IMG/VR virus record: IMGVR_UViG_3300004461_000041
Coordinates: 1 to 49,718 of that record
Length of the DNA: 49,718 nucleotides
DNA from: a virus
Direction: 5' to 3' (one strand)
Under the pieces are notes generated by a model. That model was given only the letters and a program-made list of their open reading frames with translations, was not told where the DNA came from and did no database searches. Shown piece by piece: positions 1-49,718 of this stretch (positions within the stretch are counted from its first letter, which is position 1; each line of letters starts with the position of its first letter). Position numbers and translations under genes: made by a program.

Positions 1-2
1 AT

Positions 3-806
3 GTAACTGCGGCAGGGGCTTTAATGGATAGCGAAGTTACTAACCTCGCAGAAGTTAAAGCGTTTGATGCTTCCGACTATGCTACGGCAGCACAAGGTAC
101 AAAGGCTGATACTGCACATGGATGGGGTAATCATGCGTCTGCGGGATATAGCACAACTACGGGTACTGTAACTGGCGTAACAGGCACAACCCCAATTGCT
201 TCTTCGGGTGGGGCTACACCCGCAATAAGTATTAGTGCGGCTACAACAAGTGCAGCAGGCTCTATGTCGGGTGCTGACAAATCAAAGTTAGATGGTCTAA
301 CGCAATATACTGACGGAGACGCAATAGCGGCTCTAAGTCCTTTATTCAATGGCAATACAAATCTTATCAATACTAACATTACTTCAATTGATGATATAAA
401 AACTAAAGCAAAGGTGTATGCTTATATGACTGGAAATCAATCTTACTCTTCGGGTTCATTAAAAGTAAATCATAATGCTGTGTTATATGATGTAGGAGGT
501 AATTATGACACTTCTAATAACTGGTTTACAGCACCAAGAGACGGTTATTATTTAGTAACGTGCAGTTATTATTCGTCTGCTACTCCAACATGGGGTATGT
601 CTCTTATTTACATTGACACAGGTTCGGGATTTAGCACTTACATTCTTCGTAGACCAAGTTCTAACGGACAGGATAATATGATTTCATCAGTAGTTAAGTT
701 AGATGCAAACGATAAAATTGCTCACTTTGCTAATCAATCGGGAAGCACTACTATACAATCGGGATTAAATTCCCTTAGTTATTTCACAGTAACGGAGATG
801 TTATAA
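3..806 (+). CDS. Tail fibre / receptor-binding protein, C-terminal part
   Basis: The frame is open to the window edge, so this is the 3' part of a longer gene; the ATG at 24 is probably internal, because the residues before it (VTAAGALMDSEVT) fit the repeat seen in phage fibre shafts. Residues about 25-100 are Gly/Thr/Ser/Ala-rich shaft. The last about 130 residues resemble a C1q/TNF-like jelly roll: a fluid start (KVYAYMTGNQSYS), then a FTAPRDGYYLVTCSYYS block, then VVKLDANDKIAHF and a terminal aromatic strand. Such heads bind host surface glycans or proteins. It overlaps the next ATG by one base (TAATG). Confidence 0.75.
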   Translation, partial: VTAAGALMDSEVTNLAEVKAFDASDYATAAQGTKADTAHGWGNHASAGYSTTTGTVTGVTGTTPIASSGGATPAISISAATTSAAGSMSGADKSKLDGLTQYTDGDAIAALSPLFNGNTNLINTNITSIDDIKTKAKVYAYMTGNQSYSSGSLKVNHNAVLYDVGGNYDTSNNWFTAPRDGYYLVTCSYYSSATPTWGMSLIYIDTGSGFSTYILRRPSSNGQDNMISSVVKLDANDKIAHFANQSGSTTIQSGLNSLSYFTVTEML

Positions 807-979
807 TGACAACACCACAACAAATGACAACTGGAATGCACAATGCAGGTTTTACTGACTTTGATTATGCTATTCATTGCACAATGTTTGTAGAAGGACA
901 ACTCAACATGGTCGAATGGCCAAGCGATTGGGGTACACCTCCAACGCAAGAAACAATAAATGGATGGAATAACCTATGA
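806..979 (+). CDS. Small hypothetical protein after tail fibre
   Basis: A 57-aa frame whose ATG overlaps the fibre stop (TAATG) and whose stop overlaps the next ATG (ATGA). Composition is polar, with a Trp-rich C-terminal half (EWPSDWGTPPTQETINGW). Position right after a fibre gene would suit a fibre-assembly helper, but no family is recognised. Confidence 0.6.
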   Translation: MTTPQQMTTGMHNAGFTDFDYAIHCTMFVEGQLNMVEWPSDWGTPPTQETINGWNNL

Positions 980-1083
980 CGAGATGTAGATATTTAGACG
1001 AATACATGGCACAACTAATGGATAAACAAGAAAAAATAAATGGTATATTTAAAAAGGTGAAGAAAAATGATAAAAATAGGTAA
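976..1083 (+). CDS. Very small hypothetical protein
   Basis: A 35-aa Lys-rich helical peptide (starts MTRCRYLDEYMAQL), translationally coupled by ATGA overlap upstream and overlapping the next frame by 17 nt. Support is only the gapless packing between flanking genes. Function unknown. Confidence 0.4.
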   Translation: MTRCRYLDEYMAQLMDKQEKINGIFKKVKKNDKNR

Positions 1084-1240
1084 GATTGTATATACGCCCC
1101 CAGAAAAATGCTTTTCGAGGGTAAAGATTGAAGAGACACCACATGGTTACAAACTATATAGGGTGGGAGAAGATAGGCCATTTATGTCCCTGCCTCATTC
1201 TTCAATAAAATCAATTGAATGGAGAGATAAAAATGAATGA
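1067..1240 (+). CDS. Small hypothetical protein
   Basis: A 57-aa beta-strand-like protein (MIKIGKIVYTPPEKCFSRV at the start). ATG lies inside the preceding frame and the stop overlaps the following ATG at 1233. Not recognised; the compact coupled arrangement is the evidence that it is real. Confidence 0.5.
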   Translation: MIKIGKIVYTPPEKCFSRVKIEETPHGYKLYRVGEDRPFMSLPHSSIKSIEWRDKNE

Positions 1241-1508
1241 ATACTTATACTATGGAGTAGCAGGTGCTATTCTACTAAGCGCAGGATACAAATTATATCG
1301 CAAATTTCTTGCTGATGGTAAATTAACTTTAGATGAAATCATCGAAGCAGTAGAAGAAATAAAAGATGTAGTAGATGACCTTCCTTCAAAATCACAACTT
1401 AGCAAACTAAAGAAAGATGAACTTATTGTTCTTTGCGAAGAACGTGGTGTAGATACTAAAGGTATCAAAAAGGAATTGGTTGAAAGGCTTTTGGAGGCTA
1501 CTGAATGA
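1233..1508 (+). CDS. Membrane-anchored SAP/LEM-like domain protein
   Basis: A 91-aa protein. Residues about 6-22 (YYGVAGAILLSAGYKLY) form one membrane-spanning helix. The C-terminal about 35 residues (LSKLKKDELIVLCEERGVD, then KGIKKELVERLLEA) match the two-helix SAP / HeH-LEM fold, which usually binds nucleic acid. A TTG at 1215 could extend the frame, but the ATG at 1233 is preferred: it follows a GGAGA element and overlaps the previous stop. The small size, TM helix and place before the neck genes could suit a holin or virion-membrane role; that is speculation. Confidence 0.65.
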   Translation: MNEYLYYGVAGAILLSAGYKLYRKFLADGKLTLDEIIEAVEEIKDVVDDLPSKSQLSKLKKDELIVLCEERGVDTKGIKKELVERLLEATE

Positions 1509-2029
1509 CCTACTATTGTTCTGTGGCCGATGTAGGAATGCGACTTGGTCTTGATAGCGCACAGCGTACAAGAGCGACAAGTCGAATTACTTCATGTGTT
1601 CGCAGAGCATCTATTAAGATTGACCAATGCTTTCTTGATTACGGAAGAAACGAACCGAGTAAGTCGATAGCAGATACCACTCTAAATGGCTCATTTACAG
1701 CAGGCTCTACGACTATTACTTTAGCAAGCGGAACATCCTTTTCGTCAGCAGGCTCTGGAAATGTCGATGGCGATTCCTTTACATGGACTGGTAAATCTAC
1801 TAACGACTTAACAGGAGTTACAGGACTATCTTTCGACCATGCAAGTGGAGTAGCAGTTCAAGAAGGACAAATGGCACACGTCTTGCGAGAGATATGTGCA
1901 GATATAGCAAGTGGTCTTTACATGGAAGATGAAGCAACTCATCAAAACTCTGGCGACCTTAGAGGCAAAAACCTAAGAGAAAGAGGATATGATGAACTAC
2001 AAAGACTTGCTCACTTAGGGCAGGCTTGA
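1505..2029 (+). CDS. Head-tail adaptor (gp6-like) with inserted beta domain
   Basis: A 174-aa protein placed before the HK97-gp10-like gene, where head-tail connector proteins of the HK97 gp6 / SPP1 gp15 type sit. The N-terminus (YCSVADVGMRLGLDSAQ, then RRASIKIDQCFLDYG) and the C-terminal helices (MAHVLREICADIASGLYMED) fit that all-helical fold. Residues about 58-120 are a Gly/Ser/Thr-rich insertion ending DHASGVAVQEG, like a small beta module seen in virion proteins. Coupled to the previous gene by ATGA. Confidence 0.6.
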   Translation: MTYYCSVADVGMRLGLDSAQRTRATSRITSCVRRASIKIDQCFLDYGRNEPSKSIADTTLNGSFTAGSTTITLASGTSFSSAGSGNVDGDSFTWTGKSTNDLTGVTGLSFDHASGVAVQEGQMAHVLREICADIASGLYMEDEATHQNSGDLRGKNLRERGYDELQRLAHLGQA

Positions 2030-2033
2030 TACG

Positions 2034-2729
2034 ATGCGACGAACAATACGTCATGGTTCTGGCGGTGGACCTAAAGGATATACCACCAGAGGAAAATCAA
2101 CTCTTTCTACTAATGGCGCATATCAAATGCAATTTCGTCTCGATTGGGACGACGAAGCCCTTGTTCAAGCAATAAATAATTTAGGTTTTGAAGGAGAAAG
2201 ACATCTGAAAACTGCGCTTAAAGCAGCAGCGCAAGTAGCGATAGAACGTACTCAAGAAAAGTTGCGAAAAATGGCAGGTGCTTTAGTAGGAGTTAGTGTT
2301 CCTCCTACATGGGGCGAAGGTCCGAGCAAAAACATCTATGTAACTTTAGCAAATGCTTTGCGACAAGATGATGTTCCCGGACAATCTCATATTCGTGTTC
2401 ACTCTGGTACTTCATTTGAAACAGCACACAAAGGACGTGTAGGAAGTCGTGGTATGAATCTTTCATTACTTGTAGCAGAAGGTCATAAACCATACAAATA
2501 TCCCCATTATTTACCAGATATGGTAAGAAGTAGTGCAGCATACTACAAGAAAACAGGGTTTCCCGGAGACTTTACTATGGGTATGATGAAGAAAGGTACT
2601 CATCCCGGATTCAAGAAAACTTTTGATTACATGAAAGTAATTGATAGAGAGACTACAAAAGAGTTTGAGAAAAACGCAAAGGATGTAGTAAAAGCAGCAG
2701 GATTAGCAAGCGGGTTTGGTGTGAATTAG
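2034..2729 (+). CDS. HK97-gp10-like neck/tail completion protein
   Basis: A 231-aa protein. The segment ALKAAAQVAIERTQEKLRK followed near the end by KKGTHPGFKKTFDYMK is the pattern of the HK97 gp10 family (tail completion / head-tail joining), which acts between connector and tail terminator. The order adaptor, gp10-like, terminator, tail tube is the standard siphovirus neck order. The ATG at 2127 (MQFRLDWDDEALVQAI) is a possible alternative start, because the first 31 residues are low-complexity and basic. Confidence 0.6.
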   Translation: MRRTIRHGSGGGPKGYTTRGKSTLSTNGAYQMQFRLDWDDEALVQAINNLGFEGERHLKTALKAAAQVAIERTQEKLRKMAGALVGVSVPPTWGEGPSKNIYVTLANALRQDDVPGQSHIRVHSGTSFETAHKGRVGSRGMNLSLLVAEGHKPYKYPHYLPDMVRSSAAYYKKTGFPGDFTMGMMKKGTHPGFKKTFDYMKVIDRETTKEFEKNAKDVVKAAGLASGFGVN

Positions 2730-3815
2730 ATGTCAGTAGCAAAATTAAATCATTATTGGAATGCGAGATTAGGGGGTAATGACCCTGCAAGTCCAGTAGG
2801 AAACAATAATACTGCATGGTCTTTAACAGGAAGTTCGAGCGATGGCGCAGTATCTGGAGACGCATGGAGAATATCTGGAAGCGGCCAGACATGGAAACAG
2901 ACTGTCGGTAATGATGATAATGACTTAACTATTATAGCAGGCATAAAGTACGAAGTTACGCCTTCTGACGGCACAGTTTTGCTTTCCTTAGACAATGGAA
3001 CCCATCGCATAGAAGTGCAGTCAAATGGGACTAATACAGGCATAAAATTAGTAGGTGCTACTACTACTACAAAAACAGATTTAGATTTGACTATGATAGG
3101 AGAAGAACCAGTCCCTTTATTGTTGCGACTTACTTTGGATTCAGATGGAAATGCTTATTTATACTTCTATGACATCGTAGAAGATGACGGAGGGGCTGCC
3201 TATTACATTCAAGCAACTGGAAGTTCTTCTTCTTCTCAAGGTGCTTTCTTTGGAAACACGAATGGGACACTCGATTGGTATGTCGTTTATTACACTTCTT
3301 TTGGTGCTTATTCTCCAGACGAAATGGATATGAGCGACTGGACTACTCAAACGCTGTACCAAACAGGATTTAACGTCGTAAACATTCTAAAAGGTTCACG
3401 TAGATATTACATACGTACCCATGTAGGAGATGCTATTCAATATGGATATGACCTTTCCTCTAATGCTATGATTAGCAGAGTACATCCCCCTTCAATCCAC
3501 GTTCTTACACAAAAAGTAGACTCTCCAGATTTTTTGACATTAGCAGGAAGTCGTACCGACCAAAGATACAATGTCATCGTGTATGTAACTACGAGAGGTA
3601 CTGATTATCGCAATGCTTATCGTTTAGGAGCATCAATTATGGGAGAAGTATTTGACGAACTATATACTCAAACTGGACTTCAAGGTGGAGTCGATTCTTT
3701 AATTTCCTATGATGCAAGTCTGGATAGTAAAATTGATGACGACGAAGTTATCTGCGTTCACGTCCTAAACCTTACTTATATGAAAAAGATTCGGATGTTC
3801 TTTAGAGAAGTATGA
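2730..3815 (+). CDS. LamG-like domain fused to tail-terminator-like domain
   Basis: A 361-aa protein starting directly after the previous stop (TAGATG). Residues about 1-190 look like a concanavalin-A/LamG sandwich (NHYWNARLGGNDP, WRISGSGQTWKQTV, HRIEVQSNGTNTGIKLVGA, GNAYLYFYD). Residues about 205-361 have the size, alpha/beta pattern and map position of a tail terminator (gpU-like): GFNVVNILKGSRRYYIRT, a central YNVIVYVTTRGTDY strand pair, and a final VICVHVLNLTYMKKIRMFF strand. A carbohydrate-binding domain on a terminator is unusual. The terminator call rests mainly on position. Confidence 0.5.
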   Translation: MSVAKLNHYWNARLGGNDPASPVGNNNTAWSLTGSSSDGAVSGDAWRISGSGQTWKQTVGNDDNDLTIIAGIKYEVTPSDGTVLLSLDNGTHRIEVQSNGTNTGIKLVGATTTTKTDLDLTMIGEEPVPLLLRLTLDSDGNAYLYFYDIVEDDGGAAYYIQATGSSSSSQGAFFGNTNGTLDWYVVYYTSFGAYSPDEMDMSDWTTQTLYQTGFNVVNILKGSRRYYIRTHVGDAIQYGYDLSSNAMISRVHPPSIHVLTQKVDSPDFLTLAGSRTDQRYNVIVYVTTRGTDYRNAYRLGASIMGEVFDELYTQTGLQGGVDSLISYDASLDSKIDDDEVICVHVLNLTYMKKIRMFFREV

Positions 3816-3851
3816 GAAACTATTATAAGATAAGCCGAGAATGGTTTATCT

Positions 3852-4895
3852 ATGACTACAAACCATACACGCTACGTTAGCGCAGGTAAAGAAGCAACAT
3901 ACAATAGTCCTGTCGCTGCAACCGCAGTTGGGGAAGTTGAATCTGAATCGTTCCAACAATCTTACGATGTATTGAAGCGAAATGATATGAACTACTACAA
4001 TGCAGCAAAAGCAATTGTTAGCAAGAAAATCGCAGAAGGTTCAATCAGCATGGCTTTGCAACCAGACAAATTTGTTTTTATGATGCTTCATGGCATTATG
4101 GGTAATGACTCACCCGGAAGCGGCGGTGGTAATGATACTCGCACATTTGATGAACTTGCAATTACTTCGACTGATTCTCTTCCTTCCTATACATTCCGTG
4201 TAGGTCGTGATGACAAAGAACATATATTTGCAGGCCAAGTTCTTGAATCTGTTAGTATTTCAGCAAGCATTGGAGAATACGCTATGATGACTGTTAATAC
4301 AGTTGGTGCAGAACAAAATTCTTCAACGGCGGCTCTTGCAACAGCAGTACCAACTTATACAGGAGATGCAGCACATTTCGCAAAAACCTTTGTTCGATTT
4401 GAAGGTGAGGCTGATACAACAGCAGGAGGTCATTCTGGACTTGTTCAAAGTATTGACTTTGAAATCAAGACAGGTCGAGACATGGATAACTCGTATGCTT
4501 TAGGAAGCGATACCTGTATTCGTGCGCCTCCTGTTACACTTCGAGAAGTTACAGGAAGTATTACTTTCCATAAGTCTTTACTTACAGGAGATGCAACCGA
4601 AAACGAACCATTTTTTAATGAATTGATGGGTGCTACAAAAGCAAATGGTCAAGCATTATCAAATCCCGGCTCTGCTTCACCTGCTCTTTCAGCGTTCTTT
4701 GTCGCTGATGCTGATAACTTTATCCGATTCGATTTCTTTAAGGTTCACTTTGAAATGCCAGAAACATCAGTATCTGGTCGTGATACACAAACAATGACTG
4801 TGAACTTTCACGGACTTTACGATTTGGGCGATGCAAACAAAGTAATGCAAATTACCTGTAAATCAGCAGATGGACTTTCAAACTATGACGCTTGA
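3852..4895 (+). CDS. Major tail tube protein
   Basis: A 347-aa protein starting MTTNHTRYVSAGKEATYNS, the usual opening of tail tube proteins. Tube-like features are the long FAGQVLESVSISASIGEYAM strand pair and the repeated beta hairpins (SIDFEIKTGRDMDNSYALGS, FFKVHFEMPETSVSGRDTQ). It polymerises as hexameric rings around the tape measure. Position before the chaperones and tape measure is diagnostic. The leader of about 36 nt before the ATG is one of the few gaps in this module. Confidence 0.8.
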   Translation: MTTNHTRYVSAGKEATYNSPVAATAVGEVESESFQQSYDVLKRNDMNYYNAAKAIVSKKIAEGSISMALQPDKFVFMMLHGIMGNDSPGSGGGNDTRTFDELAITSTDSLPSYTFRVGRDDKEHIFAGQVLESVSISASIGEYAMMTVNTVGAEQNSSTAALATAVPTYTGDAAHFAKTFVRFEGEADTTAGGHSGLVQSIDFEIKTGRDMDNSYALGSDTCIRAPPVTLREVTGSITFHKSLLTGDATENEPFFNELMGATKANGQALSNPGSASPALSAFFVADADNFIRFDFFKVHFEMPETSVSGRDTQTMTVNFHGLYDLGDANKVMQITCKSADGLSNYDA

Positions 4896-4911
4896 GGTTG
4901 GAGGGATTTAG

Positions 4912-5103
4912 ATGCCTGTCCAAAACGCCGCAAACATATCCTCATTAGTAGTATATGGAACACATACAACAATTCACACACAGATACAAACCTCGATTAG
5001 AGCGAATGTAGATGGTCAAGACGAAGTTATATCAGTTAATATCGTGAGATTAAATCACGGTAATAATATGATGGCCGTTATAACATACGAAGCAGTAGGC
5101 TGA
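4912..5103 (+). CDS. Small hypothetical tail-module protein
   Basis: A 63-aa beta-rich protein (NISSLVVYGTHTTIHTQIQT) with a strong Shine-Dalgarno (GGAGGG, about 6 nt before ATG). It sits between tail tube and chaperones. No family recognised; probably a tail or tube accessory protein by position only. Confidence 0.6.
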   Translation: MPVQNAANISSLVVYGTHTTIHTQIQTSIRANVDGQDEVISVNIVRLNHGNNMMAVITYEAVG

Positions 5104-5113
5104 GGTGTTTAGT

Positions 5114-5221
5114 ATGCTAAGTGTAATAGCAAGTTTAGATTCCTCGATGAATTTCATCGGGTCAGAGATAGAGAATAGTGATAAAGATGCCTGTACTAAG
5201 AAAAGAGATAGAATTGAATGA
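5114..5221 (+). CDS. Possible mini-protein overlapping tail chaperone start
   Basis: A 35-aa frame from the ATG at 5114 (MLSVIASLDSSMNFIGS) that ends 34 nt inside the next gene. It fills the only gap between 5103 and 5187, but has no similarity and no clear RBS beyond GAGGTG 5-10 nt upstream. It could be a real coupled peptide or the leader of the chaperone mRNA. Confidence 0.3.
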   Translation: MLSVIASLDSSMNFIGSEIENSDKDACTKKRDRIE

Positions 5222-5537
5222 TGGAACAAAAATTTGGGTGCGCCAAGCATCTGGTATGGATAAGTTGCGAATAGAAGCAATCCAAGCCAAAACCTTGCGT
5301 AAATTCCGACACTTCGGAGTAAACCCAGAAGAATGGTCCGATGAACAACAACAAGAATTTGCAAACGAACTTGAAGAACAAGGCGGCGGATTAACTGCTC
5401 AAATTCAAGATTGGGTTCCTCGCTGTATTATTTCCGAAAATGTCGATGCTGATATGCTTACCGCAGGTGAATTGCGAATGCTTCTCGGCTTTGTTCGTGG
5501 AGACGACATGGAGGGTGCAGTCCCTTTAGAATCCTAA
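5187..5537 (+). CDS. Tail assembly chaperone G
   Basis: A 116-aa protein (MPVLRKEIELNDGTKIWVRQ) with the size and place of lambda-gpG-type tail chaperones, which hold the tape measure while tube protein polymerises. A GTG at 5178 gives three extra residues; the ATG at 5187 is preferred. The zero frame stops at 5535-5537, only two codons after a slippery heptamer, so part of the ribosomes should continue in the -1 frame to make the longer GT form. Confidence 0.75.
   Translation: MPVLRKEIELNDGTKIWVRQASGMDKLRIEAIQAKTLRKFRHFGVNPEEWSDEQQQEFANELEEQGGGLTAQIQDWVPRCIISENVDADMLTAGELRMLLGFVRGDDMEGAVPLES
5522..5528 (+). other. Programmed -1 ribosomal frameshift site CCCTTTA
   Basis: The heptamer C CCT TTA lies exactly in the X XXY YYZ register of the G frame (codons CCT at 5523 and TTA at 5526), two codons before the G stop at 5535. 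The -1 frame is open through this point and runs to 5803. This is the classical layout for G/GT tail chaperones in siphoviruses. No downstream pseudoknot was evaluated. Confidence 0.85.
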
Positions 5538-5803
5538 CTCAAGTTGCGCCTATGCTATGCTCCACGTTTAAAGGAGTATTACCAAGCGATTTATTTGAGA
5601 AGTACGATTGCGAAGGCGGCTTCATTAAGTTAGAATATGATTTGCTAATCGCAGCAGAAATATCAGACAGAATTACAGAACAAACAGAAAAAAGTAATAA
5701 CGAATCATCATCAAGACGAGCAAAAAGAGCAGTTGCTAAAAGAAATCAAAAGAGAGAAAAGATGACAAGTCAAACCATGAATGATTGGATTAACGGTGAA
5801 TGA
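5528..5803 (+). CDS. Tail assembly chaperone T part (made as G-T fusion)
   Basis: The -1 frame from AGA at 5528 encodes RILTQVAP then MLCSTFKGVLPSDLFEKYDC and a Lys/Arg-rich tail. Fused to the first 114 residues of G it would give a 205-aa GT protein. An ATG at 5552 could start a separate 83-aa product, but it has no good RBS and the slippery site makes frameshifting the better explanation. T domains usually bridge the tape measure to the tube subunits. The stop overlaps the tape-measure ATG (ATGA). Confidence 0.75.
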   Translation, partial: RILTQVAPMLCSTFKGVLPSDLFEKYDCEGGFIKLEYDLLIAAEISDRITEQTEKSNNESSSRRAKRAVAKRNQKREKMTSQTMNDWINGE

Positions 5804-8800
5804 GAATGGCAAAAGTCGGAGCAGCACGTATTTTCTTCGACATCGTAGGTCAATTCCAAGCACAAAGACTTCTGGGTGATACTCAAGCAGCAGCGACTGT
5901 TCAAAAGGCAATCATGATGGATGCGTATAGCGGTATCGCTGACGCATTTCAAGGAATGTCTGATATGATTCTTCAGACTACGGAAGAAATGACAAATTCT
6001 TTTCTTGAGTATGAAGAACAGTTAGTACGTGTGCGAAAGTTTTACAACGCTTCTAAAAGCGAAGTCATAGAATTTGCTGATGCAGCAAGAGAAATGGGTC
6101 ATGCTTTCGCATTTACTGGAGCAGAATCATTAGCAGCCGCAGCAAGAACATCCCAACTTAAGGGTGTTTTAAAGTCGCAACTTGCAGTTATTGAGGCAAC
6201 AAGAGCAGGTCTTTTGATGGCTCAAGTCGGTGAAATGGAAACAGAAGAAGGTATGAACCGATTCATTGCTCTTGCTCAACAGACTCAATTTATGTATGGT
6301 GGTCTTACTAAGGCCAGATTTGAAGCGTTAGATGCAGAATCACAAGCCAACATGGTACGTGAAACTTCTATCCGAACCCTCGACCAACTAAACACTATCG
6401 AAAACTCTTCTGTCGCTACGATGCAAGACATTACTTTCGTTCTTAACCAATTCGCAAGCCAAGCAAATATCGCAGGTGAGTCTATTGGTGAAATGGCTGC
6501 TATGTCTGCGCTATTACTTGAGACTGGTGAAGAAGTAAGCAGAGCAGGTACTGGTTTGCGTATGATTTACCAACGTCTCGGAAATGCAAACAATCAAGCA
6601 ACAAAGGCTATCGCAGAACTTATTCCCGGTCTCGACGCTCAAGGAGTAGCGCAACTTAAACTATCGGATGTAATTAAGCAAATTGCGCCTTATTACAATG
6701 ATATGGAATCAGCAGAAAAGCGTTCTCTTGCAGTTAGTATCGCAGGTTCCCGCCACTATATCAAATTCTTAAAGATTATGGAAAACCAAACTCGTTTAAC
6801 AGAATTGCAGACTGCTGCATTTCAAGGACAGTATGGGGCAATTGAAGAATTTGAAAACAAGCAAGAAAGTGCTTCGTTTACAATACAACAAATGTCTGCT
6901 GAAATTGAAAATCTACAAGTAGAGTTAGGCGAAAAACTTGCTCCTGCTTACATGACAGCATACAGAGCCGAAGAGTTCTTTTTGCGAAGGGCGCAAGATA
7001 TTCTTGCATTGCCCGGATTTGAAAATATAATTGGAGGAGCAATAGGTCTTAGTAACGCTTTCGATAAAATAGTCAGACCAGTTACAGACATGGGTCTGAA
7101 TATGTTTAACATCGTTATCGCAATGAAAACTTTGCAAGCAGTACAGCCAGAAAACATGAAGTTAATCATGGGTGCTGCTGCTAAATACAGACAGCAGTCT
7201 GCTGCTATGATGGAAAATGCTTTGGTTAAGCAAAGCCTAACAGATGTTACTATATTAGAAATACAGATAAATAACAGACTTCAAGAAACTCTAAAAAGAG
7301 GAGCAAGTCAAGCAGTTACAGATGCAAGAGTTCAACATTCTTTAGCAAAAACAAAGTTAAAAATTGAAACGGATTCCCTCAAAGCGGCTATTGCAAAACA
7401 CAAAATAGCAGCAGAAGGAGACGGCAAAGAAGCACTTGCGGCACAAAAAGCCTTAGTAGCAGCAACTAATCAATTAGAAAGAGTAGAATCAAAATTAACA
7501 AACACAATTGCAAGAAAACAAGTTGCAGTAGATAAAGCAATTATGAATGACCAATTAGAAATTTCAATAAGTGCGGGTGTCGTTGCAGGCAAAAAAGCAA
7601 GAGAAATGATGGAAAAAAGGTCATTAGATGTTATTACTAAAACTGTAATCGAGCAACGTGAACTCAATCAAGGAATAGCACTTCACTCAAAGATTATGGG
7701 GGAAGAGGTTGTTCTCTACAAAGCACTTGCTCCCCACGTTTTAGCGATGCTTCAAGTAAAGCAATCTGAAATACTTGCTACTCAACAAGAAGCGAAGGCT
7801 CGTTTAGCAAGTCTGCATGGACTAAAGGCTAAGAAAATAGCAGACGGCGAAGATATTACAGCAATAAATCTGAAAATTAACGAAACAAAAGAGTTAGTTA
7901 TGGCTCTTGGTCAAGAAAGAGCAGAAGTATCTGGTCTTATACACGCACATAATTCACACATGAATTCACTTAAAAGTAGCAGTATGGCTCATATGGGTCT
8001 TGGCGCACAAATTAAATCAACTACAAAAGACTTTTTTGCAAACGGAGCGGCTATGAAAAGTGCTAAAGCAGCGATGATGCCTATGACAATGCTTATCCCT
8101 ATGATTACCGATGAATCAAAAACTATGTCAGCGATGATGTATGGTATGGGTATTATGATGGTCGGAAGTTTAGTTCCTGCGTTTGCGGCTACTACTAAAG
8201 CGATTAAGGCAGCAGGTATAGCAGCAGGTATGACAGCAGGTCTTTTAAGTGGTTTAACATTAGGTCTCTCTGCTCTTGCGATTTACGAAGGATTTGAACT
8301 TTTTGATACAATTCTTGGAGACAAATTTGCAAGCGACATTGGTCAAGTAGCCGAAATGAACTCGCAACTTGACAAAACTGCTATGCTTCTTACAGATTTA
8401 CAAGGAGGAGCAGCAAAAGGAGAAGTTTACGAACCTCTTTTCGGAGACACAACCTTTGAAGATTTAAAAGAAAATTCGCAATTAGCAGTACAAACAATAG
8501 ACAGTATTGAAAGTAGAATAGCAGGTCTTGTAGAAACAAGACAAAAACTAATTAGCGCAGGTGATGTTGAAGGTGCTGCTGCATTGGGAAGTGAAATCGC
8601 TTCTTTAGATACAGTTTTAGATAAAACTCAGGCTATTTCCGAAGCACAAAAAATCATAGCAAGTGGCGGAAGTCGCTATCAAGATTTAGGTTCATATACT
8701 CTTGAAAAAGAAAGCGACTTGAGTTACAACCCTTTTGTTGCTTTGTATAGAGGAGCAACAGATGATGCTTACAGATACCATTTAGAATATACTAATTTAC

Positions 8801-9222
8801 AAGGAGAATTTGTAAAAGAAACTTTTGATAGAGAATATAAAGCACAAAACCGTATTGTAGAATTAAAAGAATCGCAATTTATTCAAATAGATGATTTGAC
8901 AATGGAGTATTATGCAAATCTTCTTGATGTTCAAGATAATGCTAATTCTGATATGTTAGATGCAGATAGACAACTTTACAATGACTTAGCGTCAGAACAA
9001 AATCAATTTGCAAATGCAAGAGAAGAATTATTTTTTGGAACAAGAGCAAATTTCACAGGTGCGATATATAAGCAAGTAACGCAAGGAGGTGTTGAAAGTT
9101 TGCTACATAAAGTAGAGATTGTGCAATCAAACACCTTTAACGGCTATAATACAGAAGAAATGGTCGATAGAGTTACTAAAGGAGTGTTAGAAGAGATTAG
9201 AGCGCAGACAGGTGGAATGTAA
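5800..9222 (+). CDS. Tape measure protein
   Basis: An 1140-aa, almost entirely helical protein, the largest helical gene of the tail module, directly after the G/GT chaperones. It has the TP901-type core: a helical stretch with REMGHAFAFTGAESLAAAAR, then SALLLETGEEVSRAGTGLRM and AIAELIPGLDAQGVAQLKLS. Long coiled-coil segments follow (about 480-720). Two hydrophobic segments near residues 776-800 and 812-836 fit membrane insertion during DNA ejection. Its length should set tail length. Start by ATGA overlap; the ATG at 5806 is an alternative. Confidence 0.9.
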   Translation: MRMAKVGAARIFFDIVGQFQAQRLLGDTQAAATVQKAIMMDAYSGIADAFQGMSDMILQTTEEMTNSFLEYEEQLVRVRKFYNASKSEVIEFADAAREMGHAFAFTGAESLAAAARTSQLKGVLKSQLAVIEATRAGLLMAQVGEMETEEGMNRFIALAQQTQFMYGGLTKARFEALDAESQANMVRETSIRTLDQLNTIENSSVATMQDITFVLNQFASQANIAGESIGEMAAMSALLLETGEEVSRAGTGLRMIYQRLGNANNQATKAIAELIPGLDAQGVAQLKLSDVIKQIAPYYNDMESAEKRSLAVSIAGSRHYIKFLKIMENQTRLTELQTAAFQGQYGAIEEFENKQESASFTIQQMSAEIENLQVELGEKLAPAYMTAYRAEEFFLRRAQDILALPGFENIIGGAIGLSNAFDKIVRPVTDMGLNMFNIVIAMKTLQAVQPENMKLIMGAAAKYRQQSAAMMENALVKQSLTDVTILEIQINNRLQETLKRGASQAVTDARVQHSLAKTKLKIETDSLKAAIAKHKIAAEGDGKEALAAQKALVAATNQLERVESKLTNTIARKQVAVDKAIMNDQLEISISAGVVAGKKAREMMEKRSLDVITKTVIEQRELNQGIALHSKIMGEEVVLYKALAPHVLAMLQVKQSEILATQQEAKARLASLHGLKAKKIADGEDITAINLKINETKELVMALGQERAEVSGLIHAHNSHMNSLKSSSMAHMGLGAQIKSTTKDFFANGAAMKSAKAAMMPMTMLIPMITDESKTMSAMMYGMGIMMVGSLVPAFAATTKAIKAAGIAAGMTAGLLSGLTLGLSALAIYEGFELFDTILGDKFASDIGQVAEMNSQLDKTAMLLTDLQGGAAKGEVYEPLFGDTTFEDLKENSQLAVQTIDSIESRIAGLVETRQKLISAGDVEGAAALGSEIASLDTVLDKTQAISEAQKIIASGGSRYQDLGSYTLEKESDLSYNPFVALYRGATDDAYRYHLEYTNLQGEFVKETFDREYKAQNRIVELKESQFIQIDDLTMEYYANLLDVQDNANSDMLDADRQLYNDLASEQNQFANAREELFFGTRANFTGAIYKQVTQGGVESLLHKVEIVQSNTFNGYNTEEMVDRVTKGVLEEIRAQTGGM

Positions 9223-12200
9223 TGAGAACAGTAAATACAAAACACAATTTTTGGTTAGCGGGATATTACGATGACTTTTCGTCATCCAGAGCAATTGCAG
9301 ATGATTTAAATGAAGCATCATCAGTTTCCTTAGACCATACTAAAACTCATTTTGGTTCTGCGATTGGAAAAGGATTATCAAGCCTTAATCCCCGCTTTTC
9401 TTTTGATTATCCAGACCGTGTACGTACATCTATTATAGATGGAGAAGGCGCATTTAGTTACAGTACATTTCTATCAACGACAGATGATAAACTAAAGCAT
9501 AACGGCAGTATAGCAAGTTGGCTTACAATAGACCCTACTAAAGAGTCAGCAAGCGATATTGAAGCCAGAGCAGTTCTGCAATACCCTAACTCTGTTATCG
9601 GAAACAGACAAAAATGGCAAAGTACAGGATACCCTATATCCAGAACTAATAACGACGAATCTTGGCTTGCATTTGCTAACGGGCATGATACCGCAGGCAC
9701 ATACTACTGCCCATTAGGAGAAATGAACTGGTCTTTCAACAATGCTCCTTTAGCAAAAGCAGATTTGCAAGATGGGTCAAACAATCACAAGTCAGCAGGC
9801 TCCCCTATCCCCTTCATTACAGACGGTCAATCTGATGCTAATGATACTACATGGGATATGTCAGAGCATTCTATGATGAATGTTTCTTTCGCAAGCGTAT
9901 ATTATGGGGAAAAACAAGAAGCAAACGAAAGCCCAAGTGGAATTACTGGAGCAAATAAGTACATTTCTCCTATTACAAGTCCATCTAAAATGCCGTTTTT
10001 TATTCACAATGCTTACATAGAACATGGAGATGGTAACTTCGGAAGCCCATCAACTACATCTGGTACTCAAAGAATCATTACCTATACTGGAGGATTGCGA
10101 TTCAAAGGTCTCGGAGAAGCATTTCATTTGCGATTATCAGCCCACGCAATTACAAATGGTGCTTTTACCTACACTTTAAAAGTAGGATATAAGTCTGATG
10201 CAGAGTATGATTCTTCTACAAACGCATTTTCAGATACAACTTCCTTAATGACAATTACTATGACTTCTGCTAATTTAGGATTAACGCATGGAGGTCTTGA
10301 TAAATACGAAAAAGCAGTAGGACAATCTACTCCTGCTTACGATTGGGTCGATGTAATTATCATCCCAGACTTTTCTGCTAATACTTGGAAGGCTTACAAG
10401 GATGATGCTACTACTCATTTCGCAAGTGGTTCTATCAATACATCTGTAACTTCCACTACTGCTATCGGATGGAGTCTTGACCTCAATTGGAATCATGGTG
10501 CAGACGATTATGTTTCGCATACTACTTTAATTGACAGAGCCGCAGTAGCCCTTTCTCTTAGTCATGCAGACGGTAATCTCGACCAAACCTTATTTCCTCC
10601 AGTAAACAATTTTAACATTTCATACAACTCAAACGAAATAAGTAGCGCAAAAATAGAAATACTTGACGACTCGAACTATCATATTCTCGCTCCGCTAACG
10701 ACAGGAACGGCTGCGTCAGAGTGGAGAATGTTGATGTTTTACGAAGGAGCAGACAGACCAATATGGTCTGGTATTATTGAAAGTGTATCGCATAAACAAA
10801 ATCACAAAAGCCAAACACTACAAACTACAATTCTTGCAAAAGACTCTTTATCAATTCTTGATAGAACACTTCCGATATGGGAACTTGGTCAAAGCGCAAT
10901 TTTTTCTTTGAATGACCATATATCTATGGCAAAATCTATGCAAAAAAGACTAAGTGAAACGCAATCAATATCTTCTAAATTGATAATGGGTTCAGTAGAA
11001 ACGCAAACCTTTGACAGTACGTTAGGCTTTAACTCCTATGATACAGATTCTCTTTCCACAGGATATGGAGATGTAGGAGATAAAAGAACAAATTTATACA
11101 CTTCTGCTGCGATTCAAATGTATATCAATGAAGATGAAGATGGTCCTAACTTCGCTGAACGAGAGTGGGTTGGGCATGGGTCTGGGTCTGTATCAGCAAC
11201 TGGAAATGGAGGAACAGAACTTTTGCGAGTTATTGGTCATCACCCTTCTCATAACGGTGGTCCTTCTGCTACGGAGCGTCGTTGTTTTTTTGTAGATTAT
11301 GAAGATGAAACAACACCTACATTAAATGCAGCAACGACGTATCATGGTTTTACAGCAGGTTCTAACTTTAGAGTAGATGGCGGTATTTTTAGTACAGGCA
11401 CGACTTACACGCTTGAAGCAGTTTACATTTACGAGCGTCGTGAAGAGGCAGGTAAATACGTAGTAGAATTTAGAACTACTGATAGCGGAGGAGCAGTAGC
11501 AGATAATCAAGTATTGCCTACACATACAATTACATCTATTTCTACTTCGCAAACCATAGAGACAAACGTAGTTTCTTCCAATCAACAAGTATTTGAAATT
11601 GATACAAATGGAGTAGCGCATGGTCTTGATTATGGAGACCAAGTATATTTCCCTGCGGGTATTACAGATGGTACTGCTACTCATAGAATTTTAGCAAGTG
11701 TACCACTCACTATAATAGCAATTCCAGATACTGATAAAGTACACGTCATAACTCCTGTACTTACTTCTTCTACTGCAATAGATTTAACAAATTACAGAAC
11801 CGCTTTTGATAATACTTACGATATGACAGCCATTAACAGTCATAATAAGGCTCGTTATCCAATTACTAAACCAGTTTTAATTGGAACATCTGTTCAATCC
11901 AGTTCTCTTTATTCACAAATTAAAAATCGCAACGTACACGCTCGATGGATGAGAGACCTTCCTTTATCAGCATGGTTCAAAGCACAATACGGAGTTATTG
12001 CTAAAGAGCCATATTGGAGAGGAGGAAAAGGAAGTATAACGCAACATCCCTTCGATGGTACTCGGGGTATTAGTGGTTGGCCTAACTCTGACGGTCAAAC
12101 TAATTGGACTGGTCTTTCTGCTGATATAACAGTAGATGCTACTTCGATAGTATTTGAAGAACCTGCTATGTGGTACTATCAAAAGATGTTAGGAGATGAT

Positions 12201-15200
12201 TATGCTATTATTGACTTAGTAGACAACGTAACTAACGAACATCAATATGTAATTGGAAGTACGTTTACTACTCCTACTAATTCTCAAAATATTACATGGG
12301 ATGCGTCAAACGAATACTTTAATTCTACTATGCCAGACGGCACATTTACCGTAGGTCAAATTGTAGTACATACAGGTTTTGCAGACGAACGAGCAAATGG
12401 AGTACATATGATTTGGAATGTAAATAGTACAAGCGACTACAAGACATTTAAAATTAACAACTTCGTAGGAACAAGAAATGGATTTAGTTTCTTGCAAGCA
12501 AAATATCAAAGCGGAGCAGGTTGGAGTGATGGCGATGCAAGACATAATTTAGACCCAGACGGTATTATATCAGAAATGTATTTGTTATCAATAGACCAAA
12601 TGGATGCTATTGATGGAGATACTGGTAAGGTATTTTGGGGAGCAACTACTTTACAAGGAGTCAAAGGTCTTAAGAAAAAGTGGGAGAAAGATAGAACTAT
12701 CTATTCCTATCGCAAAGTAGATGAAAGTAATGGCTACAAGCATTGCTTTGTATTATGGTCTGATATGAGAAACGATGGTTCTGCTGATGCTGATGGAGGA
12801 ACTCGCAAGTCTGATTTTGGTTTACAACTTCCCACTACTTCCAACTATTCTATCGAATTAACTTTTGCAGACCAATTAGATGAAAACGGACTTCCAGATG
12901 TATTTACCGACCTCAAGATAGGTGAAGATGCTGATTTGTGGAATTTAGACGCAAACATCGAACCCTATGGAATGAGTTCGTGGGCTGCTCAAAATGGAGC
13001 AAGTAATAGCGAGCCTACTACTTTATCCCATTATCGAAACTGGGAGTCTAAGGGCGGTGCTATGTGTCTTATTGACGCAAGTAGATTTTGGAACCTAAAT
13101 ACTTCTGCTTGTGGGGGTCGTCCGGGATACGATGCAGGTGGTTTAGCAGGCTTTAGTGATTACGAAACTGCTTCCTTTGGATTCCCTTATCTCATAGACC
13201 ATTATTGGGGTCAAGCAGTAGCATCTTACAAAAATGTTATATCAACAGGTGCTTCTGCTCTTGCTAAACACAAAAACAGTATTTACTTTATCAACGACGG
13301 AACGACCTTAAAAAGTACAATTGCTTCTGGAGAAAACAAATTGTATCTCAAAAATACTACTCAATTTGATACTACTGGATATGGAGTTATTATCTGCGAA
13401 ACTGGAACTGGAAGAAATACAGAAAAGACTGTGTATTACTTTTATTGGAATGGTAAAGGTACTGGTACTATTCAAGGTTCTCAAGTAGATTATCTTGATA
13501 ATGTATATATTACTTCATATGAAGTTGTCGCTTCTCCCAAAAACGCAGTTGTGCAACTTAAGGCTGATTCTGGAAGTTACTCAAGTGGAAGTGAAGTAGA
13601 TATTGCGACAAATGAATTCGTTCCTCCCGGTGGTACAAAAACAGAAGGAGCGTTTGCTAAAGTACGAGTTTACAATACTACTGCTGCTTTGTATGGATTT
13701 AGAATGATGGTAAACTTAAGAGGACGAGTAAAGTCATCTAACATGGGTACATACCATGCTCACGAAAAAATATCGTTCTTGCAAAATATAGGGATTGCAG
13801 ATTCTTGGGCTAAGAACTCATCTCTTCCTTGTATTAGCGATATTAACAACGTACCTATTACAAAGAATGTTACTACGGGTGGAGAAGGATATGGTTGCGT
13901 CTTAGATACCAGAGGTCAGTCATTTATGTCTATTCTAAGAGAAATGTCAGATAAAGAAGGAATAGGAACTTTGTCTAAAACACCAGATAAGTCATTTGCT
14001 TTTATGATTGGCAGAGATAATCGTTTAGACTTCAGAGAAACATATGCAAATAATCTTGCTTTAACAAGAAATGAATTGAAGGTATCAAATATGGATACGC
14101 AAAATGCTTCTAAAATTACGAATGTTCGTGTATATTACAATGGTAATTCTTCCTTCGCTGATTATCCGACACCTCAAGGCTCTGATTTAAGATGGCAAAT
14201 CTTGAATCATCCAAAGATTTTCAATAAAGATGAAGCAGAAGCAATTGCCAAACAAGAATATTTGCGACAATCAACTGCACGTATTAGTGTTGCAGCAGAA
14301 GTTATTCGTGGTGCATCAGAACGCCATATAATGATGTCTGGTCGATATGGGTATGTAGCAGATACCTGCTTAAAAATGATGGAAGATGACCCTAAATCGC
14401 AAGGATTTTGGACAAATAGGAGAGGAGGTATGCCTTTCAATGGTATGCAAAACGCACTTCACGTATCGCAACCATCTGCTGATGCAAATAATTCTTACTT
14501 CGTTGTCCCGGCTAATCAGACATGGCAAGCACTTACGCACGTTATTCCTCGTCTCGTAAAAGCAAGTAATGGTTCAGCCCCGACAGCAGCAAGCCAAATA
14601 GCATTTTATCCCGCAGGTGGTACATATACGCAAGCAGCAATACGATTTTCTTACGATGGTGCAACGAACTACGGAACTCAAACTACATTTACCACAGCAG
14701 GATACTATACTGCTACGTCAGTAGTAAGCGGAGTTACTTACACATTATCATTCTATGTCGGAGATGTTTCTGGAGTTACGGGTGGAGGAGGTTTTGAAAC
14801 CTTAGACTGCACATTTGGAGAATGCTACATTAAAAATAATCACAAAGACTACATGAGTTTCTATGGAACTAACAGTTTATCTCATGCAGTACAACTTGTT
14901 CACGTAGATGCTAATACGAACTTAGTAAGCGAGACATCTGGAGAAGAGTTGCGAATTGCTATTTCAGTCGATAATGCTTCTTCCAGCCCAGACCATGATG
15001 CTGCTCAATTTAGATTATATGTTGCAGATTACTCATTTTCAACTGCAACTTCTGGAAGCGGAGGTTCCTTCCAAACGCCTGCGTTTGGAGCGACATTAAG
15101 AGGTTCAGCAAATGCATTAGTTACTGCTAACGGACTTTATGAACTTACTTTACCATCTTCCTATGATAGCAACAGTAAGAAAATAATTGTATCAGTTAAT

Positions 15201-16397
15201 TGCGAGTATCTGAGGGCTTTAGTCAAACATCGTTGTGGAGATAATGGAAAGAATAAAAATCATATTTCTGGAATAACTTTGTCTGGATTTTCTACTGAAA
15301 CAGTATTCCCATTAGGACAATGTGGTTTCGATGAATATGGACACGCAAGAGACTATGACAGTAGACTTGCGTATTACTCCCCGAGAATTCATGTAGTTGA
15401 AGATTTGAAATTCATTCCTGCGACTACACTAACCTACACAGATACACACGTCGATTTGAGTTCAGAAAGTATGGTCATAAAGGGAGTTACTTGGTCGCAA
15501 AAGGACAGAATGCACGAAAAGGTATCAATAAAGATGGAGAAAGCAAACAACCACTATCCATATTCTTTCGCAAGTTTGGTTACTCGTATGAATCCTAAAT
15601 CAGACCCTAAACCAGCATCCCCACCTCCATCTCCGAGACCTACTCCGAAGCCACAACCACCGACTTTGGGAGGAAATCCATCGACTATGCCTCTGTTATC
15701 CAGAGGAACGAATATGTCGGATGGTACTCCAGAATCAGCATTCGCAGGATTAACCTCTAATGACATCTCTGCTTCTTTACTACGTAAGATTAAGGGGAAA
15801 GCAGATTTCGCATCAGACCAATCTTCTTCGGATGCTGATTGGGGAATCATAGGCTCGAAAAATACAGGTGCTGTTTCATCCTACGATAGAGCAGTAGATG
15901 GATTGGATACGAGTATGTCGTCATCCGAAGGTTCAGCAATCGCAACGAGCGATGGTTTTGTTCTTAGCGGTATCAGCGATGCAGAAGTAGGAGCGAACAA
16001 TGAACAACATAGTCATTCTATGAACGTGCGAGTACCCAACGACACAAGCACAGGGTTTATTTCAGTAGTAGCAAGTATTTCTCTGGACTCGATTACTGGT
16101 GGAGGAAATGCCGAGATTACTACGACTGTCGAATGTGTAGAAACAGGCGCATCTCACAATACGTCTAAAATCGTCTCTCAAGGCTCCTCAAGGGCTTCTA
16201 CGGTGTTGATGCCATCATCTATCATAAACGGCGCAGAAGTGGCAGGAAACACCCTTAAAATCACTATTTCGAGGAAGCCTTCACAAGGAAACGATGCTGC
16301 ACCTTATCAATCGGTGAAAATACACAATGTATCAGTCAATATCAGACGATATAACAAACCTGCATCTGGTCAAAGCAACGCCTTCAAACCATATTGA
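9222..16397 (+). CDS. Giant baseplate hub / tail tip protein
   Basis: A 2391-aa protein immediately downstream of the tape measure (TAATG overlap). The N-terminal third contains LamG-like strands (GTQRIITYTGGLRFKGLGEA). A gpD/gp27-like hub signature appears near residues 465-550 (KIEILDDSNYHILAPLTTG, then PIWSGIIESVSHKQNHKSQT) and again near 1560-1610 (GQSFMSILREMSDKEGIGTL, then FMIGRDNRLDFRE). A Pro-rich linker lies near 2125-2148, followed by a C-terminal adhesive-like domain. It probably combines distal tail, hub and tip functions that siphoviruses usually split among several genes. Confidence 0.8.
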   Translation: MRTVNTKHNFWLAGYYDDFSSSRAIADDLNEASSVSLDHTKTHFGSAIGKGLSSLNPRFSFDYPDRVRTSIIDGEGAFSYSTFLSTTDDKLKHNGSIASWLTIDPTKESASDIEARAVLQYPNSVIGNRQKWQSTGYPISRTNNDESWLAFANGHDTAGTYYCPLGEMNWSFNNAPLAKADLQDGSNNHKSAGSPIPFITDGQSDANDTTWDMSEHSMMNVSFASVYYGEKQEANESPSGITGANKYISPITSPSKMPFFIHNAYIEHGDGNFGSPSTTSGTQRIITYTGGLRFKGLGEAFHLRLSAHAITNGAFTYTLKVGYKSDAEYDSSTNAFSDTTSLMTITMTSANLGLTHGGLDKYEKAVGQSTPAYDWVDVIIIPDFSANTWKAYKDDATTHFASGSINTSVTSTTAIGWSLDLNWNHGADDYVSHTTLIDRAAVALSLSHADGNLDQTLFPPVNNFNISYNSNEISSAKIEILDDSNYHILAPLTTGTAASEWRMLMFYEGADRPIWSGIIESVSHKQNHKSQTLQTTILAKDSLSILDRTLPIWELGQSAIFSLNDHISMAKSMQKRLSETQSISSKLIMGSVETQTFDSTLGFNSYDTDSLSTGYGDVGDKRTNLYTSAAIQMYINEDEDGPNFAEREWVGHGSGSVSATGNGGTELLRVIGHHPSHNGGPSATERRCFFVDYEDETTPTLNAATTYHGFTAGSNFRVDGGIFSTGTTYTLEAVYIYERREEAGKYVVEFRTTDSGGAVADNQVLPTHTITSISTSQTIETNVVSSNQQVFEIDTNGVAHGLDYGDQVYFPAGITDGTATHRILASVPLTIIAIPDTDKVHVITPVLTSSTAIDLTNYRTAFDNTYDMTAINSHNKARYPITKPVLIGTSVQSSSLYSQIKNRNVHARWMRDLPLSAWFKAQYGVIAKEPYWRGGKGSITQHPFDGTRGISGWPNSDGQTNWTGLSADITVDATSIVFEEPAMWYYQKMLGDDYAIIDLVDNVTNEHQYVIGSTFTTPTNSQNITWDASNEYFNSTMPDGTFTVGQIVVHTGFADERANGVHMIWNVNSTSDYKTFKINNFVGTRNGFSFLQAKYQSGAGWSDGDARHNLDPDGIISEMYLLSIDQMDAIDGDTGKVFWGATTLQGVKGLKKKWEKDRTIYSYRKVDESNGYKHCFVLWSDMRNDGSADADGGTRKSDFGLQLPTTSNYSIELTFADQLDENGLPDVFTDLKIGEDADLWNLDANIEPYGMSSWAAQNGASNSEPTTLSHYRNWESKGGAMCLIDASRFWNLNTSACGGRPGYDAGGLAGFSDYETASFGFPYLIDHYWGQAVASYKNVISTGASALAKHKNSIYFINDGTTLKSTIASGENKLYLKNTTQFDTTGYGVIICETGTGRNTEKTVYYFYWNGKGTGTIQGSQVDYLDNVYITSYEVVASPKNAVVQLKADSGSYSSGSEVDIATNEFVPPGGTKTEGAFAKVRVYNTTAALYGFRMMVNLRGRVKSSNMGTYHAHEKISFLQNIGIADSWAKNSSLPCISDINNVPITKNVTTGGEGYGCVLDTRGQSFMSILREMSDKEGIGTLSKTPDKSFAFMIGRDNRLDFRETYANNLALTRNELKVSNMDTQNASKITNVRVYYNGNSSFADYPTPQGSDLRWQILNHPKIFNKDEAEAIAKQEYLRQSTARISVAAEVIRGASERHIMMSGRYGYVADTCLKMMEDDPKSQGFWTNRRGGMPFNGMQNALHVSQPSADANNSYFVVPANQTWQALTHVIPRLVKASNGSAPTAASQIAFYPAGGTYTQAAIRFSYDGATNYGTQTTFTTAGYYTATSVVSGVTYTLSFYVGDVSGVTGGGGFETLDCTFGECYIKNNHKDYMSFYGTNSLSHAVQLVHVDANTNLVSETSGEELRIAISVDNASSSPDHDAAQFRLYVADYSFSTATSGSGGSFQTPAFGATLRGSANALVTANGLYELTLPSSYDSNSKKIIVSVNCEYLRALVKHRCGDNGKNKNHISGITLSGFSTETVFPLGQCGFDEYGHARDYDSRLAYYSPRIHVVEDLKFIPATTLTYTDTHVDLSSESMVIKGVTWSQKDRMHEKVSIKMEKANNHYPYSFASLVTRMNPKSDPKPASPPPSPRPTPKPQPPTLGGNPSTMPLLSRGTNMSDGTPESAFAGLTSNDISASLLRKIKGKADFASDQSSSDADWGIIGSKNTGAVSSYDRAVDGLDTSMSSSEGSAIATSDGFVLSGISDAEVGANNEQHSHSMNVRVPNDTSTGFISVVASISLDSITGGGNAEITTTVECVETGASHNTSKIVSQGSSRASTVLMPSSIINGAEVAGNTLKITISRKPSQGNDAAPYQSVKIHNVSVNIRRYNKPASGQSNAFKPY

Positions 16398-16404
16398 ATA
16401 GAAG

Positions 16405-16479
16405 TGGGTCGGAGACGGAGGCAAAAGAAACCAAACCAATGGATGCAACCGAAAAAGAAGGAGGTGTGTCTCCGACCCA
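16405..16479. terminator. Inverted repeat between convergent modules
   Basis: Perfect 12-bp arms, TGGGTCGGAGAC at 16405-16416 and GTCTCCGACCCA at 16468-16479, enclose about 51 nt in the gap between the plus-strand hub gene and the minus-strand nuclease. It could act as a terminator for one or both modules. No long U-tract follows on either strand, so the mechanism is uncertain. Confidence 0.5.
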
Positions 16480-16503
16480 TATATCCATTCTTTTATGTAC
16501 TTA

Positions 16504-17211
16504 TCAATCTTTCCACGAAGTTCTCAATTGCTTTATTCTTCTTGCAGTAACTCTTCCCACACCACGAACAGACATCAAGTCCTTCATACGAACTTTCGTC
16601 TTTAGCAAGTTAGGTACACTTCCGTACTTATCCAAAAGTGCAGTTGCTATTTCTTCTGTGATTCCCTGCACTCCCATAAGAGCGAGTAGTCTCGGGTCTG
16701 TGGGTAATGTTCTGGTTCTCTTAGGAACTGTCAGACTTTTACCCATCTGCTTCTTTAGATGCGAAACAGACAACCACTCTACGAAGTCATCCATGTTATT
16801 GAATTCTATGATACGCAACTTAGGGAAGTGAGAGTAGGCGACCATCTTGAAGTTCTTCACTACTCGATTCATTTTTGCTATTTCTCTACTGATTTCGTTT
16901 GCTTTCGGCCTACGTCCTTTGAAGAACGGTTTGAATTGCGTTCCGTAAATAGCAAGGAACGGCATCTCAGAAACTTCGCACATCTCCGATAGTTGATGAT
17001 TGATTGTGCGACCATTACGACCTATACCCAAGATTGTGCGATACAAGTCATTGATTTCCTTTGCTTCGATAAGCCAATCACCTATTTGATAATCCCCATG
17101 ATGCAGTCTCTTGACCATTATATCCCCTTTAGGGTCTGTCTTACGATTACCACAAGCCATGTAGAGACGATGCAACAACTTCTCGTTTTCTCGGTCATCA
17201 GCGTATATCAT
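16504..17211 (-). CDS. XPF/ERCC4-type structure-specific nuclease
   Basis: A 235-aa protein from the ATG at 17211 (MIYADDRENEKLLHRLY). The catalytic core is a variant of the ERCC4 motif: DDREN at 5-9, GDYQIGD at 39-45, and EAKEIND at 49-55 in place of the usual ERKxxxD, keeping E, K and D. A tandem helix-hairpin-helix follows at the C-terminus (LLALMGVQGITEEIATALLD, DLMSVRGVGRVTARRIKQL). Such proteins cut flaps, forks or Holliday junctions. A longer start at 17277 would overlap the upstream gene and adds a non-conserved stretch. Last gene of the minus-strand module. Confidence 0.85.
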   Translation of the reverse strand: MIYADDRENEKLLHRLYMACGNRKTDPKGDIMVKRLHHGDYQIGDWLIEAKEINDLYRTILGIGRNGRTINHQLSEMCEVSEMPFLAIYGTQFKPFFKGRRPKANEISREIAKMNRVVKNFKMVAYSHFPKLRIIEFNNMDDFVEWLSVSHLKKQMGKSLTVPKRTRTLPTDPRLLALMGVQGITEEIATALLDKYGSVPNLLKTKVRMKDLMSVRGVGRVTARRIKQLRTSWKD

Positions 17212-17237
17212 GATACGACATACTTCGCAAAGGTATA

Positions 17238-17411
17238 TCAACTTAATGGGGATGGCATAGCATCTGAAAGTATCCATTGGAGACTTTTGACTACTCCACG
17301 CAAAGCATTGTAGTTGCGAATCGCTTCCATCATCTCTTGCTTATTATCCCAATCCTTATTCATAATTGTCTCTAACCAGATATTTCTGATACCTTTAGCC
17401 TCTATGAGCAT
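17238..17411 (-). CDS. Small helical hypothetical protein
   Basis: A 57-aa protein (MLIEAKGIRNIWLETIMNKD), mostly helical, between primase and nuclease. The ATG at 17411 follows a GAGAG element; a TTG at 17459 would overlap the primase end by 31 nt and is not preferred. Function unknown; possibly a replication accessory by position. Confidence 0.5.
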   Translation of the reverse strand: MLIEAKGIRNIWLETIMNKDWDNKQEMMEAIRNYNALRGVVKSLQWILSDAMPSPLS

Positions 17412-17428
17412 CTCTCGTATATCATGTT

Positions 17429-18397
17429 CTAATCGCAATACCAACAGCCTCCCTGACAAAGATTATGTCGCTTATACCACATAGGAGAAGGTGCGTTTGC
17501 GTATTTCATCATACCACGCACATACTTCTGGGTGGTCGCAGGATTGTAGTCAGTCCACCCAAGTTCAGAAATGAAGGAACAGATGGTATTCGCTATATCC
17601 ATCTTCTCTTCGTGCGATATATCGTTCGGATTAGCGTACCAACGTAACTGCCTCGCCATCTCTTGCACAAGGGCTACTCGTACATGATGAGGTGGATTGG
17701 AGAGTGTTATGGCACGTTCTAAGCAAGTAGGAAGTAGAACATCTCCTTCGTGGCTGCCGACCTTTACTGTATGTGATTGTTGCTTCGGTTCCACATTAGG
17801 ATTGTCAGCATTCCAACGAACTAAATCAAATAGTTGCGAACCTGCAATTCCTGTGAAAGGACACCATCTCGCACTTCCCTCTACTGTCTTAGGTATCTGG
17901 AAACCATGAGGGTCATCGCTAAAATACAGAGCATTGATAGGAACAGCCCACTTACCACGCTTGCAGTTGTACGTCTTAGGTATGCGACATAACTTCTCTG
18001 GATAACCTACACCATCAATGGATTCGAGACCCTCACACATCTTGCGTTGGTATCTGTCGAGATGGAACGCCCACTCTCGACCACGCACAGGTCTATCGAA
18101 TATCTGATGTACGTGGAACCCACGACCCGTAGCGACGAGGTGAACATCTCCCTCCAATCTACGAATGAGATTGGCGACATCGGTCTTGACTTTCGTCATA
18201 TCGTACTCTTCGGTCATATCGAAATCCCACCACGCTCTATCCATAACTACGGAGTCGTAATCGTTAGGGTCATCGAAGTAGTACAGGCTCGTATATAGGT
18301 CGCTACGACCATTCAGACGCTTGACGTAATCACGAAACGCTCCTCTATCGTAGCATCTCGTTCTCTTCAAACCAATCTGTCTCGGAAATTCCAACAT
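17429..18397 (-). CDS. AEP primase, PriS-like with PriL-like C-terminal domain
   Basis: A 322-aa protein. The archaeo-eukaryotic primase catalytic motifs are visible: DFD at 58-60 (WWDFDMTEEYD) and GRGFHVH at 91-97. The C-terminal about 110 residues look like the helical Fe-S domain of PriL: LPTCLERA, a central TICSF cysteine, and a final LCQGGCWYCD cluster. This would be a single-chain PriS-PriL-type primase making RNA/DNA primers for the viral PolB. The ATG at 18397 is chosen over the GTG at 18442 because it follows GGAAGTG by about 9 nt and lies just after the upstream stop. Confidence 0.8.
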   Translation of the reverse strand: MLEFPRQIGLKRTRCYDRGAFRDYVKRLNGRSDLYTSLYYFDDPNDYDSVVMDRAWWDFDMTEEYDMTKVKTDVANLIRRLEGDVHLVATGRGFHVHQIFDRPVRGREWAFHLDRYQRKMCEGLESIDGVGYPEKLCRIPKTYNCKRGKWAVPINALYFSDDPHGFQIPKTVEGSARWCPFTGIAGSQLFDLVRWNADNPNVEPKQQSHTVKVGSHEGDVLLPTCLERAITLSNPPHHVRVALVQEMARQLRWYANPNDISHEEKMDIANTICSFISELGWTDYNPATTQKYVRGMMKYANAPSPMWYKRHNLCQGGCWYCD

Positions 18398-18413
18398 GAA
18401 CCCCACACTTCCT

Positions 18414-18566
18414 TTAGTCCTTAAGAATCCGTCGATTACCACAGAAAAGACATACCGCTACTCGTTTGTTACCAGTCTCTACATCTCCCGATAATAGCAT
18501 CATCGGCTTTCCTTCTTCGGTTGTTACCTGCATCAATCCATCGCAAACTTCGCATATCATATCCAT
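18414..18566 (-). CDS. Small zinc-ribbon protein
   Basis: A 50-aa protein with CEVC at 5-8 and CLFC at 39-42, a four-Cys zinc ribbon. Its ATG overlaps the methyltransferase stop, and it ends just before the primase ATG, so it is translated as part of the chain. It may be a primase or methyltransferase partner; unknown. Confidence 0.65.
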   Translation of the reverse strand: MDMICEVCDGLMQVTTEEGKPMMLLSGDVETGNKRVAVCLFCGNRRILKD

Positions 18567-19366
18567 TTGTTCTCATCCTCCTGTCCTATATTTTTGAAAA
18601 TATGAGAAATGACATCGACAGTCCAGCCGTTACCCAACATTTTGTATCTCTGAGTGTTTGAAACGCCTTCGGTGTAGTTATCTGGGAGAGTCTGTAATCT
18701 CTCGCACTCGATAGGAGTTAGTTTGCGATAGTCAAAACCTCGCTCTACAAAAACTAACTGCCTACGACCCTTCTCATAATAAGACTTTAAGTTACCGCCT
18801 TTGAAATAATTAGCATCTATGCAGTAACTCTTATCTCTATCGACTACGCCATTCTCAAGAATATCTTTTAGCAAGATACCTTTGTCCTCTGGCTGTCCGA
18901 CATTAGGGATATTAGTCCAGTACAGTCTCTTGCGATTCTGTGCCGATACGAGTGTACTGTTAATCATGATGGGCATGACACCCAGTTGTTGAGACATCAC
19001 ATCCTCCCACTCCTTCTTCATTAGCACGTTCTCGCTCAAGAAATACTTCGTTTTGAAGTGATTGATAATATCCACGAAATCGAAAAACAGCCTACTGCGA
19101 GGGTCATCGAAGTTTAGTTGTTTACCTGCGTAAGAGAATCCTTGACAGGGAGAACCTCCGATAACCAAATCAATTTCTGGCAAATCCCATTCTCTCCAAT
19201 TCTTGACATCGCCCAACTGAATAATTTCTGGATGGTTTTTCATAGCGACCTTAATCGCATACTCGTCTACTTCGCTTGCGAAGTAATTCGTAACCTCGAT
19301 ACCTGCTCTCTTGAGAGCCTCAAGACCACAAGCGATACCATCAAAAGCCGATAAGACATTCACCAT
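18557..19366 (-). CDS. DNA cytosine-5 methyltransferase
   Basis: A 269-aa C5 methyltransferase with the motifs in canonical order: motif I SAFDGIACG (6-14), motif IV with the catalytic Cys in GGSPCQGFS (70-78), motif VI ENV (112-114), motif VIII QNRKRLYW (143-150), and motif X MLGNGWTVDVI near 246-256. The target-recognition region between VIII and IX is short, so the target should be a short sequence. No restriction endonuclease lies beside it, so it is an orphan enzyme, probably protecting viral DNA. The start overlaps the upstream gene by 7 nt. Confidence 0.92.
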   Translation of the reverse strand: MVNVLSAFDGIACGLEALKRAGIEVTNYFASEVDEYAIKVAMKNHPEIIQLGDVKNWREWDLPEIDLVIGGSPCQGFSYAGKQLNFDDPRSRLFFDFVDIINHFKTKYFLSENVLMKKEWEDVMSQQLGVMPIMINSTLVSAQNRKRLYWTNIPNVGQPEDKGILLKDILENGVVDRDKSYCIDANYFKGGNLKSYYEKGRRQLVFVERGFDYRKLTPIECERLQTLPDNYTEGVSNTQRYKMLGNGWTVDVISHIFKNIGQEDENKWI

Positions 19367-20340
19367 TCATCGCCTTCCCATAGATTATCGAGTCCGTTTA
19401 ACTCGCTCTCGCAAGACATAGCAAACTCACACCATGCAGGGCAGAAGTAATCATTCCACTTCATATCCCATTCGTGGGTCTTAATTCCTTCCACGACTTT
19501 AGCATAACTCTTCTCAAAAGCAGTCATACTGCGATTATTCAGTTTTTCGATGACGAGTAACCCTTTACCCTTCTTGCCGATAGCGACATCACGCTTGCTG
19601 TCTGAATCGAGCCAACCTGCTTCGCTCATGAGAACTCTATCCTCATCCCAATCGACACGCTTCTTCTTGCCATCGACCTGCTGATAGATACCCCAATTGC
19701 AAAGTTCTGCGATGAATTTGTGATTCTCTGCGTCTGGACATAAGTATGCGAAGTGAGTGATAGGTCTGGTTTCGCCCATCAATTTCAGCATACGAGTATA
19801 GTAGCAAAGTTCCTTGCGAGTCTTTGACATCTTCGTACTCGCCATGTTACCTGTTTTCAATTCGTAGATACATAGACCTCCATCTGGATGTACGAGTACG
19901 CCGTCTATCATTCCTACGAGGACTACTTCGTATTCCGCATCCCATACGTAGTGCTTTACTTCGTATTCATCTGGCTCGAAACTCTCGATTCCCCACTTTG
20001 CGATACGACATTCTTCCAAGAACGCTAAGTTCTCATTCGCTATATCTTCACGACCCTCTGGAATAAGAGGGGAGAGGACAGACTGACCATCCCAATTATC
20101 GTATAGGATTTCGAGGTTCTTATGTACGAAGCCCCCACGAATCATAGCGGGAGTAGCAGGCATCCTTTGATTCTTTAATTGAACCTTCTCCCACCAGTAT
20201 TTTCTCGGACACATATCATATCCGATGAAAGACGACTTCGATACTCGCAGAAAAGGCTTCTCTTCTGCGTCATTCGGGTCATACGAAGAGTTTTCTTGCA
20301 ACTCTTTAGCATCCATTTCGGATGGGTCTTTCATACTCAT
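19360..20340 (-). CDS. PD-(D/E)XK nuclease, Cas4/RecB-like with Fe-S cysteines
   Basis: A 326-aa protein. Motifs: SSFIGYDMCPRKYWWEK, GGFVHKNLE, then GMIDGVLVHPDGG and YELKTG, which gives the D...ExK active site. One Cys in CPRKYW and three near the C-terminus (FCPAWCEFAMSCE) match the 4Fe-4S ligand pattern of Cas4/AddB-type nucleases. It is likely an exonuclease for recombination or end processing, working with the Sak4-like ATPase. ATGA overlap with the upstream gene. Confidence 0.88.
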   Translation of the reverse strand: MSMKDPSEMDAKELQENSSYDPNDAEEKPFLRVSKSSFIGYDMCPRKYWWEKVQLKNQRMPATPAMIRGGFVHKNLEILYDNWDGQSVLSPLIPEGREDIANENLAFLEECRIAKWGIESFEPDEYEVKHYVWDAEYEVVLVGMIDGVLVHPDGGLCIYELKTGNMASTKMSKTRKELCYYTRMLKLMGETRPITHFAYLCPDAENHKFIAELCNWGIYQQVDGKKKRVDWDEDRVLMSEAGWLDSDSKRDVAIGKKGKGLLVIEKLNNRSMTAFEKSYAKVVEGIKTHEWDMKWNDYFCPAWCEFAMSCESELNGLDNLWEGDEW

Positions 20341-20627
20341 TCCTCTTCGAGGGGAAGTTTCTGTTGTTCTTTATTCAAAGGTTCATTGCAGTAGGGACAT
20401 TCATCCACTTTGTCAATTCCATCGAGGATAGGGGTTCTTACGATACCCCCACAGGAACCACATTCCTGCGAGTCCATGAGTCCTTGCGCTTCAAGCATCT
20501 TCGATATAATCGTATTATGCTTTTCTATTTCTTGCACAATCATGTTAAGGAAGGTATCCACCCTACTCACCATAATGCTCATCTTCTCGTCCAGTTCACG
20601 TATAGTCGGCTTTCTTTTGCTCGGCAT
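20337..20627 (-). CDS. Coiled-coil protein with zinc ribbon
   Basis: A 96-aa protein: an N-terminal helix/coiled coil (MSIMVSRVDTFLNMIVQEIE) followed by a zinc ribbon (CGSCGG ... CPYCNE) and an acidic tail (LEEE). First gene after a clear promoter; its TATA box lies about 27 nt upstream of the ATG, so the mRNA is probably leaderless. Function unknown; possibly regulatory. Confidence 0.7.
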   Translation of the reverse strand: MPSKRKPTIRELDEKMSIMVSRVDTFLNMIVQEIEKHNTIISKMLEAQGLMDSQECGSCGGIVRTPILDGIDKVDECPYCNEPLNKEQQKLPLEEE

Positions 20628-20751
20628 AGTTAGTGGTTGTCCTTACGATAATATAAATCTGATGGCGAGGGACTTCGGGAAGTCAAGCATAAATGCCCTG
20701 CAAAATTAACCATGACCCTCTCAAGGAATACCACACACTCGCCAATTAGAA
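20628..20751 (-). promoter_or_regulatory. Intergenic promoter region of gene 20337-20627
   Basis: On the minus strand: TATA box TTTATAT at 20657-20651 and the repeated element TAAGGAC at 20645-20639, then the ATG at 20627. TATA-to-ATG spacing of about 27 nt fits a leaderless archaeal transcript. The same TATA plus TAAGGAC pair recurs upstream of other minus-strand genes. The rest of the gap holds no gene I can see. Confidence 0.7.
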
Positions 20752-22980
20752 TTATACCCACGCTGTCTTATCAAGACCACGTAGGGCGTTTTCGAGAGGC
20801 ATATAGTCCCAAGACATGACCTCGTAGTACGGTTTTACTTTGTCTACGATGAACTTCTGTGCCATCTGTCGGTATCCAATTTTTGCTATACCCTCCAGTT
20901 CAGAAGGTTCGTCAAATGCGATATAATCACCATTCTCATCCAGAGTGCAGTAGAAGTACGAGTCTTTGCGATAGCCCTTGCCCAGATGCTCGTTAGCCCA
21001 CGCCGCACCTGCTCTCGCCTCACTTAACACGCGATATTTATGCAAGTCCTGTTTCAATTTAGCCTTGATAGTCAGTTCCTCTGGGGGGATTTCCTTATTG
21101 ACTACTGCGGAAGTCAATGTACTCAAGAGACCTGTTATTTCAGTCTCCTCACGACCCTCTAAAATACCATCTATGACCGTTCCCATAGCATCCTTCATCG
21201 CTTTAGGCAGTCTACTCTGCTTCATCTCGATTCCTTTGACGTATCGCTCTGGAGCATGATGCTCTCCATCCGTCCATGATACCATACCTGCGTAACGATT
21301 TTTAGCAACTACGAGGAATGAGGACGACCACTTCTCGAACTCGGTCTCGATAGGATACATAGCCTCGTCAATAATCTTCAAGGCCGCTACTCCTTCTTCT
21401 GGTGTTGCGACTTCACACATGATTGAATCCGTATGTCCGTAAATGACACGATGCCCGAGACCTTCCGCAATATCACGCAGTTGTCCCAATGTCTTGCGAG
21501 ACGTGTAGGTGATAGCGGCTGCGATGTCTGGGTGATACATTCCGTACTTAGCATCTCCCGCTACTCCGTACATAGATGCGACAAGCGACTTCGTAGCATA
21601 TTGTAGTGCATCGTATCGCTTTCGTTCTGCGTCGTTATCCGCTTCCTTCATCTTACGCTTGTACCTGTTACGCAACAATGTCATGTTATCCATCTGACGG
21701 CAAAGAAGTCCCTTGCGAGACCTATCGAACTTGATACCATTGCCGCAGTCCTGCGCTTTCTCGCTGTCATCGAGAGTAGTCCAACAAATACCATACTTGC
21801 TAATGTTGCTATGGTACATCGCTTTCACGTCGAAGATACCGATGTCATGATACAGACCCGCAACAGGAGTCATGATGTCTGCGCCTTCGTAATCTACTTT
21901 AGCAAACTTAGGCTTGCTTGGTATCTTCTGCTTGAAGTTCTCATCACGAATAGCAAGAACAGAAAACATCTTGGTAACGAAAGGCGTACTTCTAATATCG
22001 CATTGAACGATGTGTTGCAAAGCAGTAAAGTAACCAAGAACATCGACCAGTTCGTTGAGTCTGGGCAACAAGTCTACGTCCTGTCTTGCGTAATCCAGAT
22101 ATGTACCGAAGTCCGTGTAATACGTATCGTGGCCGTCCTCCAGAGGTACTTTCTTATCACCTAAGCAGAACTCGGATACTGCGTCGAGGGACATAGCAGG
22201 CAGTTGTCCGTTTTTGAGAGTCCATAACTTCTTGAAACCGACCATCAAATCAATACAATTTATCCCTGCTAAAGGCTGACCCCAATCCCCGAAGTCATAT
22301 CGCACACGCTTCATAGGGGATAGTAGGCGAGCATCGAGGTTATTCGCATTAAAACGCTTGAGTAACTGTTGCATATCTGCGTTTATGACGTTCCAACCTG
22401 TAATGATGTCTGGGTCATGCTTGACGAGCATACGTGTAACATCCAGTAGCATATCCCTTTCATTAGCAAAAGCCTTGAACTTCCTATCTCCAGACTCGCA
22501 AGCATCCTTACCATAGGGATGGTTTTTAGCAGGTATCGAATCGTAATGACCCGCTTCGTAATCTTCGTGGTGGAACCATACGTACTCGCCCATCTTCGAG
22601 TCTCGCACGACTATGATTGTAATTTCACCAGAATCTATCTTCCATTCCATATCGAGGAACCAGACTCGGTGTTCGTAATTGTCAAAACTTCTTCCAGAAT
22701 CTGCTAAAACACGATTCTCCCATGCGATATTTGATTCCCATGTATCATGGTTCTTAGCGTATTCGTGCATATCCTGTGTAGACCTAAACTCTCTCGTCGT
22801 CAGAGTCTCTCCATACAGACCCTCATGCCGACCTGCGTCTGCTTTGACATAGCAGTACGGCTGTTTACCTTTGACTTTGTCTATACAACGCTCTCCTTGC
22901 TCGTTGCGATATCGCACGACGATACCGTTTTCTCTTCCTCTCTCGATAATCAGAGAATCACCTTCATGTCGAGTCTCCAA
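20752..22980 (-). CDS. polB: Family B DNA polymerase
   Basis: A 742-aa polymerase with all exonuclease motifs (ExoI FLDMEWK with D110/E112; ExoII TGWNVINAD; ExoIII YARQD 297-301). Polymerase motifs: A, DVKAMYHSN (384-392); B, KSLVASMYG (464-472); C, YGHTDS (514-519), in which the first Asp of the usual YGDTDS is His; the second Asp is kept. A later KNRYAGMVSW and KGIEMKQSRLPK complete the palm/thumb. Replicates the genome with the viral clamp and loader. No inteins. No ATG is available near the start; TTG at 22980 is the likely start, overlapping the GNAT gene by 31 nt. Confidence 0.97.
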   Translation of the reverse strand: METRHEGDSLIIERGRENGIVVRYRNEQGERCIDKVKGKQPYCYVKADAGRHEGLYGETLTTREFRSTQDMHEYAKNHDTWESNIAWENRVLADSGRSFDNYEHRVWFLDMEWKIDSGEITIIVVRDSKMGEYVWFHHEDYEAGHYDSIPAKNHPYGKDACESGDRKFKAFANERDMLLDVTRMLVKHDPDIITGWNVINADMQQLLKRFNANNLDARLLSPMKRVRYDFGDWGQPLAGINCIDLMVGFKKLWTLKNGQLPAMSLDAVSEFCLGDKKVPLEDGHDTYYTDFGTYLDYARQDVDLLPRLNELVDVLGYFTALQHIVQCDIRSTPFVTKMFSVLAIRDENFKQKIPSKPKFAKVDYEGADIMTPVAGLYHDIGIFDVKAMYHSNISKYGICWTTLDDSEKAQDCGNGIKFDRSRKGLLCRQMDNMTLLRNRYKRKMKEADNDAERKRYDALQYATKSLVASMYGVAGDAKYGMYHPDIAAAITYTSRKTLGQLRDIAEGLGHRVIYGHTDSIMCEVATPEEGVAALKIIDEAMYPIETEFEKWSSSFLVVAKNRYAGMVSWTDGEHHAPERYVKGIEMKQSRLPKAMKDAMGTVIDGILEGREETEITGLLSTLTSAVVNKEIPPEELTIKAKLKQDLHKYRVLSEARAGAAWANEHLGKGYRKDSYFYCTLDENGDYIAFDEPSELEGIAKIGYRQMAQKFIVDKVKPYYEVMSWDYMPLENALRGLDKTAWV

Positions 22981-23441
22981 GTCTCATGGTCATAAAATTG
23001 ACCCATATATTCTGCTTCATCCATAATATCTTCGACATCTTCCCATCGACCTACTTTCCAGTAACACAACGAACTAACCACCTTGCGAAGTTGCGCTTTC
23101 TTCACATCCGCAAGAGGATTCAATACGGTGATGATACTTTGACCGAACTGCGATAAGTAACGGTTCCTCGCTTTTAGCAAGTGTCTATGCAACCCCACAC
23201 TTCTCCACTCGGGCATGACATACGTATTGCCTACGACTATGTACTCGCCCATATGATTGTAAGAAGTGTAGCCCAAGACTTCCACGCCATTAAAAACTAC
23301 GAAGTATTGAGCATCTCTGTAAATATCTGGATAACCTTTCAACACAGGGTCGGGGTTATGTTCATTCTTATTATGCTCTAAAGCACACAACAAACCGAAC
23401 TCTGTCATGTGTCTGATTACCAATTCGCCACTCTCTTCCAT
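22950..23441 (-). CDS. GNAT-family acetyltransferase
   Basis: A 163-aa protein with the GNAT pattern: YFVVFNGVEVLGYTSYNHMG, then YIVVGNTYVMPEWRSVGLHR, where VMPEWRSVGL is the acetyl-CoA-binding motif A (RxxGxx). Target unknown: protein modification, a small molecule, or self-protection. First gene after a TATA box (23466-23472) and upstream of polB, with which it overlaps by 31 nt. Confidence 0.75.
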   Translation of the reverse strand: MEESGELVIRHMTEFGLLCALEHNKNEHNPDPVLKGYPDIYRDAQYFVVFNGVEVLGYTSYNHMGEYIVVGNTYVMPEWRSVGLHRHLLKARNRYLSQFGQSIITVLNPLADVKKAQLRKVVSSLCYWKVGRWEDVEDIMDEAEYMGQFYDHETWRLDMKVIL

Positions 23442-23460
23442 AAACAGAGATAAGACGAGA

Positions 23461-23476
23461 TGTCAATATAAACCCT
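23461..23476 (-). promoter_or_regulatory. TATA promoter of GNAT gene
   Basis: Minus-strand AGGGTTTATATTGACA. TATA centre to ATG (23441) is about 28 nt, so the transcript is probably leaderless. The 16-nt string is identical to the one at 30011-30026. Confidence 0.7.
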
Positions 23477-23813
23477 ACTTCGAGCGACGACCTCTCGACC
23501 TCTTTTCGATGTCGTGAGTAATCAACCAGTTGTGAATAGTCATGGGGGATACGGCGCAGATACTTGCTATTTCTGCCATCGACATTTCTTCATCGACGTA
23601 TTTCTTTAGGAGCCAATCTTTATCTTTGTAATCGGCCAATTTCTTGCGTATGAATCTACTTAGGTCGAGTTTCATTTCATTCCCACATTCGCATAGCAAT
23701 ATGTGAACCCCATATCCTTCGACATCCTGTTCAATCAATTCTTCGCATTCGGGGCATGGTACTGTTATGACATTCATACCATCACCCACATACTGACTAT
23801 CATTTAAACCCAA
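23475..23813 (-). CDS. Zinc-ribbon / helix-turn-helix DNA-binding protein
   Basis: A 112-aa protein. An N-terminal zinc ribbon (CPECEE at 20-25, CECGNE at 41-46) is followed by a helix-turn-helix (DWLLKKYVDEEMSMAEIASI, VSPMTIHNWLITHDIEK) of the type found in sigma-region-4-like and resolvase-like domains, ending in a basic tail (RSRGRRSK). A likely transcription regulator or DNA-binding accessory. The true start may be Met13 (ATG at 23777); the first ATG overlaps the methyltransferase stop. Confidence 0.75.
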   Translation of the reverse strand: MGLNDSQYVGDGMNVITVPCPECEELIEQDVEGYGVHILLCECGNEMKLDLSRFIRKKLADYKDKDWLLKKYVDEEMSMAEIASICAVSPMTIHNWLITHDIEKRSRGRRSK

Positions 23814-24598
23814 CTATCGTCGGCTAAATCGGGTGTATTGTTCAGCCTCTCGACCATACTTTTTGCTATTTCTGGATAGAGTTCGACCATAGTAGCATTC
23901 CTCCTGCGAGTAATCGCTGCTACGGCTGTCGTACCAGAGCCTGCAAAAGGGTCGAGAACCCAATCTCCCTCATCTGAGCCTGCTAAAACGCAACGCTCTG
24001 CTAACTCCACAGGATACGGAGCCTCATGCCCACTCTTAGATACGGGAGTAATCTCCCATACAGAGAACAGATTAGCCGCATTGTAGTGATAATCATGCGA
24101 TTTAGAGAACATGAATATCGTTTCGTGCTTAGGGATGGGTCTCTTGATGTACGCTTCTGGTTGAGGATATGATTTAGTCTTAGACCAAATAATCTCACTT
24201 CGCAATATCCAACCTCGCTTCTGCATAGCAAAAGCAAATCTCCATCCGACACCAATCAGATTCTTGGGGGCCAATCCTTTGACTCTGCGACTTCCCCATT
24301 TGTTGCGACCTTCTTTGATACCGCCCTCTTTGTAATCAGAACCTGCTCCTCCAGAACCATTGTAGCAATCGCCCATATTGACCCAGAGAGTACCGTCATC
24401 CGTCAGTAGTTCTCGCACGTCATCAAAGGCACTACATAGTTCTTCGATATAATCATCGAGAGAGGAATCACTTCCGAGTTCCTCTTCTGAATCGCCGTAA
24501 CTTCGCATACCGAAGTAAGGAGGGGAAGTAACGCAACAACGATACTTCTTCTTCTCTAAATCGACATTAAATATACTGCCTTCAACTACTTCCCACAT
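23804..24598 (-). CDS. N4-cytosine / N6-adenine DNA methyltransferase, beta class
   Basis: A 264-aa amino-methyltransferase. The catalytic motif IV TSPPY (24-28) comes before the SAM-binding motif DPFAGSGTT (about 216-224), which is the beta-class order. TLWVNMGDCYNG and the VELYPEIA region after motif I also fit. TSPPY is compatible with m4C or m6A. No cognate endonuclease lies next to it. With the C5 enzyme it gives the virus two modification activities. Confidence 0.9.
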   Translation of the reverse strand: MWEVVEGSIFNVDLEKKKYRCCVTSPPYFGMRSYGDSEEELGSDSSLDDYIEELCSAFDDVRELLTDDGTLWVNMGDCYNGSGGAGSDYKEGGIKEGRNKWGSRRVKGLAPKNLIGVGWRFAFAMQKRGWILRSEIIWSKTKSYPQPEAYIKRPIPKHETIFMFSKSHDYHYNAANLFSVWEITPVSKSGHEAPYPVELAERCVLAGSDEGDWVLDPFAGSGTTAVAAITRRRNATMVELYPEIAKSMVERLNNTPDLADDSWV

Positions 24599-24923
24599 AC
24601 GCAGTTCTCCTATACACAGTACCGTTAGATGTAACTAATCTTTCAAGGTATCCCCACTTGACCATCAAGCGAAAGATAGCAGCGACAGACATAGTTGTTA
24701 CACCAGACTTATTGCGAATAAAGGGATTGATTTCCTCGCAAGTACCGAGAGAGGAAGTAACTTCTCCACTTTCCATTTGCAGGACGTGGTGCATGACTGC
24801 TACTTTGAGATGTATCCTCTTCCTCGACATTATCTTACCCATCTTCGACAGAGCGTGTAGAATATCTTCTCTGGGAAGGCTACAACCACCCGCTACTGCC
24901 GATAAGATGTATTTATCAGACAT
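24582..24923 (-). CDS. Winged-helix-like DNA-binding protein
   Basis: A 113-aa protein from the ATG at 24923 (a GTG at 24932 is less likely). The C-terminal TTMSVAAIFRLMVKWGYLERL plus a short wing (TSNGTVYRRTAYV) resembles a winged helix and is similar to the protein at 31250-31513 (SVSRWLRVMTAKGYL). Lies between the clamp gene and a methyltransferase; possibly a regulator. Confidence 0.55.
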   Translation of the reverse strand: MSDKYILSAVAGGCSLPREDILHALSKMGKIMSRKRIHLKVAVMHHVLQMESGEVTSSLGTCEEINPFIRNKSGVTTMSVAAIFRLMVKWGYLERLVTSNGTVYRRTAYVGSS

Positions 24924-25752
24924 ACGAAACACGTTGAAGAATAATACCGATACCGACGATTTCGATTGCTAAAAGTGCGCCAGAAGCACCCTCTTTAGTC
25001 AAATCAAACACGACCAACTTAACGTCTCGGTTGCGCTCCACTAAAGCGAATGTATTTTCCAGACCACTTGCTACTATCTCGATAGTATCCCATTTTATCA
25101 ACGTCAGCGATTCTACTAAGTCAGTATATGTTTCGCCGCCCATCTTGCTTCCGACCAGAACTTTGAGTTGTTCTGCATCTGGATTGGCAGAGATTTGGAA
25201 AGAAGGGCATTTCTGCCCATTCATAAGACCACTACTTAACGCATCGGAAAGTTCACCTGCTTTACAAGTCGCAGAAGCATCCAATGAAAGAATCTTTCCC
25301 GAAGAAGTAGTGTATGTCATGCTCTTTGTGTCATACTGAAACCTTCTTTCGTAAGACATATCTCGCCATTGCTTAAGAGTCTTGTCCGAGTGAGGAAAAG
25401 CCTTCGCTCTCGGGTCTGCCGCAAGAGTCGTCTGTTTTCCAGTAGATTTTACTCGCAACTTACTATCCGTTTGCTCGATTGTAACTAACTCCCCATGATG
25501 CTTCAAAACGCCTAAGAACTTTGCGATGTCTGGGATGTAATACTCATCTTCGGGAGGGTCGGTGCAAAGCCTATCCACTCCGAACGAGGATACCGCCGTA
25601 ACTCCGTCTCGCACGATGTTGCAAGTTATAGCACGATGCTTAGTTAGGGCTATGATACAGGAATTTACCTGCGATATATCTTTACCAGATATATTAGCAA
25701 CTCTCATCGTTCTCTTCATCAGTTTCTGCAATTGACTATTCTCTATCTCCAT
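24916..25752 (-). CDS. Sliding clamp (PCNA-like)
   Basis: A 278-aa protein with the length and repeating beta-alpha-beta pattern of a PCNA subunit: MKRTMRVANISGKDISQVNS, DIAKFLGVLKHHGELVTIEQ, LRVKSTGKQTTLAAD, and a second half with WDTIEIVASGLENTFALVER. It is divergent and has no single diagnostic motif. The call is strengthened by RFC, PolB and MCM-like genes in the same module. The ATG at 25752 follows GGAG and starts just after the upstream stop. Confidence 0.65.
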   Translation of the reverse strand: MEIENSQLQKLMKRTMRVANISGKDISQVNSCIIALTKHRAITCNIVRDGVTAVSSFGVDRLCTDPPEDEYYIPDIAKFLGVLKHHGELVTIEQTDSKLRVKSTGKQTTLAADPRAKAFPHSDKTLKQWRDMSYERRFQYDTKSMTYTTSSGKILSLDASATCKAGELSDALSSGLMNGQKCPSFQISANPDAEQLKVLVGSKMGGETYTDLVESLTLIKWDTIEIVASGLENTFALVERNRDVKLVVFDLTKEGASGALLAIEIVGIGIILQRVSYV

Positions 25753-25753
25753 T

Positions 25754-25957
25754 TCATTCAACTCCGTATTTGTTCTTTGCTATTTTCATACACTTCTCAC
25801 AATTGACTTCCGAAGGACTGTCTTTCAACACCCCGAAGGAATCCAGATGTGAGCATAATGTGTAGGAGTACCTGCCGTCGATAAAAACCCCATGATGTGT
25901 TATGTCCGTTACTCTGCGCTTGAATACAGGACTAAGTTTCAATCCTTCACTTCCCAT
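25754..25957 (-). CDS. Small hypothetical protein with Cys pair
   Basis: A 67-aa protein from the ATG at 25957 (a GTG at 25981 is possible). It ends with NCEKCMKIAKNKYGVE and has an earlier Cys and His (LCSHLD), a possible zinc site. Between the Sak4-like ATPase and the clamp gene; unknown function. Confidence 0.5.
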   Translation of the reverse strand: MGSEGLKLSPVFKRRVTDITHHGVFIDGRYSYTLCSHLDSFGVLKDSPSEVNCEKCMKIAKNKYGVE

Positions 25958-26880
25958 GTAAGGAAAGGAAGTCCCATCCACTCATCATCACCATTCTCAA
26001 CTCGCAAGACGGTGTGTTGTTGTCCGAGATATTCTTGATTGAAGCCTTTCATCTCCTCGATAGATGCTCGGATTTCCCAAACGCCTTCGGCAAGTTTCGA
26101 GTCTGACTTGACACCTGCCGCAATATCGCCCTTCTTGGTGTATCTCGAAAGGAATATCTGTTGCGAAAACAATCGCATAGTTCCTCTCTCCCAATCTGGC
26201 TGTTCTCCGACTTTCATAAGTCCCTTTTGTCCGTTACCCAAATCTGCGAATTGCTTCACGTCTTTGAGGTGGAAGGTAAAGAATACTGCATCGACAGGAA
26301 GTTGATGCGCTCGATTCATTACATCACGGAACAATTGATTGCGAATACGCCACTCTGCTTGATTGAATCTGTCGCCATCCTCGACATTGACAGGATTCTT
26401 GGAGCGAGTCATCAGTACGTGAGTCATAGCCTGTTCACACCACTTAAGGAATGTAGAGCCGCCATCTACGATTACTGCGCCTATGTCGTCGTTTTCCTTG
26501 AGTTGTTCTCCGATAATCTTGATGAAGTAACCCATCTTATCAATCAAAGCAGTCCAGTTCGTAGTATTATCATCATTGAAGATGGATTCATCCGTCTCAT
26601 CGAAGAGAGGGATGACCTCGATATTATCATCCTTTGCGAAGTTGTACGCTACTGTCTGTGATGCGCTATTGTCGATGTCGAGAACAATGATTCTCTTATC
26701 GCTACGCTGTCTTGCCAATGAAATCGCAAGTCCCGTCTTAGCAGTATTTTCCTTGCCTGTCAATGACATACGGATAGGATTGGAGCGTCTCTTCTGGGAG
26801 AAAAGACCACGATAATGGTCGATACCCAAAGGAGCCTTCTTTTCCGCAGAATCTTTATTTTCTGTGCCTCCCCAACTCAT
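25939..26880 (-). CDS. RecA/Sak4-like ATPase (recombination)
   Basis: A 313-aa P-loop ATPase. The Walker A region is LTGKENTAKTGLA (41-53): G42 and the KT are kept, but the residue before K is Ala, not Gly. Walker B is IGAVIVDGG. RIIVLDIDNSASQ and DAVFFTFHLKDVKQF fit the RecA/AAA_24 (Sak4) core. Sak4 proteins are minimal RecA-like single-strand annealers acting with an SSB; the upstream neighbour is the SSB candidate. Confidence 0.75.
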   Translation of the reverse strand: MSWGGTENKDSAEKKAPLGIDHYRGLFSQKRRSNPIRMSLTGKENTAKTGLAISLARQRSDKRIIVLDIDNSASQTVAYNFAKDDNIEVIPLFDETDESIFNDDNTTNWTALIDKMGYFIKIIGEQLKENDDIGAVIVDGGSTFLKWCEQAMTHVLMTRSKNPVNVEDGDRFNQAEWRIRNQLFRDVMNRAHQLPVDAVFFTFHLKDVKQFADLGNGQKGLMKVGEQPDWERGTMRLFSQQIFLSRYTKKGDIAAGVKSDSKLAEGVWEIRASIEEMKGFNQEYLGQQHTVLRVENGDDEWMGLPFLTWEVKD

Positions 26881-26885
26881 CTAAA

Positions 26886-28127
26886 TCACCAGTCCTCTCC
26901 TTCTGGAGCAGTTTCTTCGGCTTCCGCCGCTTCATACGCAGCGACACCCATAGCATCGACACAATGCCAACCTGTAATCGCAAGTCTTGAGTCGCCATCA
27001 CGACTGATGTATGGCTGACCTACGACTACGACGACAGAACCGACACCGAAATCGACCTTAATCTCTTCTTGCGAAGCCACATATAGGTCGAGTGGTGGAC
27101 TCATGCTCGTCAAATCCATGTCTCCGAGAGTCATGATGTAACCACCATTTTCTCTCGGGTCTATGTGTGCGACTTCAAGAACGACAGACACCAAAGCATC
27201 CCACTTCTCTGCGTCGTTGAGACCATTGACGTGTGCTTCGATGTCATCCAGACCCTTTAGCATAGGAATCTTCGGCATATCTGCGAGAAGTCCAGTACCA
27301 TCAGAGAACAAAGGAGGCGCAGGGAAGATGTTAGCGACAGACGAATCGAGTGTAGGTACACTCACATTCGGCTTGGTGTAGAGACCATTCTTGCCGATAA
27401 CGACAGGCATTCGCAAAGGAGTGAATGTCGGAATGACCGTCTTAGCAAGTGCGCCCTTGAACTTCATCGGAAGAATACTGATTGCATCAGTACCTACTTC
27501 ACGACCCATGAACAGAACTGTTCGCTCTAAGTCCTCGTTCGCTCGCAACTTGCCGTAAGCATAGTTCATACCGCCAGAAGGGTATGTAGGAGTAGTCTTA
27601 TTCTCGATGCAAGCGAAGTATCCGCTTCCATCTTCAAGTGCTACTGCTTGCTTAGGCAGATTTGCAGTATGTCCTTCGGAACATCCTTCCTCGAAAGCGA
27701 GTTTAGATGCGAGAGATGCGTTTTGCAAAACTCGGTATCCGCCGTTCTCATCGTCGTGCAGGTATAGATTGACTAATCCCTGTGCTACGAGAGTCTTACG
27801 AGATTCTTCATCAAGTCCAGAAAGCATCTTGCTATACTTAGTATAGAATACTTTGCCCCAGTCTTTGAAGCGAGGGAACGATAAGAACATTCCTTCGACC
27901 ATCTTACAACCGCTTCGTGCGAGTCGGGCTTTTTCTGCCCGAATCTCTGCCGCAACCATACGGAGGGTTTTCGTTTCGACATCATCGCTCGATACGCCGC
28001 TTGACGCAAGCGCAACTGCGTTGTTGTCCTTGCAGGCTGTATGTCGTGCGATTAAGGCATCGACAGTACAACCAACATTTTTTGCTACTCTTTCATACAT
28101 TTCTGAGGTAATCATTTTTCTCACCAT
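26886..28127 (-). CDS. Candidate single-stranded-DNA-binding protein
   Basis: A 413-aa protein. The C-terminal third has OB-fold-like strands (VSVVLEVAHIDPRENGGYIM, DFGVGSVVVVVGQPYISRDG, LAITGWHCVD) and ends in an acidic tail with a terminal aromatic (EETAPEGEDW), as in SSBs that recruit partners. It is next to the Sak4-like ATPase. The first ATG lies about 25 nt from a TATA box, so the mRNA is probably leaderless. RPA-like function is inferred. Confidence 0.6.
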   Translation of the reverse strand: MVRKMITSEMYERVAKNVGCTVDALIARHTACKDNNAVALASSGVSSDDVETKTLRMVAAEIRAEKARLARSGCKMVEGMFLSFPRFKDWGKVFYTKYSKMLSGLDEESRKTLVAQGLVNLYLHDDENGGYRVLQNASLASKLAFEEGCSEGHTANLPKQAVALEDGSGYFACIENKTTPTYPSGGMNYAYGKLRANEDLERTVLFMGREVGTDAISILPMKFKGALAKTVIPTFTPLRMPVVIGKNGLYTKPNVSVPTLDSSVANIFPAPPLFSDGTGLLADMPKIPMLKGLDDIEAHVNGLNDAEKWDALVSVVLEVAHIDPRENGGYIMTLGDMDLTSMSPPLDLYVASQEEIKVDFGVGSVVVVVGQPYISRDGDSRLAITGWHCVDAMGVAAYEAAEAEETAPEGEDW

Positions 28128-29051
28128 TTATTCGTTGTCCTTATGACCATATAAACCCCTTGAGGCAAGCATCCGACAGTAATTCCATCGGACAATCGTA
28201 GCATCAACACCCATTAGGATGTCTCTCTCACTCACGATTGAAGCCTCAACGACTTTCATTTTGGACTCTGGCTGCACATCTGCTTCGACGGCATATTCAA
28301 ACACTTGGGAAATCAGTTCTCTGCAATCTATACCTTCGGTAATCTTCACAGATTCTGCTACTGCTCCCTCCTTCACGCATAGGCGTAGGAATCTACGGGC
28401 ATCGAAGGGTGGGTATGATAATGCTTGCAATCTGGAACGACGCTCGTCCTCTGGTAAATGACAGTACATCTGCAAGAAACCTATTGCGTTACGCAAGTCG
28501 CCCTTATGTCCTCTCGCTATCATACCTAAACTCTGAGCATGGACGAGATGTCCTTCATTGACCGCTATTTGCGATAGGCGGGACTGTGTCTCCTCCTCAT
28601 TGATAGGGAAGAACTGCCTAACTTGACATCTCGATTTTAGCCAATCACTAACCTTGCTAATATCGTTGCAAGTCAGAATGAAATAGCAAGTAGCACCCTC
28701 AATCACGCCCTTGAGCGCATCTTGCGCTTGAATCGTCAGTCGGTCTGCCTCATCCAATAGGATTATTGTCTCCCACATACCGCTATTTGCGATAGGGATA
28801 ATATCCTCTTCTACGAACTCGATACCTCTGGTTCTCTTAGAGGATGCGTTGAATGTATGTAGGTGATAACCCATCTCCTTCGCAAGGATGTGTGCCATAG
28901 TCGTCTTTCCTGTACCCGCTTCTCTGGAATGAAATAAGTAATGTTGCATACCTGTTTTGATAACGGAACTCATCTCGTCTCGCAAATGAGGCTGACCTAT
29001 GAAATCATCTATTTCCTTTGGTCGGTACTTCGTAGCCCATACTTCACTCAT
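28128..29051 (-). CDS. rfcS: Clamp loader, RFC small-subunit type
   Basis: A 307-aa AAA+ protein starting MSEVWATKYRPKEIDDFIGQ, a classic RFC opening. Walker A is EAGTGKTT (45-51 region), Walker B ILLDEADRL (about 97-105), followed by the sensor region YFILTCND and the RFC box SRCQVRQF with the Arg finger. It loads the viral clamp at primer ends. The ATG at 29051 overlaps the upstream stop (ATGA). A longer frame to 29138 is the shadow of that upstream gene. Confidence 0.95.
   Translation of the reverse strand: MSEVWATKYRPKEIDDFIGQPHLRDEMSSVIKTGMQHYLFHSREAGTGKTTMAHILAKEMGYHLHTFNASSKRTRGIEFVEEDIIPIANSGMWETIILLDEADRLTIQAQDALKGVIEGATCYFILTCNDISKVSDWLKSRCQVRQFFPINEEETQSRLSQIAVNEGHLVHAQSLGMIARGHKGDLRNAIGFLQMYCHLPEDERRSRLQALSYPPFDARRFLRLCVKEGAVAESVKITEGIDCRELISQVFEYAVEADVQPESKMKVVEASIVSERDILMGVDATIVRWNYCRMLASRGLYGHKDNE
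28137..28156 (-). promoter_or_regulatory. Promoter inside RFC 3' end
   Basis: Minus-strand GTTTATATGGTCATAAGGAC: TATA box at 28155-28149 and TAAGGAC at 28143-28137, about 25 nt before the SSB ATG at 28127. The element is encoded within the last codons of the clamp-loader gene. Confidence 0.65.
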
Positions 29052-29203
29052 TGTTCCACCTTCTGTCCACAAAACTCGCACTTTTTCGGGATGCTTCGCT
29101 TGGTCGTCTTTAATGCGGTGCAATACGTACACTCCCAAAGACGATGACCCAACCGTGTAGGAGAACGGTGGATTTCACGCCATACTTTATTCCAACGCCT
29201 CAT
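29048..29203 (-). CDS. Small zinc-ribbon protein
   Basis: A 51-aa basic protein (MRRWNKVWREIHRSPTRL) with CTYC at 25-28 and CEFC at 42-45. Both ends overlap neighbours by ATGA. One of the many four-Cys mini-proteins of this genome. Confidence 0.65.
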   Translation of the reverse strand: MRRWNKVWREIHRSPTRLGHRLWECTYCTALKTTKRSIPKKCEFCGQKVEQ

Positions 29204-29376
29204 CGCAACTCCTCCTTCTTCCATTCGTCGTATTCTTCTTTTTGCATTTCAATCAATTTAGCATCGCATTCGTAGCAGACATCCATACTAAACATAGGCA
29301 GAAGTTTCTCGCACATTCTACATATATAACCTATATCTTGCAACAACTTCGTTGCCATCTTACTCTTTCTTTTCAT
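29200..29376 (-). CDS. Small zinc-ribbon protein
   Basis: A 58-aa protein with CRMC at 19-22 and CYEC at 34-37, then a charged helix (LIEMQKEEYDEWKKEE). ATGA overlaps at both ends. Function unknown. Confidence 0.65.
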   Translation of the reverse strand: MKRKSKMATKLLQDIGYICRMCEKLLPMFSMDVCYECDAKLIEMQKEEYDEWKKEELR

Positions 29377-29990
29377 TTTCTTCTCTCCATAAAATTAGCA
29401 AAGGAAAAGTTATGTTCGTTTAGCAAACGCTCGGCTTCCATATACATACCGTAATTCGAGCGACCAGACGTATCCATACCGAACACACGGTTCATAGGAA
29501 TTTTGTCTGCTAAATAGTACATCGTAGCATCCTGTTTCTCGCTCTCATGTGATGAGTTTTCGGCATTCCAACCTCTCTCTAAGAGGACTTCGTGTGAAGC
29601 CGTGAGCCAGAACATAATCCCTCCGTTATCGAGTATAAACTCCGCTTCATTGAGGTGTCGCACATCATCTATGATGACGACATCCAGACCCTTACGCTCG
29701 ATGTATGTACGAACCCTCGAAACCCAATAATCTTCATCTACGAGGTCTCTCTTCGCTTGACCCCATGCTTGGAGAAGTGGTCGGCACATCTCTTTATCTT
29801 CATCTTCGAGTAGACCCCATAGGTATCTCGCATTCGCCTTGTCTTGCTTATGATAGAACGCTTGCGCTACTTCCCATCTAAGCGGTTCAGCGAATGAATG
29901 TATCTCGACATCGTACATAGCCGCTATCGTCTTAGCGAGGCTCGACTTGCCCGTTTTCATGCCACCTGCAATTCCAATATAGAACGTCAT
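29373..29990 (-). CDS. Deoxynucleoside monophosphate kinase
   Basis: A 205-aa P-loop kinase: Walker A GGMKTGKSS (9-17), then LDVVIIDDVRHLNEAEFI, the DxR...NE region typical of T4 gp1-type dNMP kinases. It would phosphorylate dNMPs to feed viral DNA synthesis. The ATG at 29990 is preferred to the TTG one codon earlier. First gene after a TATA box about 29 nt upstream. Confidence 0.85.
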   Translation of the reverse strand: MTFYIGIAGGMKTGKSSLAKTIAAMYDVEIHSFAEPLRWEVAQAFYHKQDKANARYLWGLLEDEDKEMCRPLLQAWGQAKRDLVDEDYWVSRVRTYIERKGLDVVIIDDVRHLNEAEFILDNGGIMFWLTASHEVLLERGWNAENSSHESEKQDATMYYLADKIPMNRVFGMDTSGRSNYGMYMEAERLLNEHNFSFANFMERRK

Positions 29991-30010
29991 CAAACTGGAC
30001 TAAATGCCCA

Positions 30011-30026
30011 TGTCAATATAAACCCT
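30011..30026 (-). promoter_or_regulatory. TATA promoter of dNMP kinase gene
   Basis: Minus-strand AGGGTTTATATTGACA, identical over 16 nt to the promoter at 23461-23476, with the TATA centre about 29 nt before the ATG at 29990. Confidence 0.7.
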
Positions 30027-30027
30027 C

Positions 30028-30432
30028 TTACTTTCTTTGGCAGGTGAGACAATCTGACCATCGGTCTTTGATGATTCTCCTCTGTCTGCAAGAAGGACAT
30101 ACAATCGCACGTTCCTTCTGTGAGCGAGTCATAGATGATACGGGTAACGTGTATAGCAAATCTTCACGACTTTTGATAATCTCATCGTTGATTTTGTAGA
30201 CTGCGTTTTTTACTTTAACGCCATCTGTAACTTGAACCCATTCCCAACCTTCAATGACTATCTGTGCATTCTTGCAAAGCATAGCGGTCAGACTGGAATC
30301 GTTTGGTAAAATGCGAAACTCATTCATAGAAAGTAGTCTCGATGACATCTCGGAACGAGTCATCGAACCTTCATCGAACAGTATCTCTGCGACCTTTCTA
30401 CGAATACGAGCATTCGCATTATTCCTCGCCAC
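30028..30432 (-). CDS. Winged-helix protein with C-terminal zinc ribbon
   Basis: A 134-aa protein: basic N-terminus (RIRRKVAEILFDEGSMTRSE), winged-helix core (LTAMLCKNAQIVIEGWEWVQ), and a C-terminal ribbon (CPSCRQRR ... CLTCQRK). Similar layout to the proteins at 33103 and 33744. The GTG at 30432 is the likely start: a minus-strand TTAAATA centred near 30458 lies about 26 nt upstream, suggesting a leaderless mRNA. Confidence 0.65.
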   Translation of the reverse strand: MARNNANARIRRKVAEILFDEGSMTRSEMSSRLLSMNEFRILPNDSSLTAMLCKNAQIVIEGWEWVQVTDGVKVKNAVYKINDEIIKSREDLLYTLPVSSMTRSQKERAIVCPSCRQRRIIKDRWSDCLTCQRK

Positions 30433-30463
30433 ATCTTATACTATTCGCAGACTGTATTTAAGT

Positions 30464-30631
30464 CTACTCATTCATACCCAAGTATGCGAGATAAGTAGCA
30501 TCCGAACCATCTTCATCTGGAGGAAGTCCTATGAACGTGTTATGGAACAACCATCCCATCCAGATGCGAGGCATAGGGAACATGGTGATGAGCCATAGCA
30601 AAGAGCAAATGCCCATGCAGATGTCATTCAT
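30464..30631 (-). CDS. Small membrane protein
   Basis: A 55-aa protein whose N-terminal half is a membrane helix (CMGICSLLWLITMFPMPRIW), with a short acidic C-terminus. The ATG overlaps the previous stop (ATGA). Unknown; a holin-like or envelope role cannot be told from sequence. Confidence 0.55.
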   Translation of the reverse strand: MNDICMGICSLLWLITMFPMPRIWMGWLFHNTFIGLPPDEDGSDATYLAYLGMNE

Positions 30632-31278
30632 ACCCAACCACCTTCTTCCTGTTTGCGTTTCTTCATATTCTTAGGTAAAGAGTCGATGTCGTGCAGACGA
30701 ACTTCGTTTGCTACTTTTTCATCGAGTCTGGTAATCTCCATAGCGTACTTATCTGTATGATTGAAACCGTATGGCAAAACTTCTGTATTCTTCTTCTTAG
30801 AAGGCCATTGTACTCTGGATATAGGTTTGATTCCATAGGAGATTAGTGCTTTCTGATAGGACTCTGGAACCCATTGAAAGCCTTTAGCAAGGTTTCTCCA
30901 GAGACGCACATCTTTGTGCGACTCTCGTAGGAAAGCGAGTAGGAGGGGGATTGGTACTTCTTGAATCGCAGACCAAGCCATATTCCTGTCTCTGCTTCTT
31001 AACACACGTCCGATAGCGGTCATGTAATCATCCTTGCGACCATACGTCTTATCCACGATAACACGCTCATCGTCAATCTTAGGGTATGACTTGCAGACAT
31101 ATACCATGCGATATGCTATTTTATCCAACCATTCGAGACAGTCTGCCTTCTTAGGTTTAGCATGAACGATAATCGTCATATCTTCGATAGACGGATTAGC
31201 AAGAACTTCTTTACCCTCGACATAGTTGCCTTCTCGATAAAGACTCGCATCAAGCGTAAAAATGAGAACTCCCATCAT
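30628..31278 (-). CDS. Hypothetical protein, replication module
   Basis: A 216-aa protein, not recognised. The N-terminal half shows alternating strands and helices (MMGVLIFTLDASLYREGN, EDMTIIVHAKPKKADCLEWL, RMVYVCKSYPKID); the C-terminal half is helical and basic (LLLAFLRESHKDVRLWRNLA). No P-loop. The ATG at 31278 follows AGGTGGGG, and a second ATG at 31275 is almost as good. Remote similarity to clamp-loader delta-type proteins is possible but not shown. Confidence 0.6.
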   Translation of the reverse strand: MMGVLIFTLDASLYREGNYVEGKEVLANPSIEDMTIIVHAKPKKADCLEWLDKIAYRMVYVCKSYPKIDDERVIVDKTYGRKDDYMTAIGRVLRSRDRNMAWSAIQEVPIPLLLAFLRESHKDVRLWRNLAKGFQWVPESYQKALISYGIKPISRVQWPSKKKNTEVLPYGFNHTDKYAMEITRLDEKVANEVRLHDIDSLPKNMKKRKQEEGGWV

Positions 31279-31513
31279 CCCCACCTGCTCTCTTGAATTC
31301 CATAACGCCATATCCGTTCTTGCGATTGAATAGGTATCCCTTAGCCGTCATAACTCGCAACCAACGGCTGACCGAGTACACGTTTACAGACATAGAGCGT
31401 TGAGGCAGGCTTTCTACGACCTTCGGTAACAACTGCTCTGCCGAGAACCACTCACTAACTTCCCAGTCAGTAACTGCCGCTTCGACTGCTAACTTGCGAT
31501 AACCTTTACCCAT
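31250..31513 (-). CDS. Winged-helix-like DNA-binding protein
   Basis: An 87-aa protein. WEVSEWFSAEQLLPKVVESL and NVYSVSRWLRVMTAKGYL, with a short wing (NRKNGYGVMEFKR), look like a winged helix. It resembles the C-terminal part of the protein at 24582-24923. The ATG at 31513 lies just after the upstream stop; a GTG at 31522 is the alternative. Confidence 0.55.
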   Translation of the reverse strand: MGKGYRKLAVEAAVTDWEVSEWFSAEQLLPKVVESLPQRSMSVNVYSVSRWLRVMTAKGYLFNRKNGYGVMEFKRAGGDDGSSHFYA

Positions 31514-31514
31514 C

Positions 31515-31664
31515 TCATTCACTCTCCATACTCAGTTTCCACGAATTTGAAAAAGACCGCTTGTCTTTGCATTCTATACGTCGAATAGTACCATCTCCGT
31601 ACTCGATTGTAAGTGCTACAACGTCGTCTAAATCAATATGACATTCGCCATTAACGAATCTCAT
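31515..31664 (-). CDS. Small hypothetical protein
   Basis: A 49-aa beta-rich protein (MRFVNGECHIDLDDVVALTI) with TAATG overlap upstream. Similar short strand pattern to SH3-like peptides; no family recognised. Confidence 0.55.
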   Translation of the reverse strand: MRFVNGECHIDLDDVVALTIEYGDGTIRRIECKDKRSFSNSWKLSMESE

Positions 31665-31834
31665 TATTCCTCATCCTCCTTCGTAACTTGAATGTCCTCT
31701 ACGGAAGCCCAGAACTGTTCAGCGTTATGAGACATATGCCAACCAAATCGCTCGGCTTCTTCTTCGCTGTCGAACTCCATGTCGCTGACTTCAAGATTTA
31801 CTACCACCTGTATGCTATACTTAGCCATACTCAT
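31664..31834 (-). CDS. Small hypothetical protein
   Basis: A 56-aa protein starting MSMAKYSIQVVVNLEVSDME, then an acidic helix (FDSEEEAERFGWHMS). Coupled on both sides (ATGA and TAATG). Unknown. Confidence 0.55.
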   Translation of the reverse strand: MSMAKYSIQVVVNLEVSDMEFDSEEEAERFGWHMSHNAEQFWASVEDIQVTKEDEE

Positions 31835-32106
31835 TCCTCCTCGTCATCGTCGCACATAGCAAGCAGAATCTCGGTTTCTGCTTCTACTGCCAAGCAGACT
31901 TTACTCCAATTGGCGACATCTTCTTTCAACTGTTCTGGCAATTCTTCAAAGACATTAGGGGTGTGTAACATAGTATGTATAATATCGACTGCCTTCCTAT
32001 TGGCTCGTCTCGACATACCCATTATGTCAGTAAGTCTTTCGACTAACTGCGCTATCTCTGCTATCATCTGTTTCGCTTCTTTCATTTCTTTCGGTTCTTC
32101 ACTCAT
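31831..32106 (-). CDS. Small acidic helical protein
   Basis: A 91-aa helical protein (KEAKQMIAEIAQLVERLTDI) ending in DDDEEE. No motif. The acidic tail recalls other proteins of this virus (tails such as GEEEE). Unknown. Confidence 0.55.
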   Translation of the reverse strand: MSEEPKEMKEAKQMIAEIAQLVERLTDIMGMSRRANRKAVDIIHTMLHTPNVFEELPEQLKEDVANWSKVCLAVEAETEILLAMCDDDEEE

Positions 32107-32386
32107 CGGTTTCGCTCTCCATCATAACCATAAACGGGTCGTTGCTATAAACCCATCGCTGGAATCTCTTCATTTGTGATACCGAAAGGCTCCAAGCATC
32201 ACGTACAGACGCTTGAGGTACTCTGTATCTACCTGCATACCATATGATGCCCTCGCTCGTAAGCATCGCTACGAGGCCGTCATCATACATACGACTTGCT
32301 ATTTTGGGGAATTCGGATTCTGGGATTGGTCTCGCAATCAACTGATTGAAGTGCGCTCTCCATTTCACAGGTTTGCCGAACTCCAT
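32099..32386 (-). CDS. Hypothetical protein
   Basis: A 95-aa protein (KPVKWRAHFNQLIARPIPES) with a mixed alpha/beta core (GLVAMLTSEGIIWYAGRYRV). Short overlaps on both sides. Not recognised. Confidence 0.55.
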   Translation of the reverse strand: MEFGKPVKWRAHFNQLIARPIPESEFPKIASRMYDDGLVAMLTSEGIIWYAGRYRVPQASVRDAWSLSVSQMKRFQRWVYSNDPFMVMMESETDE

Positions 32387-32493
32387 CAGATTTCACCCCA
32401 CAACTTCTTTGTGTAGCAAATACTACACAAGTCTTGAGTTTCATGCGTCAATGTAGCCTTACACTCTTCGCATTTCTTTTTCTTCTTACTCAT
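32386..32493 (-). CDS. Tiny zinc-ribbon protein
   Basis: A 35-aa protein with a poly-Lys start (MSKKKKKCEEC) and two Cys pairs (CEEC at 8-11, CSIC at 23-26). TGATG overlap with the next gene and ATGA with the previous one. Confidence 0.6.
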   Translation of the reverse strand: MSKKKKKCEECKATLTHETQDLCSICYTKKLWGEI

Positions 32494-33122
32494 CTCACAT
32501 CACCATCGTATTCTATGACGTGCGTAGGTTCCTTCAATGTAGCCATACGCAACTCGATTTGATTTAGCAAAGTGGGTTCTGCTCGCAGGACTTCTACGAG
32601 AATACCCATGACTCCGTTCACCTGTTGTTGTGCGAGAAGTAATTGGGAATCGACACCAATCTCTTGTTTCAGAGTACCAATCAACTTGAGGGAAGAGTTA
32701 GCCTGTCCAATCAAACGAGTCGCATTAGCAAGCCATTCTCCGTCGATACCAGTCTTATCCTTCTCTTCTTCCCATTCATCGAGCCACTTCGTTATGCGAG
32801 AGAATATATCTTCTGCCATATCGAGTGTAGTGATTGCTTCCTTGCGAGTCTCTTCGACTTCCTTCGCTTCTTGCGGGTCGAATTGCATATGTTCGGACAT
32901 ATGTTCTTCTACGATTCCGTCTGCCCAACCGTTCTTCGCTTCCAGATAAGCACCTGTCATATTACCATTGAAAACCTGCAACTCGTAGTCCTTGCGTTGC
33001 GGGTGATTGCATAGAGGACACTCGGGGGATTTGAGTACCCATTGTAGAACTTCAATCGCAAATGGGTCTTGCTCCACTTCGAGACGCTTCTCGATAAGCC
33101 ATTTACTCTTCAACGTCATCAA
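32490..33122 (-). CDS. Zinc/HTH protein, possible small terminase subunit
   Basis: A 210-aa protein. CPLCNHPQRKDYELQVFNG followed by helices and HMSEHM forms a Cys2-His2-type site fused to a helix-turn-helix-like region, a combination met in phage small terminases. The rest is coiled coil (DIFSRITKWLDEWEEEKDKT) and a helical oligomerisation-like end. The ATG at 33122 has GAGGAG 4 nt upstream; the longer frame to 33203 overlaps the upstream gene. Against the terminase idea, it sits in the replication module. Confidence 0.45.
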   Translation of the reverse strand: MMTLKSKWLIEKRLEVEQDPFAIEVLQWVLKSPECPLCNHPQRKDYELQVFNGNMTGAYLEAKNGWADGIVEEHMSEHMQFDPQEAKEVEETRKEAITTLDMAEDIFSRITKWLDEWEEEKDKTGIDGEWLANATRLIGQANSSLKLIGTLKQEIGVDSQLLLAQQQVNGVMGILVEVLRAEPTLLNQIELRMATLKEPTHVIEYDGDVR

Positions 33123-33366
33123 CTCCTCGTATGCCCCATGTGGACGTATTGTAGTGGTTGCTCGTTCTGAAATGCCCGACTCCATTGAGTCCGAGATTGA
33201 CAAATCGAGGGTCTTTTGATAGAACTTGACTCGCAGACATGAGACTAAGCGGGTGCGAGTTTTTCATTCGCACTTCACTATACAGTACATCTGTACTGCT
33301 CGGACCGAATTCTGTTATGTGCTTGATGACTCTATCTCGCCATCGCTTATACTTCAAAGACTTCAT
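33103..33366 (-). CDS. Winged-helix (HARE-HTH-like) protein
   Basis: An 87-aa protein. KRWRDRVIKHITEFGPSSTD starts a small winged helix, then SASQVLSKDPRFVNLGLNG, where the L.KDPRF element matches LLQGDGRF in the protein at 33744. A likely DNA-binding regulator; paralogous family within this genome. Confidence 0.6.
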   Translation of the reverse strand: MKSLKYKRWRDRVIKHITEFGPSSTDVLYSEVRMKNSHPLSLMSASQVLSKDPRFVNLGLNGVGHFRTSNHYNTSTWGIRGVDDVEE

Positions 33367-33512
33367 TGATATTCCACCAAACCATCCAGTCGCTTTAGCA
33401 AAGTATTGCCTGCGTTTGCTACATTCATATCATTCGTATGCAACGCTATCTCGTTAATCACACGTACCGCGTCCATAACCAGTTTTGCTAATTCTATTTC
33501 TTTGTCAGTCAT
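33363..33512 (-). CDS. Small helical protein
   Basis: A 49-aa helical protein (MTDKEIELAKLVMDAVRVIN) coupled by ATGA at both ends. Unknown. Confidence 0.55.
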   Translation of the reverse strand: MTDKEIELAKLVMDAVRVINEIALHTNDMNVANAGNTLLKRLDGLVEYQ

Positions 33513-33760
33513 TCGTAACACCGCCTGCCTTCTTTGCACTCCGTAACAAAGTTCCAGAGAATCTCCAGTTTATCGACGGAACAAGACCATAAGAACCCCA
33601 TTCTGTCTGTCTGGAACAACTCCCACTTCCTTTCTTCGTAGTGCGTTATTTGATTACCTTGAAATAGCAAACCGTAAAATAACGGTTGGTTCAATCTATT
33701 CAGATACTTCATATCATCTATCACGCTTATCATTTCTCCCAATTCAATCATTCTTTTCAT
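33509..33760 (-). CDS. Hypothetical protein
   Basis: An 83-aa protein with an aromatic-rich core (PLFYGLLFQGNQITHYEERK, GFLWSCSVDKLEILWNFV). Overlaps the upstream gene by 17 nt. Not recognised. Confidence 0.5.
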   Translation of the reverse strand: MKRMIELGEMISVIDDMKYLNRLNQPLFYGLLFQGNQITHYEERKWELFQTDRMGFLWSCSVDKLEILWNFVTECKEGRRCYE

Positions 33761-34022
33761 CTCCTAATTTCTTTGCTCTGAAAACCTTTCGGGTATACGC
33801 AGAACCAACCGTAACGCCCTTTCCCTTCTCATCGACTATGTCGAACCGACCATCTCCTTGCAAGAGTTTAGCAACTCCATTGGAGTGAGGGTGGAATTTG
33901 AATGGCTTGCCATTTTTACCTATGACTCTCTTTACGAGAGTGGAGGATGTCATGCCTTCGCCTGTCGCAAGTAGCATCTCGTAAGCGTTATCACGCCACA
34001 TTCTGAATTTCTTATTGGGCAT
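33744..34022 (-). CDS. Winged-helix (HARE-HTH-like) protein
   Basis: A 92-aa basic protein. KKFRMWRDNAYEMLLATGEG, then a TSSTLVKRVIG helix and GVAKLLQGDGRFDIVDEKG. Same architecture as 33103-33366 (M..K..R.WRD start and L...D.RF element). Adjacent to the MCM-like helicase; a possible regulator or helicase accessory. Confidence 0.6.
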   Translation of the reverse strand: MPNKKFRMWRDNAYEMLLATGEGMTSSTLVKRVIGKNGKPFKFHPHSNGVAKLLQGDGRFDIVDEKGKGVTVGSAYTRKVFRAKKLGDEKND

Positions 34023-35339
34023 CTACTTGCCCCCCCAATTGAAGTTCTCCGACTTCTCATCTGGCATTCCGAACCTGCATACCACACCTCTACGACCACG
34101 CCCTTCCTTGCGAGGAGAGAACTCGCAGAACCATATCTGCTGATGCAGATTGTCCTCAATCCATCTCTTCGCCGCTTGGTAATCGTTGTTCGTGATAAGA
34201 CGTGCGATGTCTTTGACGAGTGTAGAGCGAGGTACGTCCTTATCCCAAAACGTAGTTTTGATTAAGTGTATGTCCTCATCCATGACGTTACGTCTCATTC
34301 GCAGGGATGACTCAAGCAACTCTAACAGACCATCGTCCATGTCGATTTGCAAAACGCCACCTTCCCATTCTCCTTTCATCATGTGATAACCAATTGCTAA
34401 TCTGCGAAATAGGTCGCTCTCGAAACTGCGAACAGACTCTTGCATAACCCAACGCTCGAACTCCTTAGAGAAGTTGATTCCCTTTGGGGGATTGAATGTA
34501 ATCTCCATCTGTCTGTCGATGAACCATTGTCGCATATCAATAATCTCGCCTGCTAAGTAGGCTCGCTCCTCCATAGGCATACTCGCCTGTTTGTTCTGCG
34601 CCTCTTTGTATCTCTGCTCCTTCTCTTCATCCATTAGGATGTCGATGATGAAGAAACGTCTGTCGAGACCAGACTCCAAATCCATACGACCATGTTGCGT
34701 ACCCCCCCATACTGTGTAGCGAGTGTTGTACTTTACCCAACCATCTCGCATACCTTTGTTCACACGACCACTATCGAGGGATGTTAGTAATTGATTCTTC
34801 ATGTCAATCGAGTGGTCTTTTTTATTCGCATCTGATACAGATGAGAATTCCTCGAAACAAAGGAAACCGCCGCACAACTCTCTTGCGAGAGGCCGTCCTA
34901 CAATCTGACCTTCGTCATTGACAGACCCGAACATACCTGCTTCCGTGATTGAGTTAGGCCCAATCATAGTGCGAAAGCCTACGCCGTCAAATCCAGAAGG
35001 ATTCCAAAGTAGACCAGTATGCTCTGCACAGAACAGGTCGATTAACACGTTCTTTCCAGAACCCTTCGCACCACGCATGAGGATGTTGATGCGAGTATCT
35101 GCGATACGAGAGGAAGGTGTGTATATCGGATACTCACTATGTCGCAAGGGACAGGCTTCTATCACGAAACCGTTCTCATCTTCCATACCATCTGGGTCGA
35201 AGTCGCACATACTACATTTGTTCACGGAGTTGAATAGGTGCGCCCCTACGCTACACAGGAATACTGGGACTTTGTCCTCTACATCTAAGATGTAATTCCT
35301 CTTACAGAAGGCCAAAAGCCTCTCGAATATGTCCGTCAT
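34023..35339 (-). CDS. MCM-like replicative helicase (AAA+)
   Basis: A 438-aa AAA+ protein. A short zinc site (CSMC at 42-45, ACPLRH at 62-67) precedes the ATPase. Walker A is GAKGSGKN (90-97), Walker B FLCFEEFSS (159-167), the sensor region is WGGTQHGRMD, and the arginine finger lies in SGLDRRFF (223-230), matching the SGLLSRFD pattern of MCMs. The N-terminal OB domain of cellular MCM is missing or much reduced. The C-terminus looks like a winged helix. Unwinds the fork ahead of PolB. Confidence 0.85.
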   Translation of the reverse strand: MTDIFERLLAFCKRNYILDVEDKVPVFLCSVGAHLFNSVNKCSMCDFDPDGMEDENGFVIEACPLRHSEYPIYTPSSRIADTRINILMRGAKGSGKNVLIDLFCAEHTGLLWNPSGFDGVGFRTMIGPNSITEAGMFGSVNDEGQIVGRPLARELCGGFLCFEEFSSVSDANKKDHSIDMKNQLLTSLDSGRVNKGMRDGWVKYNTRYTVWGGTQHGRMDLESGLDRRFFIIDILMDEEKEQRYKEAQNKQASMPMEERAYLAGEIIDMRQWFIDRQMEITFNPPKGINFSKEFERWVMQESVRSFESDLFRRLAIGYHMMKGEWEGGVLQIDMDDGLLELLESSLRMRRNVMDEDIHLIKTTFWDKDVPRSTLVKDIARLITNNDYQAAKRWIEDNLHQQIWFCEFSPRKEGRGRRGVVCRFGMPDEKSENFNWGGK

Positions 35340-36127
35340 TGGAACATACCGCCGCTATACGGTTCCTTCTTCGTCTTTGCCACCATCTTCGTTATCATCT
35401 CGTTCGCCATTTTCATCGCCTCCGATGCTTCCGATGAGGCTCTATCATATAATACTTTTGACCTTTCCTTAGCATTTTCTACATCGAAACCTAATTTCCC
35501 AATCTCATCAAGAGCATTCTCGATTGCAGTTTCTTCGTAGGGTCTCTGTACGTGCGAGGCTCCATGTGCAGGCATGAGTAATATATACGCACCCACCTCA
35601 TTTAGCGCAGTAAACATGAACGCAGGCAACCATCCCCATAGGGGCTGAATAGTCTCTGGCGCACCGACAGTACCGAGTTGCTCTCCATTTACTACTCTTA
35701 CCGACTCGGAAGGTTTCGCATCGAAAGCCGTACTCGATAGAGTTAGGAACTCTCCGACTCCTAAATCATAAAGACATTGAACGATGTCTCTCGCAGGCGG
35801 ATAGTTGAATAGCCATGCGTTCTTCTGCTCGCTCGGGTTTTCGCTTATATGTGCAGGAGTGAGAATCTCCACGATTAGAGTATCGTTCTTGCGATATACA
35901 GGCCAACCCGTAAACCCGACAGTTAGTATCGTGTGTGGGGATGACGCTACGTGCTTGCTTGAGATATACCCGATGGGCTTTTGTCCCTTCTCGATGAGGG
36001 ATGCGCCTACGACCGCAGGTAAATGGTCTGTGCCTACGCAGTCGTACAGGATAGCCTTCGTTATGTCAGTAGGTACTCCATCCATCCAGATGAAGTCAGT
36101 TTCGTTGATGGTTTTAATTTCGCCCAT
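35336..36127 (-). CDS. PAC2-like (proteasome assembly chaperone fold) protein
   Basis: A 263-aa protein. HLPAVVGASLIEKGQKPIGY, then SPHTILTVGFTGWPVYRK, LIVEILTPAHIS, and ARDIVQCLYDLGVGEFLTLS follow the strand order and motif spacing of the PAC2 superfamily. A C-terminal coiled coil follows (RASSEASEAMKMANEMITKM). Cellular members assist 20S proteasome assembly; a viral copy could target host proteolysis, or only share the fold. The ATG at 36127 is preferred to the GTG at 36136. ATGA overlap with the helicase gene. Confidence 0.55.
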   Translation of the reverse strand: MGEIKTINETDFIWMDGVPTDITKAILYDCVGTDHLPAVVGASLIEKGQKPIGYISSKHVASSPHTILTVGFTGWPVYRKNDTLIVEILTPAHISENPSEQKNAWLFNYPPARDIVQCLYDLGVGEFLTLSSTAFDAKPSESVRVVNGEQLGTVGAPETIQPLWGWLPAFMFTALNEVGAYILLMPAHGASHVQRPYEETAIENALDEIGKLGFDVENAKERSKVLYDRASSEASEAMKMANEMITKMVAKTKKEPYSGGMFQ

Positions 36128-36366
36128 GTTATACACAACACCTTATGTCCTTATGAATCCCTTTCTTTTTGACCGCCAAAAACAATTGAAAAATAAATAA
36201 ACGAGAGACTCAAAGCCAATCCCGCTTATTCTGTTTAATTTCATAAGAGTCAATTCCAATTTATTATACTAATACGGCAGTCGGCAATATATTTCTCCAT
36301 CTTAGGAAATAAGACAGAATAGTTTCAAATGTCTTGCAGTACAACACTTTTTAATTTCTCAATTAT
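36128..36366. promoter_or_regulatory. AT-rich intergenic region
   Basis: The longest gene-free stretch inside the minus-strand block apart from 47-48.6 kb. It is AT-rich (runs such as AATTGAAAAATAAATAAAC). It contains TAAGGAC at 36153-36147 on the minus strand with a degenerate TATA just upstream (GGGATTCAT), serving the PAC2-like gene. No ORF. A replication origin is possible but there are no clear iterons. Confidence 0.5.
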
Positions 36367-36975
36367 TTACAGGGCTTCTAAATAATTGCAATATTCGTAG
36401 TAATCTCTCTCATGGAAATTCATCCCACGCTTGTTGTTACCAGAGCGTTTTGATGGTTCCACCCACTTGCCCTCGACTAAATGACCCATACGTTCATACG
36501 CACGTCTTATGGCATCTTCTCTTTCTACGAATCTTTCCATAGGGAAAGGTCTGTAATCCACTTCTTCTCCTACGATAAACGAGGATACTACGTGCGAGAG
36601 TAATGATTGTGATAGGTGTACGACTGTGTATATGGGATGACTTTCGATAATAACGCAATCAGTAAGGACAATTTTGCTTTTGTCTCGCAGAGGCATCTGC
36701 TCATACGCAGCCCTTTTGCATCCTGTCTGTACGTATGCGTCTGCTATTGTGTGATAATCGTTAGGGATTTCAAAGACATCCGATTTTTCATATGAAAAAA
36801 TCAACTTCATAGCATCAGATTCTTCCAGAAAATTAGCAAGAACTTCTTTAAAATTTACTTTTAAATCTCCTTTCATCGCATGGTTTACAGTTTTTCTGTA
36901 CGTATTTGGGATTAGTTCATCTATGAACTCCCATACCTGCGAGTATCCGTCTAATACTACGTCATACTCACCCAC
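36367..36975 (-). CDS. Hypothetical protein, start uncertain
   Basis: A 202-aa protein if started at the GTG at 36975. The same frame stays open and coding-like upstream to about 37103 (IPAIRYLAEWIIAEPSDIS, then VDFICWRKVKGERRFQPYIH), but contains no ATG, GTG or TTG there. Either a rare start such as ATA is used or the true start was lost by an indel. Central part helical (LANFLEESDAMKLIFSYEK). Not recognised. Confidence 0.6.
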   Translation of the reverse strand: MGEYDVVLDGYSQVWEFIDELIPNTYRKTVNHAMKGDLKVNFKEVLANFLEESDAMKLIFSYEKSDVFEIPNDYHTIADAYVQTGCKRAAYEQMPLRDKSKIVLTDCVIIESHPIYTVVHLSQSLLSHVVSSFIVGEEVDYRPFPMERFVEREDAIRRAYERMGHLVEGKWVEPSKRSGNNKRGMNFHERDYYEYCNYLEAL

Positions 36976-37088
36976 TTGTAGGTGTATATATGGTTGGAAT
37001 CTACGCTCTCCCTTTACCTTTCTCCAACATATGAAGTCTACGACTGATATATCAGATGGTTCTGCGATTATCCACTCTGCGAGATACC

Positions 37089-37385
37089 TTATCGCTGGTA
37101 TGCGCTCAACCCCGATTTATTTTTCCTTGCTTTGGCAAGGAGGTCATCAGTAGTTTTGTTTCTCGTTTCGAGAACCATATCTTTCCAATCTTTAGCAGAA
37201 ACTATCTCTGATAGTGGTTTGTCTATTGTAGTGTAACTTCTTCGCACGAACTGTTCCGCTAAGGAACAGGGTTCGCAGATTGATGCTTGTGCAGGATGTC
37301 GTATGCTCTTAATCATGTTCTCTTCGAGTCCATCGAAGGATTGCTTTGCTCCGCAAATAGAACAGGTGTATGTAGGTTTTCCCAT
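37089..37385 (-). CDS. Zinc-ribbon protein
   Basis: A 98-aa protein: YTCSICGAKQSF and ICEPCSLAEQF give a four-Cys ribbon, followed by a basic helical tail (LLAKARKNKSG). The ATG at 37385 lies about 27 nt from a TATA-like TTTAAAA, so it probably starts a leaderless transcript. Confidence 0.65.
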   Translation of the reverse strand: MGKPTYTCSICGAKQSFDGLEENMIKSIRHPAQASICEPCSLAEQFVRRSYTTIDKPLSEIVSAKDWKDMVLETRNKTTDDLLAKARKNKSGLSAYQR

Positions 37386-37390
37386 GTTAC

Positions 37391-37981
37391 TCACACATCC
37401 TTACGTTCTTTTAAACCCTCTATCCACCAAGAAGGTGCGTCTACGCCTTTATCCCACTTAGCGAAGTGTGCTTTTTCTCGTAGGTAAAACTCACGATACG
37501 CTTCCACAGCCGTGTATTTGTCCTCGTCAAGTAAGTCCAAGTTGCGATTTTCAGATTGATTTAGGCATCGCATGAACGGAGTTCCTACTTGCTTATCTAA
37601 TCCATTTTCGCCAAGAACTGTAATTACAGGGATGTATTCACCCCATCTAAAAGCCCCCACCAGATGGTCAAGTTGTCCAAATGCGAAATGTTCTTTACCG
37701 TATCTTTTTTTGAATTGACGACAAAGTTCTTTGGTGTGATTAAAGAGCCACCAGAAGTTTCTGTGTGCTTCTGCCGCCCATTGAGTGCAGGGATGATTGA
37801 GGTATCCGCCTTTGTGAGGCTGTCCTCTCGTTGTGAGAGGCATATCTTCGGGAGGTGCGCCAGAGATTAGTAATGCTCCTACGAGCATCTGAACTCCTTC
37901 TACGCACATTTTACTTGAGTGTGAGTCGCAGACCATTTCTGCCGCAGTAACTGGATTTTCGTGCAATACAAATATGTTCAT
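37391..37981 (-). CDS. Conserved phage-type protein of unknown function
   Basis: A 196-aa protein. The N-terminus MNIFVLHENPVTAAEMVCDS, then HSSKMCVEGVQMLVGALL, followed by HPCTQWAAEAHRNFWWLFNH, is a signature I associate with a widespread family in T4-like and marine phages (MNIFVL..P..AA...CD.H..KM). His, Asp and Cys conserved in that pattern suggest a metal or catalytic site. Function is not known to me. Confidence 0.65.
   Translation of the reverse strand: MNIFVLHENPVTAAEMVCDSHSSKMCVEGVQMLVGALLISGAPPEDMPLTTRGQPHKGGYLNHPCTQWAAEAHRNFWWLFNHTKELCRQFKKRYGKEHFAFGQLDHLVGAFRWGEYIPVITVLGENGLDKQVGTPFMRCLNQSENRNLDLLDEDKYTAVEAYREFYLREKAHFAKWDKGVDAPSWWIEGLKERKDV
37397..37415 (-). promoter_or_regulatory. 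Promoter inside 3' end of gene 37391-37981
   Basis: Minus-strand TTTAAAAGAACGTAAGGAT: TATA-like box at 37415-37409 and TAAGGAT (one change from TAAGGAC) at 37403-37397, upstream of the ATG at 37385. It overlaps the last codons of the upstream gene. Confidence 0.6.
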
Positions 37982-38112
37982 TGTTTATCTCTCCCAATCA
38001 AAAACATTCTCGCTTCGATTGACTTAGTAATACAAGGCTCACATACTTTATATTTTCCAGAACGTAGTCCTCTGGATTCTGCATTTTCTTCTCTACACAT
38101 ATCGCACTTCAT
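37978..38112 (-). CDS. Small zinc-ribbon protein
   Basis: A 44-aa protein with CDMC at 3-6 and CEPC at 24-27. The ATG at 38112 is just after GGGGAG and overlaps the upstream stop, so a longer frame to 38163 is rejected. Confidence 0.6.
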   Translation of the reverse strand: MKCDMCREENAESRGLRSGKYKVCEPCITKSIEARMFLIGRDKQ

Positions 38113-38297
38113 CTCCCCATCATCCTCGATATACGTGTAGGTATGACTAATGTCGCATTGCAAGTATCACAACAACGACCATCAGCGACTGGCTGTGCAT
38201 TGTGTCCTTCTGCCCAATACACATCGCCATTGGCATCCCTACGCAAGTCAATCTTTTCTCCGCAGATATCGCAATCTTTCTGCTTCCAAATTTTCAT
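38109..38297 (-). CDS. Small zinc-finger protein
   Basis: A 62-aa protein: KDCDICGEKIDLRRDANGD, then EGHNAQPVADGRCCDTCN. The HN.xPV.DGrCC..CN motif is common in phage zinc proteins of unknown role. Confidence 0.65.
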   Translation of the reverse strand: MKIWKQKDCDICGEKIDLRRDANGDVYWAEGHNAQPVADGRCCDTCNATLVIPTRISRMMGR

Positions 38298-38524
38298 GCG
38301 CCCATCTCCTTCAAACGAGACATTGCTATTTCAAGTGATTCGAGTGCGTCCTCTGCGTATTCCATCGAGCGACTATATTCCATACTCGCATGATGCGATT
38401 CTTCGATGTCCAAACTACGACAGAGGTCATTGACCTCATCTATATCGCAAAGTAATCCACCCAGTCTATCGACTAAGTCTCTCAGTTCTTCTATTTTTAT
38501 TTGTATTTCTTTCGTTTCTATCAT
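38294..38524 (-). CDS. Coiled-coil hypothetical protein
   Basis: A 76-aa helical protein (IQIKIEELRDLVDRLGGLLC) with a second acidic helix (DALESLEIAMSRLKEM). ATGA overlaps. Unknown. Confidence 0.55.
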   Translation of the reverse strand: MIETKEIQIKIEELRDLVDRLGGLLCDIDEVNDLCRSLDIEESHHASMEYSRSMEYAEDALESLEIAMSRLKEMGA

Positions 38525-38769
38525 TCTATTTCGCCTCCGTTTTCTACTACGTCAAATTCAGCACACGCATCTGGATAATGCTCGTCTAAGAACTGGAAAA
38601 CTCGCAAGGACTTTCCTTGAAAGTGCTTTCTCTGGTTCTCTATTTGCGTAACTATGTTCTCAAGTCTGCATAACATATCGGGTATTAACTTCTCCGTTCG
38701 CCCACTCGCCAATGAGACATTATGTATCTCTTCTATCAATTTTCTTGCCGTGTCTATATTCAATATCAT
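38521..38769 (-). CDS. Helical hypothetical protein
   Basis: An 82-aa protein from the ATG at 38769, which follows AGGAGAGG closely; the in-frame ATG at 38805 would add 12 Arg-rich residues. Contains ARKLIEEIHNVSLASGR and a Cys (DMLCRLENI). Unknown. Confidence 0.5.
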   Translation of the reverse strand: MILNIDTARKLIEEIHNVSLASGRTEKLIPDMLCRLENIVTQIENQRKHFQGKSLRVFQFLDEHYPDACAEFDVVENGGEIE

Positions 38770-38812
38770 TCTTCTTCCTCTCCTTCTACTATCATCCATT
38801 GCCATTCGCTTT

Positions 38813-39034
38813 TCATTCTTCTTCCTCTCCGCTTGTTATTGCTCCTTCGCTTCCATCTCTGTATATGACTGCGGTTTCACCATTATCTAAGTACGACAGT
38901 ACATAAAATACGTTATCATCATTAGGCGTGAGCCACATACATCGAGCGATTCTTCCTTCGTCTGTGGTAAATGTGTGTGTAGATTCTATTGCATAGAACT
39001 TGCCTTCTATCTCCACCGTAGCAACTTCATTCAT
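38813..39034 (-). CDS. Small beta-rich hypothetical protein
   Basis: A 73-aa protein (VATVEIEGKFYAIESTHTFT) ending in GEEEE. Overlaps the upstream stop by 8 nt. Unknown. Confidence 0.55.
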   Translation of the reverse strand: MNEVATVEIEGKFYAIESTHTFTTDEGRIARCMWLTPNDDNVFYVLSYLDNGETAVIYRDGSEGAITSGEEEE

Positions 39035-39533
39035 AGAAAAGACTCCTTAGTTCGTTGTTTCTTCGCTCTTTTTGCGTTTGTTCTTTCATATCCTTGAACG
39101 TATCTAATCCGATAGCCAACTCTGGAGTTTGTAATATCTCCGATATTCTTTCCATAAACTGTACTCCGTAGATGTCTGGGTCTGCGATTTCTGTTTCATC
39201 GTACTCGTATTTCACGATTGCTCTGCCTCTAAGCATCTGGGCATTTGTGCCGTCGCCGTTTACTCCGCAAGCCATGACGGATGCTATTTCATTGGTTTCC
39301 AAGTTCATTAGCAAGCCTTCTTCATTTACAATGACCTCTAAGATGTTTCCTAATGTCATGTCGAAGTTGTCTGGTTCTGCGTTGCAATGCACCAAGAACT
39401 GCGCCCCTTCTGCGACTGGAGCATACTCGATGTACCCTTGAACCCATGATTGCTTCTCACCGAGAGTCGGTTCTTCCGTCTGCTTGAAAACGATTTTACC
39501 ATCGGTGTTTAAAAATGCGAATTCAGTTACCAT
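39027..39533 (-). CDS. DUF3846-like protein
   Basis: A 168-aa protein. VQGYIEYAPVAEGAQFLVHC, then NEEGLLMNLETNEIASVMAC, and a late RGRAIVKYEY strand follow the DUF3846 pattern (G.yIe...l..., vNEeGLl..l..N..A, i.G.aiv), often found near phage regulatory genes. The last about 50 residues are a helical extension. The ATG at 39533 overlaps the upstream stop (TGATG). Confidence 0.6.
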   Translation of the reverse strand: MVTEFAFLNTDGKIVFKQTEEPTLGEKQSWVQGYIEYAPVAEGAQFLVHCNAEPDNFDMTLGNILEVIVNEEGLLMNLETNEIASVMACGVNGDGTNAQMLRGRAIVKYEYDETEIADPDIYGVQFMERISEILQTPELAIGLDTFKDMKEQTQKERRNNELRSLFYE

Positions 39534-39730
39534 CACTCTTCCTCCTCATCTGTGTGTGCTTGTTCTACGTGTTTCATGTTGATGTTTGCGAGGTCAATCA
39601 GTTCTCCGATTAACGCCTCCATCCTGTCATGCCATTCTTCGGACATGACTACACCTGTCTGGGTGTTCATGTATTCGCTCGTCAGTTGTCTTTGTTCTTG
39701 CATCATTATGTCTAAGTAATCCATATTCAT
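39533..39730 (-). CDS. Small helical hypothetical protein
   Basis: A 65-aa protein (MNMDYLDIMMQEQRQLTSEY) with an acidic end. The ATG at 39730 overlaps the upstream stop and has GGAGG 2-6 nt before it, so the longer frame to 39757 is rejected. Confidence 0.55.
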   Translation of the reverse strand: MNMDYLDIMMQEQRQLTSEYMNTQTGVVMSEEWHDRMEALIGELIDLANINMKHVEQAHTDEEEE

Positions 39731-39996
39731 TCCTCCTCCCCACAGCAAACTTCGCAAGCAAATCCACTAAGGATTTCCTCACATTCATCGCACCAGAGGT
39801 AATCCTCTCGCAGGGAATCTAAGTATTCATCGAGAGCAATCTCGTACTGAATGGGGTCTACTTGCTTTAGCAATTCAGACATCGTGTATGTCGTGCCGAG
39901 AACATCTACGTCATTGTAACACTCATCTAACATCTGGTCGTAGATGTGGTAAATCTCGGGCTTGTATCTGTATGTGTATTTGTATTTCATGTTCAT
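39727..39996 (-). CDS. Hypothetical protein with C-terminal zinc ribbon
   Basis: An 89-aa protein: Tyr-rich N-terminus (MNMKYKYTYRYKPEIYHIYD), helical middle, then CDEC ... CEVCCGEEE. Coupled by ATGA at both ends. Confidence 0.6.
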   Translation of the reverse strand: MNMKYKYTYRYKPEIYHIYDQMLDECYNDVDVLGTTYTMSELLKQVDPIQYEIALDEYLDSLREDYLWCDECEEILSGFACEVCCGEEE

Positions 39997-40136
39997 TCCT
40001 CCACTTCAATCGGCTTCTTGTGATAGATTGTCTCGTTGATAGCGAGCAAGATAGCGTTACCTCGCTCGGCAGTCTCGACGTATTCGGCTGATAGTTCGTG
40101 TATGTATTCGAGTAATCCTTCTGGTGTCATATTCAT
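39993..40136 (-). CDS. Small helical hypothetical protein
   Basis: A 47-aa amphipathic helical protein (MTPEGLLEYIHELSAEYVET) with GGAGG upstream and ATGA overlaps on both sides. Unknown. Confidence 0.55.
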   Translation of the reverse strand: MNMTPEGLLEYIHELSAEYVETAERGNAILLAINETIYHKKPIEVEE

Positions 40137-40798
40137 TCCTCCCCTTCGTCCCATCCGAATGGGTCATCGTTGTTGTCATCCGAGTCTGGGTCTATGTCAT
40201 CCGAGATGTCTGTCGTCATCTTGCCTTCGGCCTTAGCCTCTATGACGGCATCCTTTAGCAAATCTGCGACATCGTCCATACTTCCTACGGCTTGCTTCTC
40301 CAACATCATGTCGCCCATTCTTTCCTGTACTCGGTTTATGTATGACCTTACTGCGGGTTGCAGTAGATGTGCGGGAACTGCTAATCCATCTTCGGACTGC
40401 TCGACATTATCGCAAGTTTGCTTTATGACTAAAGTCATGTATTTGTACTGCATATGCGCCCTACGCTGTTCGATGTCTTTGGGAGTCTCCCAATCGCCCA
40501 CTTCTGCGCCATCGAAGTCAGACGGAGAGAACTCGATATCGCAATCATGGATAACTCTTACTGCTTCGGAGAAGAATATAATGTCATGCACATCTACCTT
40601 GTGATTGTGTGCAATCTTAAGTGCTTGCGAGTGTAGTCTTTGTAGGTTCAACGTCGCTTTCTGGGAAAGTCTATCTGGGAAAGCAGGACTTCCATCTTCC
40701 AACACGAACCCGTAGTCTGGGTGCGCTATTATTCTTTGCTCGTACACGGAATGTCTGTAAAACATCACTACATCATCAATCGTTTCTAAATTCATCAT
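40133..40798 (-). CDS. Hypothetical protein with acidic tail
   Basis: A 221-aa protein starting MMNLETIDDVVMFYRHSVYE; helical core (IEQRRAHMQYKYMTLVIKQT) and an Asp-rich tail (DISDDIDPDSDDNNDD). Such tails mimic DNA or bind basic partners. A TATA-like TATAAT about 21 nt upstream of the ATG suggests its own promoter. Not recognised. Confidence 0.6.
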   Translation of the reverse strand: MMNLETIDDVVMFYRHSVYEQRIIAHPDYGFVLEDGSPAFPDRLSQKATLNLQRLHSQALKIAHNHKVDVHDIIFFSEAVRVIHDCDIEFSPSDFDGAEVGDWETPKDIEQRRAHMQYKYMTLVIKQTCDNVEQSEDGLAVPAHLLQPAVRSYINRVQERMGDMMLEKQAVGSMDDVADLLKDAVIEAKAEGKMTTDISDDIDPDSDDNNDDPFGWDEGEE

Positions 40799-40836
40799 CG
40801 TTCTCAACTCGGTTCATTATAGGGGGTTTTGGTATA

Positions 40837-41379
40837 TCAATCTTCTCCGTACTTAGACTTCTTCAACTTGGCTATGGCCTTCTGTACGTCTCTGTCCTTG
40901 AGTATGCCTGCGTCCAACCACTCTTGCAGTTGCGACTGTATGTCCACAGTCCATCTGAATTTTGAACGCAAGGAATGTGTGCTAAAAATTAAATCTTCGT
41001 AAACGAACAACGTATCTTCGTTCCAGCCATTTACTTTTGCGGTATGTTTTCGTATGATTTTCAAAGCACCGACTGACATACTTCTTCCGTAGTGCTTGAC
41101 CATATGACAGCGAGGACATAGGGATTGTACGCCTGTGAGTGTTTGCGTCATTGTGTTATCGTTATACTCCCATGACTCATGGCATTCGACTGCGTGTTTG
41201 CGACCTTGATTCAGACCAGAGTCTCCACAAATCTCGCAACAGTTGTTTGCCAGTTCGTATCTCCACTTACGTAGTCTGTCCCATCCAGACGGAGGCAACA
41301 ATGCTCGCAGATTTGCGCCCCATGTGCCTGTGGGTATGAGTTCTGCTTGCAGAACTGCTTCATTCTTCTTGCGACTCAT
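40837..41379 (-). CDS. HNH endonuclease
   Basis: A 180-aa protein. CCEICGDSG, HAVECHESWEYN, then SLCPRCHMVKHYGRS form a zinc-stabilised beta-beta-alpha HNH site (His-Glu in VECHE, Cys pairs on each side). A Trp-rich N-terminus precedes it (SGWDRLRKWRYELANN). Could be a homing-type, packaging or defence nuclease; free-standing here. The ATG at 41379 is chosen over 41397. Confidence 0.85.
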   Translation of the reverse strand: MSRKKNEAVLQAELIPTGTWGANLRALLPPSGWDRLRKWRYELANNCCEICGDSGLNQGRKHAVECHESWEYNDNTMTQTLTGVQSLCPRCHMVKHYGRSMSVGALKIIRKHTAKVNGWNEDTLFVYEDLIFSTHSLRSKFRWTVDIQSQLQEWLDAGILKDRDVQKAIAKLKKSKYGED

Positions 41380-41431
41380 CTTCCTCACACTCCTCAAATA
41401 CTTCTTGAATGGCTTTTACAAAGCCTCTCAT
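41360..41431 (-). CDS. Possible mini-protein before HNH gene
   Basis: A 23-aa acidic frame (MRGFVKAIQEVFEECEEDES) with GGAGG upstream and ATGA overlap with the previous stop; it overlaps the HNH start by 20 nt. It may only couple translation. Confidence 0.35.
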   Translation of the reverse strand: MRGFVKAIQEVFEECEEDESQEE

Positions 41432-41859
41432 AGATATTCCTCCAGAGCATCAGCGACTTGTGTCTTGATGTCTTGCTTGTCCAAGACATTTTCTGGATTT
41501 GCATTGCGACCAATTCCATACATGAGTGTTCTGCGAGGCTCTATCTTCGGCTTTCTCTTCGGTACGAAGTGAGACTTAAGTCTCTTAGGTGGAAGGAACA
41601 ACTTCGGTGAAGCCGCAGCAGTTTTCATAAAGACGGGTACGTGGTTGTTGGTACATCTATACGAACCGACACCGACCAATTCCATATCACTTACGCAAAG
41701 TGGGCAGATGCCTGCTTGCGTCTTGATGCCTTCTGGCATGGGAACCATGTATTCTACATGGGATTTGAACGGAGTCCATGCGAGGACATGAATCCAACTA
41801 TCGTTGTCGATGACTCGAATCTGTTTCGCAACATATCCTTCGGGCAAGGCTCGACTCAT
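41428..41859 (-). CDS. Hypothetical protein with zinc ribbon
   Basis: A 143-aa protein. After a beta-rich start (HVLAWTPFKSHVEYMVPM) comes CPLC ... YRCTNNH, a zinc site, and then a basic region (LFLPPKRLKSHFVPKRKPKI). The ATG at 41859 overlaps the upstream stop; the longer frame to 41934 is rejected. Confidence 0.6.
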   Translation of the reverse strand: MSRALPEGYVAKQIRVIDNDSWIHVLAWTPFKSHVEYMVPMPEGIKTQAGICPLCVSDMELVGVGSYRCTNNHVPVFMKTAAASPKLFLPPKRLKSHFVPKRKPKIEPRRTLMYGIGRNANPENVLDKQDIKTQVADALEEYL

Positions 41860-42113
41860 TCTGTTCGCCCCCTCTCCATAGCGAAGAGAATAGCGAAGTA
41901 CATGACGTTGATTCTGTCGCAGAGTCGTATCCATTCGGGAGTTTTGTATTGCTCCGTCATTCCATGCTTATCGTAGAAACGGGACATCTCATCACGTATA
42001 GCGACCTCATTTGCATACGTGTTTATCAAGACTGGTGCTTCCCATGAGTCTGGATGACCTACATGGTTTCCTTCGGAATCAGTCCACAATTTCAGTTGTT
42101 CGGGCATACTCAT
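41856..42113 (-). CDS. Hypothetical protein
   Basis: An 85-aa protein from the ATG at 42113 (MSMPEQLKLWTDSEGNHVGH), helical C-terminal half (CDRINVMYFAILFAMERGR). ATGA coupled. Unknown. Confidence 0.55.
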   Translation of the reverse strand: MSMPEQLKLWTDSEGNHVGHPDSWEAPVLINTYANEVAIRDEMSRFYDKHGMTEQYKTPEWIRLCDRINVMYFAILFAMERGRTE

Positions 42114-42346
42114 TCTATCACCTCTATTGCTACATGGTAGCAATTGTTAGCCATTTGCCATACACAATGCTCATCCATACAGAACAACTCGCCGTAGGCA
42201 TCCTCCTTCAACTCGTCTACATTTAAGATGTGGGTGTTGCAATATTGACATCGAAGATATTCGATTTCTTCGTCAGTCTCATATTCTCCGTCATATATCG
42301 TTCCTGTTACTACGTACTTCGTTTTATTTTCTTCTGTCATGCTCAT
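42110..42346 (-). CDS. Small zinc-binding protein
   Basis: A 78-aa protein with CQYCNTHI and FCMDEHCVW, giving three or four Cys plus His. Beta-rich N-terminus (KYVVTGTIYDGEYETDEE). ATGA coupled. Confidence 0.6.
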   Translation of the reverse strand: MSMTEENKTKYVVTGTIYDGEYETDEEIEYLRCQYCNTHILNVDELKEDAYGELFCMDEHCVWQMANNCYHVAIEVIE

Positions 42347-42777
42347 TCCTCCACTAAGTCGCCCATTGCTTCACGCATGAGGGACTTGATTTGCGATTTA
42401 CTCATCACCTTGCTCTTATCGACATCGGTTGAACGCTGTCTTACAGGCATAGGTGGGAGATTGGTTGGTGCAGATGCAGTCGATTTCCAACGTGTAGAGG
42501 AGCGTCTGGAGCGACTTCCGACTGAGTGGTTACGGCGACTACGTCGTTCTGGACTTCGGTTGCGATTTTTGTAGAGGCTGATTCGCTCCCAGAGGGACTT
42601 ACGCTCCTTCTCGCTGTATGGGGGAATCTCTGTGAGATTGATGTCCTCATCTGTGCCGCCTCTTACGAGTCGCACTACTTTTTCGTCGTGGTCTTTAAAG
42701 ACCATACAGACAGAGTCTGTATTGTTGCTCATGTTTCTTACTCGGATAAATCCGACGCATTCCATATTTGGTTTCAT
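42343..42777 (-). CDS. SR-rich basic-linker protein
   Basis: A 144-aa protein: a folded N-terminal part (MECVGFIRVRNMSNN), then an Arg/Ser-rich tract at about 72-98 (RNRSPERRSRRNHSVGSRSR), then a C-terminal helix (VMSKSQIKSLMREAMGDLV). RS repeats resemble eukaryotic SR linkers and viral nucleocapsid RNA-binding linkers. Nucleic-acid binding is likely; function unknown. Confidence 0.6.
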   Translation of the reverse strand: MKPNMECVGFIRVRNMSNNTDSVCMVFKDHDEKVVRLVRGGTDEDINLTEIPPYSEKERKSLWERISLYKNRNRSPERRSRRNHSVGSRSRRSSTRWKSTASAPTNLPPMPVRQRSTDVDKSKVMSKSQIKSLMREAMGDLVEE

Positions 42778-42920
42778 TGTATCACTTCCATTTGTGCATT
42801 TTCACACGCCTTGCATAGGCAGTCTATGTCGAATCTGAATTCGTTGTCATCGTAGATGTAAATATAATTTCCATAGGCGCAGTCATCGACTGTCATAATT
42901 CTGGTGGCTCGTTCAATCAT
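42774..42920 (-). CDS. Small Cys-rich protein
   Basis: A 48-aa protein: strands with NYIYIYDDNEF, then DCLCKACENA and an earlier DDCAYG, a possible zinc site. ATGA overlap with the SR-rich gene. Confidence 0.55.
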   Translation of the reverse strand: MIERATRIMTVDDCAYGNYIYIYDDNEFRFDIDCLCKACENAQMEVIQ

Positions 42921-43083
42921 TGTTCTCACCTTCTAATAGGGGTCGAGGGTATTTATAGTCATCGTCGTTTTTCATGTTGTCTCTTCGCACACGCTCTATC
43001 TGTTGGTGTGCAAGTACCATGAGTGCGTCGAACGCAAACATACATAGCACGATTGCGAGTACATAGGCTACGAATGTTATCAT
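42913..43083 (-). CDS. Small membrane protein
   Basis: A 56-aa protein: one N-terminal membrane helix (MITFVAYVLAIVLCMFAFDA) and a charged C-terminus, so N-anchored. The ATG at 43083 overlaps the upstream stop. Unknown. Confidence 0.6.
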   Translation of the reverse strand: MITFVAYVLAIVLCMFAFDALMVLAHQQIERVRRDNMKNDDDYKYPRPLLEGENND

Positions 43084-43205
43084 CGCAACCACTCCTGTGG
43101 TGCGCCTTCTGCACAAGCCATGCAACAAACACCTTCTTTAGAAGGTGAAAGGGCCGTTTCTTCGTCATCGAGCATCAGTTTCTTACAAATTTCGCAAACT
43201 CTCAT
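43080..43205 (-). CDS. Tiny zinc-ribbon protein
   Basis: A 41-aa protein with CEIC at 4-7 and CCMAC at 27-31. ATGA overlaps on both sides. DNA for residues about 19-25 carries a perfect 8-bp hairpin (43130-43147). Confidence 0.6.
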   Translation of the reverse strand: MRVCEICKKLMLDDEETALSPSKEGVCCMACAEGAPQEWLR

Positions 43206-43489
43206 TGTGATTCCTCCTCTTCGAGGATGCTTTCCATAACCTCGATGTCTTGTTTCATCATCAAGATGATGGTGCGAATTTCTTCTAACGTGAATCCATC
43301 ATAATCATGCGTGAACGATTCTTTGTAGTGTAAGTTGAATGTACCATCCTCTTTACGAGGATGCTTCATAGTCGGTATGGTATTCGTAGGAATACCAATC
43401 CATGAGTCTATCGCCCATCGTCCAATCTTTTGGTATGCTGTTCTTCTGTGTATGTGTTTCTTCATGTTGTTTATGTACTCGTCTGTCAT
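43202..43489 (-). CDS. Hypothetical protein
   Basis: A 95-aa protein: basic N-terminus (NNMKKHIHRRTAYQKIGRW), then a helix (LEEIRTIILMMKQDIEVMES) and an acidic end. Coupled by TAATG. Unknown. Confidence 0.55.
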   Translation of the reverse strand: MTDEYINNMKKHIHRRTAYQKIGRWAIDSWIGIPTNTIPTMKHPRKEDGTFNLHYKESFTHDYDGFTLEEIRTIILMMKQDIEVMESILEEEESQ

Positions 43490-44052
43490 TAAAATGCCTC
43501 CTTTAGGGGATAGTGTATTGATTGCATCGGGGTCGCTGTAACGAGACCGTCCGAATCTTCGGAGAAGATAAAGAAATTTTTAGGATTACTGGCTCGCACC
43601 TGCTCCTCCGAGAAGTGCTTATGCCAGTATCTCTCTGCATGGTCGCCCACTTGAGGGAAATAATCGTTCAAGTCAGGCCACCATCTGTCTCTACGTGTGT
43701 ATTTCGCAGGGTTGGCCTCTGGTACTGCTATTACCCACATATGCGAGTCTCCGTTTCCCGCCCAGTTGTGTTTTTCGCAAGAGCCGAAGTAAATTGTACC
43801 ATCAATAGATGAGGTTAGTGGTTTTAGTAGATGTAACTTATCTCCTACACATCTCGGACAACGTGAAGCAGGTAGGTTGTAATGACGCACCTTCGACTTG
43901 AGTTTCTCATCCCAAGTCTCCATTTTGCCTCTATGAACCATAGGTTCACCATGAAAATAAACGGACTTTTCCATCTCGTACTCGCCTTCTCGCAACTGCA
44001 TGATTTCCTGTGGGATTCGAGAGTCATCGTAGGTTTGGTATGTACCAGTCAT
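43489..44052 (-). CDS. Hypothetical protein with zinc site
   Basis: A 187-aa protein. ASRCPRCVGDKLHLL and GSCEKHNWAGNGDSHMWV give Cys-Cys and Cys-His pairs. The rest is Trp/Tyr-rich (RRDRWWPDLNDYFPQ). Not recognised. Confidence 0.6.
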   Translation of the reverse strand: MTGTYQTYDDSRIPQEIMQLREGEYEMEKSVYFHGEPMVHRGKMETWDEKLKSKVRHYNLPASRCPRCVGDKLHLLKPLTSSIDGTIYFGSCEKHNWAGNGDSHMWVIAVPEANPAKYTRRDRWWPDLNDYFPQVGDHAERYWHKHFSEEQVRASNPKNFFIFSEDSDGLVTATPMQSIHYPLKEAF

Positions 44053-44273
44053 TCTTCCACCCCCAAAACTTGTTTTGGGTCTAACTCGATTGTCAATTCC
44101 GTAGGCATGGAGTCATGTAGTGCAAGGAACTGTTGGATGACTTTGTCAATCATCTCATGTTGCTCTTGGTCGTTCATGTCCTTCGGATTCGGTGCGAGAA
44201 TAACGAAAATTTCGACTTGCTTTTCTCTGGTTTCTGCTTTGATATTCCATATCACTTCTTGTTTCATTGGCAT
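44049..44273 (-). CDS. Small hypothetical protein
   Basis: A 74-aa protein (MPMKQEVIWNIKAETREKQV) with alternating strands and helices and an acidic end. Overlaps both neighbours. The DNA has a perfect 8-bp hairpin near its 3' end (44062-44079). Confidence 0.55.
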   Translation of the reverse strand: MPMKQEVIWNIKAETREKQVEIFVILAPNPKDMNDQEQHEMIDKVIQQFLALHDSMPTELTIELDPKQVLGVEE

Positions 44274-44419
44274 TCCTCCATTCGCATATCTTCCTTTAGG
44301 AAGAGGTCTGTTCTGATTTTGTTGTTTCGCAAGTCTGACTTCGTGTGGTCATAGTCGATATTATCGAGCATTCTCCACGTTCTGTTGCCTGTCTTTGTTT
44401 TCCTGTATGTTTTTCCCAT
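44264..44419 (-). CDS. Small basic hypothetical protein
   Basis: A 51-aa protein (MGKTYRKTKTGNRTWRMLDN) from the ATG at 44419, just after the CobT-like stop. Basic N-terminus, acidic C-terminus. Unknown. Confidence 0.55.
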   Translation of the reverse strand: MGKTYRKTKTGNRTWRMLDNIDYDHTKSDLRNNKIRTDLFLKEDMRMEECQ

Positions 44420-44424
44420 ATGTA

Positions 44425-45351
44425 TCACTCCTCTGTCGCTTGTGTCCATGCTGTTATTGCTTGAATGACATCTTCGATGCCATCCTTGATTGCTTGTTCG
44501 ACTGTTCCAGATGTGGCCTTTCGCATTACGTGTGCCTTGTCAAGACCGATGACGTTGCAAACATCAGCACCTTCGGTTGGATTCAAGTCTCTCGCAGAGC
44601 CTAAGTGTGATGCTGCATCGCCGTGAGTAGCCCACATTGCAAACATTCCACTTCGGAAGAACCACGAAGAACCTCCAGATGCTGCGATAGCCTCGTTAAG
44701 AGGCTCGTCGCCTGCTTTGAGTTGTACTGCTGCTATGCAGTTTTTAGTGCCGTTTACGGCAGTTCGGAGACATCCATCGGAGTAGGCATAAGCCCAGACT
44801 TCGACTGTAAAACCTGCTTCAGAAAGAATTTCTGATGCTGCGAGGGCAACTGCTGTTTTTGCGAATAGGATTTCTGGCTTGATGTTGCAATTACCCATAG
44901 TGGGGATGACGAGTGCGACTGCTTCGACTGGAGCCGATGACTTACGAATAGTCCTACGGAAGGTCGAATCGCCGTTTAGCAAGCGAGTTGCATTAACACG
45001 TCCTCGACTGTCTGACCACTTGAGACGACGCTTGAATTCTGATACGTCGATAGAATCGACGAGGTCGGACATTCGCTTTGAAGCGTTTGCGATTTGCTTA
45101 TGGTCATCTTCGACGTAGTCGCCAAGTAGTGCTGCTCCTTCCAGATTGGTAAGTTTCTTACCGCCTAAGTCCTTGCGACCTGCCCATTTTGTGTCCCACC
45201 TTTCGGTGGCAGGGTTCCATCCCTTGAAGTCTGTTCTCTTAAGAGAAGCCAAGTAATCGCTGACTGCTTGAGGCGAGTGAGCGACTGTGAAGTGAGCATG
45301 AAGCCCATTGTTGTGAGGAGACTTGTAAGTGCCTTTGTCTATTCCGTACAT
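44425..45351 (-). CDS. CobT-like VWA-type protein
   Basis: A 308-aa protein directly downstream of a CobS-like ATPase. FKRRLKWSDSRGRVNATRLL, then PVEAVALVIPTMGNCNIKPE, ILFAKTAVALAASEILSEAG and FTVEVWAYAYSDG match the phage CobT/VWA pattern, with a strand, a degenerate MIDAS-like loop (PTMGNC), a helix and a strand. Such pairs are metal-chelatase-like machines of unknown role in viruses. The C-terminus carries an Asp/Asn-rich helix pair. Confidence 0.65.
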   Translation of the reverse strand: MYGIDKGTYKSPHNNGLHAHFTVAHSPQAVSDYLASLKRTDFKGWNPATERWDTKWAGRKDLGGKKLTNLEGAALLGDYVEDDHKQIANASKRMSDLVDSIDVSEFKRRLKWSDSRGRVNATRLLNGDSTFRRTIRKSSAPVEAVALVIPTMGNCNIKPEILFAKTAVALAASEILSEAGFTVEVWAYAYSDGCLRTAVNGTKNCIAAVQLKAGDEPLNEAIAASGGSSWFFRSGMFAMWATHGDAASHLGSARDLNPTEGADVCNVIGLDKAHVMRKATSGTVEQAIKDGIEDVIQAITAWTQATEE

Positions 45352-45388
45352 AATATTTCAACTCCGTTGATACCTGCTAATCTCCGAC

Positions 45389-46774
45389 TCAAGCCGCCCC
45401 ACCATTGGAAATGGTTCCGTCGATGAATGTCTTGTCGTAACCTATGGTTCGCAAGTCCTTCTCGTTCCAATCAGCAAGTGAAACTTGGCGAATCTTTTCC
45501 ATGTTCCACTTGAGGATGTGCTTCTGCTTCCAAGCAGTCTGCATATGTCGAGGGCTGATGATTCGACCAACTAAGTTGGCTTCGGTGGCTTTGCGACGAA
45601 CTTCATGGAAGAAGTTGGTAATTTCATCATCAGAGATGAGTTGGCGTTCAAAGGCCATGTCGTAACCCCAATGGAGGATACCTCCAGCGAATCGGTTGAG
45701 AGTAGCACCGTCAAGAACTTCTGCGGCTGAGTAGGGGCCACGTCCCTTGCCTTGCCCAAGAGTATTTGCTGTGCAAAGAATAAACAAATCTGGAGAACGG
45801 TTGATAACCGTACCGTCTGGCATACTCCAAGTCTCGTTGGCTAAAGCCATGTTCGCTGCAACTGCTGTGCCCCCCATGAGTCTGTCGAATTCGTCAAAGA
45901 CGAGAACTCCGCCATCACGGTATGTCTTGACTGCTTCGGTAACTCTGTGGTTCTCTGAACCATCAGATACATTGGGTATCATCGGACCGACTATGTCGGA
46001 AGGCATCATTTCGTTGTGGCAAGAAACAATAGTGAAACGTACCGTTTCAGGAGTTGCGAATCCACCAACTTCCTTCGGAAGGGCTTTGAGGGTATCAAAG
46101 ACCTGCTTTGCAGCGAATGTTTTGCCACTTCCCGCAGGTCCGACTGCAAGGGAATTAGTACGAATTTGTCCCATCTCAAGGAGATGGTCAAAGGCAGGAT
46201 GGGAGAGTCCGACTTCGACCTCTGGTGTATCACCGATTGGCTTAATGACCAAAGGTCGAGGAATCGCAAGTTGAGACAATCCATCGGAGATGGAAGCATC
46301 GACGTGTTCAGCGACCATCTCGATGAGATGGGGAGCGATAAGTCCTGCAAGGACTCCGCCTTCTGCTGTCTTTTCTCCAACGGAGAAAGTAGGAGCAGGC
46401 TTCTTCTTAGGAACCTTTGGTTCTGCTTTCTTCTCCGAAGGAGGAGGAGTAGGCTTCTTCTTCTCCGAAGGAGGAGGAGTGTCGCCGTCAGTACCTAAGA
46501 AAAGTATCTTTTCTTTGTCGGTTAGGTTTCTTTGGATGACTACGTCAGTTTCTGGGTTAGCATCGAGGTGAATTTGCACACAATCGCTGTGTATCCAGAC
46601 ATTTTTGCGAGAACCGCCAAAGCGGTTTTTGACTGCAACGACAGCAGATTTCGGGGCTTTGCCACGAATTTCTTCGCCACAAACCTTACAGGTTGAGTCA
46701 AAGTTGGCATTCTTGGTGGCTAAGCCAATTCGGCGTAGGGCTTGGTTCTTCGGTGTTTGTTTCGACATATTCAT
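45389..46774 (-). CDS. CobS/MoxR-like AAA+ ATPase
   Basis: A 461-aa ATPase. An N-terminal zinc finger (CKVCGEEIRGKAPKS ... WIHSDC) is followed by a Pro/Lys linker at about 95-130 containing two PPPSEKK repeats. Then Walker A GPAGSGKTF (about 211-219), Walker B GGVLVFDEFDRL (about 286-293), sensor 1 FILCTANTLGQG and a C-terminal helical lid. The family remodels proteins together with a VWA partner, here the downstream CobT-like gene. ATGA overlap with the upstream gene. Confidence 0.88.
   Translation of the reverse strand: MNMSKQTPKNQALRRIGLATKNANFDSTCKVCGEEIRGKAPKSAVVAVKNRFGGSRKNVWIHSDCVQIHLDANPETDVVIQRNLTDKEKILFLGTDGDTPPPSEKKKPTPPPSEKKAEPKVPKKKPAPTFSVGEKTAEGGVLAGLIAPHLIEMVAEHVDASISDGLSQLAIPRPLVIKPIGDTPEVEVGLSHPAFDHLLEMGQIRTNSLAVGPAGSGKTFAAKQVFDTLKALPKEVGGFATPETVRFTIVSCHNEMMPSDIVGPMIPNVSDGSENHRVTEAVKTYRDGGVLVFDEFDRLMGGTAVAANMALANETWSMPDGTVINRSPDLFILCTANTLGQGKGRGPYSAAEVLDGATLNRFAGGILHWGYDMAFERQLISDDEITNFFHEVRRKATEANLVGRIISPRHMQTAWKQKHILKWNMEKIRQVSLADWNEKDLRTIGYDKTFIDGTISNGGAA
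46428..46480. repeat. 23-bp direct repeat in CobS-like linker
   Basis: Two copies of a 23-bp unit (46428-46450 and 46458-46480), offset by 30 bp, encode the repeated PPPSEKK linker. An in-frame tandem duplication is the simplest origin. Confidence 0.75.
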
Positions 46775-47037
46775 TCATCTCCTTTGGTGGTTCGGTCTAT
46801 CCCTTCCGATGGGGTTCGTGTATTTATACATTGCTGAGTGAGGTAATCCAAATCGGCAAAAGAAGCATCGCTTCTTGCTGCTTTCAGTACATTTCGTAGT
46901 GCAAGAGTAACAACTTCTGTTGGTACTCCAAAACCTTCCAACAGTCCGATGGACTGGAGGACGACTCGGTTTTCGACAAAGCCGATACTACGTGTGTGTA
47001 GTATAGTACAATTGTTGTTTATAGTATTAGTAATCAT
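46771..47037 (-). CDS. Hypothetical protein, first gene of CobS/T operon
   Basis: An 88-aa protein from the ATG at 47037 (MITNTINNNCTILHTRSIGF). A helical core, LEGFGVPTEVVTLALRNVLK, resembles a HEPN- or HTH-like small domain but is not recognised. The open frame continues upstream to 47433, but those residues are the translation of the hairpin region and are rejected as coding. Ends by ATGA overlap with the ATPase. Confidence 0.55.
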   Translation of the reverse strand: MITNTINNNCTILHTRSIGFVENRVVLQSIGLLEGFGVPTEVVTLALRNVLKAARSDASFADLDYLTQQCINTRTPSEGIDRTTKGDE

Positions 47038-47076
47038 GGTATATTCCCTCTTCATCAAAGATGAGAGGGATATACC
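47038..47076 (-). promoter_or_regulatory. Long hairpin directly before start codon
   Basis: Inverted repeat abutting the ATG at 47037: arms GGTATATTCCCTCTTCATC and GATGAGAGGGATATACC around AAA, 17 pairs with two single-base bulges. In the mRNA it would hide the ribosome binding region; in DNA it could be an operator. Confidence 0.65.
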
Positions 47077-47590
47077 TATATGATTACATACTAACACATT
47101 ATTCCCGAAGGGAATAAACTTTAGCAAATCTATGAATAGGGATTTAGTAATCCTATTCATAGATTCCTGTACGTATGTACTTGCGAGTTTAATTTTCCCA
47201 AATTTCATTCCCCTATGGGGAATGGCACTTGCGATAGTTTCATAACCATCTCCCTTTAAAAGGGAGTCATGCGAGTGTAAAGGTTCGAGAACTCTCTGAT
47301 TTCTGCTTGCAGAAATCTCAGTTCCCTTCTTGAAGGGAACTTGGCGTAGCGGGACTCTTTGAGGGCAGGGGCATGGGCTTCTCTTTTTTGACTGGTGAAG
47401 CCCCCAATCAAGGGAGGAAGATGGGCGATTCATTCATGCTCCTCCGTTGGTGTGTGTAATGGGCAAAGGTGTAAGACTAATCCAATGCAATTCCGAAGGT
47501 TCGGCATTGATGGGTTCTTGCAATTCCTGTATTCGCATATGTGAGGTGTGTTCCTAATCATGTATATCTAAAGTCGATATATTTCAAAAT

Positions 47591-47625
47591 TCGGAGTTTT
47601 CTCGGAGTGGCTCGGAGTTTTCTCG
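47591..47625. repeat. 14-bp direct repeat
   Basis: TCGGAGTTTTCTCG at 47591-47604 and 47612-47625, offset 21 bp (two helical turns), which suits side-by-side binding of a protein dimer. Confidence 0.75.
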
Positions 47626-47979
47626 TAAAATAGAAGATTTATCATTGGTTATTTGAAATGATAAATCAACGTGCGTGTGGCTGATGCGATTCCATCACAC
47701 GAACACCTGCACGATGACCCCAAAGGGGTTCCATAGAGAGTCGGTTTACTTTTTGCACCACCTTTTTTTGATGTCTCTCGTCGATTTCTCAGCCACCGAA
47801 TCGCAACAGTAGACCCCAATACTACTAATCAAATTGACCAAGAGAGATACAAAATCTATGATTTTGATATATCTCTTGAATTGAAAACGATGGACTTGCG
47901 AGCATACGTTAAATTCTTTTGAGAATTTTTCCTGATTTAGAGAATAGTATTCACTAATACTATTCCCGAAATCCACACA

Positions 47980-48240
47980 CCTGCGTGAGCCTGCCTGCAT
48001 CTGCGAGCGTGTGCCTGCACATCCGAGCCTGCGAGTGGGCGTACCTGCGAGTGTGTGTGTATGTGTGTGCGAGTGCGTGGGCAGGCGTGTAGGTGTATGT
48101 ACCTACACCTGCGAGTACGTACCTGCGTATGTACCTACATATACATACATACGTCAAAATCTCGGAGAGATTTTCGCAGATTTTGGAAAAGGAATTAGAG
48201 AATCCTTTTCCTAAAATTACACCTGCGAGGGTATCCCTAC
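47980..48240. repeat. CTGCGAG / ACCTRC low-complexity tract
   Basis: Degenerate repeats of CCTGCGAG, GTGTGTGT and GTACCTAC, including a GTGTAGGT/ACCTACAC inverted pair. ORFs on both strands here translate only to repetitive Cys/Val/Thr strings and are not genes. Possible origin or packaging signal, unproven. Confidence 0.6.
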
Positions 48241-48420
48241 ACCTACCTCCCCGTATGCGCTCATACACCCCCGCTTGCGAGAGCCTACACATAGGCTCCC
48301 GGATTTTCCTTGAACTCGTTCAACGGAAAATGGTAAAAAAACTTAGAGTTTTTTTATGCGCTTAATAGAGGAGTTGAAGTCGAGACTTCAACTCTTCACG
48401 CTATCTTTGACATAGTCAAT

Positions 48421-48469
48421 AAGACAAAGTCGCCTCATGCGATTTTTTCAAGACAAAAGTCGCCTCATG
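48421..48469. repeat. 19/20-bp imperfect direct repeat
   Basis: AAGACAAAGTCGCCTCATG (48421-48439) and AAGACAAAAGTCGCCTCATG (48450-48469), differing by one A. Confidence 0.75.
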
Positions 48470-48487
48470 TACGTGCATATGCGCGAT

Positions 48488-48521
48488 AAAAAAAAGGCCA
48501 ACGGAGTCCTTTAGGACTCCG
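48488..48521 (-). terminator. Intrinsic terminator of the last gene
   Basis: Read on the minus strand: a 9-bp GC-rich stem (CGGAGTCCT / AGGACTCCG, 48521-48502) followed within a few bases by eight T (48495-48488). It lies about 80 nt after the stop of the gene at 48604, the form of a rho-independent or archaeal U-tract terminator. Confidence 0.75.
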
Positions 48522-48585
48522 CCGACCAGTAGGCTCCGACTTAATCTTCGATTACTTTCCATCGCTCTCCATTTTATTCCAGATT

Positions 48586-49694
48586 CAATCTTCGATTGTT
48601 TCCTCAATAAGGGAATTTTTCTTCCAACTCGATTTTCAAATCGAGAGGTAAGTCGCATGAATCCTCTTCGAGGATATTATTCAAGACCTTCGGAATCACA
48701 GATTCCGCCATTTGTCTTGATAATAGGATATTATCATCGTTTTTTCCACCAAAGCAAACTGAAAGTTTGGTTACAAAGTAACCATGACAGTAGTTGATAG
48801 CCTCTTCGAGGCTGGTTTTAGTTACCAATTCCTCCATCAAGATGGAGAATAGTTTTTCATTGACCAATTCAACTCCGTTGAATGTCGGTGAAATTCCTTC
48901 ACGCACGAAATCTCTTGAGAATACAAATCCTTTCAACTCGTTGAAAGTCTGACCATTCAACCACCCTTTTAGGGTGTCCATAGACCGAAGGTCTCGAATG
49001 ACTTCGTCATACCAGTTCTGGAGTTCTTCGATGTTCAAGAACATCGGTTCGTCATCTTCTGGATGACCGAAGGTCAAGAGATAAGATGCATCTCTGATGC
49101 ATCTTGACCAATTGTGGTCGTCATATTTTAAAATATGACGGAGAAGTTGTTCAGATAACAACGAAGTTGTTTGGAGTCGAGTTTCCAATTCTACAACAAG
49201 TTGTAGTGGTATTCCTCTTAGTTGATTGGCAAGCCAATCATCTTTTGCCATGATTCTTGCTAATTTATTAGCAACCTTTGACCTTCGGTCAAGGACGGTC
49301 TTGACATCGTCAAGATACAAAGCAAGAGTTCTCTTGCTAAATTCGACTTCGTCGTTTCGCAAATCTTTATCGAAATCTTCGATTTCCCATTCTTCTTCTG
49401 TAAGAAGAACGTCGATGTCATCGGAGATGGCATCCCAAGAACTGAAAATGTTGTAACTAATCTCTTTTAAGAGATTAGGATTTTCAATCCTTCCAAGTCT
49501 CTGATAAAGGATGCTTGCATCCTTTGTTTCAAGACTATATTCTATTTGCTCTGCAAAACCACTTAGGTTTCCTCCAGATGCCGTCTTTAGACGGCTTAAT
49601 CCGATAACTAAGTTATCGAACCCTCGTTCTTCGTTTTCAATTTTCAATTGTTCGTTTTCCATATTTATTCCTCCTTTTTCAAATTTTCAATTTG
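48586..49694. repeat. Dense array of about 35 distinct short hairpins
   Basis: Perfect inverted repeats, mostly 5-11 bp with 2-5 nt loops, about every 30 nt. Examples: 48628-48645, 48661-48675, 48691-48707, 48719-48735, 48769-48783, 48799-48813, 48832-48847, 48867-48883, 48930-48947, 48962-48976, 49029-49046, 49083-49105 (10 bp), 49119-49140 (22-nt palindrome), 49191-49206, 49223-49240, 49257-49274, 49299-49315, 49321-49338, 49390-49409, 49457-49478 (10 bp, TT loop), 49506-49525 (9 bp), 49580-49595, 49602-49618, 49680-49694. Arms differ from one to the next; loops are often TTC, TT, AA or GAA. Confidence 0.9.
48604..49662 (-). CDS. Hypothetical helical protein encoded by hairpin-dense DNA
   Basis: A 352-aa protein, mostly helical and acidic, with no family I recognise. 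Segments: RGFDNLVIGLSRLKTASGGN, KLARIMAKDDWLANQLRGI, SLLSEQLLRHILKYDDHNWS, FSILMEELVTKTSLEEAINY. The start is well supported: AAGGAGGA lies 7 nt before the ATG, and a terminator follows. No membrane helix, signal peptide or zinc site. Its DNA is packed with inverted repeats along its whole length, so the sequence serves two purposes or has an unusual mutational history. Confidence 0.75.
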   Translation of the reverse strand: MENEQLKIENEERGFDNLVIGLSRLKTASGGNLSGFAEQIEYSLETKDASILYQRLGRIENPNLLKEISYNIFSSWDAISDDIDVLLTEEEWEIEDFDKDLRNDEVEFSKRTLALYLDDVKTVLDRRSKVANKLARIMAKDDWLANQLRGIPLQLVVELETRLQTTSLLSEQLLRHILKYDDHNWSRCIRDASYLLTFGHPEDDEPMFLNIEELQNWYDEVIRDLRSMDTLKGWLNGQTFNELKGFVFSRDFVREGISPTFNGVELVNEKLFSILMEELVTKTSLEEAINYCHGYFVTKLSVCFGGKNDDNILLSRQMAESVIPKVLNNILEEDSCDLPLDLKIELEEKFPY

Positions 49695-49718
49695 AATATA
49701 ACCTCAATAGTCCTCTTC
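49663..49718 (-). other. Leader of last gene and window edge
   Basis: Contains the RBS (AAGGAGGA) and a CAAATT/AATTTG hairpin with a TTC loop. The outer bases could encode the end of another minus-strand gene (EEDY then stop at 49706-49704), but the edge is too close to decide. Confidence 0.4.

Follow-up and report, generated by a model that had tools for sequence, protein, structure and literature searches.

The stretch of DNA analysed here, hereafter the window, is a 49,718-nucleotide (49.7-kb) virus contig of IMG/VR (record IMGVR_UViG_3300004461_000041). Its right part carries a dense island of short perfect hairpins, and the following features were located there.

41000-46770: decaying tail of the island over several genes, 1-3 hairpins per kb (arm at least 7)
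44425-45351, minus strand: F12, the DUF7192 gene, 4 hairpins (arm at least 6) against 0.9 expected
45389-46774, minus strand: F10, AAA ATPase (AAA_5; PHROG 249, CobS/MoxR-like), with coding hairpins
46771-49718: plateau of the island, coding and non-coding, cut by the contig end, placed by alignment to relatives and to contig G010
46771-47433, minus strand: 220-aa open reading frame upstream of the ATPase gene
47099-47117: hairpin TTATTCCC-GAA-GGGAATAA, typical C(GNA)G triloop
47434-48603: island section, mainly non-coding, with hairpins and alternating purine-pyrimidine / TGCGAG-rich stretches
47886-47896, plus strand: lone relict copy AACGATGGACT of a repeat multiplied here in hairpin-less relatives
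47942-47965: hairpin, arm 10, loop CACT
48334-48356: hairpin, arm 10, loop TAG
48371-48394: hairpin, arm 10, loop CGAG
48502-48521: hairpin CGGAGTCC-TTTA-GGACTCCG, typical C(TTTA)G tetraloop
48604-49662, minus strand: island gene of 352 aa without a known family; its 1059 bp hold 27 hairpins (arm at least 6)
49083-49105: hairpin, arm 10, loop TCT, within the island gene
49119-49140: hairpin, arm 9, loop TTAA, within the island gene
49457-49478: hairpin CTAATCTCT-TTTA-AGAGATTAG, within the island gene

The remainder of the plateau and its edge at terL, the terminase gene, lie outside the window on the overlapping contig G010/L018, on which the terL side of the island of this virus was read. In position the island gene corresponds to the island genes called F15 in relatives, although no homology between them was detectable; no family match was obtained for the gene, and its single-sequence AlphaFold model gave a mean pLDDT of 39. 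Neither a tRNA nor an Rfam RNA family was matched.

The original prediction, made from the letters alone, listed 17 inverted repeats between 43.1 and 47.0 kb, and all 17 were found to be perfect where stated, each arm being 6-8 bp long and the gap between arms 0-5 nt. Throughout the window, 70 perfect hairpins (arm at least 7, loop 3-8) were detected, whereas 1-kb shuffles that preserve dinucleotides gave an expectation of 17, indicating that the hairpins go beyond local base composition, the alternative source that the prediction itself had named. Hairpin density stayed at about 0-3 per kb as far as 46 kb and was 7, 8, 13, and 12 per kb across 46-49.7 kb, with 40 of the 70 hairpins in the last 3.7 kb. 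The highest frequency had been placed at 47.0-48.6 kb; instead, density remained maximal to the very end of the contig. The excess within genes was examined by synonymous-codon shuffles (arm at least 6, n = 200 shuffles). The count was 27 against 2.5 for the gene at 48604-49662, 7 against 0.8 for that at 46771-47433, and 13 against 1.7 for that at 45389-46774, none of the 200 shuffles being as high in any of the three, and 0 against 1.5 for the PolB gene (20752-22980). Codon usage does not explain the in-gene hairpins. The 17 listed repeats belong to the tail of the island, in which a codon-shuffle excess was observed for 44425-45351 and 45389-46774. Regular spacing or phasing of hairpins was absent (CV 0.78 vs 0.70 for random), and their coding-phase bias, close to that of codon shuffles, does not separate selection from copying.

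The carriers of the island are probably archaeal, marine tailed viruses. About 20 contigs, drawn from many metagenomes, show the island. It is carried by five TerL lineages and, weakly, by a sixth; in one subclade it is missing, and iteron-like repeats occupy its locus. Among annotated phages no close DNA relative of the window virus was found, and comparison of TerL and PolB with these phages gave only about 21-28% identity.

In the relatives, hairpins form one discrete, one-sided island, and their density steps up at the stop codon of terL. The island starts within about 60 nt of this stop codon, continues as a plateau of about 4 kb at 12-14 hairpins per kb, coding or not, and then decays over 10-15 kb in the direction of the ATPase and early genes. 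For nine pooled islands, the density was 0-0.7 hairpins per kb upstream of the terL stop, then 13.8, 12.9, 13.8, 11.9, 6.9, 4.6, and 3.6 going from 0 to 6 kb past the stop, and it had fallen to about 3 at 9-11 kb and to about 1 beyond 14 kb. Step and plateau were observed in every close-clade island contig long enough to judge, and in most of the lineages tested the edge took up no more than tens of bases; the distant L083 carries a weaker island with its first hairpin at +630. The island spans unrelated genes (AAA ATPase, DUF7192 gene, and others), and their homologues in island-free relatives are at chance level. The gradient noted in the window is the tail of this discrete island, the sharp edge of which lies at the terL stop, outside the window. 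The idea of a gradient held in that density depends on how far the DNA lies from a fixed point, not on any one gene, and failed in that no genome-wide gradient exists.

A genome end had been suggested for the maximum, but in complete or near-complete relatives the island is internal and its decay one-sided; since G004 carries a 105-bp terminal direct repeat and an internal island, no genome end is seen at the maximum. Neither did the maximum coincide with the GC-skew switch, also suggested, the island being near the skew minimum and not on it. In four genomes this minimum was located on the opposite side of the terL stop, 3.4-3.7 kb away from it; for three further genomes, island-free ones included, the values were -2.0, +2.9, and +5.3 kb. 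Over these seven genomes the locus is -3.7 to +5.3 kb from the skew minimum, and the gene strand also switches there.

Several contigs break no more than 100-200 bp into the island, as might be expected if it arose by assembly or amplification. Such an artefact, or base composition, is hardly credible as the source, because the island recurs in some 20 contigs from many metagenomes with hairpins inside intact open frames, is near-identical across data sets (L036/L037, 99.97%), and exceeds both dinucleotide and codon shuffles in its counts. Both proposals are thereby refuted.

Island hairpins have arms of 6-17 bp, and their loops match those of stable single-stranded DNA hairpins, that is, GNA/TNC triloops closed by C-G, and TTTA/TAAA. 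On the plateau, 93% of loops were of 3-4 nt, GNA/TNC accounted for 62% of triloops, and C-G and G-C closing pairs stood at 83:4; the corresponding values were 78%, 38%, and 67:14 for the tail. Outside the island and in hairpin-less genomes, loops of 3-4 nt made up 52 and 37%, respectively, and GNA/TNC 12 and 11%, with closing pairs at about 1:1. Stems were mostly all-or-none, 43 of 698 extending beyond one mismatch against 11 by chance. Stem sequences were freely exchanged between relatives, and even the commonest 9-mers had no more than 4-8 occurrences in 4.5 kb. In the ATPase gene, deep lineages had more hairpin centres in common than chance would give (48 vs 12.2 ± 3.3), and the positions of the first hairpins after terL were conserved.

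Island and tail belong to a long block of co-directional genes and lie on its coding strand, and T runs follow some hairpins, as might be expected if the hairpins acted in transcripts as terminators, processing sites or determinants of mRNA stability. However, wobble pairs were not tolerated, one-sided changes being GT 52 vs AC 50 and single mismatches GT 51, AC 58, and other 208, in agreement with the random expectation of 2:2:8; RNA structure is therefore disfavoured. Loop types were strand-symmetric (TTC 39 / GAA 37; TTTA 42 / TAAA 37), the RNA tetraloop C(UUCG)G was represented by only 4 of 277, and no Rfam match was obtained. A function at the RNA level, largely refuted by the wobble test, the loop symmetry, and Rfam, is thus very improbable.

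The mode of change of stems and loops was then compared between relatives. Compensatory changes of two arms numbered 176, against 32 cases in which both arms had changed and were unpaired. Between near-identical strains, 28 compensatory changes were found against 5 one-sided ones, for which non-stem divergence would give, by rough arithmetic, roughly 30-60. Among 60 changed loops, 10 were exact inversions, replaced in place by the reverse complement, and one of these lies between strains 99% identical. The published marks of template switching are arm homogenisation and spacer inversion, with the spacers ttc/gaa and tcc/gga in yeast (PMC8604942, PMC8794818), both of which are shared by island loops. 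The two-arm changes between near-identical strains and the in-place loop flips thus bear the marks of hairpin-mediated template switching, and the mutational process proposed in the original prediction gains support from these loop inversions and instantaneous two-arm changes.

As judged from these sequence patterns, the reading that we prefer, with confidence evenly balanced, is that the island may be the footprint of template switching at a place beside terL where the viral DNA is recurrently single-stranded. At the island the DNA would repeatedly become single-stranded, the nascent or template strand would fold back, and the polymerase would switch template at the folded hairpin. Imperfect palindromes would then be perfected, one-sided changes corrected, and the loop at times inverted. 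The zone would sit beside terL because replication, recombination-dependent replication, or end processing after terminase cutting starts there, and hairpin density would fade with distance as the young fork stabilises. Hairpins would persist without needing a function, and some may have been co-opted. Replication probably starts beside terL, and we infer an origin at this locus, which is non-coding and iteron-like in hairpin-less relatives; no initiator gene was found for this putative origin. In break-induced replication, template switching subsides after about 10 kb (PMC3039667).

A model of replication start has to make a physical boundary coincide exactly with the end of a gene. Recombination among co-circulating strains can import both arms together, and L029/L030 looks like such a case. 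The shared hairpin centres in the ATPase gene and the depletion of one-sided changes are equally expected under selection.

Selection might keep single-stranded hairpins, or cruciforms in supercoiled DNA, as sequence-independent sites, an alternative that we regard as possible at best; equally tentative are its conceivable roles, such as sites at which an unusual origin is primed or initiated, a region for packaging or condensing the DNA, or DNA-end protection, and the accompanying proposal that density drops with distance because the need drops. Consistent with such an element, the hairpins strictly favour those loops and closing pairs that are most stable in DNA, one-sided changes are depleted, hairpin positions are conserved both within the ATPase gene and just after terL, the island persists through deep TerL divergence, and it takes the place of the iteron-like region that relatives have there. 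On the other hand, the dozens of hairpins have unrelated sequences without regular spacing, their number is variable with a smooth decay into conserved genes, the entire island is absent from one subclade, and no protein reading the hairpins was identified. It is somewhat more doubtful still that the island is a functional sequence-independent hairpin code, in which C(GNA)G and C(TTTA)G hairpins, not a motif, would be recognised by the replication, priming or packaging machinery at an origin or DNA-entry region, replacing the iteron-type region in the clade.

If the template-switch reading is true, the island is a dense natural record of hairpin-mediated switching that marks one spot and direction of the genome, and could serve to map single-stranded viral DNA in uncultured, probably archaeal viruses; a mutational process would then rewrite several genes together with their frames kept open. 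If selection is the true cause, the island represents a structural DNA code instead of an origin sequence.

Palindromes of this kind are already known from organelles, and our literature search found no viral report of them. Selfish short palindromic repeats of the green-algal-organelle type may have invaded the region, which we consider unlikely. The island resembles Volvox organelle DNA (PMC2670323) in its 3-5-nt loops, frequently TTTA/TAAA, and that of Chlorosarcinopsis (PMC7043297) in its loop micro-inversions. However, the Volvox repeats are more than 50% alike and in non-coding DNA, and copies in both algae are related, mostly intergenic and genome-wide, whereas the viral copies have diverse, exchanged stems without a common sequence, as judged from the 9-mer counts, fill island and ATPase genes as well as non-coding DNA, and form a one-sided gradient from a fixed gene end beside terL. 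As to iteron-type origins, the hairpin-less sister viruses carry direct repeats TAAACGAT[AG]GACTGCGAGCC solely between terL and the ATPase gene; unlike such origins, the hairpin viruses keep only 0-2 relict copies, with no initiator identified. Break-induced replication is a eukaryotic repair pathway, and its likeness to the island is in length scale alone. In Nematomorpha mitochondria, perfect inverted repeats of up to 284 bp lie within protein genes (PMC6649704), with concerted arm evolution under kept identity as in the island, and template switching was proposed there; the viral hairpins differ from these long animal-mitochondrial repeats in their short arms, high density, and fixed loop code in a dsDNA virus, and in being confined to a single island that begins with a step and decays in one direction only. 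Quasi-palindrome template switching in yeast and RNA genes (PMC8604942, PMC8794818; transcription-linked, PMC3820800) has in common with the island that arms are homogenised, that compensatory changes span several bases, that spacers are inverted, and that DNA-stable loops are favoured. Those events are sporadic and single, whereas the viral zone is saturated, localised, and stable within lineages.

Between 43.1 and 47.0 kb, where the original prediction had placed 17 perfect inverted repeats (hairpins) with density rising rightward, all 17 were found to be perfect, each at its predicted position. When perfect hairpins with arms of at least 7 nt and loops of 3-8 nt were counted, the window held 70 against 17 in 1-kb dinucleotide shuffles, an excess beyond local base composition, and 40 of the 70 were located within its last 3.7 kb. 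Under synonymous-codon shuffling (arms of at least 6 nt), 27 hairpins were observed against 2.5 for the gene at 48604-49662 and 13 against 1.7 for the ATPase gene at 45389-46774, the observed count being reached in 0 of 200 shuffles for both genes; codon usage was thus ruled out as the source of the excess. The PolB gene carried none, against 1.5 in the shuffles.

The window record (49718 bp, IMG/VR class linear) encodes tail tube and tape-measure proteins, a family B DNA polymerase, a clamp-loader protein, PD-(D/E)XK and ERCC4-type nucleases, a Sak4-like protein and DNA methyltransferases, a gene set indicating a tailed virus whose replisome is of archaeal type; the host is presumably archaeal. 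Identity of PolB and TerL (terminase) to annotated phages was only about 21-28%, and the PolB matches in this range include haloarchaeal viruses. A 2391-aa protein with no Pfam match (9222-16397, plus strand) adjoins the tape-measure gene, and a T4 DenV-like pyrimidine-dimer glycosylase is encoded at 37391-37981 (minus strand). Bases 1-25383 of contig G010 (IMGVR_UViG_3300004457_000113; loci L018 and L087-L088) match window positions 25383-1 at 99.95%, and, judged from this alignment, both are one virus. G010 extends past the left end of the window through terL into 1.9 kb of hairpin DNA, so that the right ends of both contigs converge within the hairpin-dense island without overlap. Together they span nearly the entire circular map, the terL side of the island coming from G010.

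With TerL of a related contig as query, 73 viral loci were gathered, and hairpins around terL split them in two: about 20 contigs carry 10-17 per kb directly after terL, and the others none. In the pooled profile of nine islands, the 8 kb leading up to the terL stop hold 0-0.7 hairpins per kb. The four successive kb downstream of the stop (plateau) hold 13.8, 12.9, 13.8 and 11.9, and the density then falls (tail) through 6.9, 4.6, 3.6 and 3.3 to about 2-3 up to 13 kb and about 1 farther. Most lineages have their first hairpins within about 60 nt of the terL stop; for L033 and L013 the distance is 93 nt. On the TerL tree, the island is present in five lineages of the clade, one of which, L033, was judged on 0.65 kb; it is weak solely in the distant L083 (first hairpin at +630) and missing in one subclade of 16. 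Two unrelated control viruses also lack it. The gene order is terL, the island with a fast-changing acidic gene, an AAA ATPase gene and a DUF7192 gene; the latter two also occur in island-free relatives, with hairpins at chance level. Five contigs (L012, L013, L014, L045, L049) stop 98-189 bp after the terL stop, reflecting either assembly broken by hairpins or real DNA ends. Alternating purine-pyrimidine, TGCGAG/CACATGCG-rich non-coding DNA, possibly Z-DNA-prone, lies between hairpins at window 48000-48150 and L006 2580-2960. The acidic gene was located as follows.

L006 858-2159 and L016 4205-5578, also in L022, L024 and L029: island gene F15, acidic, built of shuffled segments

This gene is hypervariable, being exchanged between strains with identical TerL (L021 vs L022).

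Between relatives, both arms swap stem blocks while hairpin position and loop are kept, as in ATGTGGACATC-GAA-GATGTCCACAT vs ATACCCCTATC-GAA-GATAGGGGTAT. Among aligned pairs, Watson-Crick pairing was kept in 176 both-arm changes and lost in 32, and divergence was lower in stems (0.094) than in surroundings (0.151) and loops (0.169). Near-identical strain pairs, some of which have strains in common, gave 28 compensatory against 5 one-sided changes, 16 of the 28 from L018/L019. Exact inversion accounted for 10 of 60 changed loops, one being a flip from TAAA to TTTA in a pair of strains at 99% identity, and stems were mostly either perfect or missing. In published work, hairpin-based template switching is recognised by arm homogenisation, instantaneous compensatory change and spacer inversion (PMC8604942, PMC8794818), and the island hairpins show the same marks. 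We give about even chances to the island being a template-switch footprint with no necessary function. Selection for the hairpins as a structural element could also give the depletion of one-sided changes, the sharp island edge and the conservation of hairpin positions within the ATPase gene, where 48 centres are shared and 12.2 would be expected; this we consider possible but rather unlikely. That they are selfish palindromes appears improbable.

Loop statistics for 634 hairpins (arms of at least 7 nt) from 14 islands bear on the nature of the structure. Loops were of three nt in 309 and four nt in 277; half of the triloops were GNA or its complement TNC, with C-G over G-C closing pairs at 184:17, and TTTA and TAAA were the commonest tetraloops. 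C-G-closed GNA triloops form exceptionally stable DNA mini-hairpins. The loop bias peaked in the plateau, was reduced in the tail and vanished elsewhere in the same genomes and in island-free relatives, a gradation marking the tail as the same phenomenon and not chance. Loop types were equally frequent on both strands; neither one-sided changes (52 G-T vs 50 A-C) nor single mismatches (51 G-T, 58 A-C and 208 others, the random 2:2:8 ratio) preferred G-T, which argues against RNA and for DNA structure. Taken together, the sequence patterns point to hairpins that form as DNA and stay perfect.

An abrupt rise at the terL stop, followed by decay on one side only, calls for a fixed point of departure. 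The terL-ATPase interval of the island-free subclade is about 1.3-1.7 kb, mostly non-coding, and carries iteron-like repeats, with all core matches inside it in three genomes (9/9, 2/2 and 7/7).

L042 11500-12930, same locus in L031 and L026: iteron-like repeats TAAACGAT[AG]GACTGCGAGCC, restricted to the terL-ATPase interval

This region is a candidate origin of the hairpin-less relatives. Hairpin viruses keep at most 1-2 relict copies, one at window 47886, and the GC-skew minimum lies at most about 5 kb away. In break-induced replication, template switching wanes after about 10 kb (PMC3039667), and the island decay resembles it in fading over a similar distance. The iteron-like locus, the nearby skew minimum and this fading are consistent with an origin or other replication start; terminase cutting beside terL, followed by end processing, would fit as well.

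An N6/N4 DNA methyltransferase (window 23804-24598, minus strand) is 63-67% identical in the strong-island genomes searched, missing or only 30% alike in hairpin-less genomes, and missing in the weak-island G007. The ATPase (F10) measures 454-498 aa in strong-island and 668-921 aa in hairpin-less viruses (L025, L026, L031, L039-L043, L056). Its N-terminus (window 46475-46774, minus strand) carries a CxxC...WxHxxC zinc pattern, and in three lineages it matches zf-PARP weakly, below cut-off, at E 0.005-0.08. Fingers of the PARP type bind DNA breaks or hairpins.

No report of viral or phage hairpin islands was found in the literature searched, and one full-text magrovirus paper mentions neither hairpins nor inverted repeats. 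In animal mitochondria and in the organelles of algae, DNA rich in palindromes has been described, and template switching was put forward to explain it (PMC6649704, PMC2670323, PMC7043297). As far as the literature was searched, a discrete one-sided island covering coding and non-coding DNA, with a DNA loop code and beside a tailed-virus terminase gene, is new.

Follow-up and report, generated by a model that had tools for sequence, protein, structure and literature searches.

A hairpin array in a 352-codon gene

The window, i.e. the whole 49,718-nt stretch of viral DNA analysed here (IMG/VR record IMGVR_UViG_3300004461_000041), carries an intact 352-codon frame at 48604..49662 on the minus strand, the first of the early (minus-strand) gene set. 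AAGGAGG, a good ribosome-binding site, is located upstream of its ATG, and a likely terminator composed of the hairpin CGGAGTCCTAAAGGACTCCG and a T-run lies downstream (48502..48521, minus strand). The frame and ribosome-binding site of the original prediction, and probably its terminator, were borne out, the gene being read from 49662 to 48604. No homologue of its protein was detected in viral contigs, phages, PHROGs or Pfam. A profile of the array-borne proteins of eight relatives did not reach it either, and its predicted structure (pLDDT 39) was useless and gave no fold match.

This gene had been described as carrying about 35 densely packed hairpins. We counted 33 perfect ones within 48604-49662 (arm of at least 6 nt, loop of at most 6 nt), a density of which shuffles preserving both protein and codon usage, a control proposed at the outset, fell far short (4.5 ± 1.9, maximum 11, n = 200; z 14.7). 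With loops limited to 5 nt, the interval 48586-49694 also contains 33 perfect hairpins (arm of at least 6 nt), the longest arm being 11 nt, as compared to 2.0 (maximum 8, n = 300) in dinucleotide shuffles, and 41% of its bases lie within arms. Long arms closed by short loops had been expected to be rare in random sequence. Indeed, 12 hairpins with arms of at least 8 nt and loops of at most 3 nt were observed in this interval vs 0.13 in the dinucleotide shuffles (maximum 2, n = 300).

The array spans 48628..49696, with many hairpin centres about 34 nt apart, for example in a run at 389-612 of the gene. Of the perfect palindromes in this gene, the longest is CGTCATATTTTAAAATATGACG (49119..49140, arm 11), which is also its own reverse match. 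Other members are AAGATGCATC-TCT-GATGCATCTT (49083..49105, arm 10, loop 3) and ATCCTC-TTC-GAGGAT (48661..48675), which belongs to the C-TTC-G / C-GAA-G loop class. No stem sequence common to the hairpins of this gene was found, stems differing from one hairpin to the next.

Extent of the hairpin zone

The array had been presented as a property of one gene. It is real, but the zone reaches well past this gene and characterises a clade of viruses. The 352-codon gene constitutes its dense end, from which hairpin density declines through the early genes for about 15-20 kb (31, 12, 12, 11.5, 6.5, 5.3, 9.2, 5.9, 5.3 and 4.4 hairpins per kb along the minus-strand early genes, then on to 1-2). Two small early genes of 110 and 220 codons, which occupy 46771..48292 (minus strand) together with gaps, carry 12 hairpins per kb. 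The AAA ATPase gene (45389..46774, minus strand) follows with 11.5 (z 8.6) and a DUF7192-type gene (44425..45351, minus strand) with 6.5 (z 3.2). In the decaying tail (32000..44424, minus strand) density falls from about 5-9 per kb to background. It stays mostly at 4-9 per kb down to about 36 kb and is 1-3 per kb in PolB and in the structural genes, for which only occasional repeats had been noted; the earlier figure of about 3 per kb for the minus-strand stretch near 34-35 kb was also right. Over most of the early genes GC skew lies between -0.1 and -0.2; it approaches about zero towards the zone, as expected if each strand holds its own complement.

A 24-nt palindrome, GAATAGTATT(N4)AATACTATTC, is located at 47942..47965. 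It is conserved in several viruses (also at L008 9167, L011 427 and L012 8840, with conserved flanks), its loop being inverted between two of them, and could be an operator or origin element. Further AT-rich palindromes of 24-28 nt resembling it occur in the gaps.

The zone in related viruses

Relatives were found in IMG/VR, first with the nearby AAA gene and afterwards with the terminase. They are tailed viruses that encode a family B polymerase; a clamp-loader gene is present in the window. Since the best matches of the PolB in the phage collection include haloarchaeal tailed viruses, together with T4-like cyanophages, the host may be archaeal; none was found in GTDB contigs.

The hairpin-bearing group consists of marine tailed viruses in which the zone lies just behind the DNA-packaging (terminase) gene. 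In 11 of the 13 viruses checked, the first long hairpin occurs 1-60 nt past the terminase stop codon, and in the other two at about 750 nt. Downstream of the terminase, these 13 viruses show about 21 hairpins per kb for 3 kb, then 18, 13, 9, 9, 6 and 5, while the terminase gene itself and the stretch upstream are at background density. In whole contigs of the strong clade, each genome displays a single peak, which has one sharp edge and tails off over a long distance. Weaker, more distant hairpin-plus viruses have a second, smaller peak apart from the terminase-linked one (contigs of L057, L060, L062 and L088; G014-G016 and G020). Despite equally similar terminases, hairpins are absent at the same place in L030, L032, L041-43, L048, L052, L054 and L095. 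In the terminase tree this hairpin-minus group is nested within hairpin-plus lineages, so that the trait must have been lost at least once or gained several times. Where one virus had been assembled independently, the sequences agree at 99.8-100%.

No gene was found that is present in all hairpin-plus and missing from all hairpin-minus viruses. The window contains two DNA methyltransferase genes, at 18557-19366 and 23804-24598. The latter, of N6/N4 type, comes nearest within a single clade, of which eight hairpin-plus viruses carry it, but it also occurs in one minus virus and was rejected as the cause of the trait. So was the Mre11/SbcD-like nuclease, which is found in plus and minus viruses alike and whose gene lies directly upstream of the terminase (L012:2048-3277); enzymes of this kind cut hairpins in other systems.

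Several other features were observed along these contigs. A terminator-like element, made up of a 14-bp hairpin and then a run of some 10-12 T, lies about 520-720 nt past the terminase stop in L017, L021, L026 and L027, with a stem that varies among them and a constant T-run. The TTTAGGGCAACCTAAA hairpin was found again in many of the contigs. In L004 (2340-2960), the non-coding part of the zone includes GC-rich low-complexity stretches (GCGCTCGCGCCTACG...), and L004 and L005 differ in length there.

Spacing and conserved positions

For lack of a close relative of the window, evolutionary tests were made on its family. In nine array-bearing genes, neighbouring centres were 30-37 nt apart in 85 cases, compared with 36.9 ± 5.5 under random placement, and linkers of 15-20 nt were 2.8 times too frequent. 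The main array-borne genes of eight relatives, the window's not among them, encode homologous proteins of a fast and mosaic family (predicted structure mediocre, with pLDDT 68 and pTM 0.44, and no fold match). Between pairs of these genes (38-49%, about 45%, amino-acid and about 57% nucleotide identity), 83 of the 208 aligned hairpins were centred at most 1 nt from a hairpin in the other gene, as against 15.6 expected, often with wholly unlike stems. A comparison of homologues had been called for, and it shows that relatives retain hairpin positions while stems turn over.

Loop sequences and strand symmetry

Loop statistics were obtained on 1,088 distinct hairpins family-wide, hairpins found in hairpin-minus genomes serving as control. 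The closing pair is 5'-pyrimidine/3'-purine in 83% of cases (48% in the control), and 206 of 487 triloops are c(GNA)g or its complement (control, 1 of 65). Each loop is about as frequent as its complement: CGAAG 49 and CTTCG 47, CTACG 32 and CGTAG 26, CTCCG 25 and CGGAG 21, TAAA 61 and TTTA 52, CTTG 30 and CAAG 26. The C-TTC-G / C-GAA-G loops pointed out originally are the two commonest triloops of the family. On the sense strand triloops have no direction (GNA 143, TNC 154). Mismatches within arms are equally rare for G.T (8) and A.C (6), without wobble preference. In many of the viruses, hairpins are at least as dense in coding sequence as in the gaps. Within coding sequence, 204 of 326 triloops coincide with one codon, and in this phase much of the pairing can fall to third positions. 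From the strand-symmetric loops, the equal rarity of G.T and A.C and the c(GNA)g rule, the hairpin signal lies at the DNA level.

These data bear on two readings of the array. Early transcripts could have been selected as hairpin-rich RNA while also coding. The concerted arm changes described below are compatible with this, and the sense RNA of the window gene folds far below codon shuffles (z -8.8), as one of the original proposals would have it. However, the antisense strand folds just as strongly (z -9.9), the loops are strand-symmetric, and loops of 2 and 3 nt prevail instead of GNRA or UUCG tetraloops. Moreover, G.T is not in excess of A.C in the arms, although template switching could also explain the missing G.U, which makes an additional role of the RNA conceivable. 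Among curated RNA families, Rfam gave only a sub-threshold mir-297 match at 48053-48149. A structured RNA as the primary cause is thus not sustained, and we consider this reading improbable.

The hairpins could otherwise serve for the entry of an injected virion RNA polymerase, as in phage N4. Small N4 hairpins are reported to require a C-G closing pair and a loop with 5'G and 3'A for extrusion and stability from supercoiled DNA (PMC4496689). The loop rule here is the same, and the zone is likewise located at the start of the early region. Yet in N4 a dedicated polymerase serves three early promoters, whose stems are conserved and oriented (PMC4496689), whereas here dozens of copies per genome carry unrelated, hypervariable stems in either orientation (143 to 154), and no such polymerase was found. 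A 2391-aa protein encoded after the tape-measure gene (9222-16397) had neither a family nor a polymerase match in profile-level searches of PHROGs and Pfam; it is present in almost all longer relatives, hairpin-minus viruses included. A promoter role of this type is therefore very unlikely.

Changes of hairpins between relatives

Among aligned hairpins we observed nine exact loop inversions, seven with unchanged arms and two with concerted arm changes. Examples are GAATAAGGATT-CAAC/GTTG-AATCCTTATTC, GAATAGTATT-CAGT/ACTG-AATACTATTC (identical arms) and CCCCCT-TT/AA-AGGGGG. All loops in which every letter had changed and the arms were intact proved to be inversions (3/3 for 2-nt loops and 2/2 for 4-nt loops). 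Base pairs altered on both sides yet still complementary numbered 67, compared with 9-13 in registers slid by 1-3 nt. In one 98.7%-identical stretch both arms were replaced together (CTATGTGGACATC-GAA-GATGTCCACATAG vs CTATACCCCCTATC-GAA-GATAGGGGGTATAG), and no donor sequence for the new arms was found elsewhere in that genome. One arm was rewritten in 18 hairpins, the left one in 6 and the right one in 12, counts not polarised with an outgroup and in which no strand polarity was found. Divergence is 0.106 in loops, 0.066 in flanks and 0.040 in arms, which thus change at 0.6 of the flank rate; at third codon positions it is 0.067 in arms and 0.153 outside. As many as 196 of 587 hairpins are imperfect in the sister.

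In L088/L090, about 500-530 nt past the terminase, the loop of TTTAGG-GCGA-CCTAAA and a downstream TCGC shift jointly to CAAC and CTTGC, as if the two paired with each other.

Maintenance of the array

The in-place loop inversions, joint arm changes and single-arm rewriting point to polymerase template switching at the hairpins. Yeast genes and rRNA offer documented template-switch events of the same types (PMC8604942, PMC8794818), and in yeast the mutations that perfect quasi-palindromes depend on transcription and fork direction (PMC3820800). A self-perpetuating array of DNA hairpins kept perfect by this process is the best single account of our data, and we give it slightly better than an even chance. 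The zone would repeatedly be single-stranded or strongly negatively supercoiled, a state that would start at a fixed point near the terminase gene, possibly a replication start, a genome end or an early promoter. Hairpins would then fold on either strand within the zone. At a folded hairpin, the polymerase would copy one arm from the other, or cross to the other strand and back. Template switching would in this way keep hairpins perfect, and a hairpin, once formed, would perpetuate itself in place as the sequence drifts, with the coding constraint capping arm length and selecting the reading phase. Extrusion in single-stranded intermediates had been among the original proposals. Hairpins in a single-stranded or supercoiled intermediate are supported indirectly by c(GNA)g loops that are symmetric between strands and by the abrupt boundary at the terminase gene, such a state being itself what we infer.

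Perfecting of quasi-palindromes by a polymerase had likewise been proposed. It is supported by the inverted loops, by arms that changed in concert and by arms rewritten singly, but it does not account for the restriction to one zone and predicts neither the pitch of about 34 nt nor the slower divergence of the arms. The wholesale replacement of both arms also counts against template switching, since a new arm must come from somewhere and no donor was found. For positions to be kept over saturated divergence, with slow arms, template switching must be frequent enough, or the hairpins must also be selected, or both. The slow divergence of the arms and the even spacing suggest that the hairpins are, in addition, selected as DNA structures. 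We therefore think that they are probably under some selection as well; a function of the array is something we infer.

Alternatively, selection rather than mutation could maintain a functional array that acts as DNA close to where the early region starts, for example one that takes up negative supercoils, holds ssDNA protein-coated or aids entry or replication, template switching being only one source of the changes. Such an array would explain the regular spacing, the positions kept at about 45% amino-acid identity (83/208 vs 15.6) with stems that are often unrelated, the reduced arm divergence (0.6 of that of the flanks; 0.067 vs 0.153 at third positions), loops following the extrusion rule of the N4 promoters and inheritance of the trait by a clade. 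Against it, loops inverted exactly and stems replaced in a single step look like products of mutation, the 196/587 hairpins imperfect in the sister imply that selection on any single one is weak, and no binding protein or function was recognised. We regard this as a serious possibility, at clearly less than even odds. A similarly tentative rating applies to the proposal of a new class of DNA element. Its members would be regularly pitched, extrudable mini-hairpins, dozens per genome, spread over coding and non-coding sequence, selected for structure and not for sequence, anchored at the terminase end and acting on incoming or replicating viral DNA. Chance, composition or an assembly artefact, for which only the metagenomic origin of the record speaks, deserves practically no credence. 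It is already refuted by the shuffle controls and the agreement of independent assemblies (99.8-100%), as well as by the intact frames and by a zone found in many distinct viruses and in none of the sisters.

Relation to known systems

The array occurs in protein genes where a constraint or process at the level of DNA structure shows as clearly as the protein code. The array provides hundreds of natural replicates of template switching in one place, including loop inversions and concerted arm changes. With it, one can test whether hairpins at such density represent a mutational trap or a DNA structure with a function, and whether the state that early viral DNA passes through is single-stranded or supercoiled.

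Dispersed palindromic repeats such as REP, Rickettsia palindromic elements and MITE-like hairpins also comprise many small palindromes, some of them within genes, with one sequence per family; here, in contrast, stems differ from hairpin to hairpin. Template-switch (quasi-palindrome) mutation in yeast genes, rRNA hairpins and microRNAs shares with the array the inversion of spacers, the homogenisation of arms, the rewriting of one arm, short loops and occurrence inside coding genes (PMC8604942, PMC8794818, PMC3820800). Those events are rare and scattered, whereas here about 20 hairpins per kb saturate one zone and are regular, position-conserved and clade-specific. We found no comparable array in the open-access literature, where the mutation mechanism and the loop rule are described, and regional, regular, position-conserved hairpin arrays appear to be undescribed. 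In a survey of 118,019 genomes, viral and cellular, that also counted perfect inverted repeats, those of viruses were densest in intergenic regions (PMC13155455). In many of the viruses studied here, coding sequence is as dense or denser, and only one zone is affected.
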